Of a stretch of 64,000 bases of DNA, positions 1-64,000 are shown in pieces. The notes below the pieces were generated by a model. The model did not search any database, was not told the DNA's origin, and saw only the letters and a list, made by a program, of their open reading frames with translations. This DNA is from a virus. Position numbers and translations under genes: made by a program. The first letter of the stretch is position 1. Each line of letters begins with the position of its first letter. The stretch spans positions 1 through 64,000 of the IMG/VR virus record IMGVR_UViG_3300025305_003938; one strand, 5' to 3'.

Positions 1-128
1 ACTGGATGGTTGGAGATGTTGAATCTGTTATGCAGTCTCTCTGCCGAGAGGTCGAAGACCGCCGCGACCCTGGCTGCGCTAGCGCATTCGCCAACCAAAT
101 TGATCTTTTTGACATCAACAACCTTTAA
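1..128 (+). CDS. 3' end of an unidentified protein (truncated by window edge)
   Basis: An open frame enters from the left edge (codons in phase with base 3) and stops with TAA at 126-128. The visible tail ends in IDLFDINNL. The composition matches the GC-richer block to the right. The product is not recognisable from about 40 residues, and the start lies outside the window. Confidence 0.55.
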   Translation, partial: WMVGDVESVMQSLCREVEDRRDPGCASAFANQIDLFDINNL

Positions 129-141
129 TTGGAATTTTAAA

Positions 142-267
142 ATGGAACTTTGGAATACGTGTAATTCTCTTCGATACGGATTTGACGAAAACTATGACAG
201 ACCATCATACGAGGATGAAGAAGCAATTGATGAAACTCAAGATGAAGATCGCGAAGAACAAGTCTAA
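142..267 (+). CDS. Small acidic protein, unknown function
   Basis: This is a 41-residue frame starting at ATG 142, 13 bases after the previous stop. It is very acidic in its second half (many Asp and Glu, ending EDREEQV). No strong Shine-Dalgarno is visible, so translation may be coupled to the upstream gene. I do not recognise the family. The short spacing and the overlap with the next small zinc-ribbon frame are typical of early phage operons. Confidence 0.45.
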   Translation: MELWNTCNSLRYGFDENYDRPSYEDEEAIDETQDEDREEQV

Positions 268-358
268 CTTTTATTGTCGATTTTGTGGCTGGAGTAGTCA
301 TAAGCAGCGGAATAGTTGCCCGTCTTGTTATAGCAGTGTACCACTAAAAGAACGATAA
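242..358 (+). CDS. Tiny zinc-ribbon protein
   Basis: A 38-residue frame (ATG 242, TAA 356-358) overlaps the preceding gene by 26 bases. It contains two CxxC pairs (C12/C15 and C26/C29) with aromatic and basic residues around them, the pattern of a minimal zinc ribbon. The rest is basic (KIAKNK at the start, PLKER at the end), which would suit nucleic-acid or RNA-polymerase binding. The family is unknown. The stop lies at the base of the hairpin that precedes the first repeated promoter. No clear ribosome-binding site is seen, so the call rests on the cysteine pattern. Confidence 0.5.
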   Translation: MKIAKNKSNFYCRFCGWSSHKQRNSCPSCYSSVPLKER

Positions 359-443
359 AACTTTTATTTGACAATAAAGTTTTAGCTATTGACTTTGCTA
401 GCGCGATCAGGCATAATAAGAGAGTGAAAGGGCAATCAAGCCC
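357..443 (+). promoter_or_regulatory. Repeated regulatory module, copy 1: hairpin, promoter, 5' mRNA stem-loop
   Basis: Three parts are visible. A stem-loop at 357-383 (AAAACTTTTATT / AATAAAGTTTT arms with one bulged T) could end upstream transcripts. A sigma70-like promoter follows: TTGACT at 389-394, a 17-base spacer and CATAAT at 412-417, giving a start near 424. A perfect 4-bp stem-loop GGGC-AATCAA-GCCC at 430-443 would then sit at the extreme 5' end of the mRNA, just before the ribosome-binding site of the gene at 458. The same arrangement recurs at 672, 1632 and 4470. Confidence 0.75.
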
Positions 444-457
444 ATGGGGACAGGTCA

Positions 458-673
458 ATGATAACGGATCCAATGATTCAAGTGGGCACGCTATTGCAGT
501 TTTATGGCGGAACTCCCGACGGAGACTGCACCGGGCTGGTGCTTAAGATTGGTTGGGACGGAGCGCCAACGATCTTGTGGTCAGACACGACTACTCCCCA
601 ACTTCACGAGCCCGATGGTTGCAAGCAGGCACTGTTTGACGGCACGTGGGAAATTCTTAACCAGTGTGATTAA
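458..673 (+). CDS. Small SH3/KOW-like protein
   Basis: This 71-residue protein is the first gene behind promoter copy 1, with a GGGG/AGG ribosome-binding site about 5 bases upstream. The pattern VGTLLQFYGG...TGLVLKIGWDGAPTILWSD resembles the small beta-barrel (SH3/KOW-like) proteins seen repeatedly in this region (4569 C-terminus, 5339, 5666, 5922, 6496): a Gly-x-Leu/Val opening strand, a Gly-Val/Leu-Val turn and a later aromatic strand. Such barrels often bind nucleic acid or ribosomal/transcription partners, but no function is shown here. Confidence 0.7.
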   Translation: MITDPMIQVGTLLQFYGGTPDGDCTGLVLKIGWDGAPTILWSDTTTPQLHEPDGCKQALFDGTWEILNQCD

Positions 674-758
674 AACTTTTATTTGACAATAAAGTTTTAG
701 CTATTGACTTCTGCCTTGCACTCAGGCATAATAAGAGAGTGGAAGGGCGCTCAAGCCC
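672..758 (+). promoter_or_regulatory. Repeated regulatory module, copy 2
   Basis: The stem-loop AAAACTTTTATT...AATAAAGTTTT (672-698) follows the stop of the 458 gene directly and may terminate it. The promoter is TTGACT 704-709, a 17-base spacer and CATAAT 727-732. The leader stem-loop is GGGC-GCTCAA-GCCC at 745-758. A GGAG ribosome-binding site (763-766) then precedes ATG 775. The stem and promoter are near-identical to copy 1, while the loop bases differ. Confidence 0.78.
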
Positions 759-774
759 AAACGGAGATTAGAAA

Positions 775-1557
775 ATGTCTTATAAGCGAACTGTACACTG
801 CTCTTACTGCTACAACACCGGCCACAATCGGCGCGGCTGCCCCGATCTCAAAAAGTTTATCAAGGAGAACCCTGATAGCTATGTCGCCAAGCGCGCCGAA
901 TCCCGTAAGGCTAGCCAGCGGCCGCGCAAGTGCTCTTACTGCGCTACCCCGGGCCACACCCGCCGTACCTGCGAGAAGTTTAAGACGAATCGTCAGATCT
1001 TCATCGACGATGCGCTGCTTTACCGGCGAGCCTTCAAGGCATGGGCAGATAAGGTTGGCCTAGGCATTGGCGCACTAGTGGAATACGAAGGAGTGCAGCA
1101 CATAGACCGCGACGGGAACTGGACATATGATAATGATGCTAAGGTGCTGATGATGGTCACTCACTTAGATGCTGACGACCATGATATCAGCACTCATCGC
1201 AGTATCGTTAGCCGGCATGCGCTTTCTCCGTTGATTGGCCGGCCGATCTGGATGGATGCAACATCGAGCAAGGGTAGAATGCAGCTGCGGCTCCCAGAGA
1301 TCCCGGGAGTCTCGCCGGCTACCTTCGCCGATCACTGGGACAGCCAACGTCAGCGCGGAGTTGAACGAAGCTTCAAGATTGTTTCCCCTGCACCGGGCGA
1401 GATCCCTGAGTCGTACTTATCTCTGGACAATATTGTTGCAATGGCAGACGAGGTATTTAAACCAAAGGCTGCCCATGGCCAAATGCACTACGATACCAAG
1501 ATTTGCGACGAGCAGCGCGCTGCACTAGTACAGGCAGCAGATCTCGACGCGGGATAA
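775..1557 (+). CDS. Protein with two CCHC zinc knuckles
   Basis: This 260-residue protein starts at ATG 775 behind GGAG. Its N-terminus has two retroviral-type zinc knuckles, C-x2-C-x4-H-x4-C, at C9/C12/H17/C22 and C53/C56/H61/C66, separated by a basic linker. Zinc knuckles of this type usually bind single-stranded RNA or DNA. The remaining 190 residues (VEYEGVQHIDRDGNWTYDND and onward) contain a KOW/SH3-like stretch and a region I do not recognise. The gene has its own promoter module (copy 2). Its codon use is GC-rich compared with the genes after 5.3 kb. Confidence 0.85.
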   Translation: MSYKRTVHCSYCYNTGHNRRGCPDLKKFIKENPDSYVAKRAESRKASQRPRKCSYCATPGHTRRTCEKFKTNRQIFIDDALLYRRAFKAWADKVGLGIGALVEYEGVQHIDRDGNWTYDNDAKVLMMVTHLDADDHDISTHRSIVSRHALSPLIGRPIWMDATSSKGRMQLRLPEIPGVSPATFADHWDSQRQRGVERSFKIVSPAPGEIPESYLSLDNIVAMADEVFKPKAAHGQMHYDTKICDEQRAALVQAADLDAG

Positions 1558-1631
1558 ACTAGACACCCTAAAACTAATAATATCAACAAGTTAAGTACAC
1601 TAAAAAAGTTTTCACTAAAAAGTAAAAATAC

Positions 1632-1686
1632 TTGCAATTCACCCCCCACTGGGGTATACTTAGAGAGTGGAAGGGCACTTAAGCCC
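1632..1686 (+). promoter_or_regulatory. Repeated regulatory module, copy 3
   Basis: The promoter is TTGCAA 1632-1637, a 17-base spacer and TATACT 1655-1660. The spacer ends in an inverted repeat CCCC-CACT-GGGG, which could be an operator touching the -10 box. The leader stem-loop GGGC-ACTTAA-GCCC lies at 1673-1686, followed by AGGAGA and ATG 1704. The upstream AAAACTTT stem-loop of copies 1 and 2 is missing here. Confidence 0.75.
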
Positions 1687-1703
1687 ACTAGGAGACGACA
1701 AAC

Positions 1704-2792
1704 ATGGCTATTGACTTCAAAACTTTCGGCAACATCACTTCTCACATTACAGACCAGCGTCTCCCCGTCCTTTTGCGCGGCCGACACGGCATTGGTAAGT
1801 CGCAGGTGGTGTACCAGTTCGCGGCAACCCTTGGCCTCCCGGTCGTAGAGCGCCGCGCGTCTCAAATGACTGAGGGTGACCTTCTTGGCCTCCCTAACGT
1901 TGCCGACGACGACGCGACCGGACTCCCGGTCACTACGTTCAACGCGCCTGACTGGCTGCACACTGCTAGCACTCAGGCTGTCGTCCTCTTCCTCGATGAA
2001 GTCGACCGGGCAACCCCAGAGGTTCGCCAGGGTATCTTCGAACTCACTGACTCGCGTAAGATTGCTGGTCGCACTCTGCACCCCGATACTCTGATCTTCG
2101 CTGCCGTCAATGGTGGCGAGCACGGGTCGCAGTATCAGGTCGGCGAGATGGACCCTGCCGAACTTGACCGCTGGGTCTGCTTCGATGTCGAGCCCACGGT
2201 AGAAGATTGGCTCACGTGGGGTAAGGAAAACGTTGATAGCGTTGTCTGGGACTTCATTAACCAGAACCGCGATCACCTTGAGCATGGTGGAGAGTTTGAG
2301 CCCAACAAGGTTTATCCTTCCCGCCGATCCTGGCAGCGTCTCAACGATGTTTTGACCACTGCTGGTCTGCTGACTGCCAACGAAACGACCGCAGCGTTGT
2401 TCCCGATTGCTGCTAGCATCGTCGGCTTCGAAGCTGCTGTTTCGTTCAACGACTTTGTTGCAAACTACGACCGTCAGCTGACCGTCGAGAATATTCTGGT
2501 CGACGGCATGATTGAAAAGACTGCCGAGTGGGGAATCAACGACCACTGCGCGATGATTGAAAAGTTCACTGGTGCAGACATCTTCACTAACAGCTTGGAC
2601 GAGAACCGTATCAACAATCTTGCGCGATACTTCGTTAGCCTGCCCTCTGAGGCAGCAATGAAGCTTTGGAGCGCACTGGGCCAAGGGGCGACGGAGAACA
2701 CGATTGCTCTGCACAAGGCGCGCGTTGGCGACCAGTCAGTGTCTCAGTACATCGTTGACATCCTCACTGGAGGCGACGAAGCTTCCAGCTAA
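1704..2792 (+). CDS. MoxR-like AAA+ ATPase
   Basis: This 362-residue AAA+ protein has Walker A LLRGRHGIGKS (about residues 23-33) and Walker B VVLFLDEVDRA (about 93-103), followed by the NGGEHGSQY stretch expected near sensor 1. The MoxR class typically works as a ring ATPase chaperone with a VWA-domain partner that may bind metal. That partner is encoded two genes downstream at 3191. The start ATG 1704 is set by AGGAGA 6-11 bases upstream. A UUCG-capped hairpin follows the stop (2805-2828). The substrate cannot be deduced. Phage MoxR/VWA pairs are known but poorly understood. Confidence 0.9.
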   Translation: MAIDFKTFGNITSHITDQRLPVLLRGRHGIGKSQVVYQFAATLGLPVVERRASQMTEGDLLGLPNVADDDATGLPVTTFNAPDWLHTASTQAVVLFLDEVDRATPEVRQGIFELTDSRKIAGRTLHPDTLIFAAVNGGEHGSQYQVGEMDPAELDRWVCFDVEPTVEDWLTWGKENVDSVVWDFINQNRDHLEHGGEFEPNKVYPSRRSWQRLNDVLTTAGLLTANETTAALFPIAASIVGFEAAVSFNDFVANYDRQLTVENILVDGMIEKTAEWGINDHCAMIEKFTGADIFTNSLDENRINNLARYFVSLPSEAAMKLWSALGQGATENTIALHKARVGDQSVSQYIVDILTGGDEASS

Positions 2793-2804
2793 TCACAGTG
2801 CAGG

Positions 2805-2828
2805 GGTCCCCGGCTTCGGCCGGGGGCC
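2805..2828 (+). terminator. UUCG-capped hairpin after the MoxR gene
   Basis: CCCCGGC (2808-2814), TTCG (815-818 of the same kb) and GCCGGGG (2819-2825) form a perfect 7-bp stem capped by the very stable UUCG tetraloop. Outer G-C and U-G pairs extend it to about 10 bp. No U-tract follows, so it is more likely an mRNA 3'-stabiliser, processing site or partial attenuator than a full intrinsic terminator. The next ribosome-binding site (GAGAGG) begins immediately afterwards. Confidence 0.7.
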
Positions 2829-2839
2829 GAGAGGTAAAT

Positions 2840-3049
2840 ATGAAAGAAAAGAACATAGAAGAAGTAATCATCGATCTGGACCGGGCAATCGAGTCCTCCG
2901 ATTGGGGCGAAGTACGTACGCTGTGGGAGTCCTACAGCACTAGTGAGTTTGGCCTGTCGGAGTGGATCCACCTACACCAAATCGTCGGTGGAATTCGGTT
3001 GGCCAATGCGCTAGCGCAGTCAATCACCCCGCCGCCAGAAGATGAATAA
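2840..3049 (+). CDS. Small helical protein, unknown
   Basis: This 69-residue protein starts at ATG 2840, 4 bases after GAGAGG. An earlier in-frame ATG at 2798 would read through the UUCG hairpin and is not preferred. The sequence alternates charged and hydrophobic residues (IEEVIIDLDRAIESSDWGEV), which suggests a short helical bundle. It sits between the MoxR ATPase and its VWA partner and could be an adaptor of that pair, but this is only inferred from position. Confidence 0.6.
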   Translation: MKEKNIEEVIIDLDRAIESSDWGEVRTLWESYSTSEFGLSEWIHLHQIVGGIRLANALAQSITPPPEDE

Positions 3050-3122
3050 AAACAACTAGTTACACGTTACTTCAGAACAAAACATAGCAATTACAACAAC
3101 TTAGAGTCCTATATCTTATTTG

Positions 3123-3183
3123 AATAACTAGTTATTATGCTTGCAATTCGGCTGAAACTCAGGCATAATAAGAGAGTAGGGAG
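3123..3183 (+). promoter_or_regulatory. Repeated promoter, copy 4, with upstream palindrome
   Basis: TTGCAA 3141-3146, a 17-base spacer and CATAAT 3164-3169 match the other modules, and AAGAGAGTAGGGAG follows. A perfect 14-base palindrome AATAACTAGTTATT (3123-3136) lies just upstream of the -35 box and is a candidate operator. The GGGC/GCCC leader stem-loop of the other copies is absent. The ribosome-binding site AGGGAG is at 3178-3183, ahead of ATG 3191. Confidence 0.7.
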
Positions 3184-3190
3184 TTACTTA

Positions 3191-4471
3191 ATGACTGACG
3201 AATCCAAAACTTTTGACCTTAACATGCACGTTGCGCGACTACTGCGCGATGAGCCCTTTTTTGCTGCACTCAGCCGACGCGTCGACAAGGTAGCCTCCGA
3301 TGCCGTGCCGACGGCTGGTGTCCGAGTGACCGAAGAAGGTAAGCTGGAAATGGCTTACAACACTCAGTTTTTCGCCGGCCTTACTGATGTTCAGCGAGCC
3401 GGAGTACTCAAGCATGAGTTCTACCACCTTGTTTTCGAACATGTTACGGGTCGACTTCCAGAAAAGAAGATGACGAAAATCTGGAACATCGCGACAGACT
3501 TGGCTATCAACTCCCACTTGCAGGGACAGCTGCCCGAAGCATGCTGCATGCCCGGCGAAGGACCCTTCAAGAATCTTCCGGCGGGCCAGTCTGCCGAGTG
3601 GTACCTTAAAGCCCTGAAGGATATGCAGAAAGAGCAGGAAGAGAACGAAGGCGAAGGCCAGCAGGGCAACAACCCCGGCGACGACTGCGAAGGCGAAGGC
3701 GGAGGCCAAGGTCAGGGCGAAGGCGAAGGCGAAGGTCAGGGCCAAGGCCAAGGTAACGGATCCTGGGAGGACCAGCAGTTTGATGATCACGGCGGCTGGG
3801 CCGAGGGTAGCGACGAAGCAAAGCAGATTGCTAAGGAACGAATTAAAGAATACATCAAGGATGCTGCCGAGGAGGCTAGCGCATCGCGCGGCTGGGGTAC
3901 CGTCTCTAGCAGCGTACGCAAGCAGATCCTAGATTCCATCCGCTCAACGGTCGACTGGAAGAAGGTCCTCCGCTACTTCATCAAGACCTCTCAGCGCGCC
4001 AACAAGCGTTCTACTGTGCGCCGGCTGAACAAACGCTACCCCTACCAGCACCCGGGTTCTAAGGTGCTTCGACAGGCCAACATCGCTATCAGCGTCGATC
4101 AGTCTGGGTCGGTAAGTGACAAGATGCTAGCAGCGTTCTTCTCGGAACTGAACAAGCTAGCCAATGTCGCGACCTTCACGGTCGTACCGTTCGACACTCG
4201 CGTTGATGAGTCGAAGGTCTACGTCTGGAAGAAGGGCGAAACCCGCAAGCGAGAACGAGTGCTTTACGGTGGCACCGACTTCAACGCGCCGACAAAGTTT
4301 GTCAACGCTGGCAAGTTCGACGGACACATTGTTTTGACCGACATGGAGGCTCCTAAGCCTATCGCTAGCAATTGCCAGCGTATGTGGATGACCAGCGAAC
4401 GACATGCCCAGCGACCCTACTTCAAGACGACTGAACGCGTGATTGGAATCAAGATCCCAGAGGGCCGATAA
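3191..4471 (+). CDS. VWA-like protein with N-terminal metallopeptidase-type domain (DUF2201-like)
   Basis: This 426-residue protein starts at ATG 3191 behind AGGGAG; an upstream in-frame ATG at 3137 lies inside the promoter. The N-terminal domain has a zinc-type motif HEFYH (75-79) with a further His at 84. Residues about 150-190 are a Gly/Glu/Gln low-complexity linker. The C-terminal domain is VWA-like with a metal-ion-dependent adhesion motif DQSGSVS (303-309). This architecture is the usual partner of MoxR AAA+ ATPases such as the one at 1704, so the two likely form a complex. Its target is unknown. Confidence 0.88.
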   Translation: MTDESKTFDLNMHVARLLRDEPFFAALSRRVDKVASDAVPTAGVRVTEEGKLEMAYNTQFFAGLTDVQRAGVLKHEFYHLVFEHVTGRLPEKKMTKIWNIATDLAINSHLQGQLPEACCMPGEGPFKNLPAGQSAEWYLKALKDMQKEQEENEGEGQQGNNPGDDCEGEGGGQGQGEGEGEGQGQGQGNGSWEDQQFDDHGGWAEGSDEAKQIAKERIKEYIKDAAEEASASRGWGTVSSSVRKQILDSIRSTVDWKKVLRYFIKTSQRANKRSTVRRLNKRYPYQHPGSKVLRQANIAISVDQSGSVSDKMLAAFFSELNKLANVATFTVVPFDTRVDESKVYVWKKGETRKRERVLYGGTDFNAPTKFVNAGKFDGHIVLTDMEAPKPIASNCQRMWMTSERHAQRPYFKTTERVIGIKIPEGR

Positions 4472-4554
4472 CTTTTATTTGAGAATAAAGTTATAGCCAT
4501 TGACTTTGCCTCGTTTCACAGGTATAATTAAAGAGTAAGTGGGCAATGAAGCCC
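4470..4554 (+). promoter_or_regulatory. Repeated regulatory module, copy 5
   Basis: A stem-loop (AACTTTTATT...AATAAAGTT, 4470-4492) overlaps the stop codon of the VWA gene. The promoter TTGACT 4500-4505, 17-base spacer and TATAAT 4523-4528 is the closest to consensus of the five. The leader stem-loop GGGC-AATGAA-GCCC (4541-4554) is followed directly by GGGAGA and ATG 4569. Confidence 0.78.
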
Positions 4555-4568
4555 GGGAGATCTGCACC

Positions 4569-5336
4569 ATGACACTAGCGATTCGCAAAGCACTCACCGC
4601 AAACGGCTTCAAAGTACACAACAACAAGGCGGATGAGCTTGTGGCTAGCAAGTTTCACTCGTCCATTCGGAACGTCCGCATCGTCTTCAATGCCGGGGTT
4701 GACAAGAGCACCGGGAAGGCGATTGCTGGCAAGCACGCGCAGTTTAAGGCAGTGTTCATCAACAACCAGAGTCAGTGGCGCACGATTGCGACCGGGAGCA
4801 CCTTTAAGGGCTCCACTCGCTTTGCCTCTGCGTTGATTGCCATCGAGGTCGGAGCCGAGGGTGCATCGGCCTGCAAGTGCGGAGCAAAGAAGTTCAAGGC
4901 AAAGTCTGGAAAAGTTGTTTGCGCGAATGCGTGCTGGGCCAACAACGGCTGGAGCCGCAAGAAGAAGGCTAGCAACAAGCCAGCAGCTGCTAAGGCACCG
5001 AAGGGAGCTAGCGCTAGCCTGAGGACACCGCGCAAGAAGACGAAAGCTACACGTGCCCCAGCGCGCCCTACCAAGCGCCCACGCATCCGCGAGGGTGAGA
5101 ACGTGGCTGTTGAGCAGTTTCACGTTGGCCAGCTGGTCAAGATAATGGGACCCGCAGCTGGTGGCATGGGAGTTGTTGTAGGGGTCGAGGAGCACGGGGA
5201 AGTGACGCGGAACACCCGCTTGATTCGCGAGTCTCAGTTTATCACTGTACGTCTTATGTCCGGCGAGACTAAATCAGCATGGAATTACCGTATCACAACT
5301 GACGAGTACCTAGTCTACTTCACGGCAGCGTCATAA
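4569..5336 (+). CDS. Zinc-ribbon / basic-linker / SH3-like protein
   Basis: This 255-residue protein starts at ATG 4569, after GGGAGA; an in-frame ATG at 4539 lies in the leader hairpin and is not used. The order is an N-terminal domain of about 95 residues, then a cysteine cluster CKCGAKKF...VVCANAC typical of a zinc ribbon, then a Lys/Ala/Pro/Arg-rich linker, then a C-terminal SH3/KOW-like barrel (VGQLVKIMGPAAGGMGVVVG...). The features suggest nucleic-acid binding. The last domain is related to the small proteins that follow, which may have arisen by duplication. Confidence 0.8.
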   Translation: MTLAIRKALTANGFKVHNNKADELVASKFHSSIRNVRIVFNAGVDKSTGKAIAGKHAQFKAVFINNQSQWRTIATGSTFKGSTRFASALIAIEVGAEGASACKCGAKKFKAKSGKVVCANACWANNGWSRKKKASNKPAAAKAPKGASASLRTPRKKTKATRAPARPTKRPRIREGENVAVEQFHVGQLVKIMGPAAGGMGVVVGVEEHGEVTRNTRLIRESQFITVRLMSGETKSAWNYRITTDEYLVYFTAAS

Positions 5337-5338
5337 AC

Positions 5339-5629
5339 ATGGCCGATAGCTCTAAACAAAAGACTCCTAATGCAGCTGCGCTTGAGGCTCCTAGCTTCGA
5401 ACGCGTGAGGTTTAACGTTGGAGATCTTGTAGAGGTCAACGACAGGGGAAGAGAATTAAACAGTCCAGAGGAATTCTTTGCGAATCTCCCCGGGATTGTC
5501 ATCGCAGTTGTCCCGCACCATGGTACTTGGCGCAACGCCCCGCGAGTGGTGACTGTACATCATGGCGGAATTGAGCGCATGGCATGGGACGAAGAATATT
5601 TAATTAAACTAGGAGAAGGAGAGAGTTAA
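5339..5629 (+). CDS. Small SH3/KOW-like protein
   Basis: This 96-residue protein starts 2 bases after the previous stop and has no clear ribosome-binding site, so coupling is likely. The core VRFNVGDLVEVNDRG...LPGIVIAVV...ERMAWDEEYLIKL has the same strand pattern as the C-terminus of the 4569 protein. The first 20 residues are polar and probably disordered. The function is unknown. Confidence 0.75.
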   Translation: MADSSKQKTPNAAALEAPSFERVRFNVGDLVEVNDRGRELNSPEEFFANLPGIVIAVVPHHGTWRNAPRVVTVHHGGIERMAWDEEYLIKLGEGES

Positions 5630-5665
5630 GTTAGTTTGGAAAGTAGTTAGAGAAGGAGAGTTAAC

Positions 5666-5908
5666 ATGTATTTTTTCGAAATAGGAGACGAGGTAGTACA
5701 CCTAGACTATATTAGCTGGGGTACCTGCACTGTCCACGATATCAACCCCGTTGAGGAAGACGAGGCAGCTGGCCCATACGCCATACGACTAGGCGACGTT
5801 GAGAGCGAGAACCTAACGTTCCTTTATGGAGTGAGAGAAGAAAAACTCATCCACGTTAAATTCCTTCATGAGACTATGAACAAAACTAACGAGAGCGAAG
5901 AAGAATAA
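5666..5908 (+). CDS. Small SH3/KOW-like protein
   Basis: This 80-residue protein lies behind a strong AGGAG site. It opens with FFEIGDEVVHLDYISWGTCTV, the same Gly-Asp-x-Val barrel opening as its neighbours, and ends in an acidic tail (NESEEE). It is the third of four consecutive barrel-type genes. Confidence 0.75.
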   Translation: MYFFEIGDEVVHLDYISWGTCTVHDINPVEEDEAAGPYAIRLGDVESENLTFLYGVREEKLIHVKFLHETMNKTNESEEE

Positions 5909-5921
5909 AAAGATAAAACCA

Positions 5922-6212
5922 ATGACAACAAGAGACTTAAAACCGGGAGACTTAATAAAAGCTAGATTCTCAGGATCTGTAGGTAAGTTTGCAAGGTACG
6001 AAAATAAAATAGGTGTAGTAACAAAGTGCTATAAGGTGAGACGCTACGTAATACAATGGCAAGACAAAGAAGAACCAGAATACGGTTGGTCTGAGTTTGA
6101 TTTAAAAACCATTGAGCCTAACCCTCATCCAGAAACCTGCCCCTGCGAACCTTGCATAGACACTAGCAACCAGCAATTGCCAGATATAGAGAATGATATA
6201 AGTGGTGTATAG
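5922..6212 (+). CDS. Small SH3/KOW-like protein with C-terminal CxCxxC
   Basis: This 96-residue protein opens with LKPGDLIKARFSGSVGKFA, continues with NKIGVVTKCYKVRRYVIQW and ends its barrel with YGWSEFDLKTIEP. A Cys-rich tail (TCPCEPC) could bind metal. It is the last gene before the largely non-coding stretch. Confidence 0.75.
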   Translation: MTTRDLKPGDLIKARFSGSVGKFARYENKIGVVTKCYKVRRYVIQWQDKEEPEYGWSEFDLKTIEPNPHPETCPCEPCIDTSNQQLPDIENDISGV

Positions 6213-6329
6213 TTGCTAGCTTACGGCATTATATGTTAGTTATTTATTAATATATGCTTTATAGCGTCTGCGCTGATGGCCTGCTGAATGACAGCGACTT
6301 AGTACACCCCCACAACACCAATGTCAAGC

Positions 6330-6398
6330 TGTGAGTTTGTGAGCAGGTATTGTGAGTATATATCATGAGTTTGTGAGTATTCTAAGCAGCGATGTGAG
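6330..6398 (+). repeat. GTGAG repeat cluster 1
   Basis: Within 70 bases the motif (T)GTGAG occurs about five times (near 6330, 6338, 6351, 6371 and 6393) with one CATGAG variant. The 283-base stretch 6213-6495 holds no convincing gene. Similar copies recur at 7051-7130, so this looks like an iteron-type or protein-binding array rather than chance. Confidence 0.5.
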
Positions 6399-6495
6399 TA
6401 ATTAGCCCCAATATTGGCCAATAATCACGCAGAGAGCGGAAATAGCATTAAAAAAAAGTATAATGAATTCAACCACTTAATAAAGGTTCTACTTA

Positions 6496-6747
6496 ATGGA
6501 GATAAAAACTCACAGTCAAATCTCAGCGAAATCAGGCAGTATCGCGCAGGAAACCGCGCCCTTTGCCGTCGGTCAGCTTGTGAGTCTCAGCGATAGCTTC
6601 TACTTCTCCAACGAGGATATTGGCGACGAGTGCGGTATCATTGTGTCAGTACACAAAGAGATGTATGAGTGGGCAGCGTACGTACACATACAACGCCTAG
6701 GCCGAACATTATACTTTGCGCAGAGTGAATTGATATTAATAAACTAG
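6496..6747 (+). CDS. Small SH3/KOW-like protein
   Basis: This 83-residue protein contains FAVGQLVSLSDSFYFSNEDI and CGIIVSVHKEMYEWAAYVHI, the same barrel pattern as the 5.3-6.2 kb genes. The first 20 residues are polar. The ribosome-binding site is weak. It is isolated between two non-coding stretches that carry GTGAG repeats. Confidence 0.6.
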   Translation: MEIKTHSQISAKSGSIAQETAPFAVGQLVSLSDSFYFSNEDIGDECGIIVSVHKEMYEWAAYVHIQRLGRTLYFAQSELILIN

Positions 6748-7050
6748 TTACATGGCTAGGTGTAGCAACCAACACGACGCTAACCGGGTTTTCTAGTTGC
6801 CCGTCAGTCTGAGGTTGTTGGGAAAGTTGTTATAAAGATGTTACAGGGTGGGCAAAATAACATTTATAAACTATATACGTTATCATGCAATTGCTTCCAC
6901 GATTTATACGAGAGTCAGAGCGTACCTTCTGGGTTAGCTGCTTAATTACTCAGCAATGCATATGGACTATTCTACAAGCACTATAACAATGTATGAATTC
7001 ATAGCTATCTGCGCAGCTGCATGCGTACTCTCCACTATATTACCTCCGGC

Positions 7051-7130
7051 CTTGTGAGCTGTGAGCCGTGATCTTGTGAGCTATGCAATCCGTGAGTTCA
7101 TGAGCTTTGTGATCTTCAGATTAACTCACA
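7051..7130 (+). repeat. GTGAG repeat cluster 2
   Basis: GTGAG or a one-base variant occurs about eight times: direct copies near 7053, 7061, 7075 and 7092, variants CATGAG near 7099 and GTGAT near 7067 and 7108, and an inverted ACTCAC near 7124. Spacing is irregular (8-16 bases). Together with cluster 1 this gives more than ten copies in 800 bases. Confidence 0.5.
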
Positions 7131-7196
7131 GCAGAGACTAGAACATCGCCGAGAGCATTAATAAAAAGAATGTATAATACATATAACATGACAGGT

Positions 7197-7230
7197 ACCC
7201 CCCCTCCCCCTATCCCGGGATCTTATCCCC
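7197..7230 (-). other. C-rich tract; G-runs on the - strand
   Basis: Runs of 7, 5, 3 and 4 cytosines separated by short spacers give four G-runs on the - strand, a potential G-quadruplex (or an i-motif on the + strand). It is striking in an otherwise AT-rich non-coding stretch. Confidence 0.4.
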
Positions 7231-7514
7231 AATGCATGTAGGGTGCATGTGGGTTGCGCCATGGACGTTAACGATATCGCGACAAAAATCTGAGATATTA
7301 AGTACCACCTCATAATGTAGGCCGGCTAATTCAGCTAATCATATCGAGGATGAAGTATATAATAAAAGCATGCATGTACCTAGCGCTAACCAACACAGCA
7401 AAAGAGGTTAAAGATAATACTCAGCGCTAAAAAATCCGCCAATAAAAAATAGAGAGTATACTAATTAAATTGTAGAGGATACAATAACTTATAAGCCGCA
7501 TAACGGAGAGTCTA

Positions 7515-7784
7515 ATGCCAACTAGCTTCGGCCAAGCAATGATATTAACACTGGCAATCATAATCCCGGGGGGTCTACTAGTATATTTTGCATGGAAGGG
7601 CCATAAAAGACTCCAGGCGCGCAAGGAACACGACAGCGATGGGGTAGAGAAACGCTTGAGACGCTTAGAACTTAGATATAAAGCCAGAGTAGAGTCTAAT
7701 AAAAGAATCCGCGCAGCCAGGAGCATGCGTAAATCCCTTACCCCCAAAAAAGGCCTCCCCAAATATATCCGACCAAAAAGATAG
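7515..7784 (+). CDS. Small membrane protein with basic tail
   Basis: This 89-residue protein starts at ATG 7515 behind GGAG. One N-terminal transmembrane helix (residues about 9-27, ILTLAIIIPGGLLVYFAW) is followed by a strongly basic, probably helical cytoplasmic tail with many Arg and Lys. The family is unknown. The basic tail could touch nucleic acid or lipid head groups. Confidence 0.7.
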   Translation: MPTSFGQAMILTLAIIIPGGLLVYFAWKGHKRLQARKEHDSDGVEKRLRRLELRYKARVESNKRIRAARSMRKSLTPKKGLPKYIRPKR

Positions 7785-8009
7785 CTGCGCCCTTAGGCCA
7801 CTATCATCGCCACACGCTCCATATAGCCTTGCCGGCCTCCTGCAGTTAGCATACGACGCTTCGTGCATGCTAGCAGCACATATGTCGGATAGAGCCCGGG
7901 TATGTTGTCGCGTTTGCGAGTAGGCGCCGGCTATGACGCTGCAGCTAGCCGTTTTTGTATATTAATTGGCCACTGTACGCTAATTGGCGTTTAATGGTAT
8001 ATATATTAC

Positions 8010-8255
8010 ATGAGTAACATGATTATAGACTCCATGGATTTACTAAAAGAATTCCTACAAAGGCTGAATTCCTTCTATGGCCATGACAATATGGTGTCAC
8101 TAGATGAGCGCCATGGTGTGCTCCACTTCGAAGCGAAAGATAAAGCTGGTAAAAAGGTAGTTTGGCACATTAATGTCGAGGACAAATGGGTGAAAGAGCG
8201 GGAAAAATTTTTGGATTCCTTCGAAAAGATGCCTACTAGTGATTGCGACGATTAA
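8010..8255 (+). CDS. Small protein, unknown
   Basis: This 81-residue protein starts at ATG 8010 (ATG 8019 is an alternative; neither has a good ribosome-binding site). It has a mixed helix/strand pattern with amphipathic N- and C-terminal helices (LLKEFLQRLNSFYG; KWVKEREKFLDSFEKM) around a short beta hairpin (GVLHFEAKDKAGKKVVWHI). No family is recognised. Confidence 0.6.
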   Translation: MSNMIIDSMDLLKEFLQRLNSFYGHDNMVSLDERHGVLHFEAKDKAGKKVVWHINVEDKWVKEREKFLDSFEKMPTSDCDD

Positions 8256-8290
8256 ATCCGCCCTAACTTAATTTTAAATCTAATTAAGAT

Positions 8291-9430
8291 GTGGATAATA
8301 AAACAATAAAATTTTTGCGAAGCGAAATTCAAAGGCTAACTGAAGCTGTCTGGGATAAAGATCTTCGGCCCGACCAAGGATCCACACGGTACAATTCACC
8401 GGCTGTCGACGCGGGGTACGCGCACCTACGGCCCGGAGCAAAAGGGCCCGAACCGAGTATTAAGTCACATGGGCCGGCCAGCATATCTCCTAAAGATATG
8501 GATCGTACAGATGTTGAAAACTTGGGCTCTTTACCAAAAAAACAATTTCGAAATGGTAAGCAGCTTATAAACGTTTTCTTTGCAAAGGGAAGTAAGGGTG
8601 ATCGGTACCGGTTAATTGCAGCCGACCAGCTTAGTGTTCGTGAATCAGTTGGGGAAGCTTTTGCAAAGGGGAGATTGAACGTTGCGCGCGAGCTGATCTA
8701 TGATAAACATGGAAAAGCAAAAGTTAACACCACACCACAAGAGATATATTTATATAAAACAGCGCGCTGGGAGAACGCCGAAAGAGCATATGCCAGTATG
8801 TCCGGTGATGAGTCCAGCTTTGATACTATCAAGTCTGAGCTTGTGGCCGATGAAGAAGAGATTTCGAAATTAGGCGATCACTTGCAATTACAACACAATA
8901 TAGTCGACGTATATAATCAATTTGCCCGCGGCGGAACGGATTTTATTAATCTCGCGAATCACATAATCAATGATCCCGATGCGTACAGACAATTGCAGGC
9001 CCGGGCCGGAATTGATGAGGCGGAGGGAGAACGATGGCCAGTACAAAGTTTTGTCACAAACCCTGATCTTCTTGACGCTTTCATAGAAACATTCGAACGT
9101 TCTAAAGTAGATCCGGTTAAGAAGAGGTTTGCGGCCGGTGAGTTTGATATCGATGAAGGATTCGATGCGGGACGGCATATAGATGATACAAAGAGAGCTT
9201 TTGCGGCCAGCGAACATGGGGGCCGAAATGAACATGAAGCCGATGATGCCGTACGGCAAACTTATAATCTTCCAAATGGCTGGCAAGAAGACCCCACTAT
9301 TGATCCGGAGAAGTTAGCTTTTTATAAGAAACAGTATGAGATGCTGCTTAATAAATTAAATACCGGTATATTTGATATCGATGAAAGCCTAGATGATGTC
9401 ATCGATGAAGTGATCAATGAATTGTTATGA
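8291..9430 (+). CDS. Unknown protein with leader-like N-terminus
   Basis: This 379-residue protein starts at GTG 8291. It begins with a short amphipathic helix ending in RLTEAV, which fits a T4 prohead-protease-type (L-x-E) site and resembles the leaders of the 13.7-19 kb proteins. The next 70 residues are Pro/Gly-rich. The rest is helical and acidic, with two copies of a FDIDE motif (near 285 and 360). It overlaps the amidase gene by 4 bases (ATGA), so the two are likely made together. An internal head or structural role is inferred, not shown. Confidence 0.7.
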   Translation: MDNKTIKFLRSEIQRLTEAVWDKDLRPDQGSTRYNSPAVDAGYAHLRPGAKGPEPSIKSHGPASISPKDMDRTDVENLGSLPKKQFRNGKQLINVFFAKGSKGDRYRLIAADQLSVRESVGEAFAKGRLNVARELIYDKHGKAKVNTTPQEIYLYKTARWENAERAYASMSGDESSFDTIKSELVADEEEISKLGDHLQLQHNIVDVYNQFARGGTDFINLANHIINDPDAYRQLQARAGIDEAEGERWPVQSFVTNPDLLDAFIETFERSKVDPVKKRFAAGEFDIDEGFDAGRHIDDTKRAFAASEHGGRNEHEADDAVRQTYNLPNGWQEDPTIDPEKLAFYKKQYEMLLNKLNTGIFDIDESLDDVIDEVINELL

Positions 9431-10509
9431 ACCTTCTAAAATTGATTCTAGAGTTTCTTAAGAATCTTTTTATTAAAGACCCTTCACGTATCGAAGGCCC
9501 AAAGCCAGAGAAGGTTGTTGAAGATTTCAAGAAGGCCTTTCCCACAAAAGAAGAGGCAGCTGAGAATATATCCACTAGTGAGGAAATTATGGACAAAATA
9601 TTTTACAATGAAGCCTCCGCAGAAAAGTTAGGTTGGAAGCCCAGCTGGTTTGGTGCCGAAGAAAACGACGAAGAGCTAATCGAAGCTGTTAAAGTGTTCC
9701 AGGGAGAGCACGGTTTGCAATCCGATGGACTTGTTGGGCCCACTACTTTCAGGCGTATCTGGACATCTAGAGAGTCGCGGATAGACTCCTACGGACCCTC
9801 AGAGGCAAAAAATGATAATAAAATCAACCACTTAGTGCACAATGGCTCATTTTACGAGATTAAGTGGGACAAAGTAAAATTATGGTCTGAGGAGGACGGG
9901 TTGTCTTGTTATCCCACAGGAGGTCGCAAACAATACTACGATTATGCCGGAAAACCTGAAAGAGAGCCTAAGTTCTTTGTTAACCATTGGGATGTCTGTT
10001 TGAATTCTGCCTCGTGCGCGCGTGTATTACAACAAAGAGGAATCTCAATTCACTTCTGCATTGATAATGATGGTACAATATACCAACTCTTGGACACTCA
10101 GCATGCAGCATGGCACGCCGGCGGTAACAAATGGAACCACAACTGCTTGGGCGTAGAGATATCAAATGCATATTATCCAAAATACCAGCCATGGTATGAG
10201 AGAAATGGCTTTGGCGAACGGCCGATCATTTCCGAACAAGAGATCCACGGCCAAATTCTACCAGATTTCACTGATTTTTATCCCGTACAGATTGAAGCGC
10301 TCAAAGCTCTTTGGGAGGCCATCCATAACAAATTCGATATTCCATATGCATGCCCAGTCGACAGTGCAGGGGAGACGCTTTGGGCGGTGTCTGATCAAGC
10401 TGCAGCTAACGAATTCGAAGGATTCATCAGCCACTATCATCTATATCCACAAAAAATCGATTGTGCTGGGCTAGATATCAAGAAACTAATGAAAGAAATT
10501 AAGAAGTAA
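9427..10509 (+). CDS. Peptidoglycan amidase (N-acetylmuramoyl-L-alanine amidase, Amidase_2 fold)
   Basis: This 360-residue protein begins with an amphipathic segment of about 20 residues. A peptidoglycan-binding repeat follows at about 80-112 (AVKVFQGEHGLQSDGLVGP). The amidase domain covers about 180-340 and has zinc-ligand positions in VNHWD (His187) and HAAWHAG (His226/His230). It would cut the bond between muramic acid and the stem peptide. No signal peptide is seen, so it is either an endolysin needing a holin or a virion-borne enzyme. The ATGA overlap with the leader-bearing 8291 protein makes a virion role possible. Confidence 0.9.
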   Translation: MNLLKLILEFLKNLFIKDPSRIEGPKPEKVVEDFKKAFPTKEEAAENISTSEEIMDKIFYNEASAEKLGWKPSWFGAEENDEELIEAVKVFQGEHGLQSDGLVGPTTFRRIWTSRESRIDSYGPSEAKNDNKINHLVHNGSFYEIKWDKVKLWSEEDGLSCYPTGGRKQYYDYAGKPEREPKFFVNHWDVCLNSASCARVLQQRGISIHFCIDNDGTIYQLLDTQHAAWHAGGNKWNHNCLGVEISNAYYPKYQPWYERNGFGERPIISEQEIHGQILPDFTDFYPVQIEALKALWEAIHNKFDIPYACPVDSAGETLWAVSDQAAANEFEGFISHYHLYPQKIDCAGLDIKKLMKEIKK

Positions 10510-10560
10510 TTTTTTTAAATTTCTTGCCTTATGCATTAAAATATACTACTCTAGTATAGC

Positions 10561-11079
10561 ATGTCAAATTTGCAAACTCTAAAATTAGACTCCGCATTTA
10601 ACCCTATAGGGATAGTCTCGTGGGAGGAGGGCCTAGTATTAACGTTGATGGGCAAGGCCTTCGTTTTAGAGGCTTATGATGATGTTGTTAGATCTCAAAA
10701 AGAAACATTCCAAATTCCAGCAGTCGTTGTATTGAAGAAGTATATCAAATACTGGGTGGCAGGTTCTGATATATCGTGCATTAGAAAGAACGTCCTTATT
10801 CGCGATGAGTATCGATGTCAATATTGTTATAAATTCTTTGCGGCTAAAGATTTAACTCTTGACCATGTAATGCCAAAATCTCGGAATGGTAAGAAAGAAT
10901 GGAAGAATATGGTGTCAGCATGCTTACCGTGTAATCAGAGGAAGGGCGCCCATACGCCGAAGGAGGCTGGCTTTAAACTCTTTCGTACACCCAAGCGACC
11001 AACGATGAGGGAGTCCCTTCGAATGACAGTTAAATTTAGTCACATAGTTAATGAGACTTGGAAACCTTACTTGAAATAA
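10561..11079 (+). CDS. HNH endonuclease
   Basis: This 172-residue protein has the full HNH pattern: RDEYRCQYCYKFF (zinc-binding CxxC), LTLDHVMPKSRNG (catalytic DH) and CLPCNQRKG (second CxxC plus Asn). The size and layout match stand-alone HNH nucleases common in bacteria and phages. It sits between the amidase and an Fe-S carrier gene and may be a mobile, homing-type gene or act in DNA processing. Confidence 0.9.
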   Translation: MSNLQTLKLDSAFNPIGIVSWEEGLVLTLMGKAFVLEAYDDVVRSQKETFQIPAVVVLKKYIKYWVAGSDISCIRKNVLIRDEYRCQYCYKFFAAKDLTLDHVMPKSRNGKKEWKNMVSACLPCNQRKGAHTPKEAGFKLFRTPKRPTMRESLRMTVKFSHIVNETWKPYLK

Positions 11080-11083
11080 AGCT

Positions 11084-11392
11084 ATGTTAACCTTTACACA
11101 AAATGCGATAAAACAGCTTAACAAAGTTTTAGAATTGGAAGAACATATACGAGTTGCTATTGTCGGTGGAGGGTGCAGCGGAATGACTTATACTATGGAT
11201 ATTGATACAGCATGTGACGACGATGACATCATTATAGAATTAGAGGCCGTCCGTGTATATGTTGATCCGGTATCTGCCGGTATCTTAGTTAGCACCACTA
11301 TAGATTTTGTAAAAACAGGCCTTAAAGAAGGATTTGTTTTTAATAATAGCAAAGCAACTACAACTTGTGGGTGCGGTTCTTCTTTCTCTTGA
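11084..11392 (+). CDS. A-type Fe-S cluster carrier (HesB/IscA/ErpA family)
   Basis: This 102-residue protein starts 4 bases after the HNH stop. It has the family's three conserved cysteines: one in GGGCSGMTY and two in the C-terminal CGCGSSF. The length is normal for the family. Such proteins hand Fe-S clusters to apo-enzymes. HesB-like genes are known in some marine phages. The redox lipoproteins that follow (thioredoxin-like, cytochrome c) suggest a common metabolic theme, which is an inference. Confidence 0.9.
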   Translation: MLTFTQNAIKQLNKVLELEEHIRVAIVGGGCSGMTYTMDIDTACDDDDIIIELEAVRVYVDPVSAGILVSTTIDFVKTGLKEGFVFNNSKATTTCGCGSSFS

Positions 11393-11402
11393 TAATTATA
11401 AC

Positions 11403-11804
11403 ATGGTCCTTCCCTCAATCATACTCTCTACTCTGTTTTTAATATCGTCCGTTATATTGTTAGTAACTGGCTACCGATACAGAAAGAAGCAATCAAAGAT
11501 ACTTCTAGAATTAAGCCGTGAAGCAAAGGTCATACTGGATACGATGAGCGACACGGATGAAATGTCTGGACCGATCAACCAAGCTAAAGACAATATTAGT
11601 AACGCAGATTACCTTACTACCCTCTGCACAGTGTTGGTTAAGCAGGCCGGCGGCGAAGTGAGGCTCTTCGAAGAGGATTTTAATAGTATAAGCGAAGGGG
11701 AGTATGTCTCTGTTTACGTTGATACTAAAGATAACAGCCTCTTACTACGCCTAAATACAGTATTCCAGTACTTCAATAACGACGACAGCTCGACCTTTCA
11801 TTAA
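11403..11804 (+). CDS. Membrane-anchored protein, unknown
   Basis: This 133-residue protein starts at ATG 11403; earlier in-frame starts lie inside the Fe-S carrier gene. One N-terminal transmembrane helix (about residues 4-22) is followed by a basic RYRKKQ stop-transfer and an acidic soluble domain. No family is recognised. The orientation should be N-out, with the C-terminal domain in the cytoplasm. Confidence 0.65.
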   Translation: MVLPSIILSTLFLISSVILLVTGYRYRKKQSKILLELSREAKVILDTMSDTDEMSGPINQAKDNISNADYLTTLCTVLVKQAGGEVRLFEEDFNSISEGEYVSVYVDTKDNSLLLRLNTVFQYFNNDDSSTFH

Positions 11805-11820
11805 AATATATTTTAACCAT

Positions 11821-11849
11821 TGTGCTCCCTAGTTATTATAGGGAGTATA
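11821..11849 (+). promoter_or_regulatory. Hairpin that masks the ribosome-binding site of the thioredoxin lipoprotein
   Basis: CTCCCTA (11825-11831), loop GTTATTA (832-838) and TAGGGAG (839-845) form a perfect 7-bp stem, extendable to about 11 bp with U-A and G-U pairs. The 3' arm is itself the Shine-Dalgarno (AGGGAG) of ATG 11852, so the folded mRNA would block translation. This could be a thermosensor, a protein-controlled switch or a way to prevent read-through translation. Confidence 0.6.
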
Positions 11850-11851
11850 TT

Positions 11852-12457
11852 ATGAAGAATACATTATTTTTATTGTCTCTTCTCTCAATAGTTGCTTGTG
11901 TCACAGATCTAGATGTCACTATTGATGATGATGACGACAACGATTCGACACCAATTGTAGATATGCAGCCGGCCTATGATCCAGCCGTCAATTGGGAAAC
12001 ATGCGGTTCTAAAGAGGGAGACCATCCGTGCAATATTATTGCGGTCGATCACAACGGCGATGAGTTTGACTTATATGCCAACTACGGCTCTTTGATTGTA
12101 GTGGATCTTTCCACCATGTGGTGTGGCCCTTGCAACAGTGCCGGCGCACATGCACAAGAAGTGCAAGATTTATACGCGGCAGACGATCTGATTTATGTAA
12201 CAGTCTTGATCGAAAATCGCCATGGAGTGCCGCCTTCGGCAGACGATATTCAGGAGTGGGTAGTCAACTATGGAAATACCACATCTCCTGTGCTTGCGAG
12301 TGATCGGAGCATGCTCGTTAGCAGCGGGGGCGACTGGGAATTGGCTGGTTGGCCAACGTTCTTCTATATTGATCGCAATATGGTAATTCGCGATGTCGAC
12401 AGAGGATACAGCCCGGAAGAAGTTATCTACTCAATCGAATGGTTGTTATCGTTGTAG
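11852..12457 (+). CDS. Thioredoxin-like (TlpA-type) lipoprotein
   Basis: This 201-residue protein starts at ATG 11852, 6 bases after AGGGAG. The signal peptide ends in LSIVAC (lipobox, Cys16), followed by an Asp-rich linker (about residues 20-35). The thioredoxin-fold domain has the redox motif WCGPC (about 90-94) and a cis-Pro segment GWPTFFYID. It should sit on the periplasmic side as a disulfide reductase/oxidase, like TlpA/ResA proteins in cytochrome c maturation. This is rare in phages. The following genes encode another lipoprotein and a cytochrome c, so a transferred host redox cassette is likely. Confidence 0.88.
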   Translation: MKNTLFLLSLLSIVACVTDLDVTIDDDDDNDSTPIVDMQPAYDPAVNWETCGSKEGDHPCNIIAVDHNGDEFDLYANYGSLIVVDLSTMWCGPCNSAGAHAQEVQDLYAADDLIYVTVLIENRHGVPPSADDIQEWVVNYGNTTSPVLASDRSMLVSSGGDWELAGWPTFFYIDRNMVIRDVDRGYSPEEVIYSIEWLLSL

Positions 12458-12467
12458 GGGTATGAAC

Positions 12468-13358
12468 ATGCTCAGGCTTAAACTGTCTTTCATTCTTTTA
12501 TTTGCCATAGGTTGTTCTGAATATCAACTTTCTCCAATTGGCGAGGAAGAAGAACCCACAGTCGACACAGCTCCGGAAACCTTCGACCCGCCACCTATAG
12601 GATCGCATAGATTTCTAATTGTTGATCAGGCCGAGCTTGTGCACGTTATCGATGAACAGGCGAATATTATTAACTCTTTCGAGTCCCCTAGTGCAATTGA
12701 TATTACATATGATGAAGCAACAGAAAAAGTTATTGTCTTGAAGGAGGTGTTTGGAGAATCGAATCCTGTTTTGATTTCGTCAACGACAGGTGACGGTGGC
12801 GGGATCCTACATACATATTCCAACCCCAACAAAGCCGAATTTATCAACGGCTCTTTGGTTTTAATGGGAGATTCAGAGAAGCTAGAATACTTTCATCCCG
12901 GATCGGGAACATTGATTTCGTCACGAATTGGTAGTTGGCGGGGGATGGTAGAGATTCCCAACTTTAGTGGATTTGGAGCACTTGAGAGTATCACCGGCTG
13001 CTTGTGGAAAATCCATCCGATGAACGGAGAACAGATTAATATGATCTGTGGATTAAGTCTTACAGACGTTACTGCGGCTGGGATGGACGATGGGGGGAAT
13101 CTTTATTTTTCGAAACCAGGGGGGAAGCTTTATATATTGGAGTCTGGTGAGATAAACCCATCGATATATGAGCTTCCGAACACAAAACGTGTAGAACACA
13201 TCGAGGCCTGGGACGAAGAAGCAGTGTGGATATACAGTGAAGACATGGATGGTGACGGAGGATCTTATACGCTAAGGCGCGTCTGGTTCGATGGATCCCG
13301 TCAAGATGTTTTCTCTATAAATTTAAACGCTTGGTCTAATTTTGAAGTGATACATTAG
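12468..13358 (+). CDS. Lipoprotein with propeller-like repeats, unknown
   Basis: This 296-residue protein is given the start ATG 12468 because AGGGG lies 7 bases upstream; ATG 12462 is the alternative. The signal peptide ends in FAIGC (lipobox), followed by a Glu/Pro/Thr-rich linker. The rest is beta-rich, with repeated blocks such as FLIVDQAELVHVIDEQ and GNLYFSKPGGKLYILESG, resembling a YncE/NHL-type beta-propeller. It lies between the thioredoxin and cytochrome lipoproteins and may be a periplasmic scaffold or sensor. Confidence 0.7.
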   Translation: MLRLKLSFILLFAIGCSEYQLSPIGEEEEPTVDTAPETFDPPPIGSHRFLIVDQAELVHVIDEQANIINSFESPSAIDITYDEATEKVIVLKEVFGESNPVLISSTTGDGGGILHTYSNPNKAEFINGSLVLMGDSEKLEYFHPGSGTLISSRIGSWRGMVEIPNFSGFGALESITGCLWKIHPMNGEQINMICGLSLTDVTAAGMDDGGNLYFSKPGGKLYILESGEINPSIYELPNTKRVEHIEAWDEEAVWIYSEDMDGDGGSYTLRRVWFDGSRQDVFSINLNAWSNFEVIH

Positions 13359-13397
13359 TAATTTTATTACTATTTATAGTAAACGGGATTACTACTC

Positions 13398-13739
13398 ATG
13401 AGATTAGCTAAACATATCCAAGCCATTCTGGTAGTTTTATTCCTTGCCGGCGTGGCATGCGGGCCGTCCACTAATACTAACAGTGGCGAGTCCGTGTATC
13501 AGATGTATTGTGTATCATGCCATGGAACTGATGGAAAAGGAAATCGAGGATATGCGGCCGATTTCGTTAATGATAAAGAGCGAATGTCCAAATCAGATGA
13601 AGAATTGCTTAATAGTATTAGAGACGGCTTCCGCGGGACCATGGGTCAGATGCCTAGGTGGAAAAATAAATTGAGCGAAAAAGAAATAATATCAGTTTTA
13701 AAATATATTCGCGAAACATTTGGGAAATCAGTCGAATGA
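13398..13739 (+). CDS. Lipoprotein c-type cytochrome
   Basis: This 113-residue protein carries a signal peptide ending in LAGVAC (lipobox, Cys21) and one class-I cytochrome c domain. The haem-binding motif is CVSCH (38-42), and the likely distal Met is in GQMPRW. The final helix (KEIISVLKYIRETF) is typical. It would be a membrane-tethered periplasmic electron carrier and would need the host's haem-ligation system. The stop overlaps the next start (ATGA). A cytochrome c lipoprotein in a phage is very unusual. Confidence 0.9.
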   Translation: MRLAKHIQAILVVLFLAGVACGPSTNTNSGESVYQMYCVSCHGTDGKGNRGYAADFVNDKERMSKSDEELLNSIRDGFRGTMGQMPRWKNKLSEKEIISVLKYIRETFGKSVE

Positions 13740-14416
13740 AACTCCTACTTGAAAACTGGCGAGAGTATTTGAAAGAGCAAGAGACAATTGCTTTGGGGCA
13801 ATGTTATCCGTTTGCTGTTGAGATGTCCAACAAATCATCAAAGTCTGAATTTGCCGACTTGTCCAAGTTCAAGGTTGTACATGGTAGAATCACTGACAAG
13901 TTCAGTGGCGAAAGCGTCCTTCACGCTTGGGTGGAGAAAGGAAACATGGTGTTTGATGACCAAACCAAACACACAAGGCCAAATGGTACTCCTAAGGCAG
14001 TGTATTATGATATATATCAACCAGAGCCACACGAAGAATATACCGCAGAAGAAACGATACTCAAATGTATAAAAACAGGACACAAAGGCCCGTGGACTAA
14101 CAATCAGCGAGAGTTGCCTGAATATTTATATCATGGTACCAGCATCAAGCAATACAATAGAATGAAAGAAAATAGATTTCAGGTAAAAGAATTCTATCTT
14201 GCCGATACCGATGATAAGTCTGCCGAGTATGCCGAAAAACAATCGATTGCCGATGGAAGCGAAGAATCTGTAATTCTAACACTGGATACAAAAATGCTTA
14301 TTGGCGATCTAAGAACAGACCGTGGATCAAATCCCGAAGAGTGGGAATATGATATGGGCCAATGGGTTTTTGCCGGCAATATAAAAGATGCCATCACTAA
14401 TAAGGAGAGCTGGTAA
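13736..14416 (+). CDS. Leader-tagged two-domain protein: Cys-His-Asp domain plus ADP-ribosyltransferase-like domain
   Basis: This 226-residue protein begins with leader A (MKLLLENWREYLKEQ). Residues about 20-95 carry Cys23 (GQCYPF), His63 (LHAWVEK) and Asp74/75 (MVFDD), the order expected of a papain/transglutaminase-like triad. Residues about 128-222 (EYLYHGTS, then FYLADTDDKSAEYAEK, then GQWVFAGNI) match the layout of ADP-ribosyltransferase folds, with His133 in YHGTS. T4 packages the ADP-ribosyltransferase Alt in its head, so this could be an injected effector. Catalysis is not proven. Confidence 0.72.
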   Translation: MKLLLENWREYLKEQETIALGQCYPFAVEMSNKSSKSEFADLSKFKVVHGRITDKFSGESVLHAWVEKGNMVFDDQTKHTRPNGTPKAVYYDIYQPEPHEEYTAEETILKCIKTGHKGPWTNNQRELPEYLYHGTSIKQYNRMKENRFQVKEFYLADTDDKSAEYAEKQSIADGSEESVILTLDTKMLIGDLRTDRGSNPEEWEYDMGQWVFAGNIKDAITNKESW

Positions 14417-15097
14417 ATGAAACTCCTACTTGAAAACTGGCGGAAGTATTTGGCAGAAGAATCTCAACCCATCAAAAAACTGCGTATCTTTGATTTCGAC
14501 GAAACGATTGCTTACACGGATTCGCAAGTCAGGGTCACTCTCCCGAATGGCAAGTCGAAATCGTTTCCAAGTCAGAAGAGCTGGGATGATTTTATCGCGA
14601 AGCATTCAGAACGAAGCCGCGGCCCTAGAAAGTCCATGGAAGAGCTAGAAGCTGATGGCTATGTTTTTGACTTCACAGATTATTCCAAAGTCATCGATCC
14701 AGAAGAGAACAAAATGATCACAAAGATTATCTCTGATGTTATCAATGCTAATAAAGAGAACCCGGAACGCGAAATATATATTATCACAGCCAGGGGCCCC
14801 GAAGCTGAAGAGTCCATTAGAAAATATCTTAGAACCGTAGGCCTAGAACCGGAAGCCTTCGAAGGCATTATTGGCTTAAACGGAGCCTCTAAGCGCGATG
14901 AGATAAACAATATTATCAGCCGGCACACTGACGAATCGGGAATGACATCCATAGAAAGTATACACTTTTTTGATGATTCAGATAAAAACCTTGAAGACGT
15001 AAAACGAATCCGCGATGAACATCCAGAAATAGAGGATATTCGAATCAAGAAAGTCGTCCGCGGGGATATCTTAAGCTTAGAAGAAACCATTTACTAG
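14417..15097 (+). CDS. Leader-tagged HAD-superfamily phosphatase
   Basis: This 226-residue protein starts directly after the previous stop with leader A (MKLLLENWRKYLAEES), whose L-A-E fits a prohead-protease site. The HAD motifs are complete: DFDET (26-30), Thr in IITARG (124), Lys in ASKRDE (159) and FFDDSDKN (Asp186/187). This resembles the phosphatase half of T4 polynucleotide kinase and related nucleotidases. The first 49 bases of the coding sequence are almost the same as those of the 13736 gene, so the leader was duplicated as DNA. Confidence 0.85.
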   Translation: MKLLLENWRKYLAEESQPIKKLRIFDFDETIAYTDSQVRVTLPNGKSKSFPSQKSWDDFIAKHSERSRGPRKSMEELEADGYVFDFTDYSKVIDPEENKMITKIISDVINANKENPEREIYIITARGPEAEESIRKYLRTVGLEPEAFEGIIGLNGASKRDEINNIISRHTDESGMTSIESIHFFDDSDKNLEDVKRIRDEHPEIEDIRIKKVVRGDILSLEETIY

Positions 15098-15110
15098 GAA
15101 TTAGTTCTTT

Positions 15111-15638
15111 ATGAGAGTCGACCACATTGCATACAGAGTTACTGACAGGGATGCTGCAGCGCAGTTCTTTATTGAATCATTGGGATATAAAATAGCTGAT
15201 GAGTTTGAGATTAAATTTGAAGATGACACATGCGCGCAATGTTACGCATTAACACCATCAGAGAAGATAAGCAACATAGAAGATTTCAATCAGTGGACTA
15301 CATTGACTAATGATGGAGAGTATCATATGCCACCAGAGATATTTGTTTCCCAAGGTTCGCCTGGATCTATAGTTGATCGATGGGTGTGCGAAAATGGGAA
15401 CGGCATACATCATGTTGCTTATCAAGTTGATAATGTCGCTGCAACCATGAAAGAATGGAAAGAAAAAGGCTGGGCCTCCTTCACGACAGAAGGGCCGATT
15501 ACCGCCAATGGTTTGACGCAGTGTTTTACAAAGCCGCATCATCTAACTGGTATGATATATGAGTTTATATTTAGAACGAAAAAGGGCTTTAATATCGATA
15601 ATGTAAAAGACTTGATGACGAGCACTGTAGGCAACTAA
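15111..15638 (+). CDS. VOC/glyoxalase-superfamily protein
   Basis: This 175-residue protein shows the paired beta-alpha-beta-beta-beta pattern of the vicinal-oxygen-chelate fold: VDHIAYRVTD...AAQFFIESLGYKI in the first half and GIHHVAYQVDNVAATMKEW...IYEFIFRT in the second. Metal ligands probably include the His of VDHIAY, the His of IHHVAY and the Glu of YEFI. This class includes glyoxalase I, methylmalonyl-CoA epimerase and resistance enzymes; the substrate cannot be read here. Unlike its neighbours it has no leader. Confidence 0.8.
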   Translation: MRVDHIAYRVTDRDAAAQFFIESLGYKIADEFEIKFEDDTCAQCYALTPSEKISNIEDFNQWTTLTNDGEYHMPPEIFVSQGSPGSIVDRWVCENGNGIHHVAYQVDNVAATMKEWKEKGWASFTTEGPITANGLTQCFTKPHHLTGMIYEFIFRTKKGFNIDNVKDLMTSTVGN

Positions 15639-15645
15639 TTATAAT

Positions 15646-16083
15646 ATGAAACTCCTACTTGAACAATGGCGGAAACTTATTAGTGAAGAAGAGTGGAGAG
15701 CATCTGGTGAAGAAATGATGTTTCCTGCTAAGTTTATGTTCTCGCATATGGGTGAGTATAGAACAGAACAGCGATGGAGAGATTTTGCAAAACTCTCAGA
15801 AGAAGAGAAGGTAAAGTGGGCACAGTCGGTTAATGTTGAGGAGCCCGTTGAGGTTACAGTTTTTGCCGATGGGATGTTTGGCCATGGAGATGGCCACCAT
15901 CGCGTAATGGCCGGGAGAATCTTGAACGTGAAAATACCCATTATCATAAGCAGAAATAAACTGAAGGAAAAGAGTCCAGAATTGTGGGAAAAGTGGCTGA
16001 GCTTGATCGATCAAGGAAAGAGTCCAAAAGAATTAAACCCAGAAGGATACATACTTTCAACACCAGATGATATACCCGCATGA
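15646..16083 (+). CDS. Leader-tagged ParB/sulfiredoxin-like protein
   Basis: This 145-residue protein begins with leader A (MKLLLEQWRKLISEEEW). The core VEVTVFADGMFGHG-DGHHRVMAGRIL-NVKIPIII (written with breaks, residues about 68-100) matches the ParB/Srx fold, with the nucleotide-binding GxxHR-type motif at DGHHRVMAG. Proteins of this fold include CTPases, nucleases and modifiers of other proteins. With the HAD and ADP-ribosyltransferase-like neighbours it completes a run of three leader-A cargo proteins. Confidence 0.78.
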   Translation: MKLLLEQWRKLISEEEWRASGEEMMFPAKFMFSHMGEYRTEQRWRDFAKLSEEEKVKWAQSVNVEEPVEVTVFADGMFGHGDGHHRVMAGRILNVKIPIIISRNKLKEKSPELWEKWLSLIDQGKSPKELNPEGYILSTPDDIPA

Positions 16084-16259
16084 AGTTACTAGAAAACCAA
16101 GCGTATATCAAGATTCCTGATTGGGATTATCCAATAATTGTTGATATTATCTCAAGAAACGAAGAAAAGCAGACGATTAACGTATCTTACTATTGTGGTT
16201 TGCACGAAAGGCGGTTATTAGATACTGTCCCAACTAGCTGGATTATGAAAGAAAATTAG
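16080..16259 (+). CDS. Small protein, unknown
   Basis: This 59-residue frame begins inside the stop of the ParB-like gene (ATGA overlap at 16080) and ends with TAG at 16257-16259. It opens with MKLLENQAY, which looks like a shortened leader A, then alternates strand-forming residues (YIKIPDWDYPIIVDI). No family is recognised. Confidence 0.55.
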   Translation: MKLLENQAYIKIPDWDYPIIVDIISRNEEKQTINVSYYCGLHERRLLDTVPTSWIMKEN

Positions 16260-16377
16260 CTTTTCTGGTTTTTAGATTGGTCATTGGTAAAATAATTGAC
16301 GCAAATAGGTAATTTTTCTTAAGTTTTGATTAGAAAAACACTAATTATAGTGTTATCTAATTTTAGAGGCTAATATT

Positions 16378-17100
16378 ATGAAAGTTGTAATCAGCAAAAC
16401 TTGCAATGCATTGAACGAACTCGGGTATATTGAACCAGTTCACGATCCTAGGCCGACAACGAACGAAGAGGGGTTTATGACCGCCGAACAAGAGGCGGAA
16501 CTTGAAGCTCTTGCAGCGTCGATTGTCTCGTCTGAAATAGCGCAAAGAAAAATGGCAGACGAGGCCGCGGCCGAGGGACATTCTCCGGAAGAATATTTGG
16601 AATATCTTCGAAACCACTATGGCGATGAAAGTTTCGTCATTCAATATAAGGATTTACTGTCCGACGAAGACGAACTTCGTGCAGAGAACAAAATTAGTAT
16701 TTCGCACGCACAACTAAAAAGTATTATTTTAGAGGAACTAGAAGAGACTAAGCTGCTTCGTTCTTTATACGGGACGCATGTTGATCTTGGCAAAGTTAAG
16801 GTTCCTCATCGCGGTTCCAAATCCGCTCCCACTATTCCAGTATATGATGAAGATGGAAAAGAACATTATGTAAGCTATGATAGTATTACATATGATGACG
16901 GGAAAAAAGAAGGCTTATCAAACCAAATTAAGCAAAGAAGATTAGAAAGACAAAAATTAGAAGAAGAGGGAACCGCTATAGCTGGTATTGAAGCTTTGGC
17001 CTCACGTATGCGCAGCGACATTGAGAGCGTAGCTAAAGAGGCGAAAATAACGACAGCGGCGTTATTATCACTTATTAGTCAAGAACTGACACAAAAATAA
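16378..17100 (+). CDS. Unknown protein with an internal leader-B-like segment
   Basis: This 240-residue, mostly helical, charged protein starts at ATG 16378 after AGAGG. Around residues 108-125 it has HAQLKSIILEELEETK, very like leader B of the next genes but internal, as if two pieces had been fused. The N-terminal 100 residues are acidic. The C-terminal half has a small beta segment (PTIPVYDEDGKEHYVSYDSI) and a long helix. No function is recognised. It heads the 16.4-19.1 kb group. Confidence 0.65.
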   Translation: MKVVISKTCNALNELGYIEPVHDPRPTTNEEGFMTAEQEAELEALAASIVSSEIAQRKMADEAAAEGHSPEEYLEYLRNHYGDESFVIQYKDLLSDEDELRAENKISISHAQLKSIILEELEETKLLRSLYGTHVDLGKVKVPHRGSKSAPTIPVYDEDGKEHYVSYDSITYDDGKKEGLSNQIKQRRLERQKLEEEGTAIAGIEALASRMRSDIESVAKEAKITTAALLSLISQELTQK

Positions 17101-17113
17101 AGGAACATATATC

Positions 17114-17254
17114 ATGAAAGAATTACTAAAAGACGCACTAGACTTAGCAAGACGACTAGTCTTATTGCAGCAGCCTAGAGAAGCTTATGTTGTACTAGTT
17201 GCAACTGGCCTATCTGGCTTTATTGCCGGCCTTATTGTCGCAGGGACCTTGTAG
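17114..17254 (+). CDS. Small membrane protein
   Basis: This 46-residue frame (ATG 17114, AAGGAA upstream) has an amphipathic basic N-terminus followed by a C-terminal transmembrane helix (about residues 25-45, rich in Ala, Gly, Val and Leu). It could be a holin-like or anchoring peptide, but nothing confirms this. Confidence 0.5.
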   Translation: MKELLKDALDLARRLVLLQQPREAYVVLVATGLSGFIAGLIVAGTL

Positions 17255-17261
17255 AAAAAAA

Positions 17262-17753
17262 ATGAAAATCACCAAACAAGAGCTGAAAGAAATTATCAAG
17301 GAAGAACTTGCTAGTACATTAGTCGTACAAGAAGCCATGTCTGAGCTTCGATCAAAATGGTTCAAGATACAGAGTCAATCTGATCGCGACCCCAATAGGC
17401 GCTCCGAGTATCTGGTCGCGCTGCAGGCGGAGAAGCTAATTAGACTAATAGAAGAACATTCAGAGTTTGAGAATAAATATAATACGATGATGGGTCGCCT
17501 CGATAGGCTAGAAGAATCAGATCTAAAAGCCGAAGCCATCAGCGATGTTCAGGGGTATCTTGCTTCTGTTAAGAAAGAAGAGATTTCGGAAGGTTGGGGT
17601 CAGAAAACCACTACCGCACAGGTTGATCAAGGAATCCGAAAAGGGAAGATAATATCAGGAGTAAAACGAATTGTATTAGATAAGAGCACTCCGGAAAATA
17701 CCCTTGTAGGGTTAGAGACATGGATTCGTGGAATCGAAGGAGAATTAAAATGA
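17262..17753 (+). CDS. Leader-B-tagged helical protein, unknown
   Basis: This 163-residue protein starts at ATG 17262; an earlier in-frame start at 17199 lies in the membrane-protein gene. It begins with leader B (MKITKQELKEIIKEELAS). The body is helical and charged, with a coiled-coil-like part (about 60-110). It overlaps the next leader-B gene by 4 bases. No family is recognised. The leader DNA is nearly the same as that of the genes at 17750 and 18037. Confidence 0.75.
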   Translation: MKITKQELKEIIKEELASTLVVQEAMSELRSKWFKIQSQSDRDPNRRSEYLVALQAEKLIRLIEEHSEFENKYNTMMGRLDRLEESDLKAEAISDVQGYLASVKKEEISEGWGQKTTTAQVDQGIRKGKIISGVKRIVLDKSTPENTLVGLETWIRGIEGELK

Positions 17754-18025
17754 AAATCACCAAACAAAGACTAAAAGAGATGATCAAGGAAGAGCTTTCG
17801 GAGGCAGGGGTCCGAATGGATGCTTTGGGAAATGTCAATCCGAGTGATTTAGAGAACAAAGACACCGACGACGAGCCGGTGATGTCTTGGAGCACAGAGC
17901 AGGAGACCGCGTACACCGAGTTGCGCGATGCGGTCAAAACTTGGGTCAATCACACTAGGCAAGGAGGCCTTCTCGACGGCGCCGCTATTAGAAACGCAAT
18001 ACATGACGCCCTGAAGGCGAAGTGA
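17750..18025 (+). CDS. Leader-B-tagged small protein, unknown
   Basis: This 91-residue protein starts at ATG 17750 (ATGA overlap). It has leader B (MKITKQRLKEMIKEELSEAG). The L-S-E followed by Ala is a textbook match to the T4 gp21 prohead-protease site pattern (L/I-x-E, then a small residue). After a polar linker comes a helical domain of about 45 residues (AYTELRDAVKTWVNHTRQ). Its function is unknown. Confidence 0.75.
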   Translation: MKITKQRLKEMIKEELSEAGVRMDALGNVNPSDLENKDTDDEPVMSWSTEQETAYTELRDAVKTWVNHTRQGGLLDGAAIRNAIHDALKAK

Positions 18026-18036
18026 GGAGACATCGG

Positions 18037-18246
18037 ATGAAACTCACTAAACAAAGACTTAAAGAGATTATCAAGGAAGAGCTTTTAAGAGAAAGATTCC
18101 TAGATCTCACTGAAACCGCGCGGAAGGAACTGCCGGCAAGAGTACATGCTAAAGCCAAAACACTAGAATCAGAAGGATATCCAAAAGACCAAGCATATGC
18201 GGTTGCTATCAGCATGCTTGGCATCAAAGAGGATGAAGAGAAGTAA
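18037..18246 (+). CDS. Leader-B-tagged small protein, unknown
   Basis: This 69-residue protein starts at ATG 18037 with leader B (MKLTKQRLKEIIKEELLRER). The rest is a short helical hairpin ending in EGYPKDQAYAVAISMLGIK, a motif I have seen in small phage proteins but cannot name. It lies 11 bases after the previous gene. Confidence 0.72.
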   Translation: MKLTKQRLKEIIKEELLRERFLDLTETARKELPARVHAKAKTLESEGYPKDQAYAVAISMLGIKEDEEK

Positions 18247-18249
18247 GTT

Positions 18250-18606
18250 ATGAAAATTTCAATAAAGAAATTAAGAGAAATAGTCAAAGAAGAACTCTTC
18301 TATAGAGAGTTTTATCGCAATGGTGAAGAAATAGTAGAAGCTGATCAAGAGCGCGTACGAGCTGATCTTGAAAGGCGCCCGGGCGAAGATAGGGTCCCCA
18401 ACGGAAGAGCGGTAAGAGTGGCACTCCAACGTCGACTCGGGGCGAGCATACAGTCTCTGGGTGGTGATTTAGACAAGGCTAGTAAGATATTAGAAGGGAT
18501 CACGGCCGCAAACAGTGACCCAACCGACAGAGGTTTCGATTCAGCTTTAAATTCCATTGTTGAAGTATTAGAGAGCTTAAGTCATCAAACTCACGGAGAA
18601 GAATAA
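18250..18606 (+). CDS. Leader-B-like tagged protein, unknown
   Basis: This 118-residue protein begins with a diverged leader B (MKISIKKLREIVKEELFYRE). The body is Arg/Glu-rich and helical. No family is recognised. It starts 3 bases after the previous stop, within the same packed group. Confidence 0.72.
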   Translation: MKISIKKLREIVKEELFYREFYRNGEEIVEADQERVRADLERRPGEDRVPNGRAVRVALQRRLGASIQSLGGDLDKASKILEGITAANSDPTDRGFDSALNSIVEVLESLSHQTHGEE

Positions 18607-18607
18607 A

Positions 18608-19075
18608 ATGAAAACTACAAAATCAAGATTATTACAATTAATTAAAGAAGAACTTGAAGTTGTTCTCACGAACGACGAAGCTGTTGAATTGTTTGGCAAT
18701 GATGTCAAAGAACAAATCAACGAGTTTAATGGCGGAATTATGAGCGCAGATGATGTTCCTTTTGTTCCCCTCCGACAGTCTCCCAGCGGCGAGCTTGAAG
18801 ATCAGCGTATCCCGGCCGATGATTTATACGATGCCGTCTTCGATGCTAGATTAGCCACAGACGACGCTGTGCGCCTCTTGAACAACCCTGAATACGATGA
18901 TGTATACGAGATGGTCCAGCAAGCGTTCAACGGCCTAGGAAACGCGCTGAACGCCCTCATAGAGCACGGCGCTCAGCCGCCGCAGAACAAGAGAGTTGTT
19001 GCACAGGCGCCGGGTGGTAAAGAAGACTCCGAAATGCGTAAGCTTTCACACATTGGCGAAGAAAACAAAAAATAA
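18608..19075 (+). CDS. Leader-B-like tagged acidic protein, unknown
   Basis: This 155-residue protein has leader B variant MKTTKSRLLQLIKEELEVVL. The body is acidic, with a helical domain at about 72-125 (DDLYDAVFDARLATDDAVRL) and a disordered tail. It is the last of the clear leader-B proteins. Confidence 0.72.
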   Translation: MKTTKSRLLQLIKEELEVVLTNDEAVELFGNDVKEQINEFNGGIMSADDVPFVPLRQSPSGELEDQRIPADDLYDAVFDARLATDDAVRLLNNPEYDDVYEMVQQAFNGLGNALNALIEHGAQPPQNKRVVAQAPGGKEDSEMRKLSHIGEENKK

Positions 19076-19106
19076 TTCATCCTCTTTGATTAAATCAATT
19101 TAACCA

Positions 19107-19208
19107 ATGAAATCATTCGTTTCTGAACATTATGTATTTGTTATTATTTTTATCTCCTTTCTCCTTTCTATAATTTTATTTCCTGAAGACAAAAGCGACC
19201 ATAGTTAA
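19107..19208 (+). CDS. Very small membrane protein
   Basis: This 33-residue frame is almost entirely one transmembrane helix (about residues 8-25, rich in Ile, Phe, Leu and Val) with a polar C-terminus (PEDKSDHS). No strong ribosome-binding site is seen. It is supported by position in an otherwise packed region and by the clean membrane-helix pattern. Confidence 0.4.
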   Translation: MKSFVSEHYVFVIIFISFLLSIILFPEDKSDHS

Positions 19209-19235
19209 ACTAACAGCCTAGGAGGGCTATGGTGT

Positions 19236-19502
19236 ATGTCGCGACGGAGAATAGTATATCCTTCTAGGATTAAAATAGGGGACGTTGTTACAGATGTCGC
19301 CTCTGCTTATTTGGGCCTTCCAGAAAAAGTTGGAATAGCCATCGAAAGAAAAATAAAAAATAAAGTTAACTACTTCCATGTCGTATGGATAGGATATACT
19401 AACGACGAAAAGAGCGAAGGGCATGTTTTGGAGCAGCCGGCAGAATCAGAATGGATGCCAGAATCTGCATTAGAAGTGCTCGTTTCAGCAATTAACGAAT
19501 AG
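19236..19502 (+). CDS. SH3/KOW-like small protein
   Basis: This 88-residue protein starts at ATG 19236 behind AGGAGGG. IKIGDVVTDVASAYLGLPEKVGIAIE...NYFHVVWIGY follows the same Gly-Asp-Val-Val opening and Val-Gly-Ile turn as the barrel family in the first 7 kb, placing a distant paralogue here. Confidence 0.65.
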   Translation: MSRRRIVYPSRIKIGDVVTDVASAYLGLPEKVGIAIERKIKNKVNYFHVVWIGYTNDEKSEGHVLEQPAESEWMPESALEVLVSAINE

Positions 19503-19520
19503 TTAGTATAGGGCCCTTTC

Positions 19521-19685
19521 ATGAATGGACTGTATGATTTTATAATCGAATACCTGAAAAGGAAAGAGGAAGAACAAAAGAGACTTCCTATTCAAATCCC
19601 AATTCCCAAACAGCCTATGGAGCAAATAAGGGAAGAGGAGAAGAAAACGCCCTCTGATAGAGGGGTGATAGTAATTGATATGTGA
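19521..19685 (+). CDS. Small charged protein, unknown
   Basis: This 54-residue frame (ATG 19521) has a Lys/Glu-rich helix followed by a Pro-rich stretch (IQIPIPKQP) and a charged tail. It overlaps the start of the next membrane-protein gene by 11 bases. No family is recognised. Confidence 0.45.
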   Translation: MNGLYDFIIEYLKRKEEEQKRLPIQIPIPKQPMEQIREEEKKTPSDRGVIVIDM

Positions 19686-20025
19686 ATTTAAAAATTCTAT
19701 TAAAAATATTCAAATATTATTAAAAGTATTAGTAATACTTGCACTTTTAGATTTAATAGCAACGATATATTGGGTTGCAGCTGGGCTGGCTACTGAGGCT
19801 AATCCCATCATGAACTTCTTTTTGCAGTATTCCTTCTATTCTTTCGCCATGGCAAAATTATCTCTCTCGTTCACAGGAATTTTCACTTTGAATCTTCTAA
19901 AAGAGAAAAGGCAAACACTTATTTTCAGTCTATCGGCAATGCTGGTTATCGTTTATCTCGGTGTTGTTGCATGGCATACGTATGGCTTAGTACTGCTGCT
20001 AATTTTTAACAATGGCCTTATCTAA
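19675..20025 (+). CDS. Integral membrane protein (DUF5658-like)
   Basis: This protein of about 116 residues has a probable TTG start at 19675, overlapping the previous gene. Three to four transmembrane helices are visible, and the segment DLIATIYWVAAG...EANPIMNFFLQ resembles DUF5658 membrane proteins, whose conserved EANP motif is present. Its function is unknown. The start is uncertain because no ATG lies before the first helix. Confidence 0.6.
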   Translation: MICEFKNSIKNIQILLKVLVILALLDLIATIYWVAAGLATEANPIMNFFLQYSFYSFAMAKLSLSFTGIFTLNLLKEKRQTLIFSLSAMLVIVYLGVVAWHTYGLVLLLIFNNGLI

Positions 20026-20048
20026 TATTAAAAACTAATTACCGTGTT

Positions 20049-20300
20049 ATGTTTGATTTCAATCACTTAAGAGATAATGGGTCTTCCTATCGCCAACATG
20101 GCCGTTTTGCTATGTTTGTGGCACTGAGAATGTTGGCAGCTTCCCTATTACTAATGGTTCACTCGGTTTTACCGTTCGTGATGATGCCAAAAGGCCTGAG
20201 TATAAAGGGTATGTCCGACTTCTTGTTCGATAAACACTCAGAAAGCTACGAAAGAGCAGAAAGATCCAAGAAAAGAGTGAGGAATTCGAATGAACTATAA
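20049..20300 (+). CDS. Small membrane protein (DUF6356-like)
   Basis: This 83-residue protein carries FNHLRDNGSSYRQHGRFAM and, in the membrane helix, LLLMVHSVLPFVM. This spacing of conserved His, Tyr, His and Pro resembles DUF6356 proteins. The tail is basic. It overlaps the zinc-peptidase gene by 11 bases. Confidence 0.6.
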   Translation: MFDFNHLRDNGSSYRQHGRFAMFVALRMLAASLLLMVHSVLPFVMMPKGLSIKGMSDFLFDKHSESYERAERSKKRVRNSNEL

Positions 20301-21231
20301 AATTATTAATAATTCTACTGCTAATTTGTACCATATTGAGCAAGTTGTTGACCATTTCTTTCCATATTCTCAAAAAAGACTCAAATTCGATAAGCCCGTA
20401 ACTATAAGCTTCGAATCTGACGTAGAGAACGCACAAAAAATGCTTGGAAAAACAGCATATTACGACCCAGAAGGGTATTCATTGGCATTATATGTCGACG
20501 ATAGGCACCCAAAGGACATTTTACGGTCATTATCCCACGAATTGGTACACCATGCTCAGAATTGTCGCGGTGAATTCGCAAAGAGTGGAGATATGGGCCC
20601 CGGATATGCTCAAAAGGACCCCCATATGCGCGATATGGAGCTAGAAGCATATACTGAAGGAAATATTATCTTTAGGGACTTCGAAGACCTAATTAAAGTA
20701 GGAAAAATTAATATAAAAATTGATTTTGATGAAGGAGAAAAGCAAATGTCGCTTAAAGAGTGGAAAAACAACGAAATTAACAGTTTATTACTAGAAAAGT
20801 GGGGAATTGGCAAAAAAGAGGCCGAAACTACCACCGAGAACGAAGAGCTTGAGAAAGCTGAAGTCGAAGAGAGCGCACAGGGTGTAGAGCGCGCGCTGGA
20901 CACTCCGGCGGCTGATAATGCACAAGCATTGGTTGCTAAACAGCTTCAAGGCCTTTCCGACGAGGATAAAGCAGCTGCAATATTGGATATTTTGCAAAAT
21001 CATGGAGTATCTGCAGACGATCTAGTCAATTCCTTGGCAAGACTCAGAAGAGCTAGTGCAGAGGTCGAACCAGCAGCAGCGCCGGCTGAGCCAGCCCAAG
21101 GTGGCCGGCCAACGCCTAGGCGTCATCGGGGCCGCGGGCCCGAAGTCCGCGGACTGAGGTTTGAAGAGAGTAACATTAATGAGTTAGTCGATAAGATTGT
21201 TGAAAAATTACAAAACACGGAGGAAAAGTAA
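20290..21231 (+). CDS. Zinc metallopeptidase-type virion protein
   Basis: In this 313-residue protein the N-terminal domain (about 1-150) carries HELVHH (83-88) and a downstream acidic helix MRDMELEAYTEG (about 113-124) that could supply the third ligand, as in gluzincin-like peptidases found in T4-like marine phages. The rest is a linker with Ala/Pro/Glu-rich disorder and a short C-terminal helix (NINELVDKIVEKL). It may process head or internal proteins, which would fit the leader-tagged proteins nearby; this is inference. Confidence 0.78.
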   Translation: MNYKIINNSTANLYHIEQVVDHFFPYSQKRLKFDKPVTISFESDVENAQKMLGKTAYYDPEGYSLALYVDDRHPKDILRSLSHELVHHAQNCRGEFAKSGDMGPGYAQKDPHMRDMELEAYTEGNIIFRDFEDLIKVGKINIKIDFDEGEKQMSLKEWKNNEINSLLLEKWGIGKKEAETTTENEELEKAEVEESAQGVERALDTPAADNAQALVAKQLQGLSDEDKAAAILDILQNHGVSADDLVNSLARLRRASAEVEPAAAPAEPAQGGRPTPRRHRGRGPEVRGLRFEESNINELVDKIVEKLQNTEEK

Positions 21232-21232
21232 G

Positions 21233-21622
21233 ATGGCATCGCCAAAGAAAAAGAAATTAGCTAGAGCACGAAGAAGACTAGAAGCCGAACGTGCTGCCGC
21301 AGCAGCGACGACAGAGGTTGTCACTGCAGCTGCAACAGAAACAGTTGCCACCACAGCAGATACTACTACTGAGACTTCAACTACTACAGAAGCCACAGAG
21401 ACTGTTACTACAGAAACCGCAGAAACCGCCGCCACTACGGGCGCCGTTGCAACAGCGACTGCGACTGTAGAAGATGCTGCTACCGTAGCTGCTGTTACTG
21501 AAACTGCGAAAGCAACTGTAACAACTGCTGCAACCGAAGAAGCAACCACTACTTCGAAAGCAACAACTACCGCAAAGTCGACTTCGAAAAGTACAGCAAA
21601 GAGAACAAGAAAAACGTCTTAA
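21233..21622 (+). CDS. Low-complexity Ala/Thr/Glu protein with Lys-rich ends
   Basis: This 129-residue protein starts at ATG 21233, after AGGAAAAG. A basic N-terminus (SPKKKKLARARRRLEAER) is followed by about 80 residues made almost only of Ala, Thr, Glu and Val, and a basic Ser/Thr/Lys tail (STSKSTAKRTRKTS). The ends look DNA-binding and the middle is probably disordered. It could be an internal, DNA-associated protein. The antisense strand is also open here because of the low complexity; that frame is a shadow. Confidence 0.65.
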   Translation: MASPKKKKLARARRRLEAERAAAAATTEVVTAAATETVATTADTTTETSTTTEATETVTTETAETAATTGAVATATATVEDAATVAAVTETAKATVTTAATEEATTTSKATTTAKSTSKSTAKRTRKTS

Positions 21623-21628
21623 TTTAAA

Positions 21629-21877
21629 ATGGACTTCGCATCACTTACAAGACGGTTTTTAATGAATGAAACCAAAGAGCCGGGTATACAGAGTTATATC
21701 CTAGCTCTCGGTGAAATTATCCATAATGTAAAACCAGGGACTCAAAGAGACTCCCGCCGTCTTGAAGTGGCTAAGACCCACCTAAGAGAGATAAAACGCC
21801 ACACAAAGCGGCTACAGGAGCGTGTGAACGTCCTAGAAGAGCGTGTTAACGTCTTAGAAGAACAAAAAGGAGACTAA
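21629..21877 (+). CDS. Short coiled-coil protein
   Basis: This 82-residue protein is helical throughout. Its C-terminus has a tandem heptad repeat (ERVNVLEERVNVLEE), also visible as a DNA repeat at about 21820-21860. The start may be ATG 21629 or 21662. It probably oligomerises. No family is recognised. Confidence 0.6.
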   Translation: MDFASLTRRFLMNETKEPGIQSYILALGEIIHNVKPGTQRDSRRLEVAKTHLREIKRHTKRLQERVNVLEERVNVLEEQKGD

Positions 21878-21879
21878 TC

Positions 21880-23889
21880 ATGGGCGTGACCCACATGATG
21901 CATCCGTTTGATCTACCCAATGTCAAAACGGGAAAAGACTTATTAAACTTTTTTCAAGACGCAAGTCGGTGGCTTAAAGAGAACTCCGCTGCATTGAAAA
22001 TTGATGGTACTAATATACCCGTTAAGCTAATCGATGGCGACTTCGGAAAACAATTCGCTGGTGATCGTGGCTCTCTCCATCATGCAGATGTGGCCGGCCT
22101 AACAAGTAAGAATGTAGCTACAAGATTCAGAGAAGGACATGGGTTTATAGAAACCATACCTGCCGTAGCTGCGGTTTTTGACGCGGCACTTCCCAACATT
22201 GAAAAAGAATTAGAAGCACTTGGAATGATGGATGATCCATCAATTTACTTAAATACCGAATACGTACCCGCTTCCGGAAAAGGAAATGTCATACAATACG
22301 GAGATCAAGAAGAGGGTGAAGAGTCAGTCAACACAATTGCAATTCATAACTTAAGCCAGTTTTATGCTAAAACAAGCAAAATTAAAGGCAAAGCTGTTCG
22401 GCCGGGCTTACCTAGGCCGATTGATCCGATAACAAAGCGCGCAACGACCACAGATGCTGCAACTGAAATTCCATACGATGAGGGTGTTATGAAAAGCCTC
22501 ATTGCAAAGATGAACGCAACACTACAGAAACAAGAGTTGCCCTTTAAGGTTTTCGGAAGTGTGCCAACACACAAACTAAAGGCAGATATTAACTTAAGTG
22601 AAGTTTTAGAATCTCCTGTCTCAATATTATTAGACGAAGAAGTTACCACCAAATCTCTTGGAGAATGGCTAGCTCATGCTGTTAACCCAAAGCGAGAAAC
22701 CATGGAGCTGAGTAACGGTAATGTAGTGGCAGCTGTACATAAAGAAATATACCAACGTATTATTCCGGAAGATCCCAGTAACGCCTTGGCAGTAGCAAAG
22801 CTTCTTGCGAATCCCGAAAGAGACTATAAGAAGGCAATCGATGGGGCTATATTCTATCACGCGACCAGATTACTCGGACAAGCTGTATTGGATCCTCTCG
22901 ATAGTGAACTTGGTTCTGTCATGGATCATGAAGGCATTGTGCTCCGCGATAAGACTTTTGGGCCCAATCCGGTTAAGATTACTGGCAATTTCATATTGGG
23001 TGGCCTCGTGTCTTCATTCAAGCGCAACGAATCTTTAACCGAAGAGGACGATTCGCCGGTTGGTGAGAGTTCTGTTGTTTTCATTCCGGGCGGTTTCAAA
23101 CCTCCACACAAAGGGCACGTATATCTCATAAAGAAGGCCATTGAACTAGCAAAAGACTCAAAACCTTACATAGTTACAGGAGAAACTTCAAGAGATGGTA
23201 TAACATTAGATCAATCTAAACGTATACTTGACCTTTACCTTAAAAATGAGGATGTTGCCGTAGGTTTTTCGCGTGATGAAGTAGATATCTTGTTTGTTCC
23301 TGAAACCGGAGTACCAAAGCTTGATGCCGAAGGTCGCGAAATGCTTAGGAAAGATGGCCAACCAATAATAACAAACAGTCCCCTTCAAGTAATTTATAAC
23401 AAATCGATGGAACTACCTCCAGACACAACAGTTTTTATTGCTTCAAGTGCGGCTGATCCCGGACATGCGTCTGTTGGGACTTCAATTAAGGATTCTAGGG
23501 AAGATCTAGATGTTAGACCATTAATCATCCAGATTCCAGAAGAGTACATGGATGCCAAGACGGGACAGAAACTAAGCGCCACAGTGTTAAGAAAAGCTAT
23601 TAAAAACAGTGATTTTGAGAGATTTAAGGACTTCGTGCCTGAAGCTTCTTTGAAAAGCGCTGGCTTTGTATTCCATGAGGTGCTAGGTGCCGGATTTCCA
23701 TCGAATGCGGCCGATAACCCATTTGAAATCTCAGATGTTGGTCATTCTATTGAACATGACGAAGAGCTAGAAGAGATGAGCGTGTCTACTGGAGTTGGTG
23801 CTATGGGTCATATGGGGACATCAAGAAAAAGAAAGAAGCAGTTAAAAGAACTATTTATTAATGATGTTCTAGACTATTTAATAAGATAG
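21880..23889 (+). CDS. Fusion of KxDG (ligase-like) and HxGH nucleotidyltransferase domains
   Basis: This 669-residue protein has an AGGAGA ribosome-binding site. The N-terminal half has ALKIDGTN (Lys40-Ile-Asp-Gly43), the motif-I pattern of covalent nucleotidyltransferases (RNA/DNA ligases, capping enzymes). The C-terminal half has VFIPGGFKPPHKGH (H410-x-G-H413), the HxGH signature of cytidylyl/NMN-adenylyltransferases, and a later SATVLRKAI resembling the ISSTxxR motif. Similar fusions occur in T4-like marine phages. One reading is NAD or RNA-end chemistry, but the substrate is not known. Confidence 0.8.
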   Translation: MGVTHMMHPFDLPNVKTGKDLLNFFQDASRWLKENSAALKIDGTNIPVKLIDGDFGKQFAGDRGSLHHADVAGLTSKNVATRFREGHGFIETIPAVAAVFDAALPNIEKELEALGMMDDPSIYLNTEYVPASGKGNVIQYGDQEEGEESVNTIAIHNLSQFYAKTSKIKGKAVRPGLPRPIDPITKRATTTDAATEIPYDEGVMKSLIAKMNATLQKQELPFKVFGSVPTHKLKADINLSEVLESPVSILLDEEVTTKSLGEWLAHAVNPKRETMELSNGNVVAAVHKEIYQRIIPEDPSNALAVAKLLANPERDYKKAIDGAIFYHATRLLGQAVLDPLDSELGSVMDHEGIVLRDKTFGPNPVKITGNFILGGLVSSFKRNESLTEEDDSPVGESSVVFIPGGFKPPHKGHVYLIKKAIELAKDSKPYIVTGETSRDGITLDQSKRILDLYLKNEDVAVGFSRDEVDILFVPETGVPKLDAEGREMLRKDGQPIITNSPLQVIYNKSMELPPDTTVFIASSAADPGHASVGTSIKDSREDLDVRPLIIQIPEEYMDAKTGQKLSATVLRKAIKNSDFERFKDFVPEASLKSAGFVFHEVLGAGFPSNAADNPFEISDVGHSIEHDEELEEMSVSTGVGAMGHMGTSRKRKKQLKELFINDVLDYLIR

Positions 23890-23902
23890 AGGATTTTACT
23901 AT

Positions 23903-24799
23903 ATGTCAATTGAAAGAGAAACATTCATAAAAGAACTTGAACTTCGCGAAAACATTCGCCGAGCAGTTCGAATCGTTAAAGCCAACAAGATACAGGCGAT
24001 TAACGAGCAAAAAGCTCAAGAGCAGCATCTTCGCACCTTGATCAACAGAACAATAACGGAGCAGAAATTAACAGATATCGATTCTGTGTTCTCTTTCCTC
24101 TTCGAACAGGAGCAAGTCGACCCAGACGAAGCGCCACACCGTTCGACTGCAATCAACAAGCTAGAAACGCTTCTCAAGGCTATCATAGACAAGCTAGAGG
24201 ACGGATATAAATCTCTAACAACTGCGCCAGAGCAGCGAGAGTCATACAGAGCCCATATTGTCAATGGTGTAGTAAACGCCTTATCGGTAGTTGATTCTAA
24301 GGATGAGAAGCAGCATGGGGGCGGAAAAACTCCTATAGTTCCTGTGACCGAAGAAGTCGGCGTTGATATCGGAACGGAGCCAGAAGAAGATGAAGCTTTT
24401 CTTGCAGTCCGAGATGTAGATAAACAGAAATTAGAAGACCCGGATCCGGAAATAGAAAAAGCTGCAAATTTCGGGATCGAAGGTATGGATGAGACCGGCC
24501 GCGATTTCGCCATTGAGGCGTTCGATGAAATTGATTCGCAGATTGTCAATGTTTATTCAAAGCTTCGAAATACTGCCGATAAAAAAGAATTTCAAGATTA
24601 TCTAGTAACGAACCTCAAGTTGCATTTTGATATTTTTGAGAAGGAGCTGGACGCTAAGATAGCCGAGCCTACAACTCCGGAATATGAAAGGGAGCAGGAT
24701 GCCAACGCGGCAGGGATGGAAGAACCTCCCATGGCCGAAGAAGATATCAGCCTAGATCTCAACGAAATTAAGCAATGGCTCAAAAGTCAAAAAAGATAA
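23903..24799 (+). CDS. Acidic helical protein, unknown
   Basis: This 298-residue protein begins with a basic helix (about 15-60, RENIRRAVRIVKANKIQAIN) and continues with long acidic helical and disordered parts (about 150-210). The C-terminus ends in a leader-like helix (DLNEIKQWLKSQKR). No family is recognised. It resembles head-core/scaffold-type proteins in composition only. The last 25 bases overlap the HTH gene. Confidence 0.6.
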   Translation: MSIERETFIKELELRENIRRAVRIVKANKIQAINEQKAQEQHLRTLINRTITEQKLTDIDSVFSFLFEQEQVDPDEAPHRSTAINKLETLLKAIIDKLEDGYKSLTTAPEQRESYRAHIVNGVVNALSVVDSKDEKQHGGGKTPIVPVTEEVGVDIGTEPEEDEAFLAVRDVDKQKLEDPDPEIEKAANFGIEGMDETGRDFAIEAFDEIDSQIVNVYSKLRNTADKKEFQDYLVTNLKLHFDIFEKELDAKIAEPTTPEYEREQDANAAGMEEPPMAEEDISLDLNEIKQWLKSQKR

Positions 24800-25140
24800 G
24801 AGGCAAGAACCAATCTCATAGTATTTCTAGAAAGTTACGACTAGAGAGAAAGTCCTCAGACGAATTCGAAGTGATGCTGAACTCCTTAACTCTGGAGGAA
24901 ATTGTCGGACTTAAGTTAGAGTTGGCATCAAAAGCAGTCAAAGGCAAGATGTATGGAATCCCTCTCTGGAGTAAACTTCCGGAAATAGCCCGGGACGCAG
25001 CATTTAAATATGCGGCCTCTGCCACGAAATCCAAGTCTGAAGCTGCAAAGTTCTTAGGTATCAGTGTCTTAAGGTATAACAAGTTATATTATCGTTATAC
25101 AATTGATGAGTATTTTACTGAGAATAAAGAGGATTTGTGA
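24775..25140 (+). CDS. Helix-turn-helix DNA-binding protein (Fis-like HTH)
   Basis: This 121-residue protein has a basic N-terminus (KSKKIRGKNQSHSISRKLR) and a C-terminal HTH of Fis type (KSKSEAAKFLGISVLRYNKLYYRY). The middle domain is helical. It could be a transcription regulator or a DNA-packaging/recognition protein. It lies just upstream of the tmRNA promoter. Confidence 0.7.
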   Translation: MAQKSKKIRGKNQSHSISRKLRLERKSSDEFEVMLNSLTLEEIVGLKLELASKAVKGKMYGIPLWSKLPEIARDAAFKYAASATKSKSEAAKFLGISVLRYNKLYYRYTIDEYFTENKEDL

Positions 25141-25179
25141 TGTCAGGGTCTCAGGAAGAGGATATAGTGGATAATTATC

Positions 25180-25208
25180 TTGATATCAATACTAATTGGT
25201 GTTATAAT
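25180..25208 (+). promoter_or_regulatory. Promoter of the tmRNA gene
   Basis: TTGATA (25180-25185), a 17-base spacer and TATAAT (25203-25208) form an almost perfect sigma70 promoter. The start would fall near 25215, about 15 bases before the mature tmRNA 5' end, leaving a short leader for RNase P to remove. Confidence 0.8.
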
Positions 25209-25229
25209 TAAAGCTAATAACTAAAAGAA

Positions 25230-25547
25230 GGGGGTGACTAGGTATCGACAGGGTATAAAATATTGAATGGTGCAAGCTGTGCAACTACTGAATATAACAC
25301 ATAAAACTTAATTCAGAACTATAATAACTGCCAATAACGCAGATTACGATCTAGCCTTAACCGCTTAATCCTTGGTTGCTCTTCATACCAAGTGTCCAAG
25401 AAGAGTCTAATAAATAAAACGTTTGTTTTTTAGTTTTTGTCGGATTGAAAAAAAGCTAAAACAATTGCCACATTGTGGCCAAGCTTGTGAATGACCTGAA
25501 AATATGTATATTTCTGGACGACGGTGCAAGTCCGTCCACCTCCACCA
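25230..25547 (+). ncRNA. ssrA: tmRNA (ssrA)
   Basis: The tRNA-like ends pair as GGGGGTG (25230-25236) with CACCTCC (ending 25543), leaving A and an encoded CCA (25545-25547). The third pair is G-U, the alanine identity element of tmRNA. The canonical start GGGGGTGACTAGGTATCGACAGG and a T-arm (GACGG loop CCGTC) are present. The tag frame runs from resume codon GCC (25330) to TAA (25366-25368) and reads A-NNADYDLALTA. Most bacterial tags end in LAA; here it is LTA. The RNA would rescue stalled ribosomes and tag proteins for proteolysis. The length (318 nt) is a little short for a standard tmRNA. Confidence 0.95.
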
Positions 25548-25598
25548 TATTAAAAGGCGTTTCCACCTTTCATAGACTACTTACTATGGAGGGTGGAT

Positions 25599-26141
25599 AT
25601 GTCCAAAATTACATTAACCTGTCCTATATGTGGGATGCATTTTGATAGAAACAAAAAAGAATATAATAGAAGTCAAAGGGTTGGCCGGCCAAGTTATTGT
25701 TCTAGATCTTGTTCTGGTAAGGCCAATATTCAAAGTTTAGGACGCTATGTTGGCGACGACAGCCAGCTTCGGCTTCATGGATATAAACGAAAAGCAGATG
25801 AGTTTTCTAAATTTAGATATTTTTTAAGACGTATAAAATCTAGAGATTATAAAAAAGGTAAAAGCGATATTGACTTACCCTATCTCAAAGAGTTATGGGT
25901 AAGTCAAGAAGGTAAGTGCCCTTTTACCGGATGGGATCTCATCCTTCCAAATAACTCATCGAAACGAAATGATAGATCCGCAATGAGAGCATCTATAGAT
26001 AGAATTGATAACAATAAAGGTTATATAAAAGGAAATATTCGTTATGTAGCTGTGATGGCTAACTACTGCCGAAATTCTTTTTCTGATGATGAAGTTAAGA
26101 TGTTTTGCGAAGCAGTTGTAAGAAATAGAAATATATTATGA
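25599..26141 (+). CDS. HNH endonuclease with zinc-finger N-terminus (homing type)
   Basis: This 180-residue protein starts at ATG 25599 behind GGAGGG. The N-terminus has a treble-clef-like Cys set (CPICGMHF...YCSRSCSGK). The nuclease part has CPFTGWDLIL and ASIDRIDNNKGYIKGNIRYV, the phage/intron HNH signature. The gene is much more AT-rich than its surroundings and begins 52 bases after the tmRNA, so it is probably a recently inserted free-standing homing gene. It overlaps the next gene by 4 bases. Confidence 0.85.
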   Translation: MSKITLTCPICGMHFDRNKKEYNRSQRVGRPSYCSRSCSGKANIQSLGRYVGDDSQLRLHGYKRKADEFSKFRYFLRRIKSRDYKKGKSDIDLPYLKELWVSQEGKCPFTGWDLILPNNSSKRNDRSAMRASIDRIDNNKGYIKGNIRYVAVMANYCRNSFSDDEVKMFCEAVVRNRNIL

Positions 26142-26689
26142 AGAAGATCTTATTATATATAATATTAATATTAATAATACCTAATACTATATTAGCTGGT
26201 AATTTAATTACTAACTTTTCTAGAATTCATGCAATAGACTCTCAGCCATATAAAATTGGTAAATGGATCGATATTCCTCAGATTGTTGTTTGCAGTACTG
26301 CTCCCATCACCCTAGAAGGTGTAAAGGCCGCAATCGATTGGTGGACTAAAAGGGGTCACAAACTTAATAAAAATATTATATTTAAGAATAAAGAAGCTGA
26401 TATTATATGTAATGAAGCTACTCCTATAGGTTATATAACAATTGATATAGGAGATGAGAATACATTACAAAAAGACACCTCTCTGGGCACTTCATATGTC
26501 TCAGTATTAGATCCAATTGGTGAAATCGTATGGACCAGAATATATCTTAAATTTACTCCCAATCCAATGGTCTTAGAACATGAACTAGGTCATGGTTTGG
26601 GATTTCTTCATTATAATAAAGTTGGCCATTTGATGCATGAGAAGTGGGCTGAAAGCGGCTGGTCTGATATAGGCTTAAATTTAAAATAA
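26138..26689 (+). CDS. Secreted metzincin-type zinc peptidase
   Basis: This 183-residue protein has a signal peptide (about 1-20, ending NTILA) and a C-terminal HELGHGLGFLH (148-158), the HExxHxxGxxH zinc motif of metzincins (matrixin/astacin class), with a downstream Met turn in GHLMHEKW. It would act outside the cytoplasm, perhaps on host envelope or surface proteins. The gene is AT-rich like the HNH gene it overlaps and probably arrived with it. Secreted metzincins are rare in phages. Confidence 0.85.
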   Translation: MKKILLYIILILIIPNTILAGNLITNFSRIHAIDSQPYKIGKWIDIPQIVVCSTAPITLEGVKAAIDWWTKRGHKLNKNIIFKNKEADIICNEATPIGYITIDIGDENTLQKDTSLGTSYVSVLDPIGEIVWTRIYLKFTPNPMVLEHELGHGLGFLHYNKVGHLMHEKWAESGWSDIGLNLK

Positions 26690-26738
26690 TTTGTGGGCTG
26701 CATAACTCGACACTAGTTAGCTGTGGAGGGCGCCCCAC

Positions 26739-27830
26739 TTGCGTAAAAAGAAGCTTAAAATTGGCCTTGTATCGGGTCATGATGAGAACATCTGGAGTAA
26801 CGGCCTCGTACAGAATGTTTGGAACCTATATAGGCTTTTAAAATTAGCTGGTTACAACGTACATTGCGTATCTCAGAGTAGTAAGATAGCCGGGAAGAGC
26901 CTCTTTGACGCAAAGATCAAACCTCTACTAATAGAAAATGCAAATCAATATGATCTCATTATTGAGATTGTCCACGGCCTCACAACTAAATTAGCAGACA
27001 GTTATGTTAAGAAGGGTGGCATAGTTGTTGGTGTACAGTATGGAAACAATCTCCTAATCCACACAGAAAATATGTTATTCAAGGACGATCTGCTTCCAAA
27101 GCATGAGACCAGAAGGTCCGAAATATGGACTAGCCCTCACTACGATTTTGCAGTTCCAGCATATGAAATTTTAGAGAAAATGCCAGTTAAGACATGTCCA
27201 TATGTTTGGGATTCAGATATATTTGATTTAGCATGCAAGAACAAAAAATATGATCCATTCTTCAAACAAGGGCAAGATATCAAAACATTTGCATCGTTCG
27301 AACCAAACATCAATATGGTGAAAACTAGTACAATTCCTATATTAATTGCTGAAAAGTACGCCGATATGACCGGTGATTATGACAAAGACGTTTATATATT
27401 TGGAGCTGAGAAACTTAAAGGAAATCCAACGTTTATCGATTTTATTCGCAAACTAGAATTACATAAAAAAAGAAAGATTTCTTTCGAAGGCCGTTGGCAC
27501 ACGCCCTTTGTAATGCATAAAGGTTTTGCGGACGTAATTATATCACATCAGTGGCAAAATCACTTAAATTACCTACAGTTAGAAGCAATGTATACAAATA
27601 GGCCATGTGTTCATAATAACCCTAGGCTTGCAGAATATGGGTCTTTTTATAATGAATTTGATGTTACTGAGGGCGCCTTGCAGTTGCAGAACGCTCTGGA
27701 GACTCATAATGAGAATTTTGAAGAGATATCAGAGATGAACAGAGAACGCCTTTGGCGGTTCAGTCCGATAAACAAAAAAAATGTACAGGGATATAGCGAA
27801 CTAATCGAGGAGCTGATGGATAAAAGATGA
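26739..27830 (+). CDS. DUF2827-type glycosyltransferase
   Basis: In this 363-residue protein the start is TTG 26739, set by GGAGG 10-15 bases upstream. The N-terminal Rossmann-type part (KIGLVSGHDENIWSNGLVQN) and the C-terminal VIISHQWQNHLNYLQLEAMY with NRPCVHNNPRL fit GT-B folds of the DUF2827 group. The donor and acceptor are unknown. The stop overlaps the aminotransferase start, so the two probably act together. Confidence 0.75.
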   Translation: MRKKKLKIGLVSGHDENIWSNGLVQNVWNLYRLLKLAGYNVHCVSQSSKIAGKSLFDAKIKPLLIENANQYDLIIEIVHGLTTKLADSYVKKGGIVVGVQYGNNLLIHTENMLFKDDLLPKHETRRSEIWTSPHYDFAVPAYEILEKMPVKTCPYVWDSDIFDLACKNKKYDPFFKQGQDIKTFASFEPNINMVKTSTIPILIAEKYADMTGDYDKDVYIFGAEKLKGNPTFIDFIRKLELHKKRKISFEGRWHTPFVMHKGFADVIISHQWQNHLNYLQLEAMYTNRPCVHNNPRLAEYGSFYNEFDVTEGALQLQNALETHNENFEEISEMNRERLWRFSPINKKNVQGYSELIEELMDKR

Positions 27831-29068
27831 AAAATGTATTCACTAAAATACCAAGAACGGGTGTAATTTATGTTACACAAAGAGCCACGGCCGAAGGATT
27901 TTATCGCGGCCATCCGGAGTGGTGCAACTTGGGTCAAGGCCAACCGGAAATAGGAAAACTAGTAAATGGTGTCGATAGGATCGAAGAGATTAAAATAGAT
28001 CCATTGGATCATGAATATTCTCCAATAAGTGGCTTAAAGCCCCTCCGCCAAGCAATTGCAGATCAGTATAATGCACTATACAGAAAAGGTAAAAAGTCTA
28101 AATACACATATGAGAACGTCTCAGTCTGCCCCGGCGGCCGCGCGGCTTTAACAAGAGTAGTGGCATCGATAGGAAATATCAACCTAGGCCACTTCATCCC
28201 GGATTATACTGCCTATGAAGAACTCTTAGCTTCATTTAGGACGTTCAATACAATCCCTATATTATTAGATCCAGAGAATGGATATAATATATCGACACAG
28301 GATCTTAAAAAAGAGATTCACGGCAGGGGATTAGGCGCGCTGCTAGTTTCGAATCCCTGCAATCCAACAGGAAAAGTAATATCAGCTGATTCTTTAAACA
28401 AATGGATCGAGCTGGGTAGGGAATTTGATTGTGTTATGCTCATGGACGAGTTTTATAGTAGCTACATATATTCAGGCGCAAAAACAAATAAAACATTGAG
28501 TTCTGCGGCTTATGTAGAAGATATCAATTCAGATCCAGTCGTCATAATTGATGGAATGTCTAAAAACTGGAGATATCCAGGCTGGCGTGTTGCTTGGGCG
28601 ATTGGGCCCAAAAATATCATTAGTTCCATTAATAGTGCCGGCAGTTACTTGGATGGCGGCGCCGCAAGGCCTCTACAAAGAGCGTGCCTGCCACTATTCG
28701 AAGATAACAAGATAGCTGTAGAAACTGCAGCTATCCAAAACACCTTCCGGAAAAAGAGAAGAGTGCTCCTCGATGGATTACAGAATATTGGCGTTTTTTT
28801 CGAAAGAGAGCCCGAAGGAGCGTTTTACGCATGGGGTAACATATCAAACCTCCCATCTTCCATCAACACCGGCCAGAACTTCCTTGAGGCGTGCCTGAAA
28901 GAGAAGGTAATTGTGGTACCCGGAGAGTATTTTGATGTCAACCCGGGAAAGAGAAGAGACAACAAGTCTAGATTCGCCAATCACATACGTTTTTCTTTCG
29001 GACCATCTGAAGATGTGATCGAAGAAGCCATTGGAAGATTGGAAAAGGTAATTCAGAGAGAGGGATGA
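27827..29068 (+). CDS. Class I/II aminotransferase (PLP-dependent)
   Basis: This 413-residue, full-length fold-type-I enzyme has LLVSNPCNPTGKV (PLP/substrate binding), MLMDEFYSSYI (Asp to the PLP nitrogen, Tyr) and IIDGMSKNWRYPGWR with the Schiff-base Lys near 246. The closest general class is the aspartate/aromatic aminotransferases. The neighbour DUF2827 glycosyltransferase suggests amino-sugar or amino-acid decoration, but amino-acid metabolism is equally possible. It is unusual in a phage. Confidence 0.88.
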   Translation: MKNVFTKIPRTGVIYVTQRATAEGFYRGHPEWCNLGQGQPEIGKLVNGVDRIEEIKIDPLDHEYSPISGLKPLRQAIADQYNALYRKGKKSKYTYENVSVCPGGRAALTRVVASIGNINLGHFIPDYTAYEELLASFRTFNTIPILLDPENGYNISTQDLKKEIHGRGLGALLVSNPCNPTGKVISADSLNKWIELGREFDCVMLMDEFYSSYIYSGAKTNKTLSSAAYVEDINSDPVVIIDGMSKNWRYPGWRVAWAIGPKNIISSINSAGSYLDGGAARPLQRACLPLFEDNKIAVETAAIQNTFRKKRRVLLDGLQNIGVFFEREPEGAFYAWGNISNLPSSINTGQNFLEACLKEKVIVVPGEYFDVNPGKRRDNKSRFANHIRFSFGPSEDVIEEAIGRLEKVIQREG

Positions 29069-29169
29069 TGCTAGGTAAGATTTTCTTTACAACTGCATCT
29101 TTAATTGTTATTCTACTTTTAGCAACCATGCTGACAGATGAAGGAAGTCCCACCAGATGGAAGAAGTAA
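29065..29169 (+). CDS. Very small membrane protein
   Basis: This 34-residue frame starts at ATG 29065 (or ATG 29068), overlapping the aminotransferase stop behind AGAGGG. One transmembrane helix (about residues 6-22) and a short charged tail (SPTRWKK) are seen. The next gene overlaps it by 13 bases. Confidence 0.5.
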   Translation: MMLGKIFFTTASLIVILLLATMLTDEGSPTRWKK

Positions 29170-29405
29170 CTGAGCCAACACCCCACGTTGATGGGCCCCC
29201 ATGGACCATCGCCGCGCGCTTCGCAGAATTCGAAGAAGCTGATCGAAAGAGGAAAGAACTAGCCCAAGAGGAAGATCTGCAAGTAAAAGTGCACTATATG
29301 ACACCTTTGCGCAAAGATCCCTTCTTTGCCGTAAAGACAAGGATAGATCCAACTTCTCAGTTGACAACAACTAAAAATAAGAAGAACAAGAAAAGAAAAT
29401 CTTGA
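29157..29405 (+). CDS. Small charged protein, unknown
   Basis: This 82-residue protein has a Pro-rich start, a charged helix (RFAEFEEADRKRKELAQEED) and a very basic Lys/Asn tail (KNKKNKKRKS). No family is recognised. It is followed by the promoter of the methyltransferase gene. Confidence 0.6.
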   Translation: MEEVTEPTPHVDGPPWTIAARFAEFEEADRKRKELAQEEDLQVKVHYMTPLRKDPFFAVKTRIDPTSQLTTTKNKKNKKRKS

Positions 29406-29430
29406 CAACTAGTCATTTAAGCGCTATTAT
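29402..29430 (+). promoter_or_regulatory. Promoter giving a leaderless methyltransferase mRNA
   Basis: TTGACA (29402-29407), a 17-base spacer and TATTAT (29425-29430) form a near-consensus promoter. The normal start, 7 bases after the -10 box, coincides with the A of ATG 29437, so the transcript would carry essentially no 5' leader. Confidence 0.7.
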
Positions 29431-29436
29431 GGTGGC

Positions 29437-29961
29437 ATGATTCGTAGTGAGACTAGACGAGAGCGTTATAACGGAAAACTAGTCGATGCAAAGACGTACC
29501 CGATATCTCTTTGTGCCATCAATTTTATGTTCGATGACAACATTGGGTACTTGATCCGCGCCGCAGCCTGCTTTGGCGCCAAAAAATTGCATGTAATAGG
29601 CAGAATGCCCCTGAGAGGCGCTGTGAAAGCCACTAGCGGCAGTCTGTATGACTACGTAGATATTGAACCTCACAGTTCACCAACGGCATTCTTAGAGCGG
29701 ATGACAGAGGAAAATGTGCAATTAATTTGTGCGGAACTGGCTAATAGCGCCGTTTCCATTGAAAATTTCAATTTTTCCTATGAAAAAGAGATATGCATCG
29801 TCGTTGGTAACGAAACAACAGGAATTCCACCGGAGATTCTAAAGAAAAGTCAGAATATATTTATTCCAATGCCCGGTGTGGGATTTTGTTTGAATACTGC
29901 GCAAGCAGCGAACATCATGTTATACGAAACTGTTAAACAATATGAAAGGTTAAACAAATGA
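29437..29961 (+). CDS. SpoU/TrmH-family RNA 2'-O-methyltransferase
   Basis: This 174-residue protein has the three SPOUT knot motifs: INFMFDDNIGYLIRAAACFG (N, R), VVGNETTGIP and IPMPGVGFCLNTAQAANIML. This class methylates ribose 2'-OH of tRNA or rRNA, using AdoMet in a trefoil-knot fold. The size is close to the minimal catalytic domain. It has its own promoter at 29402 with a predicted leaderless start. With nine tRNA-like genes nearby, tRNA modification is a reasonable guess. Confidence 0.9.
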   Translation: MIRSETRRERYNGKLVDAKTYPISLCAINFMFDDNIGYLIRAAACFGAKKLHVIGRMPLRGAVKATSGSLYDYVDIEPHSSPTAFLERMTEENVQLICAELANSAVSIENFNFSYEKEICIVVGNETTGIPPEILKKSQNIFIPMPGVGFCLNTAQAANIMLYETVKQYERLNK

Positions 29962-30185
29962 GTTTTAAAATTGAAAGAGTGGAGAATGGCTGGATGGCCA
30001 CCCAAAATGCAGATATGTGGGTTTTTCAGGACGAAGACGGAGAAGTCGAAGAGAGGCTATCTGAATCTGAAAGCCTAGGCCGAACGCTAGAATTTTTATT
30101 TTCTGATTTCTTGCAATCGAAAGAAAATGGTGGTATAGTCTTGGGACACACTAGCGAGAGTTTAGAAGTAAATGAAGAGTCTTAA
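29958..30185 (+). CDS. Small acidic protein, unknown
   Basis: This 75-residue protein overlaps the methyltransferase stop by 4 bases. It shows a short beta part (FKIERVENGWMATQNADMWVFQ) and an acidic helical part. It overlaps the next lipoprotein gene by 14 bases. No family is recognised. Confidence 0.6.
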   Translation: MSFKIERVENGWMATQNADMWVFQDEDGEVEERLSESESLGRTLEFLFSDFLQSKENGGIVLGHTSESLEVNEES

Positions 30186-30438
30186 GCTAATATTAATAGC
30201 AATGCTGTTTTCGACCGGTTGCGCGCATGGCGTGATATATCAATTGAGTTTCAGCGCTGTCCCCACTTTGTCTGGGAACTGCAATCATTCATTCCCGATT
30301 AAAGGGAACGATGGTAACTATGGTTTTATATACCACACACATGAGAGCCCCTACTATGATAGGGTGTTGGCCGAACAGTGTTTCGCCGACGAAGCTACTG
30401 CAAGAAAGTTGGGATATCGTAGATATAAGCACCCGTAG
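30172..30438 (+). CDS. Small lipoprotein, unknown
   Basis: This 88-residue protein has a signal peptide ending in LFSTGC (lipobox, Cys17). The mature part has several Cys, His and Tyr residues. Its stop TAG (30436-30438) lies inside the acceptor stem of tRNA-Arg, so the two overlap by 10 bases. An outer-membrane spanin is one possibility given the next gene, but there is no firm motif. Confidence 0.7.
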   Translation: MKSLKLILIAMLFSTGCAHGVIYQLSFSAVPTLSGNCNHSFPIKGNDGNYGFIYHTHESPYYDRVLAEQCFADEATARKLGYRRYKHP

Positions 30439-30506
30439 CTCAGTCTGGATAGAGCAACGGTTTTCTACACCGTTGGTCGCAGGTTCGAATCCTGCCGGGT
30501 GTGCCA
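30429..30506 (+). tRNA. tRNA-Arg(UCU)
   Basis: The cloverleaf is complete: acceptor GCACCCG/CGGGTGT, D-arm GCTC/GAGC, anticodon stem ACGGT/ACCGT with loop TTTCTAC (anticodon TCT), T-arm GCAGG-TTCGAAT-CCTGC and encoded CCA. It reads AGA codons, which are common in the AT-rich genes here. Confidence 0.93.
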
Positions 30507-30522
30507 CCCTTCACTTTTCATT

Positions 30523-30861
30523 ATGATCAAACTAGAGAAAATCTTATTATTTACTATTTGTGTGATCCTCGCGATCATTCTTCGTGTTACTTGTGTGGGC
30601 GCCCAAGAAACTACAGCAAAACTTGATAAAGACACGTGCTTTGCATTATTTCAGCAAATCATAGAAACTCAGAATACTAGGCGAGCCTATCAGCTTGGAT
30701 TCGAAGAAACGCTCCTCCGCCACGAAGAAAACAAAATTTCGAAAGAGCAGTACGATGCTTACCTTACTACTTGGAAAGACAAGGAAAATGAGTTAAGAAC
30801 CAAGGTCACAGCGCTTTATAATCATGCATATGCCGGGAGCTGCTTCAACTATAAAAAGTAA
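30523..30861 (+). CDS. Signal-anchored periplasmic helical protein (possible inner spanin)
   Basis: This 112-residue protein starts at ATG 30523. One N-terminal transmembrane/signal helix (about 5-25) is followed by a charged helical region (about 40-95) with two cysteines. This layout, next to a small lipoprotein gene, resembles an inner/outer spanin pair for outer-membrane disruption, but the tRNA lies between them and no family match is certain. Confidence 0.6.
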   Translation: MIKLEKILLFTICVILAIILRVTCVGAQETTAKLDKDTCFALFQQIIETQNTRRAYQLGFEETLLRHEENKISKEQYDAYLTTWKDKENELRTKVTALYNHAYAGSCFNYKK

Positions 30862-30862
30862 T

Positions 30863-30890
30863 TTGAATTTTTCGAATACTATTATATTAT
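30863..30890 (+). promoter_or_regulatory. Candidate promoter
   Basis: TTGAAT (30863-30868), a 16-base spacer and TATTAT (30885-30890) sit just upstream of the gene at 30906, whose ribosome-binding site AAGGGG follows at 30894-30899. Confidence 0.5.
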
Positions 30891-30905
30891 GAGAAGGGGC
30901 CGCAT

Positions 30906-31160
30906 ATGAAAATCACAGAAAAAATAAAAAAAGAGATAATTCTTAAAGCCATGGCCGAGTTCGGAAGTGAACCCGACTGGTATATAAAAAATAGTTCAGA
31001 TATGGGCCTCACTCTCTACGCCGACTGCTGGGAAAACACAGATTTGTCTGGAAAACTAAGAATCGACTTGCCTGAAAGGTACCATGGATTAAGAACAGTG
31101 GTACTTCACAGAGAATCCCCGTCTTACGCGGAACCCGAAGGTAAAAAATTTACAATTTAG
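30906..31160 (+). CDS. Small protein, unknown
   Basis: This 84-residue protein has an N-terminal basic helix (ITEKIKKEIILKAMAEFG) and a beta-rich C-terminus. Its ribosome-binding site is AAGGGG. No family is recognised. Confidence 0.6.
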   Translation: MKITEKIKKEIILKAMAEFGSEPDWYIKNSSDMGLTLYADCWENTDLSGKLRIDLPERYHGLRTVVLHRESPSYAEPEGKKFTI

Positions 31161-31161
31161 T

Positions 31162-31190
31162 TTGACATATGCTTGGTTTGATCTTATAAT
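31162..31190 (+). promoter_or_regulatory. Consensus sigma70 promoter
   Basis: TTGACA (31162-31167), 17 bases and TATAAT (31185-31190) make a perfect consensus promoter. The start near 31197 leaves only about 10 bases before ATG 31207, again a very short leader. Confidence 0.82.
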
Positions 31191-31206
31191 AAAGCAGAGG
31201 TTATAA

Positions 31207-31707
31207 ATGAGTAAAAAAACAATTGTGGTTAGTGGCGGTTTCGATCCGGTACATGTTGGCCATGTAAGAATGATTCGTGCAGCGGCCGAGTATGGAGATG
31301 TGATTGTTGTTATCAACAGTGACGACTGGCTCATGAGGAAAAAGGGTTATATCTTTATGCCATGGAATCAACGCCGCGAAATCATTGAATCGATAATTGG
31401 AGTACACGAAGTTGCAACTGTAGATGATACAGATGGCACTGTGTGCGAGGCGTTAAAAAGGCTGCAGCCGGCATTGTTTGGAAATGGTGGAGATCGTACA
31501 AATAAAAATACTCCGGAAATGCAAGTTTGTGAAGACTTGGACATCGATATGCTCTGGGCTCTAGGCGGTGACAAGGTTCAAAGTAGTTCTGTATTAGTTG
31601 CAGATGCTGTAGGCCTGCAGCCCTCCGTACATGAAGAAAATAGCTTGACAACTCCATCTGAATCCTATATACTAACACCAGAACATATGATTGGGGAAGA
31701 ACGATGA
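31207..31707 (+). CDS. Cytidylyltransferase-like nucleotidyltransferase
   Basis: In this 166-residue protein the GGFDPVHVGH segment (H16-x-x-H19) is the HxGH signature, and a later DKVQSSSVL matches the distal Ser-rich motif. It is like the C-terminal nucleotidyltransferase half of HldE/RfaE or glycerol-phosphate cytidylyltransferases. It would couple a sugar- or polyol-phosphate to a nucleotide, which suits a phage that also carries a glycan operon. Confidence 0.85.
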   Translation: MSKKTIVVSGGFDPVHVGHVRMIRAAAEYGDVIVVINSDDWLMRKKGYIFMPWNQRREIIESIIGVHEVATVDDTDGTVCEALKRLQPALFGNGGDRTNKNTPEMQVCEDLDIDMLWALGGDKVQSSSVLVADAVGLQPSVHEENSLTTPSESYILTPEHMIGEER

Positions 31708-32060
31708 AATTTAATCTAGAAACTCAACCCGACGCCGGCGCCTATTTCATCAACTTTACACACGTGAAGGGTGGAAATTACTATCATGCGTATGTTAGGT
31801 TAGACGATGTGGTTTCCTGGGAATCGGAGATAGTAACATATGCAGATTCTGCAGAGAAGCGCTCCGCACATAGTAATGGTCAAGAAAACTGGGTTTTAAC
31901 CACGAATCACAGATCTTACAAAACGGTTCAAAATTTTAATGAAATTATGGACACGTGCAATTGGCACTCACCCCGAACGACATCGGTCGGCTCGCCCACT
32001 GGAAGATTAGATGATGTGACTGTTGCTAATAGAAAGGAATCCCATGGAAAACTTTCGTAG
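31704..32060 (+). CDS. Small protein, unknown
   Basis: This 118-residue protein overlaps the nucleotidyltransferase stop (ATGA). It is beta-rich at first (AYFINFTHVKGGNYYHAYVRL) with a polar C-terminal part. No family is recognised. Confidence 0.6.
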   Translation: MKFNLETQPDAGAYFINFTHVKGGNYYHAYVRLDDVVSWESEIVTYADSAEKRSAHSNGQENWVLTTNHRSYKTVQNFNEIMDTCNWHSPRTTSVGSPTGRLDDVTVANRKESHGKLS

Positions 32061-32322
32061 TATCATATCGAGTTCATTAATGCGATTAAACAATTTTATC
32101 ATCATGTCTGCAGCTTGGTTGCTAATGTTTGCTATTGTTTCTTGTTACGTCGTTACAATGTCTGGAACAATCTCTTATATTTGTAATTCATATAAGATGG
32201 ACGGATATATGGATATTCGTTTTGGTATGACTGTGTTTGTGGCGATTGTTGGCCTAGTTTGGGTACCCTATTATATTAAGGATATCTCTAGATTCATCTT
32301 CGTACGAGATCACAGACAATAA
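32044..32322 (+). CDS. Small integral membrane protein
   Basis: This 92-residue protein starts at ATG 32044 behind AAAGGAA. Two transmembrane helices (about 18-40 and 58-78) are seen. It ends 1 base before the tRNA-Val gene. Its function is unknown; small two-helix membrane proteins can be holins, but nothing specific is seen. Confidence 0.65.
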   Translation: MENFRSIISSSLMRLNNFIIMSAAWLLMFAIVSCYVVTMSGTISYICNSYKMDGYMDIRFGMTVFVAIVGLVWVPYYIKDISRFIFVRDHRQ

Positions 32323-32323
32323 T

Positions 32324-32399
32324 AGGCAGGTAGCTCAGTTGGTAGAGCAGTGCCTTTACACGGCACCGGCCGCAGGTTCGAATCCTGTCCTGCCTACCA
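32324..32399 (+). tRNA. tRNA-Val(UAC)
   Basis: The acceptor is AGGCAGG/CCTGCCT, the anticodon stem GTGCC/GGCAC with loop TTTACAC (anticodon TAC), the T-arm GCAGG-TTCGAAT-CCTGT, and CCA is encoded. The 5' base is A, which is uncommon. Confidence 0.92.
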
Positions 32400-32753
32400 T
32401 TAAATAATAGTTGTAGAAATTCCAGCTTTCTTTGCATCGATTTGAAGTTGCAAAGTTTCAGCATATTCTCTGAATACGTCTGATGTGTTGAGAGTGATTC
32501 TCATTTTATTAAGAATAAGTTGTGTTGTCGGCGGGTAGTAAGCTTTTTGCCGGCCAATCATTTGATTCAATTCTTGGACTTTATCGTGTGCGTAATAAAA
32601 TGCGCGCCCTGGTTCTCTAGTGTTAACGAAATCTAATCCGCGTTGTGCTTCTTCTAAGAAATCTAATATTCTTTTATTTTGCGCGTTCGTTGGTTCCGGC
32701 GCATTATCGAAAAATCTGAGATAACTAAAAAGGTTTTGAATGTTGTTGGCCAT
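32400..32753 (-). CDS. Small helical protein on the - strand, unknown
   Basis: This 117-residue protein is one of only two genes on the - strand. It ends one base after the tRNA-Val gene. It is helical, with Asn/Gln-rich parts (MANNIQNLFSYLRFFDNAPEP). AGAGAA precedes its start. No family is recognised. Its orientation and isolation suggest separate control. Confidence 0.65.
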   Translation of the reverse strand: MANNIQNLFSYLRFFDNAPEPTNAQNKRILDFLEEAQRGLDFVNTREPGRAFYYAHDKVQELNQMIGRQKAYYPPTTQLILNKMRITLNTSDVFREYAETLQLQIDAKKAGISTTII

Positions 32754-32971
32754 ATTCTCTTGGTTTCCTTGTGTAGTCTAATTATTTTTAAAAAAAACAA
32801 ATAGCCGTTTTTTTCCCATCTTGTTGAATTATAACGGCATTATTTTTACAATGACATAAACGAAAAAAAAATAAAAGAGAATAGATTTTCATACGTCTAT
32901 GTAATGCGAGTGGTCCGTGTCTTTGCGGGCATGGGTACACTCATTTACCATAAATAAGGAGAAAATAAATT

Positions 32972-34624
32972 ATGGCTTTTGAATTAGGACAAGTAATTCA
33001 GGGACGCCACCTCGTAGCAGGTGACATGTCCGGTGAACTACAGGTATCCGCAGTAGGCGGACACAGCGGCGACCTTGATGCCGTTCTCGCTGGCTTGAAC
33101 AGCGACATTGAAGCAGAGGAAGTTGCTCGCGCAGCTGCCTTTGCAGCAGGTGAAGCAGCAACAAACGCTGGCTTTACATCCATGGGCGCTCGCGTCGATG
33201 CACACGAAGCTTCTGCTGACACTCGTATGGGTGCTGAAGAAGTTGCACGTGCTGCAGCCGACACATCTCTCACGACTCGTCTCGCAGCGGAAGAAGCGGC
33301 TCTCGCAGCAGAAATCGCAGCAACAGCAGCAGACTTCGTGTCTGCAGACGCTCGTTCCACAAGCGGCGAAGCAGCTCTCGCAGCTGAAATCGCAGCAACA
33401 GCAGCAGATTTCACATCCGCTGACCTCCGCGCTTCCAACGGTGAAGCAGCTCTCGCAGCAGAGATTGCAGCAACAGCAGCAGACTTCGTGTCTTCTGACG
33501 CGCGCGTTCTCGCTGACGAGGCTGCTCTCGCAGCTGAAATCGCTCGCGCAGGTGGTGTTGAGTCCTCTTTAGAGACTCGTCTCGCAGCTGAAGAAGCAGC
33601 TCTCGCAGCTGAAATCGTAGCAACGACAGCAGATTTCGTATCTGCAGACCTCCGCGCTTTCAACGGTGAAGCAGCTCTGACGGCCTACTCTGGCTCGCAG
33701 GCATCAGTCCGTGCTTACGATCAAGTAATCATCAGTGACCACTTCGCTGATGTATACGTAGCTATGGGTGCTCACGAAGTATCTGCTGACGCACGCATTG
33801 GCGCTGAAGAATCTGCCCGTGCAGCTTTCCAGACATCTTCTGATGCGCGCCTCAGCGCTGACGAGATTGCCTTGAACGCAGCTGACGCTTCCATTGAGAC
33901 TCGTCTCATTGCTGAAGAAGCAGCTCTCGCAGCTGAAATCGCAGCAACAAACGCTGATGTCACTTCTATCGATCTTGCAATTGCAGACGAAGTAGCCCTT
34001 CGCGGCGGAGCCGACGCGTCTCTCACGACTCGTCTCGCTGCAGCGGAAGCTAAAGAAGCAGCAGATTTCGTATCTGCAGACGCAGCTGCAGCAGCTGAGC
34101 ACGTAGCAGTAAGCGCAGCCTTCGCATCCGGTGACACTCGTCACGGTGTGGAAGAAGCAGCCCGAGCAGCAGGCGACTTATCTTTGGAAACAAAGATTGA
34201 CGCTGACATTGCAGCATTGGTTAACTCTGCTCCAGCACAGCTTGACACTCTCTTAGAGATTGCAAACTCTTTGAACAACGATGCTAACGCATTCAACACT
34301 CTCAATGGACTCATCTCCACCGAGAATGCTGGCCGTGTAGCAGCACTTGCTTCCGCAGACACTCGTCAGGGTGTAGAAGAGGCAGCACGCGCAGCAGCAG
34401 ACGCATCTCTCACGACTCGTCTCGCAGCAGCAGAAGCTGAAGAAGCAGCTGATATGATCAGCTCTGACGCACGCGTTCTTGCAGTAGAAGACACTGGTGT
34501 CCAGAAGGTTTCCTTCGACGACGCAGCTGGCATCTACAGCATGAGCTTCGGCGCAGGCAAGCCATCGATGGAAATGTCCCTCGACGGTGGTCAGATCAAG
34601 GTTGAGTTCAAGGTTGCTGTATAA
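32972..34624 (+). CDS. Alanine-rich repeat virion protein (fibre-like), highly expressed type
   Basis: This 550-residue protein has AAGGAG 10 bases before ATG 32972. The N-terminal 45 residues are non-repetitive. Residues about 45-510 are repeats of roughly 20-26 residues built on EEAALAAEIAATAADFVSAD and SLTTRLAAEEA variants, predicted to form long coiled coils. A short beta tip closes the protein (SMEMSLDGGQIKVEFKVAV). The codon use is strongly biased and a strong terminator follows, so it is probably an abundant structural fibre, whisker or decoration. No named family is certain. The large open frame on the - strand is a composition shadow. Confidence 0.82.
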   Translation: MAFELGQVIQGRHLVAGDMSGELQVSAVGGHSGDLDAVLAGLNSDIEAEEVARAAAFAAGEAATNAGFTSMGARVDAHEASADTRMGAEEVARAAADTSLTTRLAAEEAALAAEIAATAADFVSADARSTSGEAALAAEIAATAADFTSADLRASNGEAALAAEIAATAADFVSSDARVLADEAALAAEIARAGGVESSLETRLAAEEAALAAEIVATTADFVSADLRAFNGEAALTAYSGSQASVRAYDQVIISDHFADVYVAMGAHEVSADARIGAEESARAAFQTSSDARLSADEIALNAADASIETRLIAEEAALAAEIAATNADVTSIDLAIADEVALRGGADASLTTRLAAAEAKEAADFVSADAAAAAEHVAVSAAFASGDTRHGVEEAARAAGDLSLETKIDADIAALVNSAPAQLDTLLEIANSLNNDANAFNTLNGLISTENAGRVAALASADTRQGVEEAARAAADASLTTRLAAAEAEEAADMISSDARVLAVEDTGVQKVSFDDAAGIYSMSFGAGKPSMEMSLDGGQIKVEFKVAV

Positions 34625-34670
34625 TACAGCTTAGTTCTTGTGAACTACTTAATCTTTTAGATTAAAATTT

Positions 34671-34700
34671 GAAGGGGGTGGTCTTTAGGCCACCCCCTTC
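34671..34700 (+). terminator. Terminator after the alanine-rich protein
   Basis: GAAGGGGGTGG (34671-34681), loop TCTTTAGG and CCACCCCCTTC (34690-34700) form a perfect 11-bp stem. There is no long U-tract, but the strength and position (46 bases after the stop) indicate a 3' end or stabiliser. Confidence 0.8.
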
Positions 34701-34740
34701 ATCTATATAATATGAAACAATACAACGAAGGGTGTCAAAA

Positions 34741-35349
34741 ATGAACAAAAACTATAAAAAGTTAATATTGAAATATCAATATCTCTTAGAAGAATTACAA
34801 GACACAGAAGACGATCTACAAACAGTTCAAACTCTCTTCAATAAAGAAATTGAAGATGATGAGCGTACATCAGCTTGGAACGATCATGCTGAAGAATTGA
34901 ACGAAAATGAAGCTGCAGAAGAAAAACAGGAAGCCTCTGACGATGACGATTGTGGCGACGATGAATCCATGGTACATCCAAAAATAATGAAAACAATATA
35001 TAGGAGATTGTCTAGAGTTTGCCACCCTGATATATCAGCTGATCCTAGCTCCGAAGCAACGTTCGTGGAGCTATCCGCTGCATATGCCGAACAAAATTAT
35101 CTTCTCATGCTAATATTGGCTATCGAACTAGATGTCAATATAGACGATCTTAAGAGGCAAATATCAAAAAAACACTTCAAACATTTTAAAAAATCGATAA
35201 ATAAGCTTGAAGAAAAAATATCCAAACATCAAGGTTCTTTCGCATGGATGTGGTATAACGAAGAAGATGAGAAAAAGAAAGAGGCGATCAAAGAACTGTT
35301 TTTGAGAACAATTGACAATATGAGACAAAAAGAAGGGAGATCGAAATAA
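34741..35349 (+). CDS. J-domain-like protein
   Basis: This 202-residue protein starts at ATG 34741, 8 bases after AAGGG; GTG 34732 is the alternative. The central part has IYRRLSRVCHPDISADPSSE, with the HPD motif and flanking helices of a J-domain (DnaJ class), which stimulates Hsp70. The N-terminus is a coiled coil with an acidic stretch and the C-terminus is helical and charged. It might recruit host DnaK during virion assembly. Confidence 0.7.
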   Translation: MNKNYKKLILKYQYLLEELQDTEDDLQTVQTLFNKEIEDDERTSAWNDHAEELNENEAAEEKQEASDDDDCGDDESMVHPKIMKTIYRRLSRVCHPDISADPSSEATFVELSAAYAEQNYLLMLILAIELDVNIDDLKRQISKKHFKHFKKSINKLEEKISKHQGSFAWMWYNEEDEKKKEAIKELFLRTIDNMRQKEGRSK

Positions 35350-35801
35350 TGTCAGAAAACAATGAAATAGAAAATTACATCTTAAAGCATATGGAATATG
35401 TGGATGTAACTCTCACGGTCCGCGCCGACGACGCTAAATTGCTATGTCGTTCTGCTTTGGCCATGATGGTCAATAATTATGAAAAAGAGCATTCCAAATA
35501 TGCTGTAGCTATCAACAATCTACTAACTGAAGGAAATGCAAAACAAGTTGAAAAAAATATAGTGGAATATATTGCTTTTATTGATGAATATAGGGATTCT
35601 TTAGTTGAACTCGACCGCGCCGTAAAAGCGTATGTTGCAAGAGAAACAGCTGAAGTTTCTGCAAACTTCCCCCTAGACGAAAAAATTGATTTAGATGATT
35701 TTAACGCACAACTAGCGGAAGCTTCGAAAAAACAACAAGAAGAGATCAAGAAACATAATTCAAAAATTAAAAAATCAACAAAGAGAAAAACAAAGAAATA
35801 A
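35349..35801 (+). CDS. Helical protein with basic tail, unknown
   Basis: This 150-residue protein shares one base with the previous stop. It is nearly all helical (about 10-130) and ends in a Lys-rich tail (KKSTKRKTKK). No family is recognised. Its position suggests a role with the J-domain protein or the next structural genes. Confidence 0.65.
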   Translation: MSENNEIENYILKHMEYVDVTLTVRADDAKLLCRSALAMMVNNYEKEHSKYAVAINNLLTEGNAKQVEKNIVEYIAFIDEYRDSLVELDRAVKAYVARETAEVSANFPLDEKIDLDDFNAQLAEASKKQQEEIKKHNSKIKKSTKRKTKK

Positions 35802-35823
35802 CACATAGATAGGAGTAAAAGAT

Positions 35824-36258
35824 ATGCCAGGAGGAAAAACAAATTCATCGCCAGTCGGTACAAGTTTCATATCACACAATGTAGGCCTTTATAACGTTGG
35901 GTCGTACCAAGTTAGTAGTGTACCATTCTTGTCGAGTTCGATAACTGCACAGGCGGATGGAGATATAATCGCCGTTGAATTCCCAAAGGTTACTAAATTC
36001 ATAGTAATAAGAAATCTACGGCCGGCGTCTCAAACATCAGCGCCACTTAGGTTTGGATTCTCAGAGAATGGGATCAACCGGGCAAATTATATAACCCTTT
36101 TTAACGACGAATCATTCACAGCCGATTACAAAGTTTCAAAGATGTATATACGTGCCGATCTTGCCGCAGCAGCAACTGCCTCTGTTTATGCAGGGTTAAC
36201 TGGAATTCCCGCAAGTCAACTTACGCACAACTGGACTGGATCCAAGGGTGTTGGGTAG
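35824..36258 (+). CDS. Beta-rich structural-type protein
   Basis: This 144-residue protein has a strong AGGAG site. It is Ser/Gly/Ala/Val-rich with regular beta strands (NVGSYQVSSVPFLSSSI, VTKFIVIRNLRPASQTSAPL). This composition is typical of small virion proteins (decoration, tail or baseplate). It is followed 2 bases later by the repeat-bearing 36261 gene. Confidence 0.65.
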   Translation: MPGGKTNSSPVGTSFISHNVGLYNVGSYQVSSVPFLSSSITAQADGDIIAVEFPKVTKFIVIRNLRPASQTSAPLRFGFSENGINRANYITLFNDESFTADYKVSKMYIRADLAAAATASVYAGLTGIPASQLTHNWTGSKGVG

Positions 36259-36260
36259 AA

Positions 36261-37490
36261 ATGAGCTTCGGTACATTCAGATCGAGGGTACCTCGTGATA
36301 TTCTGGCCACTTTAGAGAACACTAAAGAGGAAGCGAAACAATACGCCCAAGAACAAGTTAATCAGTTTTCAAGCTCTATTATGACAGAGGTTCTTCCGAA
36401 CTTGACAGTTTCCGGGGGAATCTCACCAACTGAATTTGCAGCGTTCAGCGCCTCGTTCTCTCAAAACTTAGTAGCGGTAGAAGTTGGGACGATGGCGTAC
36501 GCCGACCAGCAGGTCACTGTCTTTTCAGCATCTGTCAGTGAGAATCTTTCTGACGGCATATCTGCAACTGAATTTGAAGCATTCAGTGCCTCTTTTGCAC
36601 AAAACTTAACAGCAGTTGGTGCAGCATCAATGGCTTACGCGGATCAACAAGTTCAAGCCGCAACAGGGTCGATAATGGCATATGCCGATCAGCAGGTTAC
36701 TAACTTTTCAGCATCTGTCAATGGGAATTTTTCTTACGGCATATCTGCAACTGAATTTGCAGCGTTCAGCGCCTCTTTTGCACAAAACTTAGTAGCGGTA
36801 GAAGTTGGGACGATGGCGTACGCCGACCAACAGGTTACTAACTTTTCAGCATCTGTCAATGGGAATCTTTCTCACGGCATATCTGCAACTGAATTTGCAG
36901 CGTTCAGCGCCTCTTTTGCACAAAACTTAGTAGCGGTAGAAGTTGGGACGATGGCGTACGCCGACCAACAGGTTACTAACTTTTCAGCATCTGTCAATGT
37001 ATCCGGCGCCGTAGACACCACTAGTTTGACCACATTAAGTGGTTCAATGGCGGCGGCCGTCGCTGCAATGGAGCTACAAATGAACACTAATATTGGAAAC
37101 ATTGATACTGGTGCCTCTTCGGCCGAAGTAACAGCTTTAAGTGGCACAGTTGGAACAGAAATAAATCAACTTGTTGACGCTATAGCGACGTTAGAATCAA
37201 TATCTTCACAATTACAATCCCGTGTATCTTACAATACTGCAATTATTGGAATGCCTGAACATATCATACTTACAAATGACACAGGTACCGAATACTCACT
37301 CCACGTTAATGACGATGGAGATCTCCTCTTTGATGCATATGCAAACACTGGTTCGGCATGCAACACTCAACTGGTTGCTCTAGAATATTTGACACTCAAA
37401 GCTCCAAATGGCCAGCATTATCAATTGAGCGTTCAACCAGACGGCGGCTTAACATTCGATATCAGCACTCTGCCCACTGGAAGCTGCTAG
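36261..37490 (+). CDS. Tail-fibre-like protein with 46-residue tandem repeats
   Basis: This 409-residue protein has three to four repeats of about 46 residues at about 55-250, built on GISATEFAAFSASFAQ and GTMAYADQQVTNFSAS. The last two units are nearly identical in DNA (138 bases apart, ggc at 36738 and 36876), showing recent duplication. The C-terminal 90 residues are beta-rich with two LxxNDTGTEYSLHVN-like modules. It looks like a trimeric fibre shaft plus tip and may set host range. Its stop overlaps that of the opposite gene. Confidence 0.78.
   Translation: MSFGTFRSRVPRDILATLENTKEEAKQYAQEQVNQFSSSIMTEVLPNLTVSGGISPTEFAAFSASFSQNLVAVEVGTMAYADQQVTVFSASVSENLSDGISATEFEAFSASFAQNLTAVGAASMAYADQQVQAATGSIMAYADQQVTNFSASVNGNFSYGISATEFAAFSASFAQNLVAVEVGTMAYADQQVTNFSASVNGNLSHGISATEFAAFSASFAQNLVAVEVGTMAYADQQVTNFSASVNVSGAVDTTSLTTLSGSMAAAVAAMELQMNTNIGNIDTGASSAEVTALSGTVGTEINQLVDAIATLESISSQLQSRVSYNTAIIGMPEHIILTNDTGTEYSLHVNDDGDLLFDAYANTGSACNTQLVALEYLTLKAPNGQHYQLSVQPDGGLTFDISTLPTGSC
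36555..37003 (+). repeat. Tandem repeats, 138-base unit
   Basis: Near-identical units start at about 36738 and 36876, with an older, longer copy (183 bases) from 36555. They encode the 46-residue repeats of the fibre-like protein. Confidence 0.8.
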
Positions 37491-37999
37491 TCCTCTTTGT
37501 AAAATACGTCACCGTTGACTAGTTCTGATATTTGATCATAATCTATAAATAGAGAGAGATGTTTTTCATCTTCTCCCTCTGGGCGCCATATTAAAGAGAG
37601 TCGGCGCTCCTCATCATACCAGATCCAATCAAACTCATTACCTAGGTTTATCTCTCTAGAAAAAATACAACTGTATTTGTTTTGAGTCATTCCGACGACT
37701 AGATCATCATGAAGTGAATATCCTGTGTTTAATATTAGGTCTTCGCCACAGAATGCTAAGGTATCCTTATCAACTAATTCTAGAAACAAATAGCCAGTAA
37801 TCATCGTGGTGGATACATCAGCCTCGCACCACCACGTGGAAAGCTCATCTTCGTGACTAATCCAAGAACAATCCATGGAAAAAAAGTATTCTCCAAATTC
37901 ATTATAGTCATCATCTATCGGCCCACTGCATCCGGATAGAATAGACAAAACAAGTAATGTTATTGATTTATTAATTGTATCTCCTATAGTAATTATCAT
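37487..37999 (-). CDS. Lipoprotein on the - strand, unknown
   Basis: This 170-residue protein has a signal peptide ending in LSILSGC (lipobox), followed by an acidic mature domain rich in Trp, Asp and Cys. It converges with the fibre gene: the two TAG stops share the palindrome CTAG. A lipoprotein made by a phage may block superinfection or act in lysis, but nothing specific is visible. Confidence 0.75.
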   Translation of the reverse strand: MIITIGDTINKSITLLVLSILSGCSGPIDDDYNEFGEYFFSMDCSWISHEDELSTWWCEADVSTTMITGYLFLELVDKDTLAFCGEDLILNTGYSLHDDLVVGMTQNKYSCIFSREINLGNEFDWIWYDEERRLSLIWRPEGEDEKHLSLFIDYDQISELVNGDVFYKED

Positions 38000-38083
38000 A
38001 GATTACAAAAAAACAATTTTTAATAAAATACTTGCAACACTAGGTACTATTGTGCTAATATTGATTTTGATAATGAATATTGT

Positions 38084-38158
38084 GCTTCCTTCGTCTAACG
38101 GTTAGGACATCGGGTTTTCATCCCGGAAATAGGGGTTCGATTCCCCTAGGAAGTACCA
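38084..38158 (+). tRNA. tRNA-Glu(UUC)
   Basis: Acceptor GCTTCCT/AGGAAGT, anticodon stem TCGGG/CCCGG with loop TTTTCAT (anticodon TTC), T-arm AGGGG-TTCGATT-CCCCT, CCA encoded. It is the first of the 38-kb cluster. Confidence 0.92.
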
Positions 38159-38164
38159 AAAAGA

Positions 38165-38238
38165 TGAGATGTGATGTAATGGCAACATGGAACGCTTTGA
38201 CCGTTCTTTTCTAGGTTCGAATCCTAGCATCTCAGCCA
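38165..38238 (+). tRNA. tRNA-Gln(UUG)
   Basis: Acceptor TGAGATG/CATCTCA starting with the U1-A72 pair and G73 typical of tRNA-Gln, anticodon stem GAACG/CGTTC with loop CTTTGAC (anticodon TTG), T-arm CTAGG-TTCGAAT-CCTAG, CCA encoded. Confidence 0.9.
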
Positions 38239-38260
38239 TGGAGGGGGAGAAGGGAGAAAA

Positions 38261-38383
38261 ATGGATACTTTAGGCTTAGTCAGCACTGTCGCTCTAGTGT
38301 TTATTTCATGTCGAATGATTTGGAAAATACACGCCAATGAAGCGAGCATAAAACGAATCCTCGATGAATTAAACAAAAATTAA
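38261..38383 (+). CDS. Very small membrane protein between tRNA genes
   Basis: This 40-residue frame (ATG 38261) has an excellent ribosome-binding site (AGGGAG, 5 bases). One N-terminal transmembrane helix (about 4-20) and a charged tail are seen. It lies between the Gln and Thr tRNA genes. Confidence 0.6.
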   Translation: MDTLGLVSTVALVFISCRMIWKIHANEASIKRILDELNKN

Positions 38384-38389
38384 AAAATA

Positions 38390-38465
38390 GCCGGTATAGC
38401 TCAGTTGGTAGAGCACTTCACTTGTAATGAAGATGTCCCGCGTTCGATTCGTGGTGCCGGCACCA
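38390..38465 (+). tRNA. tRNA-Thr(UGU)
   Basis: Acceptor GCCGGTA/TGCCGGC, anticodon stem CTTCA/TGAAG with loop CTTGTAA (anticodon TGT), T-arm CCGCG-TTCGATT-CGTGG with one G-U, CCA encoded. Confidence 0.92.
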
Positions 38466-38537
38466 ATAATTTCTTTAAAATTTAGTTTTTGAAGTTAAAT
38501 GTAGTGAAACCCGATTATGGGTTGTATATAAAGACAT

Positions 38538-38613
38538 GGGGGTGTAGCTCAGTTGGGAGAGCAGTTGCCTTGCACGCATCAGGTCGTAGGTTCGACTCCT
38601 ATCACCTCCACCA
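38538..38613 (+). tRNA. tRNA-Ala(UGC)
   Basis: Acceptor GGGGGTG/CACCTCC with the G3-U70 alanine identity pair, anticodon loop CTTGCAC (anticodon TGC), CCA encoded. The anticodon stem GTTGC/GCATC has one T-T mismatch. The acceptor stem is identical to that of the tmRNA at 25230. Confidence 0.88.
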
Positions 38614-38620
38614 TCTTCTA

Positions 38621-38649
38621 AAAGGGGCCCTCGCGGGCCCCTTTTTTTT
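38621..38649 (+). terminator. Strong intrinsic terminator in the tRNA cluster
   Basis: GGGGCCC (38624-38630), loop TCGC and GGGCCCC (38635-38641) form a perfect stem, flanked by AAA and followed by eight T's. This is a textbook rho-independent terminator after the Ala tRNA, and the A/T flanks may let it work on both strands. Confidence 0.95.
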
Positions 38650-38723
38650 AATAAATTTAGTGAATTTACAAACATAGCCAAAGCTGATAAGATATATCAT
38701 ATTGAATAGTAAAAAAAGAACCA

Positions 38724-38797
38724 GCGGGTGTAGCTCAGCGGTAGAGCATCGCGTTGCAACGCGAAGGTCGTGAGTTCGAATCCTACCACCGAGACCA
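38724..38797 (+). pseudogene. Decayed tRNA-Gly-like gene
   Basis: The sequence closely follows bacterial tRNA-Gly(GCC), but the anticodon loop reads TTGCAA (6 bases), as if one C of TTGCCAA was lost. The 3' acceptor (CACCGAG) no longer pairs with GCGGGTG beyond four bases, and the T-stem has a mismatch. The CCA end is kept. It is probably a pseudogene; an unusual functional tRNA (Cys-like GCA) is less likely. Confidence 0.65.
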
Positions 38798-38840
38798 TCT
38801 TTCTGTCTTTACGCAGCTATTTAAAATAATTAATTGTTTT

Positions 38841-38929
38841 GGAAGCGTGTCCGAGAGGCCGATGGAGCACGATTGGAAATCGTGTGTAGTTCATAGCTAC
38901 CGAAGGTTCGAATCCTTCCGCTTCCGCCA
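38841..38929 (+). tRNA. tRNA-Ser(GGA)
   Basis: A class II tRNA with a long variable arm, acceptor GGAAGCG/CGCTTCC, anticodon stem CACGA/TCGTG with loop TTGGAAA (anticodon GGA), T-arm GAAGG-TTCGAAT-CCTTC and encoded CCA. Confidence 0.93.
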
Positions 38930-38955
38930 ATAATTTTCCCGCGTCTATATAATAT

Positions 38956-39744
38956 ATGAATGACAGCAATACAGTGCTTCTATGTCCACCCATGTTTTTT
39001 GATGTGAAATATTCAATCAATCCATGGATGAAGGGTGAAAAAGTCAACACGGCCATGGCAAGAAAACAATGGTTTGAGATGAAGTGGGTACTGGAAGATC
39101 TAGGTATAAAAGTGAAGCTCATAGGGCAGGAAAACTATCTGCCAGATATGGTTTTCACAGCCAACGCCGGAACAGTTAAAGACAAAAAAGTAGTCTTAAG
39201 TAATTTTAAGCACTATCAACGACAGCCGGAAAGAGAAGTATTTCAGCGTTGGTTTGAGGAATTCGGATATGAAACTCACAAGCTACCAGACGGCATGCAC
39301 TTTGAAGGCTGCGGAGACACGATTCTATCGGGCAACAAGCTGATTGCGGGGTATGGATATAGATCAGACCTCCGGGCCCTTAAAAAGACCGCTGAGATCT
39401 TAGAATTGCAATTAATTTCTCTTAAGCTAAAGAATCCCAACTTTTATCACCTAGACACCTGTTTTAGCCTCCTAAGAGAAGACTTGGCCATATATTATCC
39501 CGGCGCATTTAGCGATCACACAATATCGAAAATTAAAAACATAGAACTGTTACCGGTAACGGAGAACGAAGCTAATCAGTTCGCATGCAACTCTATCGTG
39601 TACAAAGACAACATATTAATGCCGGCAAAGAATAATCGCCTTGTTGATGAATTGGCAAATTATGGTTACACTGTTAGGCTGATCGACACTTCTGAATTCT
39701 TAAAATCCGGTGGATCATTACAATGTATGTCTTTATGGATTTAA
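38956..39744 (+). CDS. DDAH/amidinotransferase-family enzyme (pentein fold)
   Basis: This 262-residue protein shows the motifs of the guanidino-group-modifying superfamily: PDMVFTANAG, FEGCGDTIL, the catalytic His in FYHLDTCFS (about 163) and the nucleophile Cys257 in GGSLQCMSL near the C-terminus. Members hydrolyse methylarginine or transfer amidino groups. It might alter arginine-derived metabolites or protein arginines. Such enzymes are rare in phages. A TATAAT lies just upstream but without a good -35 box. Confidence 0.85.
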   Translation: MNDSNTVLLCPPMFFDVKYSINPWMKGEKVNTAMARKQWFEMKWVLEDLGIKVKLIGQENYLPDMVFTANAGTVKDKKVVLSNFKHYQRQPEREVFQRWFEEFGYETHKLPDGMHFEGCGDTILSGNKLIAGYGYRSDLRALKKTAEILELQLISLKLKNPNFYHLDTCFSLLREDLAIYYPGAFSDHTISKIKNIELLPVTENEANQFACNSIVYKDNILMPAKNNRLVDELANYGYTVRLIDTSEFLKSGGSLQCMSLWI

Positions 39745-39812
39745 ATATTAATAGGAATAATATATACTTAATTCGAACCATAAAACTACTTATTACATAA
39801 GAGGATAATATA

Positions 39813-40376
39813 ATGAGTAGATCATCGGAGAACGTCAAGCGCTGGCGTAAAGCCACAAAAGATAGAATAGTTGCAGCTTTTGGCTCCCAGTGTGGTGTTT
39901 GTGGATATGATAGAACCTCTGCAGCTCTTGAACTCCATCATCTCGACCCTGAAGAGAAGGAATTTTCGTTAGGGTCTGTACGAGCTAACATACGTTCGTG
40001 GGCTAAAATCGTAACTGAATGTAGAAAGTGTGTACTTTTGTGCGCAAATTGTCACCGTGAATATCACCAAGGTTTGCTTGAGCTACCAAGCGGTATTGCA
40101 CGCTTTGATGAAAATTATGTAGACTACAAAGAAGTGAGAAGACGCGACAAAAAAGACATATGTCCTATATGTAATGGTGAGAAATTGGTCGGCTCGATAA
40201 CCTGTTCACGACAATGCGCGGCCAAAAAGAGGCATAAGATTAATTGGGAAATATATGATAGTGTCTTAAAAGAAGAGTTAAAAAGAGGAAGCTCTTGGGT
40301 TAAAATATCGGATAAGATAGGAAACATTAGCGACGTTGCTGTTAAAAAGAGAGCAGTAAAAATAGGATTAATCTAA
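39813..40376 (+). CDS. HNH endonuclease with C-terminal zinc/HTH part
   Basis: This 187-residue protein has AGAGG 8-12 bases upstream. The nuclease domain (about 20-95) has CGVCGYDRT, LELHHLDPEEKEF and LLCANCHREYHQG, a complete HNH pattern. The C-terminal part has two CxxC-like pairs (CPICNGEK, CSRQC) and a small HTH (WVKISDKIGNISDVAVKKRA). It is AT-rich and placed between tRNA genes, typical of free-standing homing nucleases. Confidence 0.88.
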   Translation: MSRSSENVKRWRKATKDRIVAAFGSQCGVCGYDRTSAALELHHLDPEEKEFSLGSVRANIRSWAKIVTECRKCVLLCANCHREYHQGLLELPSGIARFDENYVDYKEVRRRDKKDICPICNGEKLVGSITCSRQCAAKKRHKINWEIYDSVLKEELKRGSSWVKISDKIGNISDVAVKKRAVKIGLI

Positions 40377-40385
40377 ACTTGACAT

Positions 40386-40472
40386 TCCGGAGTGGCGAAA
40401 CTGGTAACCGCACTTGACTGTTAATCAAGCGTCATTTATGACTTGGGAGTTCAAACCTCTCCTCCGGAGCCA
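40386..40472 (+). tRNA. tRNA-Asn(GUU) with a long variable arm
   Basis: Acceptor TCCGGAG/CTCCGGA with U1-A72 and G73 as in bacterial tRNA-Asn, anticodon stem CTTGA/TCAAG with loop CTGTTAA (anticodon GTT), T-arm GGGAG-TTCAAAC-CTCTC and encoded CCA. The variable arm is 15 bases with its own stem (GTCA-TTTA-TGAC), a class II feature normally limited to Leu, Ser and Tyr. Confidence 0.85.
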
Positions 40473-40562
40473 AGATTAGACCCCATCCTGCCGCCGCAGC
40501 CAAAAATATTATTAGTGTTCGTAAGAAATACCGGCTCTATATAGTACATATGAGGAAGTCTA

Positions 40563-41795
40563 ATGAGTATTTTTAGAGAACACAAATCAAAAGTTGATAG
40601 AAGTGCAACTGACAGAAAGCGCCACAAAGAAAAGATTGAAAAGGCTATCAAGGAAAGCATAAAAGATGTTGTAGCAGAAGAGAGTATTATTGGCCAGAGT
40701 GGCAAAAAGAAAATAAAAATCCCTGTAAAGGGTATAAAAGAATATAGGTTTGTCTACGGTGGCAACGAAAAGAATCAAAAGGTTGGATCCGCCGGCGACA
40801 TCGACGTTAAGAAGGGCCAAAGGATCGGCAAAAAGACGGCAGAAAGAATGCAACAGGGAAACAAGCCCTCCGACAAAGCCGGCGAAGAATCCTATGAAGT
40901 AGAGATAAGCTTAGAAGAGTTAGCTAGTTACCTGTTTGACAGCCTAGAGCTTCCGGAACTAGAAAAGAAGAGATTTAAGTTTGTAAATCAAGAAAAGCTA
41001 AGAAGGAAGGGCCATCGCCTCAAAGGCATCCGTTCCAGACTTTCAAAGAAGGAAACTCTTAAGAGAAAAATTAAGAGAAAGAAGCGGGCTATAGCGGCTG
41101 GTACCTATAATCCCGACAGCGACGAGCGCTTTCCGTTTCACAAGGACGATTTAAAGTATCACCACGTTAAGCCAAAAAATAAAGAAAATACTGCCGCTGT
41201 CATTTTCTTCTTAATGGATGTATCCGGTTCTATGGATCAGGATAAAAAATTCTTGGCAAGAAGCTTCTGTTTCCTCTTGTATCAATTCATTAGGCACAAA
41301 TACGAAAACGTTGAAGTTGTATTTATCTCACACACCACTGAAGCAAAGCAGGTAAATGAGCAAGAGTTCTTCACTAGAATAACGTCCGGCGGTACGATAA
41401 TGTCGACGGCCCTAGAGTTAGAGAAAGACCTAATTGAGAAGCAATATCACCCAAGTTCTTGGAATATATACACTTTTTATGCCGGCGATGGTGAAAATTG
41501 GCCGGCCGACATCAAAAAGTCTGTAGATCTGCTAGCCGAACTCAAAGAAATTAATCAACTAATTTCATATGCAGAAATAACGCCATGGGATACCAACGGT
41601 TGGCAAGATCCCACGTGGGTAGATCCCATGGTACCAAAACCATACCATGCCAGAAGGACCAATCTGAACCCCATGGCGCTGTCGATGTGGGAAGAATTAA
41701 ATTTAATTGAGGACTCCTCTTTGAAGAGAATAAAGATAGTTAACTCAGAGTCAATATGGCCCGCATTCAACAGGCTGTTCGGAGTAAAGAAATAA
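40563..41795 (+). CDS. yeaH: YeaH-family VWA protein (DUF444)
   Basis: This 410-residue protein matches DUF444/YeaH throughout: RSATDRKRHKEKIEKAI at the start, IKIPVKGIKEYRFVYGG, a very basic middle, FFLMDVSGSMDQDKKFLAR (metal-binding site near 219-223) and TSGGTIMSTALELEKDLI. The family is found with PrkA kinase and SpoVR in stress and starvation regulons. It overlaps the next start (TAATG), so the three genes are one operon. Confidence 0.92.
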   Translation: MSIFREHKSKVDRSATDRKRHKEKIEKAIKESIKDVVAEESIIGQSGKKKIKIPVKGIKEYRFVYGGNEKNQKVGSAGDIDVKKGQRIGKKTAERMQQGNKPSDKAGEESYEVEISLEELASYLFDSLELPELEKKRFKFVNQEKLRRKGHRLKGIRSRLSKKETLKRKIKRKKRAIAAGTYNPDSDERFPFHKDDLKYHHVKPKNKENTAAVIFFLMDVSGSMDQDKKFLARSFCFLLYQFIRHKYENVEVVFISHTTEAKQVNEQEFFTRITSGGTIMSTALELEKDLIEKQYHPSSWNIYTFYAGDGENWPADIKKSVDLLAELKEINQLISYAEITPWDTNGWQDPTWVDPMVPKPYHARRTNLNPMALSMWEELNLIEDSSLKRIKIVNSESIWPAFNRLFGVKK

Positions 41796-43111
41796 TGAAC
41801 GATTGGACTATAGGAGAATTAGAGGACTGGGATAATAAGATCTGTAAGATCGGCGAATCATACGGCCTAGACTGGTTTGACATTGATTATGAAATAATCG
41901 ATTATCATGAAATGATCGGTGCGATGTCCTACACTGGCATGCCTACGCACTATAGACATTGGTCTTTTGGAAAGTCTTTTGAACTTACTCATGCAAAATA
42001 TACAATGGGTCAGACCGGCCTACCTTATGAGATGATTATCAACTCAAACCCGAGCATCGCTTATTTGATGAAAGAGAATCCACTAAGCACACATTTGTTA
42101 ACCATGGCACATTGTGTCGGCCATAGTGATTTCTTTAAGAACAACAGAATGTTTAAACATACAGATCCAGACAACGTGATCAATAGGTTCAAGTTAGGCG
42201 CTAAGAGGATTCAAGAATATCTCGGAGATCCATCGATAGGTGTAGAGAAAGTAGAAAACATTATAGATGCATGTCATGCAATAAAGTACCAAATCCCCAG
42301 AACCCCTGGTATCATAAGACGAAGCAATGATGAACTTAGGGCAATTTATGCGGAGAAGATGCTTGATGATGAGGATGGGATATACGATGATATTAATCTG
42401 GATAAGGTGCCCCTAGAACGAGATTATAATTTACTAGCATTCATCAGAGAAAACTCTCGTAATCTTACAGATTGGCAGAGAGATGTAATGTTGATTGTAG
42501 AAGAGAATTCTCAATATTTCCTTCCACAAGCTTATACGAAAATTATGAACGAGGGTTGGGCCGTCCTAATTCATGAAAAAATAATGAAAGAATTAGATCT
42601 CCCACATAAACATCATTTGGCTTTTATAAAATTACATAATCAGGTCGTCCGCCCACATTTGGGTAGTGTAAATCCTTACCACCTAGGCTATACAATTTTT
42701 AAGAAGATAGAGGAAGCTGAAGGCCTAGACGCTTGTTTGTTAGCCCGCGAAGTACATAATGATGTTTCATTTTTAAGAAAATACTTAGATGAAGAAACTT
42801 GTAGGGAGTTGAATTTATTTGCTTTTTCCTTTAAAAAAAGAAACAATCAGCATACTATAGATGATGTTTCTAATGAAGACGGGTGGACGAACGTCCGCGA
42901 CGCTCTAATTAGTACAGTTGGATTGAACTCTGTGCCGGTTGTGTATGTGGAAGAGCTAATGAAGGACAGCACACTACGTATTATACATGAGCACGATGGT
43001 CGCGATATAGACCTACGTGACGCGCAAAGAGTGTATGACCATATAAAACAACTGTGGGGAGACGATGTACTCTTTACAACAATAATTGAAGAGGAGCCAT
43101 GGGAATTCTAA
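41795..43111 (+). CDS. spoVR: SpoVR/YcgB-family protein
   Basis: This 438-residue protein starts at ATG 41795 (TAATG overlap). Family hallmarks are clear: GLDWFDIDYEIIDYHEMIG, GMPTHYRHWSFGKSFE, AHCVGHSDFFKNN, NEGWAVLIHEKIM and NPYHLGYTIFKKIEE. The role of SpoVR is not established; in bacteria it associates genetically with PrkA and YeaH. This is the full-length form. It is followed 1 base later by the PrkA gene. Confidence 0.94.
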   Translation: MNDWTIGELEDWDNKICKIGESYGLDWFDIDYEIIDYHEMIGAMSYTGMPTHYRHWSFGKSFELTHAKYTMGQTGLPYEMIINSNPSIAYLMKENPLSTHLLTMAHCVGHSDFFKNNRMFKHTDPDNVINRFKLGAKRIQEYLGDPSIGVEKVENIIDACHAIKYQIPRTPGIIRRSNDELRAIYAEKMLDDEDGIYDDINLDKVPLERDYNLLAFIRENSRNLTDWQRDVMLIVEENSQYFLPQAYTKIMNEGWAVLIHEKIMKELDLPHKHHLAFIKLHNQVVRPHLGSVNPYHLGYTIFKKIEEAEGLDACLLAREVHNDVSFLRKYLDEETCRELNLFAFSFKKRNNQHTIDDVSNEDGWTNVRDALISTVGLNSVPVVYVEELMKDSTLRIIHEHDGRDIDLRDAQRVYDHIKQLWGDDVLFTTIIEEEPWEF

Positions 43112-43112
43112 A

Positions 43113-45047
43113 ATGAAAAAATCAACAAAATTTCTTAAGGAAATAGACAAACACAGCAGTCGTAAAAGAGCTGAAAAATTTGAAGGAACTTTGGGAGAAT
43201 ATATCAATCTTCTAGAAGTCAATCCTTCAGCTTGTGATTTAGCTCACAAGCGACTCTATGAGGCTCTTGCTGGCCATGGTATCACTACTATGGCGGAGTC
43301 CGACACTAGGTGCAATAAACTTTTTGGCGGAGAAGCAGTAAAAACTTATGATTATTTTCAAAGTAAGTTCTTTGGAATGGAGCGTTCTTTAGCAAAAATC
43401 ATGAGATTCCTGAGATCAGCCTCTTTAAAAGGTGAAGAAAGCCGACAGGTTTTGCTTTTACTCGGCCCAGTTGGCGCCGGCAAATCTGCCCTTGTAGAAC
43501 ACATCAAGCGCGCCCTAGAGAATTCCGGCCCGATGTATCACATTGCAGATTGTCCAATACACGAGGAACCCCTCCATTTGATCCCGCGTGGTTTAAGAGC
43601 CTCTTTCCAAGAAATTTATGGCATCAAAATCGAAGGTGATTTATGTCCCGTCTGCCGGCACAATCTCTTGAATGAACACGCCGGCGATTACATGAATGTT
43701 CCAGTTTCAGAGTCGACCTTTTCAATTAGAGGCCGCCGCGGCGTCGGTGTTGTACCACCAATGGATGCCAATACACAGGATACATCGATCTTAATAGGTA
43801 CTGAAGACATTTCGAAATTGGATCTATATCCAGAAGATGATCCCCGTGTCTTGAGTCTTAATGGGGCATTCAACGTAGGTAATCGCGGCATTGTAGAGTT
43901 CGTTGAGGTCTTCAAGAATGAAATCGAGTTCTTGCATACCATGATTACGGCAACTCAGGAAAAATCAGTCCCTTCCCCGGGCAAGCAGGCCATGATTTAT
44001 TTTGATGGTGTAATCCTCTCTCACTGTAACGAAGCAGAGTGGAATAAGTTCAAGTCTGAGCACACTAACGAAGCAATCTTGGATAGAATTGTACGCGTTA
44101 ACGTGCCGTACTGCTTAGAATACGCAGAAGAAGAGAAGATTTACAAAAAATTAATTGGTGAATCTGATTTTGAGTGCCATTTTGCGCCTCACACACTAGA
44201 ATTTGCCTCCATGTTTGCTGTTCTTTCCCGCCTCAAGCCAACGAACAAAGTAGATCTTCTTACGAAGATGAAAATATACAACGGTGAAGAGATTGTTGAA
44301 AAGGGTTCTGTTCGCAAACTTGACATTGATGATCTCCGCGAAGAGGTAGTTGATGAAGGGATGACGGGTATTTCTACACGTTTTATCATGAAGGCTATCG
44401 ACAATGCATTGTCGGACTCAGATAAGAACATGATAACTCCAATCTCTATTCGCGACTCACTTGTAAAGCAGGTGAAGGACCAGATTGTAGATCAAGAAAC
44501 TAGAGAAACATGCTTGATTTTCTTACAGAAAATTCTTCACGAAGAGTACCTAAGAATTCTAGAGAAAGAAATAACAAAGGCTTTTGTTTCCGCATATGAC
44601 GAACAGGCCGAAGCTTTATTCAATAACTATCTCGACCATGCCGAGGCTTACGTGAACGCCACAAAGGTTAAGGATCGGGTTACGAAAGAAGAGATCAATC
44701 CCGATGAGAACTTCATGAAATCAATCGAACAGCAGATCGGTATACAGGGTAGCGCTAAAGATAATTTTAGAAGCGACATTACTGCTTACATGTTTGCTAT
44801 GCTCCGCCGCGGCGAAGTCATTGACTGGAGAAGTTACGGGCCCCTACGTGAAGCAATTGAGAACAAATTAGTAACATCAGTGAAAGATATAACAAGAATC
44901 GTTACAAAGTCTAAGAGTAGAGATAAGGGCCAACAGAAGAAATACAATGGTATGGTAGAAACTCTAATAGAAGACTATGGATACACCGAAGACTCTGCAG
45001 AGGAAATTATCAAATTTGCTGCTAATAATTTGTGGAGAGATTCGTAA
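43113..45047 (+). CDS. prkA: PrkA-family serine kinase / AAA ATPase (YeaG)
   Basis: This 644-residue protein starts at ATG 43113. Walker A GPVGAGKS lies at 118-125. The PrkA-specific stretches are FFGMERSLAKIMRFLRSAS, CPVCRHNLLNEHAGDYMNV and EFVEVFKNEIEFLHTMITAT, with GISTRFIMKAIDNALSD further on. This is the normal length for the family. With YeaH and SpoVR it makes the whole prkA-yeaH-spoVR set known from host stress responses, here in the order yeaH-spoVR-prkA. It may control host physiology during infection. Confidence 0.95.
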   Translation: MKKSTKFLKEIDKHSSRKRAEKFEGTLGEYINLLEVNPSACDLAHKRLYEALAGHGITTMAESDTRCNKLFGGEAVKTYDYFQSKFFGMERSLAKIMRFLRSASLKGEESRQVLLLLGPVGAGKSALVEHIKRALENSGPMYHIADCPIHEEPLHLIPRGLRASFQEIYGIKIEGDLCPVCRHNLLNEHAGDYMNVPVSESTFSIRGRRGVGVVPPMDANTQDTSILIGTEDISKLDLYPEDDPRVLSLNGAFNVGNRGIVEFVEVFKNEIEFLHTMITATQEKSVPSPGKQAMIYFDGVILSHCNEAEWNKFKSEHTNEAILDRIVRVNVPYCLEYAEEEKIYKKLIGESDFECHFAPHTLEFASMFAVLSRLKPTNKVDLLTKMKIYNGEEIVEKGSVRKLDIDDLREEVVDEGMTGISTRFIMKAIDNALSDSDKNMITPISIRDSLVKQVKDQIVDQETRETCLIFLQKILHEEYLRILEKEITKAFVSAYDEQAEALFNNYLDHAEAYVNATKVKDRVTKEEINPDENFMKSIEQQIGIQGSAKDNFRSDITAYMFAMLRRGEVIDWRSYGPLREAIENKLVTSVKDITRIVTKSKSRDKGQQKKYNGMVETLIEDYGYTEDSAEEIIKFAANNLWRDS

Positions 45048-45061
45048 ATAAAAAGTGATAT

Positions 45062-46402
45062 ATGACAAAGACTATCTATGTGCTAGACACTAGTGTTTAT
45101 TTAACAAACGCTGATTCAATTTTTTCCTTCAACGATAATGATATAATTATTCCGCTGAAGGTATTAGAAGAGGTAGACAAGCATAAGAAGCGCCAAGATG
45201 GCGCCGGCTTGAATGCTAGAACGATAATTCGAATATTAGATTCCCTAAGAGAAGAGGGCAGCCTCTATGAAGGCGTCGGCTTGGGCCCGGGCCTGGGAAA
45301 AATCAAGGTAAGAGGGATAGAGACAGTTCATACAGACCAGTTCCCTAAAGATCTGAATATGAACGTTCCCGACCATATGATCATCGCGACAGCTCTGTCT
45401 GAAAAGATAGATAGTCCCGAAAGCGAAATTGTGGTTGTCACGCGTGACATTAACATGCGCGTAATCTGTGACTCTCTGGGTCTGTCCTGTGAAGATTATA
45501 TTGACAATAAGATTGTTAAGAGTGGCGAAAGTATTTTTACAGGTCACGTGGCGCACAGCATAGAAGACTCAGAAATCGATGCACTCTATAGCGGTGAAGA
45601 GATATACTTAGATCCTGAAGAGATTGAAGTCTTTCCAAATCAATTTGTAATGTTGAAATCAAACATCAATTCAAAAAGAACGGTTTTGACACGATTTGTA
45701 AATTATGTTAGCCCTCTCGTCCGCGTCGCCGCTAACAGGGCTGGTGTCTGGGGGGTGAAACCTAGGAACAGGGAACAGACGTACGCCCTAGATATCTTGA
45801 TGAACCCAGATATATCCCTAGTTACGTTGATAGGCAAGGCCGGCTCCGGTAAGACTCTTTGTGCTATAGCCGCGGGAATACAGCAAACTTTAGATCCAAC
45901 ATCGGGTGATGCTGGCGAACCTAGATACACTAGAATGATCGTTTCTCGCCCCGTTCAGCCGCTAGGAAAGGATATTGGTTTCCTTCCCGGCACCCTGGAA
46001 GAGAAGATGCACCCATGGTTGATGCCGATTCAAGATAATCTGCAGTTCTTAATGGGTAACGACAAAGCAACGCTAGAAATGTACATGGAGCAGGGCACAA
46101 TTGAGATAGAAGCTCTGACCTATATCCGCGGCCGCTCGATAGCAAATGCTTTTATTATTATTGATGAGGCTCAGAACTTAACAACTCACGAATTAAAGAC
46201 TATTATTACAAGAGTTGGTGAGGGTACTAAAATTGTATTGACCGGTGATGTCGAACAGATTGATAATACATATATCGATGCTACTAGCAACGGTTTAACG
46301 CATGCAGTTGAGAAGTTTAAAGAAGCAGACCTAGCAGCCCACATCACCCTCTTGAAAGGTGAGAGATCTAAAGTTGCAACCCTCGCCGCAAAAATCTTAT
46401 AG
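45062..46402 (+). CDS. phoH: PhoH-family ATPase with N-terminal PIN domain
   Basis: In this 446-residue protein the PIN domain (about 1-135) opens with IYVLDTSVYLTNADSI, continues with LKVLEEVDKHKK and has NVPDHMIIATAL. The PhoH ATPase follows with GKAGSGKT (258-265) and FIIIDEAQNLTTHELKTII. This PIN-PhoH type (PhoH2) is an RNA helicase/ribonuclease in bacteria. PhoH is a common auxiliary gene of marine T4-like phages. It is 14 bases after PrkA. Confidence 0.94.
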   Translation: MTKTIYVLDTSVYLTNADSIFSFNDNDIIIPLKVLEEVDKHKKRQDGAGLNARTIIRILDSLREEGSLYEGVGLGPGLGKIKVRGIETVHTDQFPKDLNMNVPDHMIIATALSEKIDSPESEIVVVTRDINMRVICDSLGLSCEDYIDNKIVKSGESIFTGHVAHSIEDSEIDALYSGEEIYLDPEEIEVFPNQFVMLKSNINSKRTVLTRFVNYVSPLVRVAANRAGVWGVKPRNREQTYALDILMNPDISLVTLIGKAGSGKTLCAIAAGIQQTLDPTSGDAGEPRYTRMIVSRPVQPLGKDIGFLPGTLEEKMHPWLMPIQDNLQFLMGNDKATLEMYMEQGTIEIEALTYIRGRSIANAFIIIDEAQNLTTHELKTIITRVGEGTKIVLTGDVEQIDNTYIDATSNGLTHAVEKFKEADLAAHITLLKGERSKVATLAAKIL

Positions 46403-46411
46403 GAGAATAGA

Positions 46412-46720
46412 ATGAGCACAGAAGAGAATCCAATATTAAAAGAAGTAGTCGAGCAGGATTCACCATTAAAAACTTTAGTGGTTAATTATGTCGGCACAGT
46501 ACACAGTCCAGAAAACGGAGAAGTTACCGTAGAAATGATTGTAGACACCATGGTTAAAGAATTTCCAGAATTTTTGATGGTTATCGCAGAAGAAAACTGG
46601 ATTAGAGGATATCACCAAGCGCTGGGCGATGTCGAAGAGGGCGAACGTTTGGCACAGGAACAATCCACTACTCCCGAGCAAACTGAAACGACTGAAGAAG
46701 TCCCCGCCGCAGCAGAATGA
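46412..46720 (+). CDS. Small acidic protein, unknown
   Basis: This 102-residue protein has a folded-looking middle (EVTVEMIVDTMVKEFPEFLMVIAEENWIRG, split over two helices) and a Glu/Thr/Ala-rich disordered tail. It overlaps the next start by 4 bases. No family is recognised. Confidence 0.7.
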   Translation: MSTEENPILKEVVEQDSPLKTLVVNYVGTVHSPENGEVTVEMIVDTMVKEFPEFLMVIAEENWIRGYHQALGDVEEGERLAQEQSTTPEQTETTEEVPAAAE

Positions 46721-47385
46721 TGAGAGATTTTGTAAAAGAGGCCGCATCACAGCCTAGGCGTGAATATCATATATACAATGATATCAACGTCTTAATCAAG
46801 GATTTCCCGCAGTCCGAAGAGGTTGATATTCCGGCCCTTTTATCAAAAATAGAATACACACTACCCAGATACTACTTCGATAATATTGACGTTGTTTATG
46901 TCGGCGAATTCGAAGATTTGGGTGATCGCAATGCTGCATTTTTAGATGGCGCTATCTATATGACGAGCACAGAACCAACAACACATGATATGTTAGAAAA
47001 TATTGTACATGAGGTTGCGCACTCCCTAGAGGGCGATCATGGTGATATGCTGTATGGCGACCAGAAGGTTATTAGCGAATTCCTAGGAAAAAGAGAAAGA
47101 CTTAGGTTAATTCTAGAACAAGAAGGTTACACAATCCCTGAAGAGTTCTACGAGCAGACCGAATACAACAGAAATTTTGATAAATTCCTAATGAATACGG
47201 TAGGGTACCCTACATTAACATATCTGACAATGGGCCTGTTTGTTAGCCCATATGGTGCCACTTCTTTGCGAGAGTATTTTGCAAATGCTTTTGAGCATTT
47301 TTATATCAATGATCGCGAAGATGTTAAGAAAGTAAGTCCGCAAGTTTACTTGAAGATTGACTATTTACATAAAACAGGAGAGTAA
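46717..47385 (+). CDS. Zinc metallopeptidase (gluzincin-like)
   Basis: In this 222-residue protein IVHEVAHSLEG (about 94-104) carries HExxH, and a later TSLREYFANAFEHFY (about 187-201) can supply the Glu ligand, as in lethal-factor-like peptidases found in T4-like phages. No signal peptide is seen. A role in virion maturation or host protein cleavage is possible. Confidence 0.85.
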   Translation: MMRDFVKEAASQPRREYHIYNDINVLIKDFPQSEEVDIPALLSKIEYTLPRYYFDNIDVVYVGEFEDLGDRNAAFLDGAIYMTSTEPTTHDMLENIVHEVAHSLEGDHGDMLYGDQKVISEFLGKRERLRLILEQEGYTIPEEFYEQTEYNRNFDKFLMNTVGYPTLTYLTMGLFVSPYGATSLREYFANAFEHFYINDREDVKKVSPQVYLKIDYLHKTGE

Positions 47386-47386
47386 T

Positions 47387-47830
47387 ATGTTAAACACATT
47401 CAACGAACTTAAAAAGGAATTATCCCTAGATACCAGCACGAACACCTTGACAGTGACAATTGGCGTACCAAAGAAGACCAGAAGAACCTCATTGATTGTC
47501 GTAAAGGGTAAAACCGTTAAGAATTGGGTAGAGAATTCTGGCTATGTTGTTGTCGATACAATTAAATCAAATCGTATCGACAATAGCGAAAGCGTAGCCG
47601 ACAACACTTGGGTATATGAAGTGGAGAAATTGATTCAGGCCACCCAGCCGACAAAAATTGAAAAAGAAGACCCTCAGCCGGCCGCGAGACCAGAAAATCA
47701 AGAAAAAGAAGAAAAAGCTATTGACAATTCTGAAGCAGAGGCTATAATAGAGACTAAGACAGTGCAAAAGCGACCTAAAACTCGCAAAAAGGGAACTAAG
47801 ACAGTTCGGAGCACTAGAAAAGAGGATTAG
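47387..47830 (+). CDS. Protein with basic tail, unknown
   Basis: This 147-residue protein starts at ATG 47387 behind AGGAG. The first 90 residues are folded (TLTVTIGVPKKTRRTSLIVV). The rest is a disordered, charged linker with a strongly basic end (KRPKTRKKGTKTVRST), suggesting nucleic-acid contact. No family is recognised. Confidence 0.65.
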   Translation: MLNTFNELKKELSLDTSTNTLTVTIGVPKKTRRTSLIVVKGKTVKNWVENSGYVVVDTIKSNRIDNSESVADNTWVYEVEKLIQATQPTKIEKEDPQPAARPENQEKEEKAIDNSEAEAIIETKTVQKRPKTRKKGTKTVRSTRKED

Positions 47831-48606
47831 TGTCTGCAAAAAAACATATATCTTTTAGCGAGCTAAAGGATTGGAAATTATGTCCGTTTTATCACAACTT
47901 AGCATGGATCAAGAAATTAAGCTCGTTTGAGGGCAATGAATACACCGCTTTTGGTACGGCTATCCACGACACCTGTGAGAAAAAGCTTCTAGAAAAGGGT
48001 TTTGACGAGAAGGAGCATTTTCTGACTTCTTTCAAGAAGACCCTGCAAATTCTAGAAAATAAGTCCGTAGTAATCGACACCTCTTTGATAGAAAAGATGG
48101 TTGAACAGGGCGTCGGTCTTCTTCCGGAAATCGAACCGGCCGTGAAGGAATATTTTCAAGAATTTGAAGTTGTTTCGACAGAAGAACAACTCTATGAACC
48201 CATTGAAGGTGCTGATGGCCTTTGTTTTAAGGGTTTTATCGATGCCGTGATCAAGACGCCGGATGGAAAATATCATATTATAGATTGGAAGACTTGTTCC
48301 TGGGGCTGGGATGCCCGGAAACGCCAAGATCCGATGGTGACATATCAGCTAACTTTATATAAGAAGTTTTTCTGTGAAAAGCACAATCTTGATCCGAAAG
48401 ATGTTGAAACCTACTTTGCTCTATTGAAGCGCACGGCTAAGAAAGACAAGGTTGAAGTTTTCAGAGTTACCTCAGGGCCAAGAAAAACTGAAAATGCTTT
48501 TAAACTTTTGATGAAGGCTGTTTATAATATAAAAAACAAGAAGGTCATCAAGAACCGTCTTTCTTGCACGCGGTGTGTGTTTAGGGGGACCGAACACTGC
48601 CCTTAA
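47830..48606 (+). CDS. PD-(D/E)XK nuclease, Cas4/RecB-like, with Fe-S cysteines
   Basis: This 258-residue protein starts at GTG 47830, overlapping the previous stop. Motifs: HISFSELKDWKLCPF (first Cys), YTAFGTAIHD, FKGFIDAVIKTPDG (Asp) and HIIDWKTCSW (E/D-x-K), plus a C-terminal CTRCVFRGTEHC. Four cysteines in this pattern bind a 4Fe-4S cluster in Cas4/AddB-type nucleases. It probably acts in phage recombination or DNA-end processing. Confidence 0.88.
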   Translation: MSAKKHISFSELKDWKLCPFYHNLAWIKKLSSFEGNEYTAFGTAIHDTCEKKLLEKGFDEKEHFLTSFKKTLQILENKSVVIDTSLIEKMVEQGVGLLPEIEPAVKEYFQEFEVVSTEEQLYEPIEGADGLCFKGFIDAVIKTPDGKYHIIDWKTCSWGWDARKRQDPMVTYQLTLYKKFFCEKHNLDPKDVETYFALLKRTAKKDKVEVFRVTSGPRKTENAFKLLMKAVYNIKNKKVIKNRLSCTRCVFRGTEHCP

Positions 48607-48615
48607 AGGAATAAA

Positions 48616-49881
48616 ATGGCAAAAAAGATTAAAATTTTCACATTAAGCGACCATCCGCTTTCGCCCTCTGGTGTGGGCACACAGACAAAGTACATGATAG
48701 AGGCTATGCTTAGAACTGGAAATTACCAGTTCGTAAGCTTTGGCGGCGCAATCAAGCATCACGACTACAGGCCAGTTAAAACAGAAGAGTGGGGTGATGA
48801 CTGGGTAATATACCCTGTTGATGGCTACGGAGATCAAGAGTCAGTAAGATCAGTAGTGTGGTCTGAAAAGCCAGATGTGCTGTGGTTTATGACAGATCCT
48901 CGCTTCTGGGACTGGCTATGGGCGATTGAAAATGAGATCCGGGCCAATGTTCCTATGGTCTACTATCACGTTTGGGACAACTATCCTTACCCTAAATTCA
49001 ACAAAGCTTTTTATGACTCCAACGATCATGTCGCATGCATATCGAAGCTAACGTATGATGTTGTACAGAACGTATCACCAGACGTAGGTAGCTCCTATGT
49101 TCCTCACACGGTTGACACAGGCATATTCAAGAGGCTCGATGAAGCGACAGTTGCGGAGTTTAAAGAAGAGCACTTCAAAAGCGCGAATAATCCAGATCGC
49201 TTAGTTTTCTTCTGGAACAATAGAAATGCAAGAAGAAAGCAGTCCGGCACTGTATTATGGTGGTTTAAAGATTTCTTAGACGTTGTTGGCCACAGTAACG
49301 CATGTTTGATAATGCACACCGAAACGGATGATGTACATGGCCAGGATCTGGAAGCTATAGCTAGAGAATTAAACCTCACAGATGGCCAAGTTCGCTTTTC
49401 GAAACAAAAAGTCCCACCGGAGTACTTAGCGCTCGCCTATAACATGGCCGATTGTACTATCAATCTCGCCGATGCTGAAGGCTTTGGTTTGGCAACTCTA
49501 GAGTCCTTAGCATGTGAGACTCCCATTATAGTCACAATGACCGGCGGTATGCAGGAGCAAGTTACAGATGGTGAGAACTGGTTTGGCATAGGCCTGGAAC
49601 CGGCCTCAAAGGCAATTATCGGATCGCAAGAGGTTCCGTACATCTATGAAGACAGGCTAGCCCGTAAAGACTTTTTAGATGCCATATTAAAGATTTATAA
49701 CATGACTCCAGCCCAACGCCAAGAATTGGGCGCCAATGGTCGTAATCACATCATGACAAACTATTCGTTTGATCAATATAGCAAAAACTGGGATGAGCTT
49801 TTTATGAGCATTCATGAAGAGTGTGGTTCGTGGTCGACAAGAAAAAATTATGAGTCTTGGACCTTCAAGGAGATAAAATGA
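48616..49881 (+). CDS. Glycosyltransferase (GT4-like, GT-B fold)
   Basis: This 421-residue protein starts with IKIFTLSDHPLSPSGVGTQT, a GT-B nucleotide-sugar N-domain, and has the donor-binding EGFGLATLESLACETPIIVT in the C-domain. It is the first gene of a 14-kb glycan operon and overlaps the next gene by 4 bases. Confidence 0.88.
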   Translation: MAKKIKIFTLSDHPLSPSGVGTQTKYMIEAMLRTGNYQFVSFGGAIKHHDYRPVKTEEWGDDWVIYPVDGYGDQESVRSVVWSEKPDVLWFMTDPRFWDWLWAIENEIRANVPMVYYHVWDNYPYPKFNKAFYDSNDHVACISKLTYDVVQNVSPDVGSSYVPHTVDTGIFKRLDEATVAEFKEEHFKSANNPDRLVFFWNNRNARRKQSGTVLWWFKDFLDVVGHSNACLIMHTETDDVHGQDLEAIARELNLTDGQVRFSKQKVPPEYLALAYNMADCTINLADAEGFGLATLESLACETPIIVTMTGGMQEQVTDGENWFGIGLEPASKAIIGSQEVPYIYEDRLARKDFLDAILKIYNMTPAQRQELGANGRNHIMTNYSFDQYSKNWDELFMSIHEECGSWSTRKNYESWTFKEIK

Positions 49882-51962
49882 GAAAGAAGATTTTAGTCAA
49901 GGGCCCCGCCCTCTCACGTTCAGGGTATGGAGAACAGACAAGGTTCGCCCTCAGATCCCTCAGATCCCAGGAAGAGAAGTATGACATTTATTTACAGAAT
50001 ATCCCATGGGGTGCCACTGGGTGGATCTTTGAGGTCAACGAAGAGCGCGAGTGGATCGATAGTACACTAGCTAAAACTGTCAAGCATACAGCCTCTGGTG
50101 GCAAGTTTGATATGTCCTTGCAGGTCACAATCCCAAATGAGTGGGAAAAGTTAGCTCCGATAAACATCGGATATACGGCCGGCATTGAGACAAGCCAAAT
50201 CTCTCCACATTGGATTGAAAAATCAGAAGTGGTTGATAAGATAATCACAATATCCAAGCACTCCCGGGACGTTTTCTTAAATACAGTCTATGATGTGCAG
50301 AACAAGGAAACCGGTGCTGTCGTTAAGGGCTACAGATGTGAAACACCCATCGAAGTAGTCCACTACCCAGTGAGAAGCGTTGAACCGGCCGCTTTGAGTT
50401 TGGATCTAGAAACAGATTTTAACTTCTTGATGATAGCTCAATGGGGAGTTAGAAAGAACCTAGAGAATACCTTACGATGGTTTGTTGAGGAATTTATTGA
50501 TCGTGACGTTGGCTTAGTCCTCAAGACGAATCTAGCGAACGATTCGGTTATGGATCGCGTACATGCAGAAGAGCGCCTAAAAAGTCTTCTAGATTCGTAC
50601 AAAGACAGGAAGTGTAAAGTGTACATGATACACGGCACAATGTCTGATAGTGAATTGGCCGGACTCTACACACATCCGAAAATTAAAGCTCTAATTTCTT
50701 TAACTCACGGTGAGGGCTACGGCCTTCCAATTTTTGAAGCCGCTTATAGTGGCCTACCGATTGTCACTGCTGGCTGGAGTGGCCATGTAGACTTCCTAAG
50801 TGCCCCAGTTAAAGATAAGAAGGGCAAAATGAAAGTCAAGCCACTTTACGCATCGGTCGATTACGAAGTCAAGCGAATTCAGAAAGAGGCTCGATGGGAA
50901 GGCGTCATCGAAAAGAAATCAGAGTGGTGTTACCCCCGCGAAGGCAGTGCAAAAATGCGCATGCGAGAGGTCTTTAAAAACCATAAACTAGCCCAAAGTC
51001 GCGCCAACAAATTGCAGAGTTGGATCATCGATAACTTTACAGAAGAGTCGAAATATGAACAATTTGCGAATGCAGTTTGTAATGAAACGCTTAACTTAGA
51101 TTGTGAATATGTTTTTGTCAGCGACAGGTTCGCTGATCAAGCGCCCGGCGGAGCAGAATTGAGCCTGCAGGCTGTAATCGACAGCACACCAGCCGATTAT
51201 ATTAAACTTAACGCAGCTGACGTTAGTTTGGGTTTGATTGAAAAGTTGCAAGACAAAACTTGGATATTCTCTAACTTCACTTCTTTGGACAAGACTCTGA
51301 TTCCTGTAGTAGCAAGAGACTTAAAGTATTACTTTATAGAATCAGATTACAAATACTGCGAACACAGACTACCACAACTTTGCCAGATCTTCAATGGCTG
51401 CGAAGATTGTGATTGCGTCGAAAAAGAGTCCGGACAATTAATTAAATTGTTCTGTGATAACGCGCAGTTACTGTTCTTCCGTTCTGAGAAACAGCGCGAA
51501 CATCATTTATCTGCCCTGGCTCTAAATAAGAAGAAGACGAGAATAATGTCCGCTGTGTTCACATCGGAGATACTAGACTTACTGCAAGAAATGCGCACCA
51601 CGTTTGCCGACAAGAAAGTGGATGTTTGGGTTATTAGCTCCTCCCCGTCGTGGGTCAAGGGTCATCAAGCTTCTAAGAAATGGTGTGAAGAAAATAAGAA
51701 GAACGTATTTGAATTGCATGGTCGATCATATAAAGAATCCCTAGCTTGCTTAGCTCAGGCCCGCGGCCTCTGCGCATTGCCTCCGGGTTATGATACTTGT
51801 CCGCGGATGGTGATCGAAGCAAAATTATTAGGCTGTGATCTGGAATTGAATGATAATGTTTTACATGCGAAAGAGCACTGGTTCGATACAGATGATTTGG
51901 AGGTTGTAGATACACACTTAAGATCTGTCATTCCATCCTTCTGGGAGGCAGTAACTGGTTAA
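49878..51962 (+). CDS. Double-module glycosyltransferase
   Basis: In this 694-residue protein the first GT-B module (about 1-400) has LSRSGYGEQTRFALRSL and GEGYGLPIFEAAYSGLPIV. The second, diverged module (about 410-690) has FADQAPGGAELSLQAVI and GYDTCPRMVIEAKLLGC. A two-active-site enzyme could add two sugars in turn. It starts at ATG 49878 (ATGA overlap). Confidence 0.85.
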   Translation: MRKKILVKGPALSRSGYGEQTRFALRSLRSQEEKYDIYLQNIPWGATGWIFEVNEEREWIDSTLAKTVKHTASGGKFDMSLQVTIPNEWEKLAPINIGYTAGIETSQISPHWIEKSEVVDKIITISKHSRDVFLNTVYDVQNKETGAVVKGYRCETPIEVVHYPVRSVEPAALSLDLETDFNFLMIAQWGVRKNLENTLRWFVEEFIDRDVGLVLKTNLANDSVMDRVHAEERLKSLLDSYKDRKCKVYMIHGTMSDSELAGLYTHPKIKALISLTHGEGYGLPIFEAAYSGLPIVTAGWSGHVDFLSAPVKDKKGKMKVKPLYASVDYEVKRIQKEARWEGVIEKKSEWCYPREGSAKMRMREVFKNHKLAQSRANKLQSWIIDNFTEESKYEQFANAVCNETLNLDCEYVFVSDRFADQAPGGAELSLQAVIDSTPADYIKLNAADVSLGLIEKLQDKTWIFSNFTSLDKTLIPVVARDLKYYFIESDYKYCEHRLPQLCQIFNGCEDCDCVEKESGQLIKLFCDNAQLLFFRSEKQREHHLSALALNKKKTRIMSAVFTSEILDLLQEMRTTFADKKVDVWVISSSPSWVKGHQASKKWCEENKKNVFELHGRSYKESLACLAQARGLCALPPGYDTCPRMVIEAKLLGCDLELNDNVLHAKEHWFDTDDLEVVDTHLRSVIPSFWEAVTG

Positions 51963-51963
51963 A

Positions 51964-52716
51964 ATGTCAGATACTCATTTTAAAATTGTTACTTCGATGT
52001 ACAACGTTGAAGATTGGATTAAAAGAACAGCGTCGAGCATAAAAAATCAGAACTACACAAATTTTCAATGTGTCTTCATTGATGATGCGTCCACTGACAG
52101 AACTGTGGAGATCTTAGAAAGCCTCGTAGGCGATGATGAGCGGTTTGCTGTTCTTAAGAATTCAGATAAGAAATATTCGCTAGGCAGGATCAACCAGGGT
52201 ATCGAGCATGCTTCTCCTGCCGATGAAGATATTATTCTGAGTGTCGACGGAGATGATTGGCTAGCCACAAAAAACGTATTAACTTATCTGGATGAGTTTT
52301 ATAAGAAGGAACAATGTTGGATGACATACGGAAGCTATATGGAATACCCAACAGGTATGAAGGGTATCGAAGCTTCGGCATATTCTCCGGAAGTCGTCCA
52401 AAATAACACATATAGAACAGATCGATGGCGTGCCTCCCATTTAAGAACATTCAAATACAAACTTTGGAAGAACATCGAAAAAGAAGACCTTCTAGACTGG
52501 AATGGCAATTTCTTCAAAACGACTATCGATAAAGCTTTCATGTACCCTATGCTGGAGATGGCCGGCCCCCGTGCCAAATATATAGACGAAACGCTCTACG
52601 TGTACAATCTGACAAATCCGCTTAACGTGCATAAATCCCGTCGAGAGTTACAATTAAAAACAAACGATTACCTGAGAGGCAAAGAAGCATATGACCGCAA
52701 AGACATATTGCATTAA
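51964..52716 (+). CDS. GT2-family glycosyltransferase
   Basis: This 250-residue GT-A enzyme has VTSMYNVEDWIKRTASSI, CVFIDDASTDRTVEIL and the metal-binding region LSVDGDDWLAT. It starts 1 base after the previous stop. The last 26 bases overlap the methyltransferase gene. Confidence 0.88.
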   Translation: MSDTHFKIVTSMYNVEDWIKRTASSIKNQNYTNFQCVFIDDASTDRTVEILESLVGDDERFAVLKNSDKKYSLGRINQGIEHASPADEDIILSVDGDDWLATKNVLTYLDEFYKKEQCWMTYGSYMEYPTGMKGIEASAYSPEVVQNNTYRTDRWRASHLRTFKYKLWKNIEKEDLLDWNGNFFKTTIDKAFMYPMLEMAGPRAKYIDETLYVYNLTNPLNVHKSRRELQLKTNDYLRGKEAYDRKDILH

Positions 52717-53311
52717 AGAAGAATACATCCACAGAGATGAATATATCCAGAATGTACAAATAGGCTCTGGAGACAAGTTCCAAGATCGAGTGTACGCAAA
52801 AGCCCACGAGGTTTGCGAGCGTAATAATTGTATGACTGTACTGGATATTGGATGCGGATCTGCCTATAAGCTGATAAAATATTTTGGTGATAAAATTTTT
52901 TTAGGATTAGAACTTGAACCGAATCTGAGTTGGCTTAAAGAAACTTACCCTCATTACCACTTCCGACGTTCTGATTTTGACAACCCTCCCGGTGGCCACT
53001 TTGACTTGGTAATCTGCTCTGATGTTATCGAGCACTTAATAGATCCAGATCAGCTGCTAGAATTTGTACAAAAGCTAAGCTTTGGCACATTCGTTGTTTC
53101 AACTCCGGAGCGAGACAATATGCAGATTTTACAAAAGGGTCACACTTGGGATGGCCCACCACACAATGTCTATCACGTTAGAGAATGGACGGCACCAGAG
53201 TTCAAGCAATACATTTCTCAAACATTCAATGTCGAAGAACAGATATTAACGAAAGGTGAAGAAGTTAGTACAGTTGACGAGTGTCAAATCGTCGTTGCAA
53301 CTAGAAAATGA
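52691..53311 (+). CDS. SAM-dependent methyltransferase
   Basis: This 206-residue class I fold has TVLDIGCGSAYKLIKYFG (motif I), FLGLELEPN, FDLVICSDVIEHLIDPD and a typical C-terminal sheet. It probably methylates a sugar or glycan end. It overlaps its neighbours on both sides. Confidence 0.88.
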   Translation: MTAKTYCIKEEYIHRDEYIQNVQIGSGDKFQDRVYAKAHEVCERNNCMTVLDIGCGSAYKLIKYFGDKIFLGLELEPNLSWLKETYPHYHFRRSDFDNPPGGHFDLVICSDVIEHLIDPDQLLEFVQKLSFGTFVVSTPERDNMQILQKGHTWDGPPHNVYHVREWTAPEFKQYISQTFNVEEQILTKGEEVSTVDECQIVVATRK

Positions 53312-54216
53312 AAGTTCTTCTAGACAATGTGAATTTAAATTCCACTAGTGGTCCGAATCACTTTGGATCAAAACTAAATAAATACATAAGTCGCCTGGGG
53401 TCGGAACTAGTATCACACCCTTCAGCTGCAGCTCCTGACATTCAATTGTCTTTTATAGAATCCTTCATCGATACGAATTTACCATTAGTTCAGCGCCTCG
53501 ATGGAATCTACTTCGATATTGATAAAGATAACAAGTTGCTAAACTCAAACATACTCAGGACATATGAGAGATCATCAGGAGTGATATTCCAATCCGAATA
53601 TTGCAGAGATCTCTGTTTTAGATATTTGGGAGAACACGACAATCATGCCGTCATTCATAACGGCGCCGATTATGAGCTAATAAGAGAGATTACTCCCATG
53701 GAGGTCCCTATGCTTAACAAATTCGAAACAGTGTGGTCTTGCGCCGGCCGCTGGCGACCATGGAAGCGCCTCCGACAAAACATAGAATATTTCATTAACT
53801 TTTCTGGACCCAACGACTGCTTGATTGTCGCTGGAGATGGTGGCGCCAGTGAGATGATAAAACACGATAGAGTATTTTATGTTGGTAGACTTCCGGTTGA
53901 TATCTTATTTTCTTTATATAAGAGATCTAAGCACTTTATACATTTGGCAAGATATGACGCTTGTCCAAACGTTGTAGTCGATGCCCGCGCCAGCGGCTGT
54001 CAGATCATATGCTCTTCTTTAGCAGGAACAAAAGAAGTCGCTGGCCCAGACGCTACCATTGTCGAAGATATCCCATGGGATTTGGAGCCGGTAAGCACAA
54101 CGAGAATTCCAGATATTAAGTTCGATAACATAACAAAGAACACATACGATACGAACATCGACATGTCCTTTGTTGCAAAAAAATACTTAAACTTTCTAGA
54201 AAAAACTTTACAATAG
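53308..54216 (+). CDS. Glycosyltransferase (GT4-like)
   Basis: This 302-residue protein has VIFQSEYCRDLCFRYLGE in the N-domain and the C-domain donor site ARYDACPNVVVDARASGCQI. It is shorter than usual GT4 enzymes (about 350-400). It overlaps the methyltransferase stop (ATGA). Confidence 0.85.
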   Translation: MKVLLDNVNLNSTSGPNHFGSKLNKYISRLGSELVSHPSAAAPDIQLSFIESFIDTNLPLVQRLDGIYFDIDKDNKLLNSNILRTYERSSGVIFQSEYCRDLCFRYLGEHDNHAVIHNGADYELIREITPMEVPMLNKFETVWSCAGRWRPWKRLRQNIEYFINFSGPNDCLIVAGDGGASEMIKHDRVFYVGRLPVDILFSLYKRSKHFIHLARYDACPNVVVDARASGCQIICSSLAGTKEVAGPDATIVEDIPWDLEPVSTTRIPDIKFDNITKNTYDTNIDMSFVAKKYLNFLEKTLQ

Positions 54217-54223
54217 GATTATT

Positions 54224-55072
54224 ATGTTAGTACAAAAACAAGTTGATAAATTTATGATGAACCTGAACGTTGAGGATGGAGGCATCTCCAGAGTGCTCTA
54301 TCACATCGGAGAACGCGAGCTAGCGTTTATGTCTCTTTTGCGAGAGACAGTGCAGGAGGGCATGACATGTGTAGATCTGGGTAGTAATATCGGGTACACA
54401 ACTCTTTTTATGCTCGACAAGGTTGGGCCCCGCGGCCGCGTTTATGCAATTGAGCCCGACCCAAACAACCTAGGTCTCCTTCGAAGTAATGTTAGCCAGA
54501 ACCACTTCCTAGAAAACTGTGAGATCACTCAATGTGCAATTTCAGATACAGATGGTCAGTTAGACTTTTGGCAGGCCAGCGCTCCGAACCTGAGCAGTAT
54601 CACCAAACACAAAAATAGCACTCACAAAATCACCGTTGATTCTTACTGTCTTAACACTTTCTTGTCTGAGCGTTCCTATCCAAACTTTATAAAAATGGAC
54701 GTTGAAGGAGGCGAAGTCAAGATTTTTGAAGGTGGGCTGGAATACTTTACGAAAAATAGAGGCACCACACACTTCTTGGTCGAGGTGCATCCAGCAACCT
54801 ACAATGAAGACAACGACTTCGAAGCAGTGCTCAAAGAGTACTTCAAGATAGGATTCAACCCCAAATATGTTGTAACCACACCGGTGCCACAGCCGGCCTT
54901 ATTTGCTGATGCTGGTTACACTCCGTCCCGCACTGTTGAAACCGATGGTTTTCATCGAGGCGTCTACGATGATATTTCACAAGAACATCTACTAGAATTT
55001 TCTTGTAGAGAACATCCCGAGGGCCGCAGCAAGAAAATCGTAAGAAGCTTCATGCTTTCCAGAGAAGAGTAA
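54224..55072 (+). CDS. FkbM-family methyltransferase
   Basis: In this 282-residue protein CVDLGSNIGYTTLFMLDKVG is the AdoMet site, followed by VYAIEPDPNNLGLLRSNV and NFIKMDVEGGEVKIFEGG, the FkbM hallmark. It probably methylates a glycan hydroxyl. Its AGGATT ribosome-binding site is weak, but the start is clear. Confidence 0.9.
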   Translation: MLVQKQVDKFMMNLNVEDGGISRVLYHIGERELAFMSLLRETVQEGMTCVDLGSNIGYTTLFMLDKVGPRGRVYAIEPDPNNLGLLRSNVSQNHFLENCEITQCAISDTDGQLDFWQASAPNLSSITKHKNSTHKITVDSYCLNTFLSERSYPNFIKMDVEGGEVKIFEGGLEYFTKNRGTTHFLVEVHPATYNEDNDFEAVLKEYFKIGFNPKYVVTTPVPQPALFADAGYTPSRTVETDGFHRGVYDDISQEHLLEFSCREHPEGRSKKIVRSFMLSREE

Positions 55073-55080
55073 AACATTAA

Positions 55081-55773
55081 ATGTACTTTGACAAAGGATT
55101 GAATGACTTTGGGATAGTTCTAAAGGGGGCTAGTGTTGCAAGGATTCATAAGATAGTCGACAATTATCAAGACTGCTATATGGTTAATAATTTTGACCGT
55201 AATGCGAATAATGAAGAGTCTGAGTGGAGTTTAGTAGCTCCATTACTTCATGGAAAGAACATTGTTCATTTTGTCAATCGACTTGAAACGGCCCCCCTTC
55301 TAAGAGAACATTATGAAGAATTGAATATCCAACATATCCAGTTCACGAAAACAGAGCTGGACGCCCGCCTCCGCGACATGAAAAACCTTTATGAAAGCTA
55401 TGACCTAACTTGCCATATGCTTCCAGAGGAACTGTTAGAATATAATAGCTTCTTTACGGACAAATATTATATGCGCCCGGGCGATTCCAATTACGCTGTG
55501 AAGCACCCGAACACAGGTGTTTTATCGATCATTTATGCTGCTCATGTTTTGAAACCCAAGAACTTGTGGATTGCTGGTTTGGACTTTTATCAAAACGATT
55601 ACCTGTTCAGAAGGCCGTGGATTGCGCCCCTAAAGAATCAACAGTTGAAAATGAAAAACACTCAGATGGTAGAGCACTTTGTCGAGATCATCAAAAAGCA
55701 TCCGGATATTAATTTTAAGATGATAACTAATGCGAAATTACCAAGTTTAGATAACTTGGAGATCATAGAGTGA
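55081..55773 (+). CDS. Sialyltransferase-like protein (GT42-like)
   Basis: In this 230-residue protein IVLKGASVARIHKIV at the start and NTGVLSIIYAAHVLKPKNLW with IAGLDFYQND resemble bacterial GT42 sialyltransferases (CstII type). The overlap with the next, GT29-like gene and the downstream NeuA/NeuB genes support transfer of sialic or a related acid. The residues that would act in catalysis are not certain. Confidence 0.65.
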   Translation: MYFDKGLNDFGIVLKGASVARIHKIVDNYQDCYMVNNFDRNANNEESEWSLVAPLLHGKNIVHFVNRLETAPLLREHYEELNIQHIQFTKTELDARLRDMKNLYESYDLTCHMLPEELLEYNSFFTDKYYMRPGDSNYAVKHPNTGVLSIIYAAHVLKPKNLWIAGLDFYQNDYLFRRPWIAPLKNQQLKMKNTQMVEHFVEIIKKHPDINFKMITNAKLPSLDNLEIIE

Positions 55774-56576
55774 CAGAGTATAAAGATCTTTTTGGGCCCG
55801 CCGAGTTACGTCTTTTTCTAGAGAAGATCAAACCCGATGAAAAATATAATGATTATCTTAGAGGCAAGCGCGTCGCCATAGTGGGCCCATCGAAACATAT
55901 GCTGGCATATGACGCCGGCAGTGTTATTGATGAATATGATGTTGTTATTAGAATGAAGTGGGTTGATATCCTACCACTCTCAGAACACTGCAATGGCAAA
56001 TATGTAAAACACATCGGCAGTAAGACTGATGTTGTATACGGTAATAGGTTTCTTATTGTTAACAACATGATGCAGGAATATCTAGAGTATTTTAAAAGAT
56101 CTGAAATAGATCACTATAGAATCCCCGATAATAAGGTTTCGAACCACTTTTTCTCCAAGGAACTAGCATGCGGCACGACGTATACAGAATACGCATGCGG
56201 AGATTTTGGACTTCAGTATCAATCTATCACACAAACAGATGGTACAAGATATTGGCCGCAAACAGGAACGGTGGCCATCATGGAAGCAATTGCTAGCGAT
56301 GCTGCAGAGATTTTCGTTAGTGGCATAACCATGTATCATGGCGGTGGCCACATCTTCCAGAAGAATAAGAACCCCACACACAATCAGCCTATTGTGGGAA
56401 AACATCACGGCGTGTTAGAAACAGCAATGTTAATAGATTGCTATGAATTATCAGAAAATCGTGGTAAAATAAGATTTGATGAGCCCCTGTATAACATTAT
56501 GAACATGTACAAACAGGGTTTAGCCACGAAGGAAATTACAAAAACAATAAATGAGTTTGTAAATAAACTGGAATGA
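55770..56576 (+). CDS. Sialyltransferase-like protein (GT29-like)
   Basis: In this 268-residue protein RVAIVGPSKHMLAYDAGSVI followed by EYDVVIRMKW resembles sialylmotif L, and PQTGTVAIMEAIASDAAEIF with GITMYHGGGH resembles motif S and the catalytic His. GT29 is mainly a eukaryotic family with bacterial relatives. The gene overlaps the CMP-sialate synthetase gene, so it may be the step that adds the acid to the glycan. Confidence 0.72.
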   Translation: MTEYKDLFGPAELRLFLEKIKPDEKYNDYLRGKRVAIVGPSKHMLAYDAGSVIDEYDVVIRMKWVDILPLSEHCNGKYVKHIGSKTDVVYGNRFLIVNNMMQEYLEYFKRSEIDHYRIPDNKVSNHFFSKELACGTTYTEYACGDFGLQYQSITQTDGTRYWPQTGTVAIMEAIASDAAEIFVSGITMYHGGGHIFQKNKNPTHNQPIVGKHHGVLETAMLIDCYELSENRGKIRFDEPLYNIMNMYKQGLATKEITKTINEFVNKLE

Positions 56577-57250
56577 TAACAGACAAGAAAATTTTAGCAG
56601 TCACTCTCGCCCGCGGCGGCTCAAAGAAGATTCCGAGAAAAAACATAATCGACATCAATGGTAAGCCGCTGCTAGCCTACACAACAGAGATCGTCAAGGA
56701 GAGTCAGTATGTGGATAAACATATTGTATCGACGGATGATTTGGAAATTGCAATGATCGTAGAAGAATGTGGAGCCGAGTTGCATATGAGGCCCCCCCTT
56801 TTGGCACAAGATGATACTACCTCTGCAGCTGCGTTGATGGATGTTGTGCAAAGCAACCCCAACTATGACTATGTGGTGGAAGTCATGGCCACAAATCCAT
56901 TAAAAACGACAGAAGACCTTGACAAAGCACTAGAGAAGCTTTATGATACTGGAGCTGACTCTGTTGTATCGGTAGTGAGAATATGGGATCACCACCCCTC
57001 TAGAGTCAAATATATCAAAGAAGACAAGTTAATGGATTTTTACCCAGAGATACCCGAATCCCGCCGGCAAGATTTAACACCGGCAGCATATGTCAGAAAC
57101 GGAAGTATATATGCAACGACTGTGGAGTCTTTCCTAGAACATGAGGTTCGCCTAGGCCCAGATACAAGGCCCTATATTATGTCAGAAGAGAACACGATTA
57201 ATATCGATGAACCTAGAGATTTAGAGTTAGCAAGAATAATACTTAAATGA
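56573..57250 (+). CDS. neuA: CMP-N-acylneuraminate cytidylyltransferase (NeuA-like)
   Basis: This 225-residue, full-length member has ILAVTLARGGSKKIPRKNI (CTP site), HIVSTDDLEIAMI, EVMATNPLKTTEDL and AAYVRNGSIYATTVE. It activates a nonulosonic acid to its CMP form. It is placed between the GT29-like gene and a dehydrogenase gene, with overlaps on both sides. Confidence 0.92.
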   Translation: MITDKKILAVTLARGGSKKIPRKNIIDINGKPLLAYTTEIVKESQYVDKHIVSTDDLEIAMIVEECGAELHMRPPLLAQDDTTSAAALMDVVQSNPNYDYVVEVMATNPLKTTEDLDKALEKLYDTGADSVVSVVRIWDHHPSRVKYIKEDKLMDFYPEIPESRRQDLTPAAYVRNGSIYATTVESFLEHEVRLGPDTRPYIMSEENTINIDEPRDLELARIILK

Positions 57251-58179
57251 AAATTATATGTATAACACCAGTGACTGATACCATGATGCAGAACCTTGAG
57301 ACGAAAGGTGATGTCACATACTGTCCAAATATTAACAAAAATCAGCTGTCAGAGGCTCTTAAGGAAGACTACGACGTTATATTCACCAACCCTAACAAAC
57401 AGGGTTTCGTGCTTGATAAGGGCCTCCTGGGGCCCTCTAGCGTGTCTGTAATCTGTACAGCCTCGACGGGTACTAACCATATTGACAAAAAATACTGCCA
57501 AGACAACAATATTACTATATTTTCTATAACGACGGATTATCCACTTTTGAGGAAAATCACATCAACAGCAGAGCACTCTTTTGCTCTAATGATGGCCTTG
57601 TTGAGAAATCTACCTAATTCACAGAATTCTGTTATTGCCGGGGCATGGAACTGGGAACCGTTTTTAGGTCGCCAAATCAACTGTTTGAAAATTGGTATTG
57701 TTGGCTATGGCCGCCTAGGCGAGATGATGGCGCGCTATTGTGCCGCTTTCGGAGCAGAGGTTTATATCTGTGATCCATATAAAAGTACAGACATGAAATA
57801 CCCCCAGGTTGATTCTTTAGAGCGACTGTTCGAAATTTGCGATGTGGTTTCTCTCCATGTGCATGTCACAGATGAAACAAAATATTTTATTAATAAAAAA
57901 TTGCTTGCAAAAGTAACCAAATCAGTGTATCTTATCAATACGTCTCGTGGTGAGGTTGTTGATGAGAAGGACATCATTTCCATGTTAGAATCAGGTAAGT
58001 TAGCTGGATATGCGACAGATGTCGTTGAGGATGAATTTGGAGACGTATCGAACAGTCCAATAATCCAACACTTAGAAGATTTAAATATTATTGTTACTCC
58101 TCACATTGGGGGTATGACAAGTGATGCTAGGGAACTAGCTTATAATGGAGCAATTAACAAATTGGAGAATACAAAATGA
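57247..58179 (+). CDS. D-2-hydroxyacid dehydrogenase family
   Basis: This 310-residue protein has the NAD site IGIVGYGRLGEMMARYC, VYLINTSRGEVVDEKDI and a C-terminal HIGGMT with the active-site His. These residues mark the D-isomer 2-hydroxyacid dehydrogenases. In glycan clusters such enzymes may handle 2-keto acids. The substrate is unknown. It overlaps the NeuB-like gene. Confidence 0.9.
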   Translation: MKIICITPVTDTMMQNLETKGDVTYCPNINKNQLSEALKEDYDVIFTNPNKQGFVLDKGLLGPSSVSVICTASTGTNHIDKKYCQDNNITIFSITTDYPLLRKITSTAEHSFALMMALLRNLPNSQNSVIAGAWNWEPFLGRQINCLKIGIVGYGRLGEMMARYCAAFGAEVYICDPYKSTDMKYPQVDSLERLFEICDVVSLHVHVTDETKYFINKKLLAKVTKSVYLINTSRGEVVDEKDIISMLESGKLAGYATDVVEDEFGDVSNSPIIQHLEDLNIIVTPHIGGMTSDARELAYNGAINKLENTK

Positions 58180-58979
58180 CAGAAATTATTGCTGAAATCG
58201 GTTGGAATCATATGGGAGACATCGAGTTGGCTGATCGTATGATCGGTGCTGCAGCCCGAAGTGGCGCCACTTATGCTAAATTTCAAACTTGGTCTGTTTC
58301 TAGGTTGAAAGACGGAGAGTGGGACAGGGACGGCCGCCGCCAAATCTACGAAAATGCAGAATTAACCGCAGCTGATCATATAGACTTGATGAACCTGTGT
58401 GACAAGCATAGCATTAAATTTCTATCATCAGTGTTTAGTGTTCCAGATGCTCAACTGCTAGCAGACTTGGGCCAGTCATCGGTTGTTAAGATTCCGAGTT
58501 TTGAATGCAGAAATGTAGAATTAATTGATTTCTGTAATGAGCACTTTAAGAAGGTTTATATGTCAACAGGCACATCCAAGTGGTCAGAATTACAGGAAAT
58601 CGTACCAAGGTTCGATAAAGCTGAACTCACCCTTCTTCACTGTGTCTCTTCTTATCCATGCTTGCCAACCATGGCAAACATTTCAAAGCTAGCTGACTTA
58701 AAAACTCTTTGCCCTCGTATCGGCTATAGCGACCATATCATGGGAGTGGAGTCCGCGAAAGTGGCGTTAGCCTATGGTCTAGACGTTGTTGAGAAGCATT
58801 TTACGGTAGACCATGACCTTCCGGGCCGCGACAACAAGTTTGCAGTACTACCAGAGGAACTTAAGAGCCTATCGGAATTTATCACACTTGTCAAAGAGAT
58901 GCATCAGTTTCACGGGCTAGACTATCAGGCCGCAGAGGAAGGTGCCCGCAATGAATACGCGGGAAGATTTAATGGCTGA
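58176..58979 (+). CDS. neuB: Nonulosonic acid synthase (NeuB-like), catalytic domain only
   Basis: This 267-residue TIM-barrel has IIAEIGWNHMGDIELADRMI, AKFQTWSVSRLKDGEW, LLHCVSSYPCL and VEKHFTVDHDLPGRDNKFAV, all NeuB marks. Typical NeuB proteins have about 345 residues with a C-terminal antifreeze (SAF) domain, which is missing here. It would condense PEP with an amino sugar to form a sialic-type acid. Confidence 0.9.
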   Translation: MTEIIAEIGWNHMGDIELADRMIGAAARSGATYAKFQTWSVSRLKDGEWDRDGRRQIYENAELTAADHIDLMNLCDKHSIKFLSSVFSVPDAQLLADLGQSSVVKIPSFECRNVELIDFCNEHFKKVYMSTGTSKWSELQEIVPRFDKAELTLLHCVSSYPCLPTMANISKLADLKTLCPRIGYSDHIMGVESAKVALAYGLDVVEKHFTVDHDLPGRDNKFAVLPEELKSLSEFITLVKEMHQFHGLDYQAAEEGARNEYAGRFNG

Positions 58980-59616
58980 TAATATCTCTATTATTATTCG
59001 AAACAGGAACGAGGAGAGGTGGATAGGTTATGCTATTCAGTCTTCTCTAGACACATTTGAAAATCCGGAGATTATTGTCATTAATAACAATTCAGTGGAT
59101 CAGTCAATGGAGATCGTGAACGAGTTCTGTTTTTCTAATATTAAGATTTCAAACATTGACAATTATACCCCTGGTCGCGCCTTGAACACTGCAGTGAGGG
59201 AGGCATCAAACGAAACAATTTTGATCCTATCAGCTCACAGTGTTATAACGAAGCCAGTCGATTTGGAAAAAGTCCAAAGACAGCTTCAGGAACATGTTGC
59301 TGTATTCGGAAAACAAACACCAGTATATCGCGGCCGCAAGATCACAAAGCGTTACGTTTGGTCACACTTTACAGACGAATCTGTGGTTAATATGTGGTCT
59401 GAGCCCGAGAGCAGACACTTCCTTCACAATGCTTTCTGCTTTTATAACAAAGGGGCATTGCTGGAAAATAAATTCGATGAACGGCTTTCTGGTAAAGAGG
59501 ATCGTTACTGGGCTAATAAGGTTGTATCACGCGGCCTGACGTACCTATATGATGTAGAGTTACAATGTGACCACCATTGGACCCCAGCCGGCAACACTTG
59601 GAAAGGTTTGGGCTAA
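58972..59616 (+). CDS. GT2-family glycosyltransferase
   Basis: In this 214-residue protein the start ATG 58972 (overlapping the NeuB stop by 8 bases) is chosen because GGGAAGA precedes it; GTG 58942 is possible. It has ISIIIRNRNEERWIGYAI, IIVINNNSVDQSMEIV and RLSGKEDRYWANKVV, a GT-A pattern with an ED in place of the last acid pair. Confidence 0.85.
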   Translation: MADNISIIIRNRNEERWIGYAIQSSLDTFENPEIIVINNNSVDQSMEIVNEFCFSNIKISNIDNYTPGRALNTAVREASNETILILSAHSVITKPVDLEKVQRQLQEHVAVFGKQTPVYRGRKITKRYVWSHFTDESVVNMWSEPESRHFLHNAFCFYNKGALLENKFDERLSGKEDRYWANKVVSRGLTYLYDVELQCDHHWTPAGNTWKGLG

Positions 59617-60179
59617 TGAGAATTGTTGCGTTTATACCAGCCAAGGGGAATTCGAACAGACTTAAGGGGAAAAACATGTTTCCTCTGAAAGATAAACCTC
59701 TAATTTGTTGGACTTTCGACGCGATCAAAGAATCAAAATACTTAGATGAGGTATATATTTCGACAGATAGTGAAGAAATCTCTAACATTTCCTTACTTTA
59801 CGGCTTTAACGTCATAGAAAGGCCTCCGGAGCTTACGCTACGACATGTTGGAAAACAAGAGGTTTTAGAACATGCGATTGTTGAAATAGAAGATGTGGAA
59901 AAAGTAGATTATATTTGTATGCTACAGGCAAATTCCCCTCAGATTGAGGCTTCTAAGATAGACGAAGCTGTCGAGAAAGTTGTAAATTCGGCCGGCGAGG
60001 TGTGGGAGTGCTTATCGATAAACAAAGAAACCTTGTTTACTGATGGTGCTATAAGGGTTTTTCACCGAGATTGCTTAACTCGCAAAGGCCTAGGCATGTA
60101 TATAAGTACTGTTTTGACCGATTACGTTGACGTACATACGATTGAAGATATAAGAAATATAGAGGCTACAGGCGCTTAG
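59616..60179 (+). CDS. Second NeuA-like cytidylyltransferase
   Basis: This 187-residue protein starts at ATG 59616 (TAATG). It has IVAFIPAKGNSNRLKGKNM, VYISTDSEEISNI and YICMLQANSPQIEASKID. It is shorter than the NeuA at 56573 and has lost parts of the C-terminal dimer region. It may activate a different nonulosonic acid or a KDO-like sugar. Confidence 0.85.
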   Translation: MRIVAFIPAKGNSNRLKGKNMFPLKDKPLICWTFDAIKESKYLDEVYISTDSEEISNISLLYGFNVIERPPELTLRHVGKQEVLEHAIVEIEDVEKVDYICMLQANSPQIEASKIDEAVEKVVNSAGEVWECLSINKETLFTDGAIRVFHRDCLTRKGLGMYISTVLTDYVDVHTIEDIRNIEATGA

Positions 60180-60839
60180 ATGTATAAAGTTACTGTTGGT
60201 ATATGCTGTTTTAATCAAGACGATTGGGTGTATCGTTGTTTGAGGAGTCTATCATCTCAAAGTATGCACAAAGACGATTTTGAAGTTGTTATTGTAGACG
60301 ATAACCACAAACCCAGCCAAACGCTAGAGGATGTATGCGCCGCAATGTCTAACGTATTGAACATACGACTGGTAAGGAACGAAACGAACATTGGCCTGCC
60401 CGCCTCATTGAATAGGATTCTAAAAACGGCCCGCGGCAAATACTTTGTTAGAGTAGACTCTGATGATTATGTGTCCAGGCATTTCCTCTATATGTTATCG
60501 ACGTTTTTAGAGATGAATGAGAACTATCAAGCCGTTTATTGCGATTATATGAAAGTCAACCATGTTGGCCAGAAGTTGGGGTATTATGATGCACATACTG
60601 CCCCTATAGCGTGCGGTGTCATGTTTACATATGAATCACTTTGTTCATTAAATTTTTATAACGAAGAGTATAAAATGAGAGAAGGGCATGAATTGTTGGA
60701 GAGATTCCAGCAGAATTATTCAATGTACCACCTAGAAGCACCACTGTATCGGTACAGGATACATGAAGAGAATAGAACAAACAACAAAAAGCAAGTAGAA
60801 TACTACGATTTAAAGCTTAAAGGAGAAGAAAATGGCTAG
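60180..60839 (+). CDS. GT2-family glycosyltransferase
   Basis: This 219-residue protein starts right after the previous stop. It has VTVGICCFNQDDWVYRCLRS, VVIVDDNHKPSQTLE and YFVRVDSDDYVSRHFLYML (DxD metal site). It is a small GT-A enzyme. It overlaps the epimerase gene by 8 bases. Confidence 0.88.
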   Translation: MYKVTVGICCFNQDDWVYRCLRSLSSQSMHKDDFEVVIVDDNHKPSQTLEDVCAAMSNVLNIRLVRNETNIGLPASLNRILKTARGKYFVRVDSDDYVSRHFLYMLSTFLEMNENYQAVYCDYMKVNHVGQKLGYYDAHTAPIACGVMFTYESLCSLNFYNEEYKMREGHELLERFQQNYSMYHLEAPLYRYRIHEENRTNNKKQVEYYDLKLKGEENG

Positions 60840-61707
60840 ATGTTTAGTAACAGGGCATAAAGGGTATATTGGTACCAAGCTCGTTGAGGAATTAGAACGA
60901 CAGGGGCATGAGGTCGTAGGGATCGATCTGCAAGATGGAAAAGATGTAATATTAGAATTGCAAGAACATACAGATGGAGGGTTTCACCCCCACTACGTAA
61001 ATTTTAAACCAGAATATCTGTTCCACTTAGCTTGTATCCCTCGCGTCGCCTACAGTGTAGAGCAACCTGTTGAAACAATGCAGAACAACGTTCTAGCCAC
61101 TAGCGTTGCCCTTAATTTTGCGCGCAAGAACGGGGTAAAGCGGTTTGTATATTCAAGCTCCTCTTCGGTACGTGGCAATGGGAATGGTCCTGTTAGTCCA
61201 TATGCTCTTCAGAAGTACACATCTGAGTTAGAAGTGGGAATGTACAGCGCCCTTTATGGCACGATGGACACTGTGTCTCTTCGTTACTTCAATGTTTATT
61301 CACACGATCAACAGGCCTCTGGCCCATACGCTACTGCCGTCGCAGCATATATGAGAGCCGTGAGAGAGGGTACCACCCCTCACATCACTGGAGATGGAGA
61401 GCAGCGCCGCGATATGTCTCACGTACTGGATATTGTTTCTGCAAACATATTCGCCATGGAACACACTAAGGATTTTTCTGGCCAACACTTTGACGTTGGA
61501 ACTGGAAGTAATATATCTCTTAACCAGATAAAAAATATTGTACAAAAACACCACCCTAGTGTAGAATTTGAATATGTTGAAGACCGCGCCGGCGATGTAC
61601 GCAATACAAAAGCAAATATGGTGCCACTAATGGAATTGGGATGGACGCCTAGCTGGAATATTAACGATGGCATTGAGGACTGTTTTGAGCGAACGAGAGT
61701 AGGGTAG
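60832..61707 (+). CDS. NAD-dependent sugar-nucleotide epimerase/dehydratase (SDR)
   Basis: This 291-residue protein has LVTGHKGYIGTKLVEELE (GxxGxxG), FVYSSSSSVRG and SPYALQKYTSELE with the catalytic Tyr-x-x-x-Lys. The class includes UDP-glucose 4-epimerase and relatives. It supplies a sugar nucleotide for the operon. Confidence 0.9.
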   Translation: MARCLVTGHKGYIGTKLVEELERQGHEVVGIDLQDGKDVILELQEHTDGGFHPHYVNFKPEYLFHLACIPRVAYSVEQPVETMQNNVLATSVALNFARKNGVKRFVYSSSSSVRGNGNGPVSPYALQKYTSELEVGMYSALYGTMDTVSLRYFNVYSHDQQASGPYATAVAAYMRAVREGTTPHITGDGEQRRDMSHVLDIVSANIFAMEHTKDFSGQHFDVGTGSNISLNQIKNIVQKHHPSVEFEYVEDRAGDVRNTKANMVPLMELGWTPSWNINDGIEDCFERTRVG

Positions 61708-61708
61708 T

Positions 61709-62557
61709 ATGAAAGAGAAGATCGGTATTATAGGAAATGGATTTGTAGGCTCTGCAATTGCGTCCGGCTTCGCGCTGCATGCAGATGTGAAGGTCTATGA
61801 TGTAGATACAACTAGGTCGACCCACAGCATGGGGCATGTCATAAATGAATCTAATGTTATTTTTGTTTCGGTACCGACTCCAATGCTTCACACCCTAGGC
61901 GGAAAGATTGATACAACAATCATGGATGGGGTTTTCGAACAAATTTCCATGTTGAATAATCGAAAAGACAATATCTTTGTGGTGAAATCTACAATTGTAC
62001 CCGGAACAATCGAGAGGTACATAGAAAGATATCCCAAGCTCAACATCGTGTTTAGTCCCGAGTTCTTAACCGAACGTGCTGCGCGCTTTGATTTTATTAA
62101 TGCATCTAGGATTATTTTAGGTGGAGAATCCAAGCTAACTGAGCAAGTGGAAAACACTCTAAGAGTAAGGTTCCCCCATGTTAGAATCATCCACACAGAT
62201 GTAGCTACGGCTCAATTTATCAAGTATATGGCAAATTGCTTTTTCGCAACAAAAGTTTCATTCATGAATGAGATGAAACAAGGAGCAGACAAATTGGGCG
62301 TTAATTGGGATGATGCCATATTAGGCTTCATCACAGACGGCCGTATCGGGAATTCGCATATCGATGTCCCAGGTCACGATGGTAGCCTAGGTTTTGGAGG
62401 CAAATGCTTTCCAAAAGACTTGAATGCATTTATTGAACTGTTCCACGAGAATGGTATTGATCCGGCAGTTATGGAATCAGTTTGGAAGAAGAATTTAGAA
62501 GTAAGAAAAAACTTAGATTGGGCCGAGATTGTCGGCGCAGTAACTAACAAAAACTAA
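61709..62557 (+). CDS. UDP-sugar 6-dehydrogenase, truncated form
   Basis: This 282-residue protein has IGIIGNGFVGSAIASGF (NAD site), VPTPMLHTLGG, VKSTIVPGTIE, VFSPEFLTERAARFDF and GFGGKCFPKDLNAFI with the catalytic Cys. Typical members have 390-440 residues; the C-terminal UDP-binding domain is missing, so donor binding may differ or need a partner. It ends the glycan operon. Confidence 0.88.
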   Translation: MKEKIGIIGNGFVGSAIASGFALHADVKVYDVDTTRSTHSMGHVINESNVIFVSVPTPMLHTLGGKIDTTIMDGVFEQISMLNNRKDNIFVVKSTIVPGTIERYIERYPKLNIVFSPEFLTERAARFDFINASRIILGGESKLTEQVENTLRVRFPHVRIIHTDVATAQFIKYMANCFFATKVSFMNEMKQGADKLGVNWDDAILGFITDGRIGNSHIDVPGHDGSLGFGGKCFPKDLNAFIELFHENGIDPAVMESVWKKNLEVRKNLDWAEIVGAVTNKN

Positions 62558-62570
62558 GAGGAGTTTTAAG

Positions 62571-62801
62571 ATGAAGTTAAGTAAGCAAGCACTTGGGGCA
62601 ATCATGATGACCCTACAGAAATCATTAATGGAACAAAGCGATATCGTTCCAGTTTTAGAGGGGTTTAATTTGACTCCAGATGAGGACGATGGAAACGTAT
62701 TGCACGTTGCAAACCCCCCTGTCGTCAGTTTCGAAAACGTTAACCCTGAGGTCGCAACCGCAGAAACCACCGAGACTGATACTACAGATACAGAAGCATA
62801 A
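62571..62801 (+). CDS. Small conserved phage protein, unknown
   Basis: This 76-residue protein has AGGAG upstream. MKLSKQALGAIMMTLQKSLM and IVPVLEGFNLTPDEDD resemble a short protein often seen beside the late sigma gene in T4-like marine phages. The tail is Glu/Thr/Ala-rich. The N-terminus is also leader-B-like. Confidence 0.7.
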   Translation: MKLSKQALGAIMMTLQKSLMEQSDIVPVLEGFNLTPDEDDGNVLHVANPPVVSFENVNPEVATAETTETDTTDTEA

Positions 62802-62804
62802 AAC

Positions 62805-63053
62805 ATGCCGAGATACACATATCAATGTAGTTCCTGTAATGACATGTTGAATGTGTATCACTCCATTAAGGACGTTTTGGAAGATTGTACCTTATGCGAG
62901 ACTACGGGTTCTTTGGGCCGGCTATTGAGTCGACCTTTATACACTACGAAAGTTGCAACAAAAGCAAAAATCGGAGAAGTCACAGAAAACTTTATCGAGG
63001 ATGCTAAGAAAGAACTAGCCCAGCAAAAGAAAGGGCTAAAGAAAAAAAGATGA
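62805..63053 (+). CDS. FmdB-type zinc-ribbon protein
   Basis: This 82-residue protein has YTYQCSSCNDMLNVYHSI with the first CxxC and DCTLCETTGSLGRLLSRP with the second. The size and order match FmdB zinc ribbons. The tail is basic. Its position next to the sigma gene suggests a transcription partner. Confidence 0.8.
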   Translation: MPRYTYQCSSCNDMLNVYHSIKDVLEDCTLCETTGSLGRLLSRPLYTTKVATKAKIGEVTENFIEDAKKELAQQKKGLKKKR

Positions 63054-63367
63054 TAATAGTTGTTATACTATCTGTATTATTGAATATTCTTTTAGTCTGG
63101 TATCTGTATAAGGTGCTGGCCAAATTATTGTATACTTCCGACAACTTGGGCGACTTATATCTCATCACTAGAACATACAAAGAAATGGTTAGCTCCATGT
63201 ATGGTATGGATATGTTTTATGGAGAGCCTGTGATACAAGAACTACTCGCGCGATCCAAAGAATTGGTTGAAGAGATTGAGAAGTTTGAGGAAATATACGA
63301 AATTACAACGAATATTGAATTTGAGGATGAACTAGATGCCGCCGAAGAAGAGAAAAAAGAGAACTAA
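63050..63367 (+). CDS. Small membrane protein with acidic tail
   Basis: In this 105-residue protein one N-terminal transmembrane helix (about 2-22) is followed by a helical, strongly acidic tail (ending DAAEEEKKEN). A similar small gene often stands before gp55 in T4-like phages. It overlaps the sigma gene by 32 bases. Confidence 0.7.
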   Translation: MIIVVILSVLLNILLVWYLYKVLAKLLYTSDNLGDLYLITRTYKEMVSSMYGMDMFYGEPVIQELLARSKELVEEIEKFEEIYEITTNIEFEDELDAAEEEKKEN

Positions 63368-64000
63368 AAATTTATATTTTACCAAAGATCACGAACTAGC
63401 GATCATTGAATATACAAAAACTCCGTCAAGAGCTAAGAGATCAGAGTTGTATATCGAGTGGATTCAGCCGGCCTTTGATCAAATGGTAGACAAAATTATT
63501 TATACTTACCGGTTTGGTAATCTGCCAAACATTGAGTACCTTAAGCAAGATTGCAAGATCTGGTTAACCACCATTTTAGATAAATATGATCCAAGCAAAG
63601 GATCGAAGGCGTTCTCATACTTTTCAGTTGTTACAAAAAACTGGTTTATTCATAAAGTAAAAAAGAACAACACTCGGGCCCGTAGAGAAGTCTTTCTAGA
63701 AGATATAACTAGCGAAAGAGACGTTGAGAAGATCAGCGAAGAGTTGAGTTATATTAGAGAAAGGCAAATGAAAGAGTTCTGGTTGCACTTTTACCATGAA
63801 ATGAACACGTGGCACAGCGCAAACCTCAAGCCGAATGAACGAAAAGTTTTAGAAGCTATCCGAATTTTGTTTGAAAGTTCGGAAGATATTGAAATTTTCA
63901 ATAAAAAGGCTATTTACTTATACTTACGAGAGCTTACAGGTCTTAACACCAAGCAGGTTGTTAACATACTTAACAAGTTACGAGCGAAATACAGGAATTT
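63336..64000 (+). CDS. gp55: gp55-like RNA polymerase sigma factor for late transcription (5' part)
   Basis: The frame starts at ATG 63336 (MPPKKRKKRTKNLYFTK) and is open to the window end, at least 221 codons. It has LTTILDKYDPSKGSKAFSYF followed by SVVTKNWFIHKVKKN, the gp55/sigma-2-like signature of T4-type late sigma factors. It would direct host RNA polymerase to late promoters with the sliding clamp. It supports placing this phage in the T4 superfamily. Confidence 0.85.
   Translation, partial: MPPKKRKKRTKNLYFTKDHELAIIEYTKTPSRAKRSELYIEWIQPAFDQMVDKIIYTYRFGNLPNIEYLKQDCKIWLTTILDKYDPSKGSKAFSYFSVVTKNWFIHKVKKNNTRARREVFLEDITSERDVEKISEELSYIRERQMKEFWLHFYHEMNTWHSANLKPNERKVLEAIRILFESSEDIEIFNKKAIYLYLRELTGLNTKQVVNILNKLRAKYRN

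Follow-up and report, generated by a model that had tools for sequence, protein, structure and literature searches.

Marine T4-like phages carry a yeaH-spoVR-prkA set that may encode an AAA+/VWA protein-remodelling machine

A large marine T4-like phage carries complete yeaH, spoVR and prkA genes, and we think it about an even bet (roughly 0.5) that their products make up an ATP-driven AAA+/VWA protein-remodelling machine supplied by the phage, with SpoVR as its effector. The observations behind this reading are the identity of the genes, their intact residues and apparent coupling, purifying selection, a conserved gene order, repeated independent capture, the AAA+ fold of the PrkA model and, for half of the clade, a neighbouring gene that resembles a chaperonin. 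The PrkA-YeaH-SpoVR set occurs widely among bacteria, which use it to survive starvation.

The locus and its viral setting

The window, which is the whole 64,000-nucleotide stretch analysed here, belongs to an 80-kb record and is a fragment of a large marine T4-like phage. We take the record to be viral because T4-type baseplate ORFs of the gp25 type (PF04965, E=9e-13) and gp6 type (phrog_6, E=2e-22) lie on it just outside the window, and because the T4 capsid protein Gp23 is encoded on 12 of the 17 long records tested, including all 10 relatives of at least 132 kb. A Gp23 capsid gene was not found on the window's own record, itself a fragment. The locus contains the following features.

40386..40472, + strand: tRNA-Asn, directly upstream of the set (ARAGORN; Rfam RF00005)
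40563..41795, + strand: yeaH, 410 aa, DUF444 VWA-type protein with intact MIDAS (Pfam PF04285, E=2e-104; phrog_19072, E=8e-92)
41795..43111, + strand: spoVR, 438 aa (Pfam PF04293, E=4e-116)
43113..45047, + strand: prkA, 644 aa, AAA_PrkA (PF08298, E=2e-137) and PrkA C-terminal domain (PF06798, E=2e-80)
45062..46402, + strand: phoH2-type gene, 446 aa, PIN domain (PIN_4, PF13638, E=4e-25) and PhoH ATPase (PF02562, E=2e-51)

A preliminary description had reported three adjacent full-length genes with intact motifs, followed by a PhoH gene. Pfam searches and the ORF list agree with this, placing all four full-length genes on one strand, with two starts corrected. The likely SpoVR start is the ATG at 41795 (listed ORF, 41756), which overlaps the yeaH TAA stop (TAATG) and has GGAG upstream; that of PrkA is the ATG at 43113, one base past the spoVR stop (listed ORF, TTG at 43086). 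The extra N-terminal residues of the listed SpoVR and PrkA ORFs form low-confidence model ends, which supports the later starts; in SpoVR these are residues 1-11 of the longer ORF, in a model with a pLDDT of 90.6 (86.6 for the PrkA model). Judged by the TAATG overlap and the 1-base gap, yeaH-spoVR-prkA reads as one translationally coupled unit.

The set's neighbours in the window are tRNAs, PhoH and glycosyltransferase genes; virion genes do not adjoin it, and no adjoining lysis gene was found. PhoH lies directly 3′ of prkA here and several kilobases further on in more distant relatives. The T4 late-promoter motif TATAAATA gave 5 matches against 4.1 expected, with none just upstream of the set, and scans for sigma70 promoters and terminators were not clearly above chance. 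In a distant-mode DNA-level search of a phage collection, only a short PhoH stretch matched.

Spread, gene order and ancestry

Uncultivated marine phages commonly carry the set. The order is yeaH-spoVR-prkA in all IMG/VR relatives with sufficient flanking sequence and in 77 of 78 loci from an independent YeaH scan. Three-gene loci of cellular genome records, among the matches listed, read prkA-yeaH-spoVR in 64 of 68 cases (two with an extra PrkA-like ORF), in line with the earlier statement that the window departs from a usual prkA-first order; only 3 of these 68 loci, all from hot-spring Bacillota MAGs among the matches listed, have yeaH-spoVR-prkA. The one other departure, L090, is not cellular but a phage contig. 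The bacterial order is typical and not strictly defining, and the window does not have it.

In phylogenies against host and phage sequences, the check first proposed for this locus, the window-type phage proteins form one deep clade apart from cellular homologues and, among the matches listed, near those of Clostridia/Myxococcota type. Identity between phage PrkAs and their nearest cellular counterparts among the matches listed does not exceed about 58%, though closer cellular donors may exist. Together with saturated dS, these results bear out the suggestion that the set is no fresh copy of a host operon.

For yeaH, spoVR and prkA, dN is 0.08-0.12 and dS is saturated, even in the comparison with the nearest phage (88% identical); dN alone is quoted, since saturated dS precludes a dN/dS ratio. 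The three genes are under strong constraint, that is, purifying selection. Invariant positions include the PrkA Walker A motif G127-PVGAGK-S134, acidic E271/E274, N315 and D333-R334 (66 sequences), the YeaH MIDAS D219-x-S221-x-S223, T278 and D309 (32 sequences), and SpoVR H119xxxH123, E167, N265-E266, H273, H294 and H411 (60 sequences). Neither loss of the supposed kinase residues nor a bacterial-chromosome origin, the two outcomes named at the outset as fatal to a phage-borne kinase system, was seen: Walker A and the other AAA+ residues of PrkA are invariant, and the baseplate genes, with Gp23 on relatives, are viral.

An AU test rejects a single phage origin (p=2e-7). As read from the sequences, the Thermus phages, the >600-kb "huge" phages and a further T4-like group obtained the set in separate events; we count at least three captures, the placement of the Thermus phages and of L006 resting on long branches. 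Presence is all or none: in a sample of 15 phage records selected on the capsid alone, PrkA and SpoVR occur together in one and are both missing from the other 14. As an accessory trait, the set is lacking in most capsid-relatives, and its carriers are mostly large-genome phages. Since unrelated phage lineages took it up on several occasions, it probably aids phage reproduction. That they captured it repeatedly, and either whole or not at all, also implies that the three proteins may be a self-sufficient unit useful within the infection cycle. Such self-sufficiency would narrow the possible functions, and the culturable Thermus carriers offer a tractable test bed.

PrkA as an AAA+ ATPase and what the set may do

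The PrkA model has an AAA+ ATPase core and a C-terminal part, residues about 411-653, that is entirely helical and has no kinase N-lobe. It lacks the bilobal fold with a nucleotide-binding N-lobe that marks Hanks-type Ser/Thr kinases, and no protein kinase is found among its 50 best PDB fold matches. The AAA+ core matches NorQ (complexed with the NorD VWA domain; TM by target length, 0.64-0.72), CbbQ (0.71 for cso-CbbQ), BchI, sigma54 activators and Lon, the last two being similar by E-value. The Pfam MoxR model does not match PrkA, for which Pfam gives AAA_PrkA/PrkA. Protease activity was reportedly found for B. subtilis PrkA in older biochemical work. Older reports, as cited in PMC3188799, were positive for kinase activity of YeaG and B. 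subtilis PrkA; in conflict with these, purified B. anthracis PrkA was inactive as a kinase and had negligible activity as a protease (PMC13001217). With the helical C terminus and the fold matches, this makes the term kinase, used in the preliminary description, a weak one.

On the reading that we favour, PrkA would form an AAA+ ring in assembly with YeaH, which would dock on the ring through its VWA domain, its MIDAS holding a client. SpoVR would be the client-facing or RNA-binding effector. In vivo crosslinking to RNA has been seen for B. subtilis SpoVR (PMC12456014); the role given to SpoVR here is a guess, because its model has no significant PDB fold match and resembles no known enzyme. 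The phage could in this way bring its own machine into slow-growing or stressed cells, not depending on the host's starvation-induced copy, and the machine might keep the infected cell's proteins or translation apparatus, or the phage's assembly clients, functional. Points that we count against a remodelling machine are that PrkA is not a MoxR protein, the older kinase and protease reports, the lack of a PDB fold match for SpoVR, the absence of the pseudo-chaperonin at the window and the accessory nature of the set.

About half of the clade has a GroEL-like pseudo-chaperonin gene closely 3′ of prkA (39 of 74 and 46 of 77 loci). The protein is apparently ATPase-dead, and an intact, separate GroEL is also encoded on most long records. 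Neither the window's own 80-kb record nor its nearest relatives' loci contain the pseudo-chaperonin gene. Its presence beside prkA is an unexpected link to proteostasis. Taken with the permuted order fixed in a large marine clade, this neighbour points to protein remodelling over classical kinase signalling. One can envision a dedicated proteostasis operon in marine T4-like phages, in which the AAA+/VWA motor and the ATPase-dead GroEL paralogue work together, perhaps joined by the intact GroEL that the phage encodes, in remodelling host or virion proteins. We think this unlikely; if true, it would be a viral chaperone machine of a type not described before.

Were PrkA a Ser/Thr kinase, as in the model of the preliminary description, the set would serve in signalling, driving the host to a starvation-like state or extending its viability in slow infection. 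The yeaG and yeaH mutants share a recovery phenotype under nitrogen starvation, with YeaG upstream of rpoS in E. coli (PMC4664914), the R. etli study (PMC3188799) counts in support, and the set is intact in the window; a physiological outcome of the starvation type also fits an AAA+ mechanism. Given the missing kinase lobe, the lack of kinases among the 50 fold matches, the inactive B. anthracis protein (PMC13001217) and an rpoS/NtrC wiring that is not general across hosts, signalling of this kind seems rather unlikely. The AAA+/VWA/SpoVR machine might instead have been repurposed to act as a chaperone in the assembly or maturation of the phage's large capsid or tail proteins. Large-genome phages are most of the carriers. 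In Lalka8 the genes for the minor head protein and TerL lie on either side of the set, and in phiYS40 TerL is near it; half of the marine clade has the chaperonin-like neighbour, and most long records encode a separate GroEL. However, most capsid-relatives do without the set although their capsid is of the same type, and the company that it keeps in the window is not that of virion genes; we rate this use as quite unlikely.

An action of SpoVR on the cell envelope, with the set postponing lysis or modifying the wall of the infected cell, would recall the spore cortex phenotypes of SpoVR/CbgA in Bacillus and Myxococcus (as cited in PMC12456014). With many non-sporulating Proteobacteria among the cellular homologues listed, no enzyme matched by the SpoVR model and no lysis gene adjoining the set, we regard this as very improbable. 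Passive, functionless cargo recently taken from a host is hardly tenable: some phage records do carry host flanks, such as that of Enterobacter "phage" LAU1, which begins with host-like yeaGH, but this reading is contradicted by the single deep clade, low dN alongside saturated dS, catalytic residues that do not vary, an order kept across many contigs and repeated capture.

Comparison with known systems

The set has precedents in phages: the Thermus phages phiYS40, phiLo, MN1 and Lalka8 have these three genes in an identical order. The remark in the preliminary description that it knew of no described role in infection stands, and we found no experiment on such a role in the literature. The permuted order and the phage carriage are real and are not new as such, phiYS40 (DQ997624) being the precedent. 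Genes 056-057-059 of that tailed phage, deposited as SpoVR and serine kinase, differ from the window in an extra gene between spoVR and prkA. The four Thermus phage sets appear to be a separate acquisition of Bacillota/Chloroflexota type, their PrkA 32-35% identical to the window's. Like the window, the huge phages LR756502, LR756504 and LR745206 carry PrkA, SpoVR and YeaH; unlike it, they have proteobacterial-type proteins with prkA first, and SpoVR is unlinked in LR756502. In the Ralstonia jumbo phage RsoM2USA, known here from a published table, the pair ORF28/ORF30 comprises SpoVR and PrkA. Two other candidates were set aside: the "YeaG-YeaH" of Enterobacter phage LAU1, at the record end beside tail genes, was read as host flank, and the "sporulation protein" of Bacillus phage CM1 is a lone VWA-like gene with a weak match.

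With the bacterial prkA-yeaH-spoVR operon (the R. etli prkA operon; E. coli yeaG-yeaH, with ycgB unlinked), the window shares families, a single strand, tight coupling and motifs; it differs in its permuted order, its phage carriage and its own phage clade, and host starvation control is not expected. Among AAA+/VWA pairs, NorQ/NorD has an established remodelling function (PMC13036017, PMC9976466). The MoxR AAA+/VWA pairs NorQ-NorD, CbbQ-CbbO and RavA-ViaA, like the related BchI-BchD, combine the AAA+ core fold with a MIDAS-bearing VWA partner encoded next door, as in the set, whereas PrkA is a family of its own, with a large helical C-terminal domain and SpoVR as a third partner. As judged from sequence and model, PrkA-YeaH would work like a MoxR-type AAA+/VWA pair while not being one by sequence family.

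The gene set and its phage setting

The interval holds four genes in a row, all on the + strand. Pfam assigned them to DUF444/YeaH, SpoVR, PrkA (AAA plus C-terminal domains) and PIN-PhoH, with scores far above cut-off for every domain except one, the small SpoVR C-terminal domain.

40563-46402, + strand, yeaH, spoVR, prkA and the PhoH gene
45062-46402, + strand, PhoH: PIN-PhoH fusion, PhoH2 type (Pfam)

The start of spoVR most likely belongs at ATG 41795, which overlaps the yeaH stop codon (TAATG) and has GGAG upstream, and that of prkA at ATG 43113, 1 base past the spoVR stop. The N-terminal residues dropped by both shifts are largely low-confidence ends of the SpoVR and PrkA models. Given the TAATG overlap and the 1-base spacing at the moved starts, yeaH, spoVR and prkA appear tightly coupled. 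In alignments of phage and bacterial homologues, the Walker A, acidic, sensor-like Asn and Asp-Arg residues of PrkA, the MIDAS of YeaH and the His/Glu residues of SpoVR, HxxxH among them, were all invariant. Together with the Pfam identities, this bears out the preliminary description of a complete yeaH-spoVR-prkA set with intact motifs, followed by PhoH. The PIN-PhoH fusion suggests that a function in cleaving or unwinding RNA is encoded next to the stress genes.

The phage origin supposed for the window was also upheld. The window is part of an 80,438-base IMG/VR record, in which ORFs outside the window match the T4-type baseplate wedge proteins gp25 and gp6. T4 capsid protein Gp23 was found in 12 of the 17 set-bearing records tested (the window's own plus 16 relatives), including all ten of at least 132 kb. 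Contig L090 (NHDW01000006.1, 305 kb), assigned to a Methylococcaceae MAG, has the set in phage order and groups with the marine phage clade; since contig C5 of this MAG, inferred to be the L090 contig, contains T4 Gp23, we take L090 for phage DNA binned with a bacterium.

Other features of the window
1-6000, G+C 50-54% versus about 41% elsewhere; ATPase (phrog_1297) and HNH-type gene (phrog_1314)
25230-25547, phage-encoded tmRNA, tag ANNADYDLALTA; followed directly by an endonuclease VII/HNH-like gene
38727-38790, Rfam tRNA match, in addition to eight tRNAs found by ARAGORN
38956-39744, arginine deiminase/dimethylarginine dimethylaminohydrolase-like gene (PF19420, E=9e-21) in a tRNA-rich stretch
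46717-47385, predicted small zincin metalloprotease (HEVAH); Pfam ATLF and M90 peptidase matches only sub-threshold, no PHROG match
48616-62557, large glycan cluster: glycosyltransferase, methyltransferase, nucleotide-sugar epimerase and UDP-glucose dehydrogenase genes

Gene order and a GroEL-like neighbor

With PrkA of the window as query, IMG/VR yielded 156 related stretches, and among the best 80 of these the order was yeaH-spoVR-prkA in all loci with enough flank. A YeaH profile, used independently, yielded 354 related stretches, with the same order in 77 of 78 newly fetched loci; the other locus stops shortly past yeaH. In the cellular genome collection, by contrast, 64 of the 68 loci with all three genes among the matches listed read prkA-yeaH-spoVR, two of them with an extra PrkA-like ORF. 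The phage order occurred among those matches only in L090 and in three hot-spring Bacillota MAG loci (L127, L128 and L131), from which the Thermus phages may have taken their order. The preliminary description was thus right that the order departs from the usual prkA-first arrangement, the phage order being found in 4 of 68 cellular loci, L090 included.

Where marine loci extend 2.5 kb or more beyond prkA, a GroEL-like ORF lies directly or closely 3′ of prkA in 39 of 74, and it has this position in 46 of 77 YeaH-scan loci as well; in some loci it falls in an ORF overlapping prkA.

L035 (a marine phage locus) 9926-11281, plus 39 other marine phage loci, outside the window: GroEL-like ORF of about 450 aa, after prkA

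It matches phrog_5725 (E=1e-13) and PDB GroELs (E=2e-7), but the ATPase motif GDGTTT is absent, as is much of the equatorial region at the C-terminal end. A second, strongly matching GroEL is encoded elsewhere in 12 of 17 long records, with GDGTTT kept in 4 of 4 aligned. The window record and the loci of its nearest relatives have no pseudo-chaperonin. Judged from sequence, in roughly half of the clade this predicted pseudo-chaperonin links the set to protein folding.

A kinase or a remodeling machine

The label "serine kinase" for PrkA is doubtful. In the PrkA model (pLDDT 86.6), the AAA+ domain leads into a C-terminal region that is helical throughout; its fold matches include sigma54 activators, Lon, NorQ, CbbQ and BchI, with no protein kinase fold among the top 50. 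VWA partners work with NorQ, CbbQ and BchI. In NorQ-NorD cryo-EM, a VWA finger inserts into the AAA+ pore, and ATP-driven remodeling serves metal insertion (PMC13036017, PMC9976466). The position of PrkA beside a MIDAS-bearing YeaH would fit the AAA+/VWA pattern, although PrkA lies outside the MoxR family. Three PDB entries, 9xip, 9xiq and 9xir (30 chains), contain a protein of the PrkA family, named "Serine protein kinase" and 692 aa long, which was missing from the fold-search matches. The SpoVR model gave no match in the fold search.

Highly purified B. anthracis PrkA had undetectable kinase activity and negligible protease activity, and the protein is required for sporulation and osmotic survival (PMC13001217). 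Kinase activity of YeaG and B. subtilis PrkA was described in earlier reports, as cited in PMC3188799. On balance, the stress kinase of the preliminary description finds little support in the model or in the B. anthracis data, the older positive reports notwithstanding. The interpretation given there is partly upheld: the set is complete, phage-borne and unusual in order, and a reprogramming of host physiology would be a possible role. In B. subtilis, SpoVR forms crosslinks with RNA in vivo (PMC12456014). Based on the AAA+ fold of PrkA, the B. anthracis non-kinase data, the NorQ-type VWA pattern and these crosslinks, we favor a reading in which PrkA and YeaH would form an AAA+/VWA remodeling machine, SpoVR would be its effector, and the phage would supply this machine while infecting slow or stressed cells. 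The set may instead act in signaling, assembly or the envelope.

Repeated capture and other phages with the set

The marine phage proteins form one clade in each tree (SH-aLRT 100 for PrkA, 100 for SpoVR and 97 for YeaH), which in the PrkA and SpoVR trees lies near Clostridia and Myxococcota/Bdellovibrionota-type homologues. Huge-phage and other T4-like sequences nest within a proteobacterial clade, and Thermus phage sequences group, on long branches, with Bacillota/Chloroflexota-type ones. Topology tests rejected holding all phage PrkAs together (AU p=2e-7), as well as joining marine with Thermus (6e-7) or with proteobacterial-type PrkAs (1e-34). Therefore, phages captured the set at least three times, and marine and Thermus phages did not inherit their common order from a shared phage ancestor. 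When the window is compared with its 81-88% identical relative, the three genes have dN values of 0.08-0.12 at saturated dS; the sequences indicate strong purifying selection on all three. In 15 phage records chosen by capsid similarity alone, which may be fragments, PrkA and SpoVR were both present in 1 and both absent from 14; read with such fragmentation in mind, the set is accessory and all-or-none.

Enterobacter phage LAU1 (L172) starts with a host-like yeaG-yeaH, which looks like host flank within a prophage record. The Ralstonia jumbo phage RsoM2USA has SpoVR as ORF28 and PrkA as ORF30 in the published listing (PMC8504454). Huge uncultured phages also carry the set, but with prkA leading, and in one of them (LR756502) SpoVR lies about 245 kb from PrkA. 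Proteobacterial-type sets, again with prkA leading, occur in another group of records, several of which have T4-type Gp23 and TerL. The Thermus phages phiYS40, phiLo, MN1 and Lalka8 have the trio in the order of the window, with one additional gene between spoVR and prkA in phiYS40. Phage carriage of the set is thus already on deposit in Thermus phages; what is apparently new, as far as the literature consulted shows, is a large clade of marine T4-like phages in which the order is fixed, together with evidence that phages acquired the set independently more than once and the pseudo-chaperonin adjoining the set.
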